Shown one piece after another: positions 1 to 26,469 of a DNA stretch of 26,469 nt. The stretch is from Chrysophaeum taylorii. Lineage: Eukaryota; Sar; Pelagophyceae; Pelagomonadales; Pelagomonadaceae. Below the pieces are notes generated by a model. That model was not told the DNA's origin, searched no databases, and worked only from the letters and a program-made list of their open reading frames with translations. The position numbers were made by a program, and so were the translations under genes. Every line of letters begins with the position of its first letter. Within the stretch, counting starts at the first letter, position 1. Where the stretch lies: assembly GCA_029834535.1 (NCBI GenBank), contig JAQMWT010000354.1:1-26469 (forward strand), written 5' to 3'.

Positions 1-77
1 AGTATGGAAGCGACCGTAGACGTTTGAGCGAGAATCTGGGGGATTGCTGTACGTACGTCTCGAGTTCGGATCCTGTT

Positions 78-455
78 AGTATTTCGAAGGAGAAACAGTT
101 AGGCGAGAGTATTTCGAAGAAGAAACCCGTAGTATTCGTTGAAAAGAAAACCCTGTCGGATGGTCGATTTCTATGCTGGCTGTATGCTGGTGTAGTCGTA
201 GATCGCGAGTATTTCGAGGAAGAAAACCCGAACCTTCCGTCTTCGCCACCCCGGCCATGCACCGTCCCACAGCGAACGTTCCGGCTGCCAACCGGCACGC
301 CCGGGAGGCGAATAGGTGCCAACCTACGCCGGGAGGGCGGGATGGCCCTCCCAAGGCTCAGGATTCGTGAGGCACCGTCCTCCATCGCCCGCACTCAGCG
401 ATCAGGGTAAGGTTGTAGTCGTAAAAATCGAGACTATTTCGAAGAAGAAAACCCT
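78..455. repeat. Degenerate short interspersed repeat
   Basis: A motif close to tatttcgaagaagaaaaccc recurs at about 80, 110, 210 and 435, with a weaker copy at about 132. Spacing is irregular and copies differ by a few bases. Open frames across it are short and overlap on both strands, so I do not call a gene between 1 and 483. Confidence 0.5.
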
Positions 456-483
456 TTCGGCCGATCTTTTTTTGAAGTAAGGT

Positions 484-2180
484 TGTCGCGTGCGACGGCG
501 GAGCCTTCGCCCGGCAAACGGGACGACGCGCTCGAGCCAGGGACGCGACGCGAGCCTCGACGCCGGCATGGCACGCCGGCGTTTTTCGTTCGATGTTCTT
601 TCGGGGTTCTGGCGCGCGCAAAAATGCGACGCGGTTTCGCCTTTTTTGCGCGCGAACTTTCTTCGGTACGCACGCGCGCGATGCGTGCCGGCGTCTACGT
701 CGCCGCTGCGACCGGCCACCGAAATCGAGAACGGCTTGCCGCGCTCGCGTCTGCGGTCAAAGCCCGCTTCCACGGCTACGACTCGATCTTCCGACGGGCC
801 GTCCTCGAGAACGCGCGCGACCGAACGAGACTCGACCGTCGACTCGGTGGATCGACCACCGTTTCACCTTCGATACGATGCGTGCCGCCGGCTTCGTCGC
901 CGCTGCGAGCGGCCATCGACGTCGCGACCGCGGTATCGGACTCGCCCGCGGGTTGACGTCCAGTCGACAAACCCGAAAAAAAACTCGGCGGCTCGCTCGA
1001 CGGGCGGCGCGGAGCGCCGCCGGGCCCGGCGCTTCGATACGATGCGTGCCGGCGTCTTCGTCGCCGCTGCCAGCGGCCACCGCCGTCGCGACCGCGGCCT
1101 CGGACTCTCCCCCGCTACGGATCGAAGACCACGAAAAACGCGGCGACGACCGCGACGAGCGTGCCGCGCGCGCGCGCGCCGACGACCCGGCCGCGCGCCC
1201 GCGCGCGCCCACGACGACCGCCCGTGGCCGCGCTCTGGCCATCGCCGACGGAGAAGAAGAAGACGAAGACCGCCTCGACGCCGGCATGGCATTCCGGAAT
1301 TTTTCGTTCGATGTTCTTTGCGGTCAAAGCCCGCTTCCACGGCTACGACTCGCTCTTCCGACGGGCCGTCCTCGAGAACGCGCGCGACCGAACGAGACTC
1401 GACCGTCGACTCGGTGGATCGACCACCGTTTAACCTCCGTTACGATGCGTGCCGGCGGCTTCGTCGCCGCGAGCGGCCACCGCCGTCGCGACCGCGGACT
1501 CGGACTCGCCCGCGGGTTGACGTCCAGTCGACCAACCCGAAAAAAACTCGGCGGCTCGCTCGACGGGCGGCGCACCGCGCCGCCGGGCAGCGCTTCGATA
1601 CGATGCGTGTCGGCGTCTTCGTCGCCGCCGTCGCGACCGCGGGTTGACGTCCAGTCGACCAACCCGAAATAAAAACTCGACGGCGCGTCGAGCTCGACGC
1701 GTGCGCCAGCGCTTCGATACGATGCGTGCCGGCGTCTTCGTCGCCGCTGCGAGCGGCCACCGCCGTCGCGGACTCGGACTCGGACTCGCCCGCGGACTCG
1801 GACTCGCCCGCGGTGTCCAGTCGACCAACCCGAATAAAAACTCCGCGGCGCGGCGCGCCGGCGCTCGACGCGTCTGCCAGCGCTTCGATACGATGCGTGC
1901 CGGCGTTCGTCGCCGCTTCGATACGATGCGTGCCGGCGTCTTCATCGCCGCTGCGAGCGGCCACCGCCTTCGCGACCGCGGCCTCGGACTCTACGAGCGC
2001 GCCGCGCGCCCGCGCGCCGACGACCGGCCGCGCGCCCGCGCGCGTCCACCACGACCGCCCGTGGCCATCGGCCATCGCCCACCGAGACGAAGACCTCCCC
2101 GCTCGCGTCTACGGCGAAGCCCGCTTCCGCGGCCACGCCTCGCTCTTCCCGCTGCGGCCGTCCTCGCCGCGAGAACCTCT
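484..2180. repeat. GC-rich mosaic of repeated blocks
   Basis: A very GC-rich stretch built from shuffled repeated blocks. A 112-bp block at 753-864 recurs nearly unchanged at 1320-1431. A block starting cttcgatacgatgcgtgcc recurs at least six times between about 865 and 1950, with two more diverged copies. A block around gttgacgtccagtcgac recurs near 953, 1516 and 1645, with a shorter copy near 1815. Many overlapping Arg/Ala-rich frames are open on both strands. That is expected from GC-rich, stop-poor sequence, and no frame carries a recognisable domain, so I do not call coding genes. It may be a complex satellite or a decayed repeat-rich gene. Confidence 0.7.
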
Positions 2181-2229
2181 GGACCGTCGACCGCGACGGC
2201 GCGTCCGCTATCTATGGATTATGCGCGAC

Positions 2230-2506
2230 GCCCTCCTTCTCACTACGCCCGCCGCCACCCCGGCGCCTATTGTCTATAATGAAATACTCCATTAAACAAA
2301 GCGGCCATCCGCCATCTCATAGTCCATCTCATAGTCCATCCGCAAAAAAAGCTCAGCCGAAAATAAACAGGCATAACGCTAACCCCCAGAACGCTTCGCG
2401 CAACGGAAAGGAAGGAAAAGGGTACCCACCCTAACCCAAGAACGAAAAAATGCGCAGAAATCTTCAAGAACCGAAAAGACAGAATTTCTGGTTCGCTGGC
2501 CCACCT
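2230..2506. other. Unassigned spacer
   Basis: Composition drops sharply from the GC-rich block to ordinary sequence. A short doublet (catctcatagtc, twice) lies near 2312-2337. I see no gene or clear element end here. Confidence 0.4.
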
Positions 2507-4351
2507 AATCCTTACCCTAAATCGAGGGACAGACAGACATTGCAACGCGAGGTTGACGCTCAGGTGAGCTACATGAGCCGTATTCGCACCAAGCTCCAGA
2601 ACGTCTCCCTCCACTGCATGTACTCGTTGGGCCGCTACTGCATCGCCCCGCGCATGGACTACATCGCGCAACACTGCTACCCCACCAATGCCTTGAGCGC
2701 GCTCCGCCGCTTCGACGTTGCCGTCCTCAGCTTCGTCGCCACAGCACTTGGCGCAGATCCGCGTCAGGTTTTTGACTCCACCGGCATCGTCCTCCAACGC
2801 CTCCGTCTTCCTGCTCGAAGTGGGGGTGGCGGCATTCGCTCCTGCGCCGACCTCAGCCCCGCCGCCTTTGTTGGCACGGCGGCCCAGGCCCTCCCACACC
2901 TCGTCGACCTTCGCGATCCTACGGGTGCCGTGGAGGTCCCTGGCTACCTCCCCGCCTCGCCTCGGTCCTGGGTGCCACTTCTTTTCGCACAGGTAACGAG
3001 TTGCACCGTTGGCACCACCTCCTCGCATCCGGTTGCCGCCTGGGGCGAGCACTCGAGACTGCGTGGGACGGACTTCGGGCTGATCTCCGTACCACGCTGG
3101 CTTCCCACGGCGGCGCTGGTTCCGGCGACCCCGCCAACGTTCATCTCGTCGACGGTCCTCTCTCCCACGAATTCGTCTCCATGGGCGTCCTCGTCGACCC
3201 CACCATCTCGACACCCGTGCTCATACCCCAACTCCAGCGTGCTCTAAACCTCCCAGCGCGAGACAGCTCGGGCCACTGCACTCCAGCGCCTTGCGGCCAC
3301 CCTTCCCATCACCGAAGCACTTCGAGTAGCGGCGTCCTCATGGGATCGCTTCTCGACCACGTTCATCAGCTCGTGGCCCAGCTCTGGCCTTCAAATCCCC
3401 AACCATGCTGGGCTGAGATGTGTGCCCAGTACTTTGGCTACCCCTCTCCAGCTTGTTTGGGCCTCGTGGGCACTCGCATTCTGGGCACTGACGTCGTTCT
3501 CGACGCTCACGGCACGGTGCTTCTCACGCAGGCCAACCTTGTCAACCGCGGAGGAGCGCGGACCACCTGGCATGACGGCCAGCTCGACTGCGTCCACTGC
3601 AGCGTCCAAGAGGCCGGCATCCCAGCCCTGTCCGAGGTTTTCGGCATCTTTGCTGACGTCGTCGCCCCTACCATTCGCACGCGCCTCTACGGCCGGTACC
3701 GAGGTAATCTCGCCCGACGTCAAGTCGTCCCAGACATCCTCACCACGCGACAACAAGGAGCAACTCTACGACATCAAAACCCTCGCTTGGGGTTCGTTGT
3801 ACACCGCCCACGCCCTCCATCCCTCCCACCCGTCGCCTGTCGATCGGCGCGCAGCGCAAGTCCACTCCGAATACCTCGCTCACGCCCGCGGCATCGACGC
3901 CATCATCCCCCAGCCGGGTACAGCACCACCACCTGGCTTCTTGGGCCCTGTCGAACAGCGGCTACGTAGCTACGGCACCGTCGCCGGCCTCGTCTTTGGT
4001 GCCTTCGGTGAGGCCAGCGCGGCGTGCCACGCTCTCGCCCAAACATGCGCAGAGCGCATCGCTGCGCGAACCTGGGTGACAAGCGGCTGCGCCAACTTCA
4101 CAGAGGCAAAGGCGGCCCAAACTCGCCGCATCTACCGTGAGTGGGGGATCGCCAACGCATTAGGCCGGGCTCGCTGTGCCCTCACCGCCCTCACCCATGT
4201 CGCCGCCGCGGGGAACCCCACCCAGGCCGCCCGATCCCAGCAGGACGTCACCCTTCGTCGCACATACGTCCGGCGGCAGCATGCGTACGACCTACGGGCG
4301 GGGCCCGTCCTCTCTTCGCCTGCCCCACGCCTCGGCGATGACCCCGACTAG
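2507..4351 (+). pseudogene. LINE-type retrotransposon ORF2, C-terminal part, frameshifted
   Basis: The conceptual product resembles the region after the reverse transcriptase fingers/palm in LINE-type elements of protists and algae. Signature stretches are LRLPARSGGGGIRSCADLSP (about 2800-2865), YFGYPSPACLGLVGTRI (about 3430), ARRQVVPDILT (about 3710), and LYDIKTLAWGSLY followed by VDRRAAQVHSEYLAHARGID (about 3765-3900). The polymerase core is absent, as expected for a 5'-truncated LINE. Frames alternate 2-1-2-1-2, with shifts near 2990, 3255, 3400 and 3750, so it is not functional. The first 30 bases (2507-2537) are shared with the centre of the inverted repeat at 5640-5783 and may come from another element's tail. 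The stop at 4349-4351 probably matches the original ORF end. The family assignment rests on motif recall, not a search. Confidence 0.7.
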
Positions 4352-4364
4352 GTCCCGCGTACTT

Positions 4365-4599
4365 ATCTCTGCCCGTCAGGCACATCCATCATACCCCACA
4401 ACCCCACCCACATCTTTCATGCTCCCCACACACACCCCCCTCTTAGCAGTCGACATTTAACGACAGACAGACAAATCTCTGCCCGTCAGGCACATCCCTC
4501 ATACCCCACAAACCCACCCACATCCTTCATGCTCCCCACACACACCCCCCTCTTAGCAGTCGACATTTAAAGACAGACAGACAAACAAACAAACAAACA
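4365..4599 (+). repeat. LINE 3' tail: 110-bp tandem duplication plus (ACAA)n
   Basis: A unit beginning atctctgcccgtcaggcaca occurs at 4365-4474 and again at 4475-4584, a period of 110 bp with few differences. Each unit ends in gacagacagacaa. After the second copy the tract becomes acaaacaaacaaacaaac to about 4599. It follows the ORF stop directly, so it is best read as the 3' untranslated tail of the truncated LINE. Confidence 0.65.
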
Positions 4600-4639
4600 T
4601 CTGTCGATTAGTAGTTAGGATGTCGACAAGTGCAGGCCA

Positions 4640-5012
4640 GTAAGTTCACCTAGTCCCAATCTCCAACCCCAGAATTTTCACCCCGCTAAGTTCACCTAGT
4701 CCCAATCTCTAACCCCAGTAAATTCGGCGTAAACCCAATCTCTATAGTTCGGCGTAAACCCACACCCACTCACCCCACTCTCCTTTGAGCTCGTCGCTCT
4801 CACCCCCGCCAATCTAAGCTGCTTTGACCCGCACACGCCGCTAAGCTTTGAGTTTATTCTAAAAGCCCCAGTAAGTTTGCACTTGGTCTCAGTAAGTTCA
4901 CCTGGTCACTAAGTTCACCTAATCCCAATCTCTAACCCCAGTAAGTTCACCTGGTTCCAGTAAGTTCACCTGGTCCCAGTAAGTTCACCTGGTCCCAGTA
5001 AGTTCACCTACA
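4640..5012 (-). repeat. Short-repeat array at outer end of left arm
   Basis: About ten copies of a unit close to agtaagttcacctggtccc, regularly spaced at 19 bp from about 4941 to 5012 and more dispersed from 4640 to 4930. The complement of the same array lies in the right arm. On the helicase-coding strand the array follows the helicase end. Confidence 0.7.
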
Positions 5013-5044
5013 GTGCGCGTGTAGACGCCGTGAGGGGGCTTATC

Positions 5045-5640
5045 GGTATTGCGCAGCACGTGTGGGGTAGGGTGGAGTCGTCGACCCAGATGAGTATATC
5101 CTCGGGGATGCCGATCGACAGAGAGCCACGTAGAGCTGGACGTGGCAGAAGACGGGCTTCGCCAAGAGGACGCCGACCTCGCAGGGCGTCTGGCCCTGGC
5201 TCTTGTTGATCGTTTGGCGTAGGCGGGCCTTAAGGGATACAGGTTGGAGGAGCCTCGGTGACACGACACGATCGATCATGTATCTGGTACCGTTGCAGTG
5301 GCCGTGCGACGGGTCGAGGTTGCGAAGACATTAAGCTCGCGATCAAAGTCAGCATGCCGTTGGTTGTCAGGGAGTTGAAAACTCTACTGTAAAGAGCGAG
5401 GCGTCGTCTTCCGACCCAGCCTAGTCAGCCGAAAAGAACTCCGACGCCTCGTCTCCGGGAAAAAAGGCCGCGGTCATGCGCGCGTTGTCATCGACAACAT
5501 CGTTTCGACGGGGCGTGAGAATGGCGCGCTGAAAGAGCCGCCGCGGGTCGTGGAAATAGTCTGCGAGGTCGCCGTAGACGGCTTGGAGGATCACTGTCTG
5601 GCCCTCGCGCCTACCTGATCCTTACTCTCGCGCCTACCTG
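5045..5640 (-). pseudogene. Helitron/PIF1-type helicase, C-terminal fragment (left arm)
   Basis: On the minus strand this reads through helicase landmarks in order: RAILTPRRNDVVDDN near 5530-5490, FNSLTTNGML near 5370, CNGTRYMIDRVV near 5300-5270, TINKSQGQTP near 5215, and VFCHVQLYVALCRS near 5140. Helitron helicases have closely similar strings in this order, ending in the TINKSQGQ and LYVALSR motifs. The segment between FNSL and CNGTRYM is shortened and stops interrupt the upstream part, so it is a relic. This arm keeps TINKSQGQ-to-LYVAL in one frame; the other arm has a frameshift there. Confidence 0.72.
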
Positions 5641-5672
5641 ATCCTTACCCTAAATCGAGGGACAGACAAATA

Positions 5673-5749
5673 AACAGACAACCAGACAAACAGACAAACA
5701 TCTGTCGATTAGTAGTTAAGACTGCTAAGAGGGGGGTGTGTGTGGGGAG
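5673..5749. repeat. Central spacer of the inverted repeat, made of LINE-tail pieces
   Basis: The spacer joins a direct copy of the LINE tail end (5692-5718, matching about 4591-4617) to an inverted copy of the 110-bp tail unit (5721-5749, matching 4422-4450 and 4532-4560 in reverse complement). Both orientations of the neighbouring LINE tail therefore meet at the centre. Confidence 0.65.
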
Positions 5750-5782
5750 TCTGTTTGTTTGTCCCTCGATTTAGGGTAAGGA

Positions 5783-6340
5783 TCAGGTAGGCGCGAGGGC
5801 CAGACAGTGATCCTCCAAGCCGTCTACGGCGACCTCGCAGACTATTTCCACGACCCGCGGCGGCTCTTTCAGCGCGCCATTCTCACGCCCCGTCGAAACG
5901 ATGTTGTGCTGACAACGCGCGCATGACCGCGGCCTTTTTTTCCCGGAGACGAGGCGTCGGAGTTCTTTTCGGCTGACTAGGCTGGGTCGGAAGACGACGC
6001 CTCGCTCTTTACAGTCGAGTTTCCAACTCCCTGACAGCCAACGGCATGCTGACTTTGATCGCGAGCTTAAAGTCGTCGCAACCTCGACCCGTCGCACGGC
6101 CACTGCAACGGTACCAGATACATGATTGATCGTGTCGTTGTCACCGAGGCTCCTCCAACCTGTATCCCTTAAGGCCCGCCTACGCCAAACGATCAACAAG
6201 AGCCAGGGCCAGACGCCCCGCGAGGTCCGCGTCCTCTTGCCCACAAGCCCGTCTTCTGTCACGTCCAGCTCTACGTGGCTCTCTGTCGATCGGCAACCCC
6301 GAGAATATGCTCTTCTGAGTCGACGACTCCACCCTACCCC
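5783..6340 (+). pseudogene. Helitron/PIF1-type helicase, C-terminal fragment (right arm)
   Basis: Inverted copy of the left-arm fragment. It reads RAILTPRRNDVV near 5873, FFPGDEASEFF near 5935, CNGTRYMIDRVV near 6105-6135, and LKARLRQTINKSQGQTP near 6170-6220. After that the frame diverges from the left arm (LPTSPSSVTSSSTWLSVDR), so the LYVALSR-like motif is out of frame. It is a second, more damaged copy of the same helicase end. Confidence 0.68.
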
Positions 6341-6394
6341 ACACGTGCTGCGCAATACCTATAAGCCCCCTCCCGGCGTCTACACGCGCACTGT

Positions 6395-6705
6395 AGGTGA
6401 ACTTACTGGGACCAGGTGAACTTACTGGGGTTTGAGATTGGGACTAGGTGAATATAGTGACCAGATGAACTTACTGGGACCAGGTGAACTTACTGGGGGT
6501 TTTAGAGTAAACTCAAAGGTTAGCGGCGTGTGCGGATCAAAGCAGCCTAGATTGGCGGAGGCGAGAGCGACGAGCTCGAAGGAGTGGTGTGAGCACGAGT
6601 GGGTTTACGCCGAACTTACTGGGGTTAGAGATTTGGACTAGGTGAACTTACTGACCAGGTGAACTTACTGGGGTTAGAGATTGGGACTAGGTGAACTTAC
6701 TGGCC
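6395..6705 (+). repeat. Short-repeat array at outer end of right arm
   Basis: Copies of a unit close to gggaccaggtgaacttactg, the complement of the array at 4640-5012, spread over the last 310 bases of the arm. Flanking copies vary between accagg and actagg. Confidence 0.68.
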
Positions 6706-6746
6706 TGCACTTGTGCTCTCTAAAATTCGAATAAAAGTACAAGTTT

Positions 6747-6842
6747 TGTGAGGAAGATATGACACTTACCCCTGCACCACGTATCCAGTATCCCTACGTC
6801 ATTCCCTTATCGCTAATGTAACGCCCCATTCCAATTGTCACA
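6747..6842 (+). repeat. Copia 5' LTR
   Basis: 96 bp, TGTGAGGAAG...TTGTCACA, with a perfect terminal inversion TGTGA/TCACA. Preceded by AGTTT at 6742-6746. Very short for a copia LTR. Confidence 0.85.
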
Positions 6843-6857
6843 TGGTACAGGTGCTCG
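6843..6857 (+). promoter_or_regulatory. Candidate primer-binding site
   Basis: tggtacaggtgctcg begins immediately after the 5' LTR. It starts with TGG, the complement of a tRNA CCA end, and resembles the initiator-Met type site of copia elements only in its first bases. The tRNA is not identified. Confidence 0.45.
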
Positions 6858-6974
6858 TTCACGATCGAGCCTGTGCTTGGCTTCGTGGCGACTCCTTCTC
6901 GGCTTCAGTTCATTGCTACGTGTTCGGTTCGTTGTCGTCTATCATGTCCTCGATCGAAATTCAAGCTAGAAAGC

Positions 6975-7035
6975 TTTCGCAAAAAAAAACTTGATGCCTA
7001 GAAAGCTTTCGCAAAAAAAAAACTTGATGCCTTCA
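6975..7035 (+). repeat. Tandem pair of an A-rich 35-bp unit
   Basis: Two copies of a unit starting with gcctagaaagctttcgc and followed by a run of A then cttgat lie side by side, with different A-run lengths. A C run (7052-7063) follows shortly. This stretch between LTR and gag has no gene. Confidence 0.55.
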
Positions 7036-7214
7036 GCGGTGAGCGACACCCCCCCCCCCCCACCAATGGACACGTCGTCTTGAGAACATGATCATCTCTA
7101 CCGGCGATCACATTATCTCGACCAACGATCCTTGGACTAGCATCTCAGCATCTCGCTGCTCTGAAGAAGAATTTCGCGTCAAGCAACAACGTTGATATCC
7201 GTGAAAACCGCGAC

Positions 7215-7735
7215 ATGAACTTCACGCGGCTTTACAAGCGCATTACCGATGTCTACATGGGCCACGGGGACCGCGTAGCTCCATCCGCTATTGCTTCACT
7301 GCACTCTATTGCTTCACTGCACTCACTGGTGTGCAACCATATTGATGATCTTGCGATCTTCCTCAACAAGTCCATCACCGGAGTTCAAGTTGCTCGGCAT
7401 TGTACCTGATCCGACGTACCCTCGAGTGTGTCCTCGCATTTGACTACGTGCATCGTGCTTCAAGACTTACTGGCTTTGTTTTATCGTCTCGCGTTTCGTA
7501 CCGACGAATGTGGTTGTACCCTTGAGAAGCTCAACAACAAACAATTTAGATGGCATGCACAACCACTACCATCGCGTTATCCGCCGCGTCGTCAGCCACA
7601 ACCCCGACTCCAGACTCTTCCAACTGACCTACCCTAGACGCCCCCCTTTCCCAACAACCTGGCTCTACTCGATTCCGACGCACTACCCAATGTCATTTTG
7701 GCGGCTGCAAGGATCACTTTAAGAGGGACTGCCGC
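7215..7735 (+). pseudogene. Copia gag-like relic with damaged zinc knuckle
   Basis: The first frame (7215-7409) encodes about 64 residues, including ASLHSIASLHS from a 17-bp direct duplication, then stops. Similar weak coding continues in other frames to 7640. At 7691-7732 a third frame reads CHFGGCKDHFKRDC. This fits the gag knuckle pattern C-x2-C-x4-H-x4-C at positions 1, 9 and 14, but the second Cys position holds Gly. It lies where gag should be, but stops and frame changes show it is dead. Confidence 0.5.
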
Positions 7736-7765
7736 AAGTTTCAAAGTTCCTAGTTATTCCACGAC

Positions 7766-7864
7766 AACGCCCTACCCACCATCGCCGTTCTTCTCAACAA
7801 CTCCCTACCCACCATCGCCTTTCTTCTCAACATCTCCCTACCCACCATCGCCGTTCTTCTCAAC
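7766..7864 (+). repeat. 33-bp tandem repeat, three copies
   Basis: Three copies of a unit near aactccctacccaccatcgc plus ttcttctcaac. The period is a multiple of three and one frame reads TPYPPSPFFST per unit, so it could have been a Pro-rich linker of the copia polyprotein. A C/A-rich simple stretch follows to about 7950. Confidence 0.7.
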
Positions 7865-8238
7865 AGCGCAACACTTCCAATGACTCCAAAAACACCCAAC
7901 AACACCAACCCACCAAAACCACCACCACAAAACCACCACCACTAACACTACCTTTTCTGCGCCTATGCCTACTCCAACCTTGACTGATTCTAGTTCCACT
8001 CCGCCGCTTTTCTCAATACCACCATCTATTACACCCCCTTCGCCGCCTTAAACGGCCACACCCAACGTCTCACATCCCCCTCCCGATACTCTGTCTTATC
8101 ACATTTGCACCTTTCTGCCAATCCAGATAATTCCAAGTCAACGTGTGTACCGCCGCTTGTCTGACGCAAGCACATCAACAACCCCATCCCACGGAAGCCG
8201 CTCGTTATGGATTTTATTTTAGCTCCCATTGCACAGGC

Positions 8239-8620
8239 GCCCTTCGTTCTGTATTTTCCGCTATTCGTTGCTCAACCCCTCGTTCTGTATTTTCACCTCG
8301 CCGTTGCTCCTCTCCCCGTTCTGTATTTTCACCTCGTCGTTGCTCACCTCCTCGTTCTGTATTTTCCCCTCGTCGTTGCCCCCCTCCTCGTTCTGTATTT
8401 TCCCCTCGTCGTTGCTCCCCTCCTCGTTCTGTATTTTCATCTAGTCGTTGCTCCCCTCCTCGTTCTGTATTTCGCCTATTCGTTGATCCATTCCTCGTTC
8501 TATATTTTCAGCTATTCGTCGATCCACTCCCCGTTGTGCATTTTCAGCTATTCGTTGATCCACTCCCCGTTGTGCATTTTCCCCTATTCGTTGATCCACG
8601 CCTCGTTGTGCTTGTCGGTT
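8239..8620 (+). repeat. 36-bp minisatellite, about 10-11 copies
   Basis: Units near gttgctcccctcctcgttct plus gtattttcccctcgtc repeat with a 36-bp period; one unit is 35 bp (near 8445-8480). The last units drift to gttgatccactccccgttgtgc. Because 36 is a multiple of three, an open frame persists across the array, giving PRSVFSPRRCSP-like or VLYFPLVVAPLL-like repeats. There are no unique spacers, so it is not a CRISPR array. Confidence 0.8.
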
Positions 8621-8639
8621 TTGGTAAAACCAGCGACTC

Positions 8640-9662
8640 ACGTTCTATCGCGCATTTCACCCGCCACAACTAAGCTGTGCCTGTCAATTTTTCGCGTGCG
8701 CACCTTTCGTGCTTCCTATGTGGTTGGATCGCTCATCTTCGGGATCCTGGACCGACGCTTCTTTGCTGTGTGATTCGGCTTCTTCATCTACGGTATCAAC
8801 ACAATGTTGTGGTTCTCCTTCGCGCACTATCGCCTTTTCGCTGCTTTTCTGACCTTTCAAATTCGGTTTTGCTATCGAAGTGAATTCCGTGCTCAGCACC
8901 CGCGACGCTATCTGCACTGTTCTTACGTGTCACTGCGACGCCATCTGCAACGTTCTTACGTGCCACCACTGTTTTGCCACTGTCGCCAACTTCTACCGCA
9001 GTCTATTCGAGTATGACGAGCAAAGATTGTCGCTTGCTCCTCCAACGTTGGCCCATATGGCAACTTCGTTCTTGCGAATGCGAAAACGGGCCACTTTCTT
9101 ATCTGCCACAGCAGGCTGGCATACAGCAGCCTGGTCTACCCGTGTTCGTTCCTTACAACGCTGGCGCGTCAGACGTCTTCCATCTTCGCGTATAGGACGC
9201 GGTCGTGCCTATGGCAACTTGCTCGCGCCACAACAACCAAACACCCACGTTCGCATCAAACCTCTTTACGCCTGTTTTTGATTCTGTCGACTCCGACCAT
9301 CGTCATAACCTGGTCACCATGCAACATACCTGCCCAAAGGCCACGTTCTCATCAGACGTCTGGTACACTGCCATCATATATACCAGCCTGTGTTCCCGCT
9401 CTCTTTGCCCCGCTGCGATTCTCAGTGGCAACAATCGCCTAACGCAAGTCTCCCTAGGCACTTTAAGTCGCTATTGTTCTTCAGACCTCGATTTTGCTGA
9501 CAGTTTCGCTTATCAGATTTCCTGCAATGTCAACCACCGAAGGAACTTCAACGTTGTTCCGACTTTCTCGAATCACGCTTCCAAGCTATCGTCTACTGTT
9601 GCCCCATTGTCACCTGTTCCTGCTGTTGCCCGATTGTCACCTGTTCTTCCGCTGTTGCCCCC
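8640..9662 (+). other. Decayed protease/integrase zone of the copia element
   Basis: Protease and integrase of a copia polyprotein should lie here, but I find no HHCC or DDE signature. Only short frames in changing phases are open. A 33-bp unit is tandemly doubled at 8904-8969 (gacgctatctgcactgttct and its near copy from 8937). Two related stretches near 9045-9130 and 9310-9400 encode a similar G-H-F/V-L-I string and may be an older duplication. Confidence 0.4.
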
Positions 9663-11578
9663 TTGCCCCCTGTGTTTGATGAGAATGCGCCGGTTTCACT
9701 GGGACTGATCACCCCATCACGCGAACCGACCATTCTACGAGCTCATGAACTCCGACGAACCAAAGAGAGAAAACAAAAAAAAAGTGCACAACAAAGTCGA
9801 GCCAACCAGAGCCGACAAAACAAAAGCATGCAAACACAAAGTCGAGCCAAACAGAGCCGACCGCGCACAGTCGCCAAAAGCGCACATTATGCAGAAACAG
9901 AACCTACTCGCGAAAGTACGAACCCAAATTCTGGCGTTTGTCCACAACGCACTGTCGATTCTGTATCATCCTGTCAATCCCTGTATGTTAATTATGCTAG
10001 CTTTCGTTTGTTAGTTCATTATGTCTTCCTTCCCCTCTGTCTCGCCCATACCCTTGTTGATCCCCAATCTGTCCACGCTTATTACTCTGCTTCCGAAGAA
10101 GCATCTCAATATTCTTACATTGATGACGGTGCTATCACTTCCCCTCATTTGCGCGACGCTCTAGCCCATCCAAATCCTGCACGCCGGTTACAAGCCATTG
10201 CCAAAGAATATCATTCCCTCGGTCAGCTCGGTTGCTTGGATGTTGTTTGCGTTCCTTCTACTTTTTCTGGCAACATCTGCACTTTGAAGTGGGTCCACCG
10301 CAAGAAGTATGAATCTGGCCGCTTCAAATCGCACAATGCTCATCTCGTTGTCCGCGGTTACACCCAGGTTCACGGCATTGCTTACCACGACACGTCCAGT
10401 CCTGTAGATGTCATCTCCGCTTTCATACAAGCTCCTGTCTGGAGTTGCCGTTCATGACTGGGATTTGCATATGTTGGATGTCGTCTCTGCTTTCATACAA
10501 GCCCCTGTCTGGCCACCCGAAGGCTATGCTCCCAGCCAACCCAAAGATGCCTCCAAACTCATTTCCAAACTCGGTCGCTCTTGGTACGGTTGCCCGCAAG
10601 CATGTCCCCACTGGTGGCTTTACTTATAACGCTTCCTTGTCAATGATTGTAGCTTTGTCCGAGATTCAATACCACGCTTTCCTTTTTGCGTTTTTCAAAG
10701 CCTCCCCACTTCCGTTGGTCTCCGCATTACGCGTAATCGCGCACGTCGCACGCTCGCTATCGACCAATCCCATGCTATCCGCGAAATCCGCACCGAACAT
10801 CGCTTCCTCAACAGTAAACCAGAATTGACTCCCGCTCCCAAAGGTCTTCATCTTCCTGCGGCTGATTGTCCTGCACCTGGCTCCCCTGCTCACGTCTTCA
10901 TGGCACGCATCCCTTTTCGTCGTATTGTCCGTTGTGCCTTGTTTATTTCTGTTATGACTCGCCCTGATATCACTTGTACCGTCAATCAGTGTGCGCGTTT
11001 TACAGACAATCCTGGTAAACCCTACTGGCACGCCATATCTCATACCCTCCGCTATCTCAATGGTACTCAAGATCTTGCCCTTGTTCTTGGTCGCGATTCC
11101 ACCCTTCGTCTCTGTGGTTATTCCGACTCCAGCTGGACCGACGACCCTGATGACCGCCACTCCACTACTGACTTTTGTTTTCGCCTTGCTGGCTCTATGA
11201 TATCCTACTGCTCACGCTCGCAGTACCTCCTCGCCCGCGCCTCTTTTGAAGCCGAATTGCTCGCTCTCTACGCCGCTACTGCTGAGCTCTCTTGGCTTCT
11301 CAAACTTTTTGATGACTTTGATCTCCCTCGTCACACGGCACCTATCTCCCTCGTCACACGGTACCTATGTATGTCGATAACAGCACCACCGTCACGCAAG
11401 TCCGTCTCCAATGTCTCACGAGGCGCACCCGCCACATTGACATTCGGTTTTACAGCACCGCCGAATATCATCGCAATCACATCATTGATCTCCAACACAT
11501 TCCCCGCCTTGACACTCTCAGCGATATCTTCACCCGTAGTACGGAAGCTCCTCGCTTCCTTCGGCTTCGAGCTCCTTA
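9663..11578 (+). pseudogene. Copia reverse transcriptase/RNase H relic
   Basis: The frame 9663-10457 carries a Lys/Gln-rich linker, then the N-terminal RT: HPNPARRLQAIAKEYHSLGQ, TLKWVHRKKYESGRF and HLVVRGYTQVHG. A second frame from about 10470 continues LDVVSAFIQAPVWPPEGY and SKLGRSWYG. The catalytic YVDD region is missing: sequence jumps from about 10680 to the post-palm part (GLRITRNRARRTLAIDQ). Frame 1 from 10825 to about 11345 then gives VMTRPDITCTVNQCARF, YLNGTQDLAL, STTDFCFRLAGSMISYCSRSQ and the RNase H string ASFEAELLALYAATAELSW. A 23-bp tandem duplication (about 11319-11365) shifts the frame to YVDNSTTVTQ...DIFTRSTEAPRFLRLRAP, the usual copia end, stopping at 11578. It is inactive. 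Confidence 0.82.
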
Positions 11579-11675
11579 GCTCACCTCGTGACTTCGCATG
11601 GCATCTCCTGTCTTCTTCTGCCACAATGCCTCTCATGACGTCTTTTTCCACCTTCAAGCTTCTCCTCTGTGAGCG

Positions 11676-11777
11676 CCTCACTTACCCCTTTTTCCTTTTC
11701 TTTCTTTTCCAGCACCTGTGTGACGGCCTCACTTACCCCTTTTTCCTTTTCTTTCTTTTCCAGCACCTGTGTGAGGA
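11676..11777 (+). repeat. 51-bp tandem duplication abutting the 3' LTR
   Basis: The unit cctcacttaccccttttt plus a pyrimidine run and ccagcacctgtgtga occurs at 11676-11726 and 11727-11777. The second copy runs into the first bases of the 3' LTR, and the first copy also ends with tgtga. The tract is pyrimidine-rich on the coding strand, where a polypurine tract would be expected. Confidence 0.7.
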
Positions 11778-11865
11778 AGCTATGACACTTACCCCTGCAC
11801 CACGTATCCAGTATCCCTACGTCATTCCCTTATCGCTAGTGTAACGCCCCATTCCAGTTGTCACA
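11770..11865 (+). repeat. Copia 3' LTR
   Basis: 96-bp partner of 6747-6842, with three single-base differences by eye. Followed by AGTTT at 11866-11870, matching the 5 bp before the 5' LTR. Confidence 0.85.
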
Positions 11866-11870
11866 AGTTT

Positions 11871-12053
11871 AGTCAACCAAGATACGGATTGACCGAACTT
11901 AAGTGACCAAACTTGTTGAGGGTTTACGGCGACCAAACATATATGGTGGTTGGAAACTTGACTTTCCCCTTTCTAAAATGAAAGGTGGTAAAGTTAAGTG
12001 AACTAACCCTAGAATAGGGGGGTACTAACCCTAGTTCAGATTTTCTATCTCTA
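11871..12053. other. Spacer between copia and gypsy element C
   Basis: AT-richer sequence with recurring small words (gaccaaac, aagttaagtg, taaccctag). Homology to element A starts at about 12054 (cgaataaaccgcc). The spacer has no open frame of interest and may belong to the ancestral target or another element end. Confidence 0.4.
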
Positions 12054-12088
12054 CGAATAAACCGCCACGAGGGTGGGGAGGTCGAGCT

Positions 12089-13042
12089 ATGGCCTCCGAT
12101 CAACAAGCCAAGCAAGATGCGGATAAACCGTCTGGGAATACGGATCCGCTGATTTTACGAGATCCTTCTTGGTGGTGCAAGAAGACGTGCAAGGACTGCG
12201 GATTCTTCTGGACCATCCATGATGAAGATGAACACGGAAATCGCGTGGTTTGCAACCGCGATCCGGACCGTTATTACTGTGCGATGTGGAAGCGCATTCG
12301 AAAGCAGAAGAAGCAACCCATATCGCGTTCCGATTTGGAGAAGCGTGATGATGCATCTCATGCGAACGCCACGCGCGGATCGGAGCCTTCTTATGAAATT
12401 CAAACGGCCCTCACCGAGCTTGGAACCACAATGGCGACCATGGTGAGCGAGGTCAGAGGTATCAAGGATAGCAAATCGTCTTCTACACGACAGCGAGACG
12501 GACGATCGCCTCCTAGACGATCGTCGCGCCGACATCGAAGCAAGAGCCCTGATCGAAAGGCCAATACTCCTCAAACCAGCCCGAGTCCGCGCCGTCGCCG
12601 CCATAGCCGGAGCTCTAGTCGCAATTCGCGCTGGCGCAGACGTCATCGACAGCGCGATGACGAATATGACAGAGGCCGATATCAGGATAGTTCGGGACAT
12701 TCGAGCGCAACTTTCGCGTTCCAATCTTTATGCGACGCGCCGCCATCGTCGGGAGTTGTCTTTTACCCGACGGCGCGCCCCGCCCGAGTCTCCGATGATG
12801 TTGCCGATGTCGCTGTGACGAGCAGCCATCGCTTGCAACAGGAGCAAAATACCACCAACGCGCGGATCGTTCGGTGGCTTTCTACATTGTATGTGGAAGC
12901 AATATCAAATGCCACTTTGGATTCTCCGCACTACTGGGAAGACTCAGACTCGGAGACCGACGAACCCATGCCGCAGGTTCCAGTGTCCCCCCATTCGTCA
13001 ATGTGCATGTCTTGCAGGGCAGTTCACGATGATGACGTTTGA
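12089..13042 (+). CDS. Gypsy Gag C-terminal part: zinc motif and RS-rich domain (element C)
   Basis: The product is structural: Gag packages element RNA in a particle. It matches the end of element A's Gag, where the frame is continuous upstream, so this start Met is internal to the original protein. Near residues 30-55 lies a CKDCGFFW...H...H...VVC motif (C-x2-C-x6-H-x4-H-x5-C), a plausible nucleic-acid-binding zinc site unlike the usual CCHC knuckle. Residues about 125-195 are rich in Arg-Ser pairs (RSPPRRSSRRHRSKSPDRK), like SR splicing factors. An acidic stretch (WEDSDSETDEP) lies near the end. Relative to element A's copy, one C fewer in a C run near 12990 changes the last 15-20 residues. 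The 5' part of gag is missing, so this is a fragment. Confidence 0.7.
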   Translation: MASDQQAKQDADKPSGNTDPLILRDPSWWCKKTCKDCGFFWTIHDEDEHGNRVVCNRDPDRYYCAMWKRIRKQKKQPISRSDLEKRDDASHANATRGSEPSYEIQTALTELGTTMATMVSEVRGIKDSKSSSTRQRDGRSPPRRSSRRHRSKSPDRKANTPQTSPSPRRRRHSRSSSRNSRWRRRHRQRDDEYDRGRYQDSSGHSSATFAFQSLCDAPPSSGVVFYPTARPARVSDDVADVAVTSSHRLQQEQNTTNARIVRWLSTLYVEAISNATLDSPHYWEDSDSETDEPMPQVPVSPHSSMCMSCRAVHDDDV

Positions 13043-13084
13043 CCTTTTGAGTTGACGTCGGGGACGACGTCTTCTTTTCCTACG

Positions 13085-13098
13085 CCCCCCCCCCCCCC
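13085..13098 (+). repeat. Poly-C tract between gag and protease (14 C)
   Basis: A 14-base C run sits between the gag stop and the protease frame. The same position in element A has 20 C (25642-25661). It is the boundary between the two coding units in both copies. Confidence 0.85.
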
Positions 13099-13104
13099 GA
13101 GACC

Positions 13105-13597
13105 GTTTTAGACGAGACCGTTTAGCCGATGTTGAGACCATTTTAGCCGATGTTTTAGCCGATACAGTTTTGGTCGCAGCAGAGCAGACCACAGCGGCGC
13201 CGATGGAGGAGAAGTTGACGGGAATGTCCGATTTGATGGACGAGAAACGACGATTGCCAGAAGAGATAAAGGAGGAAATATATGTGCCTCCGATTGAGAA
13301 GTGTCAGAATTTGTTGTCAGCGAAACTGGGGAATGAAGAAGCAGCCGAAGCGGCGAGCGCCAATATAGATTCAGAGGCGAGATGTGGAACGCCAGATATG
13401 GCAGTGGTGACGATGCAGATGCCGGGCGATGCGAAACCGGAGATACGATGTCATCACACTGCACTTTCGCCGAGCGATGGGGAAAAGATCGAGCAAGACC
13501 TCATCACCATCGGTTGTTTGGACCCTGGTACACTTACGTTTATAGTTGGTCATAGTTATAGACGACGAGACGGGCCGAAGTTCGCAACGACTTTCAT
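13105..13597 (+). pseudogene. Retropepsin-like protease, first part (element C)
   Basis: The frame is open from the poly-C tract: an acidic repeat (LADVETILADVLADTV), then VAAEQTTAAPMEEKLTGMSD, a charged linker and PGDAKPEIRCHH. It then reaches IGCLDPGTLTFIVG near 13510-13550. The DPGT string in a hydrophobic setting is where a retroviral-type protease has its catalytic Asp (D-S/T-G-A in most families). After about 13597 the sequence switches to an inverted pol fragment, so the enzyme is broken. The matching second half resumes at 14252. Assignment as protease is inference from position, motif and the second half. Confidence 0.55.
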
Positions 13598-14240
13598 CGC
13601 CCCATTGTCCTTGACGTGCTCAGGTGTCTGCGGTAACGGTAAACCGTCCGCATCTCGCGGCGCATTCTTCCATGGCACATCGAACTTTTCTTCGTATTTG
13701 AACCTCACCTCAGGGTGGCTCTTATTGATCTTTTCACCTTTGACGCGCACATTCGGCTCGCTCCTTACTTTCGGCTCCTGTTCAGGTTCAGGATCCGGCG
13801 GAACGTCCACTTTTGATTGTCGGGGGAGCAGAAAAAGCACGAGCCGTCCCCGGCGCATCTGTTGGAAGCGGAAGCATAGGGACTTCTGGCGGTTCCCATT
13901 TAGTGGGATCCTGGAGGTCATCTTTTGACACCCACTTAACGACACGAGTACGCGTATTTCACAGCGGAATCTGTACGTGCCGAAAGGTGGTGTCGGAGAT
14001 TCGCAAATACTGCTCAAAGGATCGATCTGTCGGGCTCAACGCGGGCAGGACTTCGCCACTTTGGAGGAAACCTCTGGTCACGGAGTTGTGGAGATCGACT
14101 GCTAAAATCGCAAGAGTGTCTGGAGGGACGACAGACGCTAAATGTTTGAACGAATCTGCCTTAGACAAGCTAGCCCAATCATGGTCCACCGGCATCGTGA
14201 GCAACTCGGCCGTCATCTCGAGAGTCAAAGGCGTAGGATA
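13597..14240 (-). pseudogene. Inverted fragment: methyltransferase C-terminus fused to RT linker
   Basis: On the minus strand this matches element B from about 20285 to 20940. It reads MTAELLTMPVDHDWASLS, then KHLASVVPPDTLAILAVDLH, the end of the C5 methyltransferase (motifs IX-X). It continues into the pre-RT linker (DLQDPTKWEPPEVP, then VKGEKINKSHPEVR and FDVPWKNAPRDA). Here the methyltransferase end and linker are in one frame, unlike element B, where one base is missing. A frame change occurs near 13970 and another between the two linker parts. It replaces about 95 bp of the protease region found in element A. Confidence 0.78.
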
Positions 14241-14251
14241 GTATCATCCTT

Positions 14252-14692
14252 GACCGGGGCGATCTTCCAGTCGAGCACACCCTGTACGGGTCAGGATTGA
14301 ATAAGACGACTATCCACAAATGGGTCGCATTGCGGATTGCGCTTACGGACAACGTGGCCGTTCCAATTGTTGCCATTGTGGCCGATACTAATCATCTATT
14401 TTTGCTGGGAGCGCGCGATATTCGGGTGTTGGGAGCCATAGTGGACTACCCGCGAAACCGCATTGCGTTTCTCCGCACCCAAGTCGCTTATGGGCGCAAG
14501 AAGTACAAGGTCCAGGATCGACGAGTCGATTCTCCGATTTTGACGTTCAGAACAACTTATGACGAGCGCAACCCCGTGGTAGTTCAGGTTTATGGGCAAC
14601 AGCACCGTGCGATGCAAAAGAGCCTGAGCACAGTTGAGAACCGAGTCTACGCTCCGACCGCTAAGGCTTACCCTCCCTTTCTCGAGGCTTGA
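14252..14692 (+). pseudogene. Retropepsin-like protease, second part (element C)
   Basis: Reads VALRIALTDNVAVPIVAIVA, then LFLLGARDIRVLGAIVDYP and RNRIAFLRTQVAYG. The LLGARD...VLGAIVDY string fits the second half of gypsy proteases, where a hydrophobic-hydrophobic-G motif precedes a conserved Asp-Tyr/Phe stretch. A homologous stretch in element A begins near 26345. The open frame runs on to 14692, into LTR sequence starting at about 14651, so its last 15 residues are not original. Confidence 0.5.
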
Positions 14693-14962
14693 TACCCGTT
14701 CAACGGGACGCCTTTCCCCACCTTCCTAGTGACATCATACCTCTCTCTTGTGAGAAGCATTCTTGTAGTATTCTTGTAGCATTCTTGCTATCATATACCA
14801 TCTCTCCATCTTGTTGAGAGGCTTGGTGAGCGTGAGCAAGGTGTGTGGCGAGCATATCCGACCCCGAGTCCGTGTTTTCCTCGTTCAGTGAGGTCTAGGA
14901 CGAGTCGGTGAGTGCCCCCTTTGTCACCAGGGGGTCGGGAGTGGTTTTTCTGTGCCGCCATA
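14651..14962 (+). repeat. Gypsy LTR of element C
   Basis: Nearly identical over its length to the element A LTR at 16722-17035: gaccgctaaggcttacc, then gatacccgttcaacggga, tcatataccatctctccatc, gtctaggacgagtcggtgag and the end tgtgccgccata. The first bases (TGTGGCGGCA) of the intact LTR are missing here. Confidence 0.8.
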
Positions 14963-15580
14963 GGAGCCAGGCCGGACCGGCAGGTGCCGGTCCGGGATCA
15001 CAGAGGAAAATCACGCAGTTGGGGCAGAGGCGAGGGACGAGGACTTGTGTGGCGGTAATAACCATTCCCCCCCCCCACTTATGTGCCTGTTACCTGCCTG
15101 TTACCTTGAATTTGGCGTTGTTGATGGCGGACCGCTACTGCACGCGGTCTTGCGCTCAGAGAGCCAGAATATTAGTGCGTGCGTTTCGCGCGAGCGTTGT
15201 CGACGCCGTCAGCACTAGCCGATAGGGTCGGAGGCGCTGATGGACACGAAGCTCCCTTCTTTTCTTTTCACCCCCCCTTTCTGGCTCTGATTTTGTGGCA
15301 CGACTTCTAGAAATTTTATTAGAAAGGGGGGGTGAAAAGAAAAGAAGGGAACTTCGTGTCCATCAGCGCCTCCCGATGGCTCCCTATCGGCTCGGCCAGA
15401 GTGCTGACGGCGTCGACAACGCTCGCGCGAAACGCACGCACTAATATTCTGGCTCTCTGAGCGCAAGACCGCGTGCAGTGGCGGTCCGCCATCAACAAGT
15501 CCTCGTCCCTCGCCTCTGCCCCAACTGCGTGATTTTCCTCTGTGATCCCGGACCGGCTCCCGCCGGCCCGCCTGGCTCCC
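14963..15580. repeat. Palindromic foldback element
   Basis: Left arm 14963-15282 and right arm 15321-15580 are inverted copies around a loop of about 38 bases (15283-15320). They differ by a 70-bp insertion in the left arm, a 13-base stretch near 15380 found only in the right arm, and scattered substitutions. The outer ends are ggagccaggc and its complement. The left end begins at the base after the element C LTR. No coding frame or target duplication is evident. It resembles a foldback element or MITE. Confidence 0.75.
15048..15117. other. 70-bp insertion in the left arm of the palindrome
   Basis: Absent from the right arm, and flanked by ttg on both sides (15045-15047 and 15118-15120). It begins TGTGGCGG, like the gypsy LTR, and contains a C run (15066-15076) and a doubled gttacctgcct-type word. 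It may be a tiny insertion derived from an LTR end. Confidence 0.5.
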
Positions 15581-15600
15581 ATGCTCGGGAGAGGTCGGAA

Positions 15601-15623
15601 GTTAGTTAGTTAGTTAGTTAGTT
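15601..15623 (+). repeat. (GTTA)n microsatellite
   Basis: Five to six perfect GTTA units just outside the palindrome. Confidence 0.9.
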
Positions 15624-15850
15624 GAGCCTGGGGGCTGCTAACCATAATATTACTTATAGTATACCCTGCCTGTTTATCCAGGCGGCTGATAGCCCATCTT
15701 GGGGTATGCGTCACGGTACTGGCTGGGGTCTACGCGGCAGAACCAGGCCATGTTTTTCGCGACCCGGTTGCCGTGCTTGCCGGCGGCGATGTCATCGTTC
15801 TCTTTCAAGCGGTCGCAGCGTCGGCATCTGGGGTCCTTGCGTATGTTGGT

Positions 15851-16710
15851 TTAGTGCTGATCCGGCTTGCGCGGGATGGGTTTGGAGTTAGACTGAGTTG
15901 GCGGACCTCGAAGGGCCGGGTCGATGGGTGGTGGGTAGATACCTTGAACGTCTGGAACGAGGACTCTGCCCGCTTGCGGGCACTGTGGTGCCTCGCTCGG
16001 GGGGGGCGAAGCGGGAGCGCTAGACGTGAGCTCAGGAGCGACCCGATTCCGAACGAGAGGCAACGGACCAGTCGGTTCGCGGAAGGCGTCGCTCCCCTCG
16101 TGCTGCGACTCGCGGAAGTGTTCCTGGAGAACAACGATTTCGTCGCGGATAGTCGACGTCGCATCAGGTGCTGAGCCTGCAATTGTGGAGGTGATGTTAA
16201 TCACGTGCAAGTGCTCCTTGTGATATTGCCGCAGGAGACTCGCCGTCTTTCTAAAGACGCCAGAAGAAAAACTCTTCAGACACTAGAGGCTTGCAAACAT
16301 GGGCCTCCCACCACTCGGCGAAATCGGGAAAGTCAACTGAGTCTTGGGCCTTCCCACCCGTCGAGGTCTTCGAGAATCGGCGGTAGTTCTCACGAAAGAG
16401 AGCGCGTTCCTCTTTGGTCGACACGCGCGTCGTCGGAATCATCGATCCCTCAGAGCCAGCGGGCTATTCGCTCGGCCGCGTAGCGCGCCTCCTCCGCGGC
16501 CCAGTCTCGTGCGTCTTTTACGTGGCTGCTTGTCCTTCGATGTTCCCAACGTAAATCGGCAGGTGTAAGCAAGAGTTCGATGTCTTCGGGGAACCTGCGA
16601 CTGTGCGTGGGCGGCCAAGCACGGCGACCAAGCACTCACTCGTCTCAACCGGCTGCGCACCGCGCGTTAAGGCTGTCGCGCTGCCAGCGTTTCTGAAGGG
16701 CTTTGAAAGG
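15851..16710 (-). pseudogene. Unrecognised minus-strand coding remnant
   Basis: On the minus strand three frames in succession look protein-like. 16700-16450 reads ALQKRWQRDSLNARCAAG, two stops, then RFPEDIELLLTPADLRW and DARDWAAEEARYAAERIARW. 16442-16251 reads FRENYRRFSKTSTGG and FPDFAEWWEAHVCKPLVS. 16210-15851 is a Pro-rich tail (PLPLVRNRVAPELTSSAP). Together this could be a gag-like protein of another element, charged and helical first and Pro-rich at the end, but I do not recognise the family. Stops and frame changes mean it is not intact. Between 15624 and 15850 I see nothing. Confidence 0.3.
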
Positions 16711-17035
16711 TGTGGCGGCAACTCCTGACCGCTAAGGCTTACCTCCCCTCTCTCGAGGCTTGATACCCGTTCAACGGGACACCTTTCCCGATCTTTTTAG
16801 TGACATCATACCTCTCTTTTGTGAGAAGCATTCTTGCTGTATTCTCGTAGTTTCCTTGCTATCATATACCATCTCTCCATCTTGTTGAGAGGCTTGGTGA
16901 GCGTGAGCAAGGTGTGTGGCGAGCTTATCCGACCCCGAGTCCGTGTTTTCCTCGTTCAGTGAGGTCTAGGACGAGTCGGTGAGTACCCCCTTTGTCACCC
17001 GGGGGTCGGGAAGGTTTTTTTTCTGTGCCGCCATA
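16711..17035 (+). repeat. Gypsy 5' LTR of element A
   Basis: About 325 bp, beginning TGTGGCGGCA and ending TGCCGCCATA, an imperfect 10-bp terminal inversion. If the end is set at TGCCGCCA, an 8-bp inversion with TGGCGGCA is perfect. Matches the LTR at 14651-14962. The sequence before it (tttgaaagg) shows no matching copy in the window because the right end lies outside. Confidence 0.82.
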
Positions 17036-17481
17036 CGTGGTGGAGTACACGAGATCGTGCGACTACATCGGTCGCCGAGAGCGAGTGCTGCCGTACGTTT
17101 TGTATTACGAGGTCCGGATTTGTACGTGAGCCCTGATGAAGCACACGGAGTTCCATTGGACCGGTTTGCCATTGGACCGGTTTGCGTTGAGAATATACGC
17201 GAACGTTGTTTGTGTTCGTACGATCCGAGTGACGACGAACACGCGTGCGAGTTGGAAATCGCAGCGCATTCTCCCGGGAATTGATGTTGGTATAGCTGAA
17301 CGGTGGAAGCTGTTTAGCGAGTGGGATCGCTACCCACGGGCGTTTTTGAATTGCCAGCGGATTGGAATTCCGTGAGTGCTATTTTTACAGCGACAGATAG
17401 CGTTGTTGGAATCAACGTGAATTATTTCGAGTGATCGGATCCGGACGTGTTTCGAGATTCTTGATCGAAATTTGATACAGT
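17036..17481 (+). promoter_or_regulatory. Leader of element A with candidate primer-binding site
   Basis: tggtggagtacacgag at 17038-17053 starts two bases after the LTR end and has the TGG start expected for priming by a tRNA CCA end; the tRNA is not recognised. A 16-bp word (ccattggaccggtttg) is tandemly doubled near 17153-17185. No coding region precedes the gag start at 17482. Confidence 0.45.
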
Positions 17482-19089
17482 ATGGAGATAAACGCAGACG
17501 TGCGTGAGGAAGAATCTCCTCCAGTTCTTCCCGCCGCCCCTGAGATAGGCCGCGAGGAAGGTGAATTAAGAGAGGCCGAGGCAGTCGACGTTGCTGACGT
17601 GCCCCCTGATGTGCCTCCGGATGCTGCCATTTTTTCGCCGTTGAGTACAACGACTCCGGATCGTGGCGAGCGTGTTACTATTGAGCGCGGATCTGCAGCC
17701 CGAAGTCGACTTCGTGAAGACCTCGAGCGGAGACGTCGCGAAAATGAACGATTAGCTGAGCTTTTTGCTCGTGAAAGGGCTGAAGCGAAAGAGGAAGCGG
17801 CTCGACGAGAAGTTGATATGCTCAATGATGCATTACAACAAGAGATTGAGACCTCGAAGACCCTACGCGAAGAGGCTGAACGATTTCGTCGTGAACGAGA
17901 TGAATTGTTAGCCGAACGTACGCGTCGGGAGAGTAGCCGCGAACGACCCGTGAATCGACCCGAACCGGAAACGTCCGTGAGGCCGCCTGAACCGGAAAGG
18001 AACACTGAAACGGGGAATGAACCTCCGCCCCGAGTCGATACGGAGAATGAGGGTAGGGCGGACATTGAGAATGAAAGTACGAAAATTTTACGGGTATTAT
18101 CGCGGGGAATATCGCAGACGGTTGCCAACGCCTTCGAAAAGGGCAACTTGAGCCGATCCCATCGACCCACTTCCAGTTTGAAGCCTGATAACTTCAAACT
18201 CGTCATCGACGGCCGAGACCAACGGCAATTTAATTTGGATTCGGCGGCGATGATGCATACTTTAGCAGATGACCATTAATCGGTCGAGAAATTACGTTAC
18301 TTACTACCTGTGCATCTACGGGGCACCGTTGCACCAATTTTTGAGGAACACTTGCAGAAATACGAGGAGCTCTGCGATGAGCTACCACACGGTCCGTCGT
18401 TTTACTTGAAATTAGATACTGACGATGAAGAGCATGGAGTCTCGGTTCGTCGTATCCGTCGTCTTAACAAGACGTATTGCGACAAGATTTTGGATTATTT
18501 TAGATCGACTTGCCGACCTCCGCGCACGCAACAGGAGCTGCTTGACAAGCTGCGGAAGGTCACCCAGGCTTCAGTTCCGAAGAAGTCTGGGGAGCGGCAC
18601 GTCCAAACGTATTGTACCGGATTCCAATCTGATGCCTTGGAGTTTTGTTCCGTGTCCAGCCGCACGATGGATGATGTCGATATCCTCGACCAGCTTATCA
18701 GTGGATTGACGTCCAAGGAGTTGAGGACCCGTGTGCGGACTATGAGGAGCGGACATCCTGATAGTTACGTGACTTTTAAGTCGATGGTAGCGCTTATTAC
18801 GCGGCTCGAGAACGACTTACGAAAGTTGATGGAGGAGGAGAAGGACCAAGGCCCTCCTAATCCGAAATCGAATAAACCGCCGCGAGGGCGGGGAGTTCGA
18901 GCTATGGCCTCCGATCAACAAGCCAAGCAAGATGCGGATAAACCGTCTGGGAATACGGATCCGCTGATTTTACGAGATCCGTTTTTGTGGGGCAAGAGAA
19001 CGTGCCCGCACTGTGGGTTCTTCTGGACCACCCATGATGAAGATGAACACGGAAATCGCGTAGTTTGCAACCGCGATCCGGATCGTTAC
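17482..19089 (+). pseudogene. Gypsy Gag of element A, N-terminal and middle part
   Basis: Gag forms the particle that carries element RNA. The reading frame runs from Met at 17482 (gatacagtatggag) with one in-frame TAA at 18277-18279, then on to the insertion point at 19089. Residues 1-60 are acidic and Pro-rich. Residues about 72-155 are a long charged helix with coiled-coil character (RRRENERLAELFARERAEAK). Residues about 270-460 look like the helical gag capsid (LDYFRSTCRPPRTQQELLDK, VDILDQLISGLTSKELRTRV). Residues 508-529 hold a zinc motif, C508-x2-C511-x6-H518-x4-H523-x5-C529. The C-terminus lies beyond element B, at 24840-25589. The stop codon and the insertion make it inactive. Confidence 0.8.
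19085..19089 (+). repeat. Target-site duplication of element B, left copy (GTTAC)
   Basis: GTTAC directly before the TGTGGCG start of element B. The same five bases follow its CGCCACA end at 24835-24839. The uninterrupted sister gag in element C (near 12270) has a single copy of the equivalent site. Confidence 0.9.
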
Positions 19090-19229
19090 TGTGGCGTAAG
19101 GAGAATTTTAGGGGCTACCTGGCGTGCCTTCGAATCCTGGCTCGCCGCTCGCGTCCGTGCCCTTGGTGGGGTCACTGGACGAGGATGGCCGTTCTCCCGC
19201 CGCCCGACCACAAACAACTCCCGTGCCTG
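19090..19229 (-). repeat. 140-bp terminal inverted repeat, left copy
   Basis: Perfect reverse complement of 24695-24834 over 140 bases, checked base by base. Since 24695-24834 is the end of the 3' LTR, this left copy is an inverted LTR fragment, not a 5' LTR. Confidence 0.95.
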
Positions 19230-20371
19230 TCGCCACTCAAGGCGAAGTCCTTGCGATTGGCGATATCGTTAGGTACGAAGATGAGTTGAACGTCTCTACG
19301 ATCAACGAACTTACGAAAGAGTGTGAAGAAGGATACGACAAGGGGAGCCTTTCTTTCACCGTTTCTGTCGCTAGTCACTTGACGCGATGGGACGAATCTC
19401 CCCCGCCGATGCTGCTGAGCACGGTGCAGAAGGACGCTACGACCGCTATGGCGGACAAGTCCACCCTCAAACGACCTGAAGGCAGCGACGATTTCGCTCG
19501 AAGGTCGGAAGAAGATGAAAAGAAATGCCGCGAGATCACCGAAGCGGAGATCCGCCGCCGATATGAAAAGGTTCAATGGCTTCCAATCACTTATCGCAAG
19601 GTGGTGATGCTGTTCAGTGGAGCCGGAGGCAGTACTTTAGGTCTCCAACGAGCCAACGAAACGTGTGGGACGTCGTTTCGAGTCGTGGTAGCACTCGATG
19701 CGTCGGACACCGCCAACCAGATCCACCACAAGAACTTTCCGAATATTCCTGTGGTGCAGCACACACTGTGTGGTCGCTCTGTTACAACCTTACGGTTGAT
19801 CGAATCTTATTTACCCTACGCGGAATGGTCGTCGTCGATGTGTGTCGCGTCGCCACCCTGCGTACACTCCGCTCTGTGCAACTTGACCTCCAGAGATGTT
19901 GGGAAAGGAGTCACCGCTACCCACTGGACGATGAAATTATGCAAGATGGCTGGTTTCTTCATGTGGTTGATAGAGCAGGAGGCTTCGATTATTTCTTACG
20001 TTGCACGTTTGCACCCTTACGTGTGCGTCGTCAATTTCTACGACATAACTCCCAGTTTGATGAGCTGTCGCGTGCGATTGTTGGTTTCCAGCCATCCGCT
20101 CCATTTGCGCGCAGTTCCAAAGACTTGCAAGAATATGCAGCAAGAGTTCGCCGCAGCACTTGGCTACGCCGACGAACGACATTTACTTCAGATGAACAAT
20201 TTAGGATCATCACGAGCTGCGACAGACGCAGCTTACACCGTTACGCGTGTCCCGCTTCGCGTAGGACCGCACCGTTCCGATTACAGATCTCTGAATCTGA
20301 AAATGACTTCGGAGTTGCTGACGATGCCCCCTGATTTGATTGGGCCGGCTTCTCCAGGACGACCTCGTTGA
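19124..20371 (+). CDS. C5 cytosine DNA methyltransferase domain of element B
   Basis: Predicted to transfer a methyl group from S-adenosylmethionine to C5 of cytosine in DNA. Motifs in order: I, VVMLFSGAGGSTLGLQRA (FSGAGG at residues 164-169); II/III, VVALDAS...HHKNFPNIPVV; IV, VASPPCVHSALC with catalytic Cys246; a THWTMKLCKMAG helix; VI, WLIEQ with Glu284 in place of the usual ENV; VIII, SCRVRLLVSS (Arg316, Arg318); IX, RSLNLKMTSELLTMPPD ending near residue 404. Motif X (HLASVVPP) lies in the next frame, after a one-base shift near 20335. The first 35 codons read inverted LTR sequence, so original coding begins at about 19230. Residues 36-160 (GDIVRYEDELN...) are unassigned. It is compact, with no long target-recognition domain visible, and continuous except for the shift. 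Similar enzymes in algal and dinoflagellate retrotransposons are known from the literature (memory). Confidence 0.82.
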   Translation: MPSNPGSPLASVPLVGSLDEDGRSPAARPQTTPVPVATQGEVLAIGDIVRYEDELNVSTINELTKECEEGYDKGSLSFTVSVASHLTRWDESPPPMLLSTVQKDATTAMADKSTLKRPEGSDDFARRSEEDEKKCREITEAEIRRRYEKVQWLPITYRKVVMLFSGAGGSTLGLQRANETCGTSFRVVVALDASDTANQIHHKNFPNIPVVQHTLCGRSVTTLRLIESYLPYAEWSSSMCVASPPCVHSALCNLTSRDVGKGVTATHWTMKLCKMAGFFMWLIEQEASIISYVARLHPYVCVVNFYDITPSLMSCRVRLLVSSHPLHLRAVPKTCKNMQQEFAAALGYADERHLLQMNNLGSSRAATDAAYTVTRVPLRVGPHRSDYRSLNLKMTSELLTMPPDLIGPASPGRPR

Positions 20372-22773
20372 AACACTTGGCGTCCGTCGTGCCACCTGAC
20401 ACGATAGCCTTATTAGTGCTCGATCTGCACAACTCTGTGACCAAGGAATTTCACCTGAGCGGCGAAGCTTTGCCGTCAGCGTTGAGTCCTGCAGACCGAC
20501 CGTTTGATTATTATTTGCAAATTGATGAAACCACCCTTCGTCACGTACAAGTTCCGCTGTTAAACACGCGCACACGTGTCGTAAGATGGGTGTCGACTGA
20601 TGATCTCCAAGATCGCACCAAATGGAAACCTCCAGAGGTACCGTTGATTCCGCCTGCAACAGATGAGCCGGGGACGTCTCATGCTTCTTCTGCTGGGCCC
20701 CCCGGACAACCAAATTTAGACGTTCCGCCAGATCCTGAGCGAGATCGGGAACCGAAGATTAAGAGCGAGCCGAGTGTTCGTGTCAAAGGCGAGAGGACCA
20801 ACAAAAGCCACCCGGAAGTGAGACTAAAATACGAGAAGAAGTTCGATGTGCCATGGAAAGATGCGCCGCGCGATGCTGAGGGTGCACCGCTGCCGCAAAC
20901 TCCCGAGCATGTCAAGGATAACGAAGTGATGAAAGTGAAAATTCCTACGAAGGAAGAAGTTGACAAGGTTGTCCAGGAGCTTGGAATTCCTGACAATCCG
21001 CACTTAGATGACGATGCGAAACTGATGCTCCGTCACTGTGTGCAATATTATTGGGCCTTTTTCGACCCGACTATGAGACCTGTGGACTCGCCTCCTATGA
21101 CTCTACGATTCAAAGACGCAAATCCGCGACCGATTAAGATGACGCCCTACCGACTGACGCCTGCGAAGCTCGACTGTCTCCGCAAGCAGATCAGCGAGTG
21201 GTGCCGGGATGGAGTCATTCGTCCGGCCAACTCACCTTGGGGCTTTTCCGTGTTGATGCTTCCGAAGAAAGGAGCTGAGATTGGAACGTCAAACGCGTTC
21301 CGTGCTGCAGTTGACTTACGTCAGCTCAACGATCAATTGGTCAATGACAGTTGGCCAAACATTCGACAAGATGATGCTTTAGCCTTTCTCGGGATGAGAC
21401 GATGGCGGACATGCATTGATATTAGATGGGGATACCACAACCTTCGTCTGGATCCGGCAGCGCAGGACGCTGTCACGATGGTTAGCCCACTTGGCGCTCA
21501 TAGTTTCTTGCGATTACCTCTAGGTGTGAAGACGGCCGGAGCTCTTTTCTGCAAGCAAATGGCGAGCGACCTTTCGAAATGGATGTATCAAGACTTGGTT
21601 GCGTTTGTTGACGATATTATGATGGGATCCGACGATCTTCATCGACATTTACAAGTTTTGATCGAAGTGATGTGTCATTTGGCACAGAGAGGGTACAGCG
21701 GTCGAACCGCGAAGTTCCACCTTCTCAAGGATGATATAGAATTTCTGGGACACATTTCTACCCCAGAAGGCTTGAAGCCGAATCCGAAGACGTTGGAAGC
21801 ACTGCAGAAGATGCCGATTCCAGGTACTTTACCGAATACTTCCCCGAAGACCCAGATACGCTCTTTCATCGGCATGAGTAATGACTGCCGGCGATATGTG
21901 AAGGGCTACTCGAAGATTGTGGAACCGTTGAGACGATTATGCCTCGAAGGTGTAAAGTTCGAGTGGACGCCCGAGTGTCAGAAAGCTTGGGATACGATTA
22001 TTGAAGCTTTGGTTGATTCCCGTGGAGTCTACCACGCCGATTATGATCTGCCTTTTCAGATCCGATCCGACGCTTCCAAGGATGGACTTGGAGCATATCT
22101 CTTCCAGATTGTCGAAGTCAAGGACGATGCCGGAAGAGTGACTCGAGAAGAACGAGTGATTGAATACTGGAGCCGAGCTGTGCCGAAGGAGATGCGGAAT
22201 TATGAGCCCCGTCGGCTAGAGCTGCTGGCAGTTATACTTTCTCTAGAGCACTTTCGAGCCTACATCGAAGGGCACCGTACTGTTTTGGAGACCGATCACC
22301 GAAATTTGACGTTTTTACGTAAGGCGACGCACTCGTCCGGGCAGCTTGCTCGTTGGGCGATGCGCCTCGCCAATTTTGACCCTGAACTTGGTTACAAGCC
22401 GGGAAAGTCACCGGGAATGAGTATCCCTGACTGTCTCTCCCGCAATCCGATAGATCATGTCATCGAGACTGACGAGTTTGGAGAACCTTTGAACCACGCG
22501 TATTTAGTGTTCCAAGAGCTTCCCCGACCTGTTGATGACCGAGGAGTTCCCGTCTCCGGCTGCCACTTCATAATGTCGTTTATTACGACCGAACTGCCGG
22601 AAGACGAAGACGAAGACCCTGAAAAGGATCCGATGAAATTGGCTACGTCTCACGCTACGAGACAACGTCGGAAGAACCGTGCGCGCGATGAGCCACAGAT
22701 CTTCAAGGACGCAGCCGCTTACAAAGATTATATCGATAAGATACCCGATAATATGACGCTCGCTAATATCTGA
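20338..22773 (+). CDS. pol: Pol: methyltransferase motif X, linker, reverse transcriptase and RNase H
   Basis: Makes cDNA from element RNA and degrades the RNA strand. The frame opens at 20335; no natural start Met is needed if it was fused to the methyltransferase. Residue numbers count from 20368. Residues 2-10 are KHLASVVPP (methyltransferase motif X). A charged linker runs to about 220. RT starts near 250: RPIKMTPYRLTP, GVIRPANSPWGFSVLMLPKK, RAAVDLRQLND, TCIDIRWGYHNLRL, FLRLPLGVKTAGALFCKQM, and catalytic FVDD at 413-416. RNase H follows with Asp568 (RSDASKDG), Glu618, Asp643 (ETDHRNL) and Asp688 (PDCLSRNP). The protein is about 800 residues, with typical gypsy spacing and no internal stop. 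It ends at TGA 22771-22773, one base out of frame with integrase. Active-site residues are complete, so it may be recent. Confidence 0.93.
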   Translation, partial: DWAGFSRTTSLKHLASVVPPDTIALLVLDLHNSVTKEFHLSGEALPSALSPADRPFDYYLQIDETTLRHVQVPLLNTRTRVVRWVSTDDLQDRTKWKPPEVPLIPPATDEPGTSHASSAGPPGQPNLDVPPDPERDREPKIKSEPSVRVKGERTNKSHPEVRLKYEKKFDVPWKDAPRDAEGAPLPQTPEHVKDNEVMKVKIPTKEEVDKVVQELGIPDNPHLDDDAKLMLRHCVQYYWAFFDPTMRPVDSPPMTLRFKDANPRPIKMTPYRLTPAKLDCLRKQISEWCRDGVIRPANSPWGFSVLMLPKKGAEIGTSNAFRAAVDLRQLNDQLVNDSWPNIRQDDALAFLGMRRWRTCIDIRWGYHNLRLDPAAQDAVTMVSPLGAHSFLRLPLGVKTAGALFCKQMASDLSKWMYQDLVAFVDDIMMGSDDLHRHLQVLIEVMCHLAQRGYSGRTAKFHLLKDDIEFLGHISTPEGLKPNPKTLEALQKMPIPGTLPNTSPKTQIRSFIGMSNDCRRYVKGYSKIVEPLRRLCLEGVKFEWTPECQKAWDTIIEALVDSRGVYHADYDLPFQIRSDASKDGLGAYLFQIVEVKDDAGRVTREERVIEYWSRAVPKEMRNYEPRRLELLAVILSLEHFRAYIEGHRTVLETDHRNLTFLRKATHSSGQLARWAMRLANFDPELGYKPGKSPGMSIPDCLSRNPIDHVIETDEFGEPLNHAYLVFQELPRPVDDRGVPVSGCHFIMSFITTELPEDEDEDPEKDPMKLATSHATRQRRKNRARDEPQIFKDAAAYKDYIDKIPDNMTLANI

Positions 22774-24448
22774 TGCTACTTGCGAGGATATTCGCTACCG
22801 AATGGCCCAAGGTCAGACGCCGCGACGTTCCCGAGCGAACGAACGATTCGAAGTCGTTAAAGATGTTCTTTACCGCATTTCTGCTGATTTGCACCCGATG
22901 ATTGTTGCACCTGCTACTTTGCGCAAGCGCATTATTCGACTCTATCATGACACTCCGGTTAACGGTGGTCATATGGGACGTCACAGTACCGTCCAGGCTA
23001 TCCAAGAACGATTTTGGTGGCCTCACATGTCGAACGAAGTTGGAGTCTTCATTGCTGAATGCTTAGTTTGTCAGAAAGCTCGTACGCCTGAGCCGAAACG
23101 AGCTGGACTCTTGCAACAGCCCGTCTACGATGGTGATGGTGCTGTTCTTTGCATGGATTTATTTGGACCCTTGCCCAGCGCTGGTCCCGAGACGTATCTT
23201 CTAGTATTTTTTGATCCGTTCTCGCATTTCTTGATTCTGGGTGTTTTGAACGATAAGACTGCTGAGTCTGTCCTCGAGTCTTTTGTCATTAACATTCTCC
23301 TCAAGGGCTACTTGCCCCAGATGATTCGTACCGACAACGGTAAAGAGTTCGTGAACAAGTTGATGCGCGAGTTCTGCCATCTCTTTAACACCCGATACCA
23401 AACTACGATTCCTTATCATGCCCAGTCGAACCCGGCTGAGCGCGTCAACCGATTTATCAAGGCCTTCCTCCGTGCTTGCCTTCAAGGCCGGAACATCACG
23501 GATTGGCCTGACTTTGCTCATTATATTGCGTTTTGCTACAACCGCAAGTTTATTCCAGGCACGCAGATATCTCCCTTTATGCTGCGCCTGAACCGTCAGC
23601 CGATGCTGCCGACTGACTACACGCTCATGGATTTTGATACACGATTATTGCCGAAGACTCGCTCTGATGCAGTCGCCGAGACTCGCGAACGATTGAAATA
23701 TTATACAAAGATCGTCCGCGAAGCTCGTGATAAAGCTTCGAAGAAACAGCGATTGGCTTACAATGCTGATCATGTTGATGTTGAATACAAGGAAGGATCG
23801 CACGTTTTGCTCTACATTCCTTTCCTTCAGAACAAACTTCGACCGGAATGGCGAGGGCCGTTTATTATCAAGGAACGCTTCTCCCCGGTCACCTATAGGA
23901 TTGAGTCTCTCGACTCTCCGCCCGAAAAACGACGTGTTCATGTTAGTCAGATCACGCCTGTGATGGTACCTCCGATCGTTGATCAAACCATCCGCAAACC
24001 CGAAGAAACCTTCCGTGATGATTATCAGCACGGTAAGTTTGTTGTTTTCCGGATTCCTGACCGGAAGCGCTCTGATTGGCGCAAGAAGATTTATGTTGCC
24101 GAAGTTTACGAGCCTTACGATTACCAAAATGATCGTGTTGCTCTACATTTCTATTCCGATTTGGGTCCGAACGATGATGTCGCTTATTTCAAGCCGACCT
24201 CTCACCTTTCGCACCGCAAGCTCAAGCCCGAGTTCAAGGACGTTGAAGGTCGAAGTTTCACCGACAAGTCCCGAATTTCCTCCAACACAACTCCCTGTGT
24301 CACGGATTTCGCTCCGCACGAGATTGACGTGTTGATACCCAAGTTTACTTTACGCAGTGGTCGAGTTCCTGAACCGATCATCACCCGCGTTTACCAGAAG
24401 ATTCGTTCACGAGATGCTCGTAAGGCGAAGCCGCGCTCCTCGCGCTAG
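22772..24448 (+). CDS. int: Integrase with GPF/Y module and C-terminal extension
   Basis: Inserts element cDNA into the genome. The frame opens in phase 2 directly at the preceding TGA; the first Met is at 22802 (residue 1 below), but the normal product is probably fused to RNase H by frameshift. The N-terminal zinc finger is H49-x7-H57-x29-C87-x2-C90. The catalytic core is D119 (MDLFGPLP), D178 (RTDNGKEF) and E213 (NPAERVNRF), with 35-residue D-to-E spacing as in retroviral integrases. The GPF/Y module starts at W350-R-G352-P-F354. After about residue 410 an extension of some 140 residues (KFVVFRIPDRKRSDW, KIYVAEVYEPYDYQ, VALHFYSDLGP) may be a small beta-barrel chromatin- or nucleic-acid-binding domain. 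It lacks an obvious chromodomain. No internal stop; ends TAG. Confidence 0.93.
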   Translation, partial: DATCEDIRYRMAQGQTPRRSRANERFEVVKDVLYRISADLHPMIVAPATLRKRIIRLYHDTPVNGGHMGRHSTVQAIQERFWWPHMSNEVGVFIAECLVCQKARTPEPKRAGLLQQPVYDGDGAVLCMDLFGPLPSAGPETYLLVFFDPFSHFLILGVLNDKTAESVLESFVINILLKGYLPQMIRTDNGKEFVNKLMREFCHLFNTRYQTTIPYHAQSNPAERVNRFIKAFLRACLQGRNITDWPDFAHYIAFCYNRKFIPGTQISPFMLRLNRQPMLPTDYTLMDFDTRLLPKTRSDAVAETRERLKYYTKIVREARDKASKKQRLAYNADHVDVEYKEGSHVLLYIPFLQNKLRPEWRGPFIIKERFSPVTYRIESLDSPPEKRRVHVSQITPVMVPPIVDQTIRKPEETFRDDYQHGKFVVFRIPDRKRSDWRKKIYVAEVYEPYDYQNDRVALHFYSDLGPNDDVAYFKPTSHLSHRKLKPEFKDVEGRSFTDKSRISSNTTPCVTDFAPHEIDVLIPKFTLRSGRVPEPIITRVYQKIRSRDARKAKPRSSR

Positions 24449-24478
24449 CACCTCGCTGGGGCAGCTCGAATTCTTACC

Positions 24479-24485
24479 AGGGGAG
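24479..24485 (+). promoter_or_regulatory. Candidate polypurine tract
   Basis: aggggag lies 3 bases before the 3' LTR start at 24489, the expected position for plus-strand priming. It is short. Confidence 0.45.
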
Positions 24486-24659
24486 TCCTGTGGCGGCAAC
24501 TCCCGCCTCCTAAGGCTTACCCCTCTTCTAGCCCCCCCCCTTATCAGGGGCACCCTACTCCGTTCTGATGAGGTCAGTGTTCTCTATGACATCATCTTCC
24601 TATCTTCCTTTTCCGTGACATGCGTCACCCTGATTTCTGATTTTCGATATATCCTTGAT

Positions 24660-24666
24660 CATAAAG
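24660..24666 (+). promoter_or_regulatory. TATA-like box in the LTR
   Basis: cataaag lies 29-35 bases before 24695, the point where the inverted LTR copy begins. If 24695 is the transcription start (start of R), the spacing is typical of a TATA box. Weak on its own. Confidence 0.3.
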
Positions 24667-24674
24667 CAACAGCC

Positions 24675-24695
24675 GGTCCTCAAGTTGTGAGGACC
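24675..24695. other. Perfect 8-bp-stem hairpin at the inverted-repeat boundary
   Basis: ggtcctca-agttg-tgaggacc: a perfect 8-bp stem with a 5-base loop. Its last base is the first base of the 140-bp inverted repeat. Confidence 0.75.
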
Positions 24696-24834
24696 AGGCA
24701 CGGGAGTTGTTTGTGGTCGGGCGGCGGGAGAACGGCCATCCTCGTCCAGTGACCCCACCAAGGGCACGGACGCGAGCGGCGAGCCAGGATTCGAAGGCAC
24801 GCCAGGTAGCCCCTAAAATTCTCCTTACGCCACA
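24695..24834 (+). repeat. 140-bp terminal inverted repeat, right copy
   Basis: The last 140 bp of the 3' LTR; perfect reverse complement of 19090-19229. Confidence 0.95.
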
Positions 24835-24839
24835 GTTAC

Positions 24840-25589
24840 TACTGTGCAATGGGGAAGCGAATTCGTAAGCAGAAGAAGCAGCCCATATCGCGGTCCGATT
24901 GGGCAAAGCGTGATGATGCATCTAATGCGAACGCCACGCACGGATCGGAGCCTTCTAATGAAATTCAAACGGCCCTCACCGATCTTGGAACCACAATGGC
25001 GACCATGGTGAGCGAGGTCAGAAGCATCAAGGATACTACGTCGTTTTCTACGCGACGGCGAGACGGACGATCACCTTCTAGACGATCGTCACGCCGACAT
25101 CGAAGCCAGAGCCCTAATCGAAAAGCCCATACTGCTCAAGACAGCCCGAGTCCTTGCCGTCACCGGAGCTCTCGTCGCAATTCGCGCCGGCGCCGACGTC
25201 ATCGATATTACGATGACGAGTATGACGGGGGCAGATATCAGGATAGTTCGGGACATTCGAGCGCGTCTTTCGCGTTCCAATCTTTATGCGACGCGCCGCC
25301 AATGTCGGGGGTTGTCTTTTACCCGACGGCGCGCCCCGCCCGAGTCTCCGATGATGTTGCCGATGTCGCTGTGACGAGCAGCCATCGCTTGCAACAGGAG
25401 CAAAATACCACCAACGCTCGGATCGTTCGGTGGCCTTCTACATTGTATGTGGAAGCAATATCAGATGCCACTTTGGATTCTCCGCACTACTGGGAAGACT
25501 CAGACTCGGAGACCGACGAACCCATGCCGCAGGTTCCAGTGTCCCCCCCATTCGTCAATGTGCATGTCTTGCAGGGCAGTTCACGATGA
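24840..25589 (+). CDS. Gypsy Gag of element A, C-terminal part (RS-rich)
   Basis: Continues element A's gag after element B, in the phase expected once B and one GTTAC are set aside. It matches the element C protein from its tyrosine pair onward (YCAMGKRIRKQKKQP). Residues about 60-130 are Arg/Ser-rich (RSPSRRSSRRHRSQSPNRK, SRRNSRRRRRHRYYDDEYD), like SR-protein tails and likely to bind RNA or reach the nucleus. An acidic stretch (YWEDSDSETDEP) follows. The end (PFVNVHVLQGSSR) differs from element C because of one extra C in a C run near 25544. The visible part carries no stop, but the gene as a whole is split. Confidence 0.75.
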   Translation, partial: YCAMGKRIRKQKKQPISRSDWAKRDDASNANATHGSEPSNEIQTALTDLGTTMATMVSEVRSIKDTTSFSTRRRDGRSPSRRSSRRHRSQSPNRKAHTAQDSPSPCRHRSSRRNSRRRRRHRYYDDEYDGGRYQDSSGHSSASFAFQSLCDAPPMSGVVFYPTARPARVSDDVADVAVTSSHRLQQEQNTTNARIVRWPSTLYVEAISDATLDSPHYWEDSDSETDEPMPQVPVSPPFVNVHVLQGSSR

Positions 25590-25641
25590 TGACGTTTGAC
25601 CTTTTGAGTTGACGTCGGGGACGACGTCTTCTTTTCCTACG

Positions 25642-25661
25642 CCCCCCCCCCCCCCCCCCCC
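25642..25661 (+). repeat. Poly-C tract between gag and protease (20 C)
   Basis: Twenty uninterrupted C, at the same place as the 14-C run in element C (13085-13098). It may be misjudged by a few bases in sequencing. Confidence 0.85.
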
Positions 25662-25679
25662 GAGACCGTTTTTAGAGGA

Positions 25680-26469
25680 TTTAGGACGAGACCGTTTCCG
25701 ATGTTGAGACCATTTTAGCCGATGTTTTAGGCCGATACAGTTTTGGTCGCAGCAGGCAGACCACAGCGGCGCCGATGGAGGGGAGAGAAGTTGACGGGAA
25801 TGTCCGATTTGTTGGACGAGAAACGACGATTGCCAGAAGAGATAAAGGGGAGGAGATTATATGTGCCTCCGATTGAGAAAGTGTCAGAATTTGTTGTCAG
25901 CGAAACTGGGGAATGAAGAAGCAGCCGAAGCGGCGAGCGCCAAGATAGATTCAGCGGCGAGATGTAGTACGCCAGATATAGCAGCGGTGACGATGCAGAT
26001 TCCGGGCGATGCGAAACCGGAGATACGATGTCATCACACTGCACTGTCGCCGAGCGATGGGGAAAGGATCGAGCAAGACTCCTCACCCCATCGGTTGCCT
26101 GGACCCTGGTACCCTTAAAATGTGAAGTAGACTTTACGACTTTACGTTTATTAATATAGTGGGTCTATTTATGGACGACGAGAACGGGCCGAGTTTGCAA
26201 AACGACTTTAGTTTAGGCGTGGGATGGAATGGCTGATGTCTCTTATATTTGTCGTGGGGATGGTTGAAAAACTTGGAAAAAAGATTAGCATATCTTTGAC
26301 CGGCGGATGTCTGCGATCTTCTGGCCGTCGACGCGCACTTTGGTATGTGGCAGGATTGACAAATCACGACTCACCGCCCAATGGGGTGCATTGCGATTGC
26401 GCTTGCGGACGACGCTGCCGTTCCAGTTGTTTCTAATTGTGGTCCATACTAATTCACCGAATTTTTGAT
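25680..26469 (+). pseudogene. Retropepsin-like protease region of element A, partial
   Basis: Homologous to 13105-13597 and 14252-14400 of element C, without the inversion. It carries the same charged linker, a CLDPGT string near 26097-26115, a region absent from C (about 26203-26297), and then the second-half string (ALADDAAVPVV) near 26400. Several small indels, such as the extra bases near 26118-26150, and stops break the frame. The window ends before pol. Confidence 0.55.

What the first reader, a model, noticed from the sequence alone, without database searches (positions are those of the whole stretch)
19230..20450. Retrotransposon that carries its own C5 cytosine DNA methyltransferase
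Seen: FSGAGG, SPPC, Glu, RVR, LLTMPPD and VVPP motifs in the order of C5 methyltransferases, directly upstream of and in line with gypsy RT. Known: retrotransposons with captured cytosine methyltransferases have been reported in a charophyte alga and a dinoflagellate (recalled, not checked). Inference: the enzyme might methylate the element's own cDNA or insertion site and so hide or protect it. The position between protease and RT inside the polyprotein could deliver it into the particle.
Basis: partly seen in the sequence, partly recalled or inferred. Interest (0 to 1): 0.92.

Follow-up and report, generated by a model that had tools for sequence, protein, structure and literature searches.

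The report
Jumping gene with built-in DNA methyltransferase
An algal retrotransposon family carries its own cytosine-methyltransferase-like enzyme inside its replication polyprotein, and related elements found in other transcriptomes and metagenomes have kept the same enzyme, so it probably does a job in the element's life cycle.

Summary

The window copy is 5'-truncated, capped by an inverted LTR end, flanked by a 5-bp duplication, and sits in another element's gag. Complete copies of about 10 kb (LTR-gag-PR-MT-RT-RH-IN-LTR) exist in the same algal genome; two have one frame of about 3,060 codons. At least 150 MT matches are present.

MT is under purifying selection (dN/dS 0.15-0.18). MT-bearing elements fall in one RT clade, and MT and RT trees show no supported conflict: most simply one old capture, then co-inheritance. 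The nearest published case, KnitGypsy-Dnmt3, has a Dnmt3-type enzyme; here the nearest solved sequences are DNMT2, DNMT1/CMT and bacterial enzymes.

Most likely the enzyme methylates the element's cDNA. This is inferred. Unusual catalytic motifs leave other substrates, or loss of activity, open.

The parts
17476..19084 (+). gag-like coding region of another, related element into which the MT element inserted; a stop at 18277-18279 splits it; it resumes at 24840
   Evidence: uninterrupted paralogue at 12035-13039
19085..19089 (+). left target-site duplication GTTAC
19090..19229 (-). inverted copy of the last 140 bp of the LTR, capping the 5'-truncated element
19230..19555 (+). truncated PR-to-MT linker (begins at the VATQGEVLAIGD stretch; other copies read VVTQGEVLAIGD)
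19556..20460 (+). C5-cytosine methyltransferase domain; motif I 19613, IV (PC) 19850, VI (Glu) 19964, VIII (RVR) 20063, IX 20315, X (VPP) 20380 in the next frame after a frameshift
21262..21756 (+). reverse transcriptase RVT_1
   Evidence: PF00078 E 1.7e-12
22039..22377 (+). RNase H
   Evidence: PF17917 E 5.5e-26
22910..23950 (+). integrase: H2C2 zinc binding, rve core, p58 C-terminal module
24015..24448 (+). C-terminal domain after the integrase, seen by eye in relatives' polyproteins; no Pfam match over cut-off in four members tested (one at E 0.066)
24489..24834 (+). 3' LTR, about 346 bp, TGTGGCG...CGCCACA
24835..24839 (+). right target-site duplication GTTAC
12035..13039 (+). uninterrupted paralogue of the gag reading frame, showing the unoccupied site type

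Best explanation
The window holds a decayed copy of an LTR (Ty3/gypsy) retrotransposon family whose Gag-Pol polyprotein has a C5-cytosine methyltransferase domain between protease and reverse transcriptase. Shown: the domain's identity, its place in the polyprotein, its presence in many copies and in related families, purifying selection, and a history shared with the RT. Inferred: as part of Pol the enzyme is packaged with RT and integrase, and methylates cytosines of the newly made double-stranded cDNA (or the cDNA-integration complex) before or at integration. This would mark the DNA as 'self', shield it from nucleases or deaminases, or set the chromatin state of the new copy.
Against: No activity, methylome or packaging data. 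Residues next to the catalytic ones deviate: the residue after the catalytic Glu is Gln in 7 of the 10 rows of A1 (window included) and Asn in 3; Pro before the Cys is lost in 7 of 10 and kept in the window family, P0014 and P0053 (read). P0003, left out of A1, has lost motif I and the VPP of motif X by eye. The published KnitGypsy-Dnmt3 and SymbioLINE enzymes showed no activity in yeast, which the authors call inconclusive. No CpG excess of C/T differences and no CpG depletion in copies, so no sign of stable CpG methylation.
Confidence: 0.55

Rival explanations
1. The MT is an active enzyme but acts on another substrate: the element's RNA or RNA/DNA hybrid, a tRNA primer, or host DNA and chromatin near the insertion.
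For: The nearest single solved sequences are DNMT2, the tRNA methyltransferase, at a weak E of 0.035-0.039 over the motif I region. The residue after the catalytic Glu is Gln in 7 of 10 rows. PMC5890265 discusses RNA as a target for LINE DNMTs.
Against: The DNMT2 match covers only about 60-80 residues. DNMT1, DNMT3, M.HhaI and M.HaeIII folds score alike, so the fold does not choose the substrate.
Confidence: 0.22
2. The domain has lost catalysis and serves as a structural or nucleic-acid-binding part of Pol, kept for that.
For: Motif I looks lost in P0003. Pro before Cys is lost in 7 of 10 rows. The PF00145 score of the window domain is borderline, and 3 of 10 family rows do not match PF00145 at E<=0.1.
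Against: Cys, Glu, R-x-R and two motif I glycines are invariant in 10 of 10 rows that otherwise share only 24-33% identity with the window, which a mere scaffold would not need.
Confidence: 0.15
3. Recent capture of a host Dnmt3-like gene, as proposed for the charophyte gypsy element.
For: Same element superfamily and also in the Pol ORF (PMC5890265).
Against: The 12 MT-bearing elements found fall in one RT clade and MT and RT trees show no supported conflict, which fits one old capture. None of the 29 solved sequences matched by the family profile at E<=1 is named DNMT3. The K. nitens sequence itself could not be compared.
Confidence: 0.06
4. Chance motif pattern or misread frame, no methyltransferase.
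For: Pfam PF00145 was just under its cut-off on the whole ORF.
Confidence: 0.01

Closest known systems
KnitGypsy-Dnmt3 of Klebsormidium nitens (de Mendoza et al. 2018, PMC5890265; abstract and sections 6, 9, 10, 11 and 15 read, passages of the rest)
   Same: Ty3/gypsy LTR retrotransposon with a C5-MT in the Pol ORF, key residues kept, Ka/Ks below 0.2
   Different: Its MT is described as Dnmt3-related and its repeat arrangement as DIRS-like. Here the MT is too divergent to class (profile matches DNMT2, DNMT1/CMT and bacterial enzymes), the LTRs are direct repeats in the copies compared, and the host is a chlorophyll-c-type alga. Sequences not compared.
SymbioDIRS-Dnmt3 and SymbioLINE-Dnmt of Symbiodinium (same paper)
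   Same: Retrotransposons with captured C5-MTs in many copies; two SymbioDIRS enzymes active on CG in yeast
   Different: Tyrosine-recombinase DIRS or LINE elements, different RT class; no tyrosine recombinase (PF00589) match in this genome
Eukaryotic DNMT1/MET1/CMT, DNMT3 and bacterial M.HaeIII, M.HhaI
   Same: Fold and core motifs I, IV, VI, VIII, X
   Different: 11-20% identity in the structural alignments; Glu-Gln instead of Glu-Asn in the window family; a compact domain of about 290 residues inside Pol

Membership tests
C5-cytosine methyltransferase (PF00145 superfamily) | Motif I, catalytic Cys (IV), Glu (VI), R-x-R (VIII), motif X in order | tested here: met
   in the window copy motif X lies in the next frame; relative P0003 lacks motif I by eye
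C5-cytosine methyltransferase (PF00145 superfamily) | Profile score over the curated cut-off | tested here: inconclusive
   21.8 bits for the ORF and 22.8 for the cut domain against 22; 19.2 and 13.8 for two other copies' polyproteins; 7 of 10 family rows match at E<=0.1
C5-cytosine methyltransferase (PF00145 superfamily) | MTase fold shared with solved C5-MTs | tested here: met
C5-cytosine methyltransferase (PF00145 superfamily) | Transfers methyl to cytosine C5 in DNA | not testable with these tools
   needs an assay
Ty3/gypsy LTR retrotransposon | Order PR-RT-RH-IN with H2C2 and rve integrase | tested here: met
   PR assigned by eye only
Ty3/gypsy LTR retrotransposon | Direct LTRs with TG..CA ends | tested here: met
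   direct repeats of 338-341 columns at both ends in the three copies compared in full (C47, C5a, C9); the TG end is read in the window; the window copy has only the 3' LTR plus an inverted LTR end
Ty3/gypsy LTR retrotransposon | Short target-site duplication | tested here: met
   GTTAC on both sides of the window insertion; the unoccupied paralogue differs by one base there. Not established for the full copies
DNMT-retrotransposons of the KnitGypsy-Dnmt3 type | MT belongs to the Dnmt3 class | tested here: inconclusive
   no chain named DNMT3 among the 29 solved sequences matched at E<=1; no tree with Dnmt3 references could be built
DIRS retrotransposons | Tyrosine recombinase | tested here: not met
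   integrase is rve; no PF00589 match in the genome

The most novel reading that the evidence does not exclude
A Ty3/gypsy lineage spread through microbial eukaryotes captured a cytosine methyltransferase once, long ago, and has inherited it with its reverse transcriptase ever since, as a standard Pol enzyme and not as an accessory. During that time the active site was remodelled in most branches (Glu-Asn to Glu-Gln, Pro-Cys to Ser-Cys or Asp-Cys), so that it may modify an intermediate of reverse transcription, such as an RNA/DNA hybrid or one-stranded cDNA, and not ordinary genomic DNA.
Probability: 0.22. Interest if true: 0.85.

Novelty: new variant of a known kind. Interest (0 to 1): 0.62.

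Why it matters
Retroelements with captured DNA methyltransferases were reported as separate events in dinoflagellates and a charophyte. Here the enzyme marks what looks like a whole, old gypsy clade with several families in one algal genome and relatives in transcriptomes and metagenomes, and it scores near or below the Pfam cut-off of the model that the published survey used. If active, it gives a clean system to ask what DNA methylation does for a mobile element rather than against it, and whether particle-packaged methylation of cDNA exists.

Tried and rejected
Rejected: a retroelement with terminal inverted repeats as a new class. The inverted arms first looked like TIRs, but other copies carry the same sequence as direct LTRs, so the window copy is an aberrant 5'-truncated insertion with an inverted LTR end. 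Led nowhere: homologue searches with the MT of this family (0 hits among 1,777 candidates at E<=0.01; 0 among 3,467 at E<=1); viral contigs with P0053 and P0006 (no relative); phage records with the P0053 MT domain (no match); alignment A1 in the search for related loci (no conserved stretch). CpG decay as a proxy for methylation: C/T differences per site by next base were G 0.0274, T 0.0270, A 0.0242, C 0.0122 over 190 pairs of 20 copies, and CpG observed/expected is 1.21 in the element against 1.23 in window 1-12000; CpG C>T 0.0147 against non-CpG 0.0231 in MT. So no support. PF07727, PF00078 and PF00589 places were compared by eye with the second set of PF00145 places to find what carries it (the first two lists were capped): no consistent association. 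Motif X is counted from A2 (9 of 9), because in A1 the window row ends before motif X and its MPP is misaligned against the VPP of the others.

Full report
What is in the window. Pfam alone is weak: PF00145 at 21.8 bits against a cut-off of 22, motif I region only. Downstream lie RT and RNase H (20335-22773) and an rve integrase (22757-24448). The three frames overlap, so this copy is broken at both joints.

The unit. Arms 19090-19229 and 24695-24834 are inverted copies, identical over 140 bp (the script counts 141 matching positions from the outer side, one of which belongs to the duplication). GTTAC stands on both sides. The gag frame around it is uninterrupted in a paralogue at 12035-13039, where the site reads GTTAT. 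So a discrete piece inserted into another element's gag with a 5-bp duplication. A 141-base probe of the arm found 41 places (40 scored of 441 candidates), six contigs showing pairs on the same strand 8.6-10.2 kb apart. In the three copies compared in full the direct repeat is about 340 bp. The arm is thus the 3' part of an LTR, and the window copy is a 5'-truncated element with an inverted LTR end in place of its 5' half. I infer an aberrant reverse-transcription product, perhaps strong-stop DNA primed at the wrong place; this was not tested.

The family. The window's RT finds 56 scored places in the own genome (1,806 candidates), and the MT finds 150 scored places at 80-100% identity, some partial or with stops (941 candidates), so these are lower bounds. 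Of the 20 RT-picked copies all 20 gave an MT alignment, three of them (L012, L018, L020) with large gaps. Complete copies read LTR, gag, PR, MT, RT, RH, IN, LTR in about 10 kb; in two of the 11 looked at the whole polyprotein is a single frame, of 3,063 and 3,067 codons. Protease and gag were assigned by eye, not by Pfam.

Age and descent. In an RT tree of 121 rows the 12 MT-bearing elements and one without MT (P0015, whose protein starts after the MT position) form one clade with support 100, quick method. The program warns that a long branch (P0069) meets this clade, and P0015 implies a loss or a cut record. Only the 120 listed of 285 hits were in it. An 11-row MT tree and the matching RT tree show no supported conflict: five splits are shared, and one RT split (P0002 with P0003, P0007, P0008) is unresolved in the MT tree. 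In the own genome, P0053 (RT 30% identical to this family) finds 22 RT places (22 scored of 1,746 candidates), 20 with MT upstream; 10 of the 20 are not among the listed places of the window family. The relatives come from transcriptomes, one of Chrysocystis, Pelagophyceae (P0004), and from metagenome collections whose habitats I did not see. This fits one capture followed by long co-inheritance.

Selection. dN/dS in MT is 0.178 (11 copies, 55 pairs) or 0.151 (4 of 20 copies, whole domain without indels), in the range of RT pieces (0.108, 0.264) and RH (0.200) and below the linkers (0.235, 0.301). Pairs are not independent, and the RT figure rests on 3 copies only.

Host. The genome has 84 light-harvesting matches; the one tested is closest to proteins named LHCI, FCPI and VCPI in the solved structures, which I read as a chlorophyll-c lineage. 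With the pelagophyte relative this suggests an ochrophyte alga, perhaps a pelagophyte; it is not established.

How it may work. An enzyme inside Pol is made and packaged with RT and integrase, so its natural substrate is the cDNA. That step is inferred. De Mendoza et al. proposed the same for their elements and showed CG methylation in yeast for SymbioDIRS enzymes, with KnitGypsy inconclusive (PMC5890265). Against a standard DNA enzyme stand the Gln after the Glu (7 of 10 rows), the lost Pro before the Cys (7 of 10, not in the window family) and the loss of motif I in P0003. No CpG decay was seen.

Novelty. Six paper searches in a library of open PMC papers listed the 2018 paper and 13 others; one search listed none. 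Of the others I saw passages only of PMC12344493, PMC6338049, PMC12730594 and PMC9998398; the passages shown describe no MT gypsy clade of this kind, and the rest were not opened. PMC6338049 says in general terms that methylase-bearing gypsy and DIRS elements occur in stramenopiles and other algae, so the idea is not new. The 2018 survey searched with PF00145, a model this family scores near or below cut-off; what that survey found in this alga, if it was included, I did not see. I call it a new variant of a known kind.

Noticed in passing
window 19090-19229 and 24695-24834: The truncated insertion has two U5-type LTR ends, one inverted, and still a 5-bp duplication: integrase seems to have used two like ends.
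   Followed up: partly
own genome, 57 places: Besides Dnmt2 (L041) and one match in a 2,086-aa ORF (C621), 55 further PF00145 places score 25-46 bits over profile stretches within 12-175, in ORFs of 127-1,952 aa. None overlaps a listed place of the window family or, and by eye none lies close to a listed Copia RT match; there is no tyrosine recombinase match in the genome. What carries them is unknown.
   Followed up: partly
window 24015-24448 and polyproteins P0004-P0007, P0012-P0014, P0053: A C-terminal domain after the integrase looks conserved by eye across the clade and has no Pfam match over cut-off in four members tested; perhaps a chromatin reader.
   Followed up: partly
P0002 residues about 370-430, and P0007, P0008, P0012: A stretch between protease and MT (EPGRTYNLPVILSKPMERGQVFVA) resembles by eye the dUTPase-like beta fold (recalled); not confirmed by Pfam for P0002 and P0007.
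   Followed up: partly
window 9501-11844: Decayed Copia-type RT and RNase H by eye; Pfam gave no match for ORF 10630-11844.
   Followed up: no
window 8208-8638 and 4626-6721: 36-bp tandem repeats inside an ORF, and a large imperfect palindrome built of CAGTAAGTTCACCTGGTC-like units.
   Followed up: no
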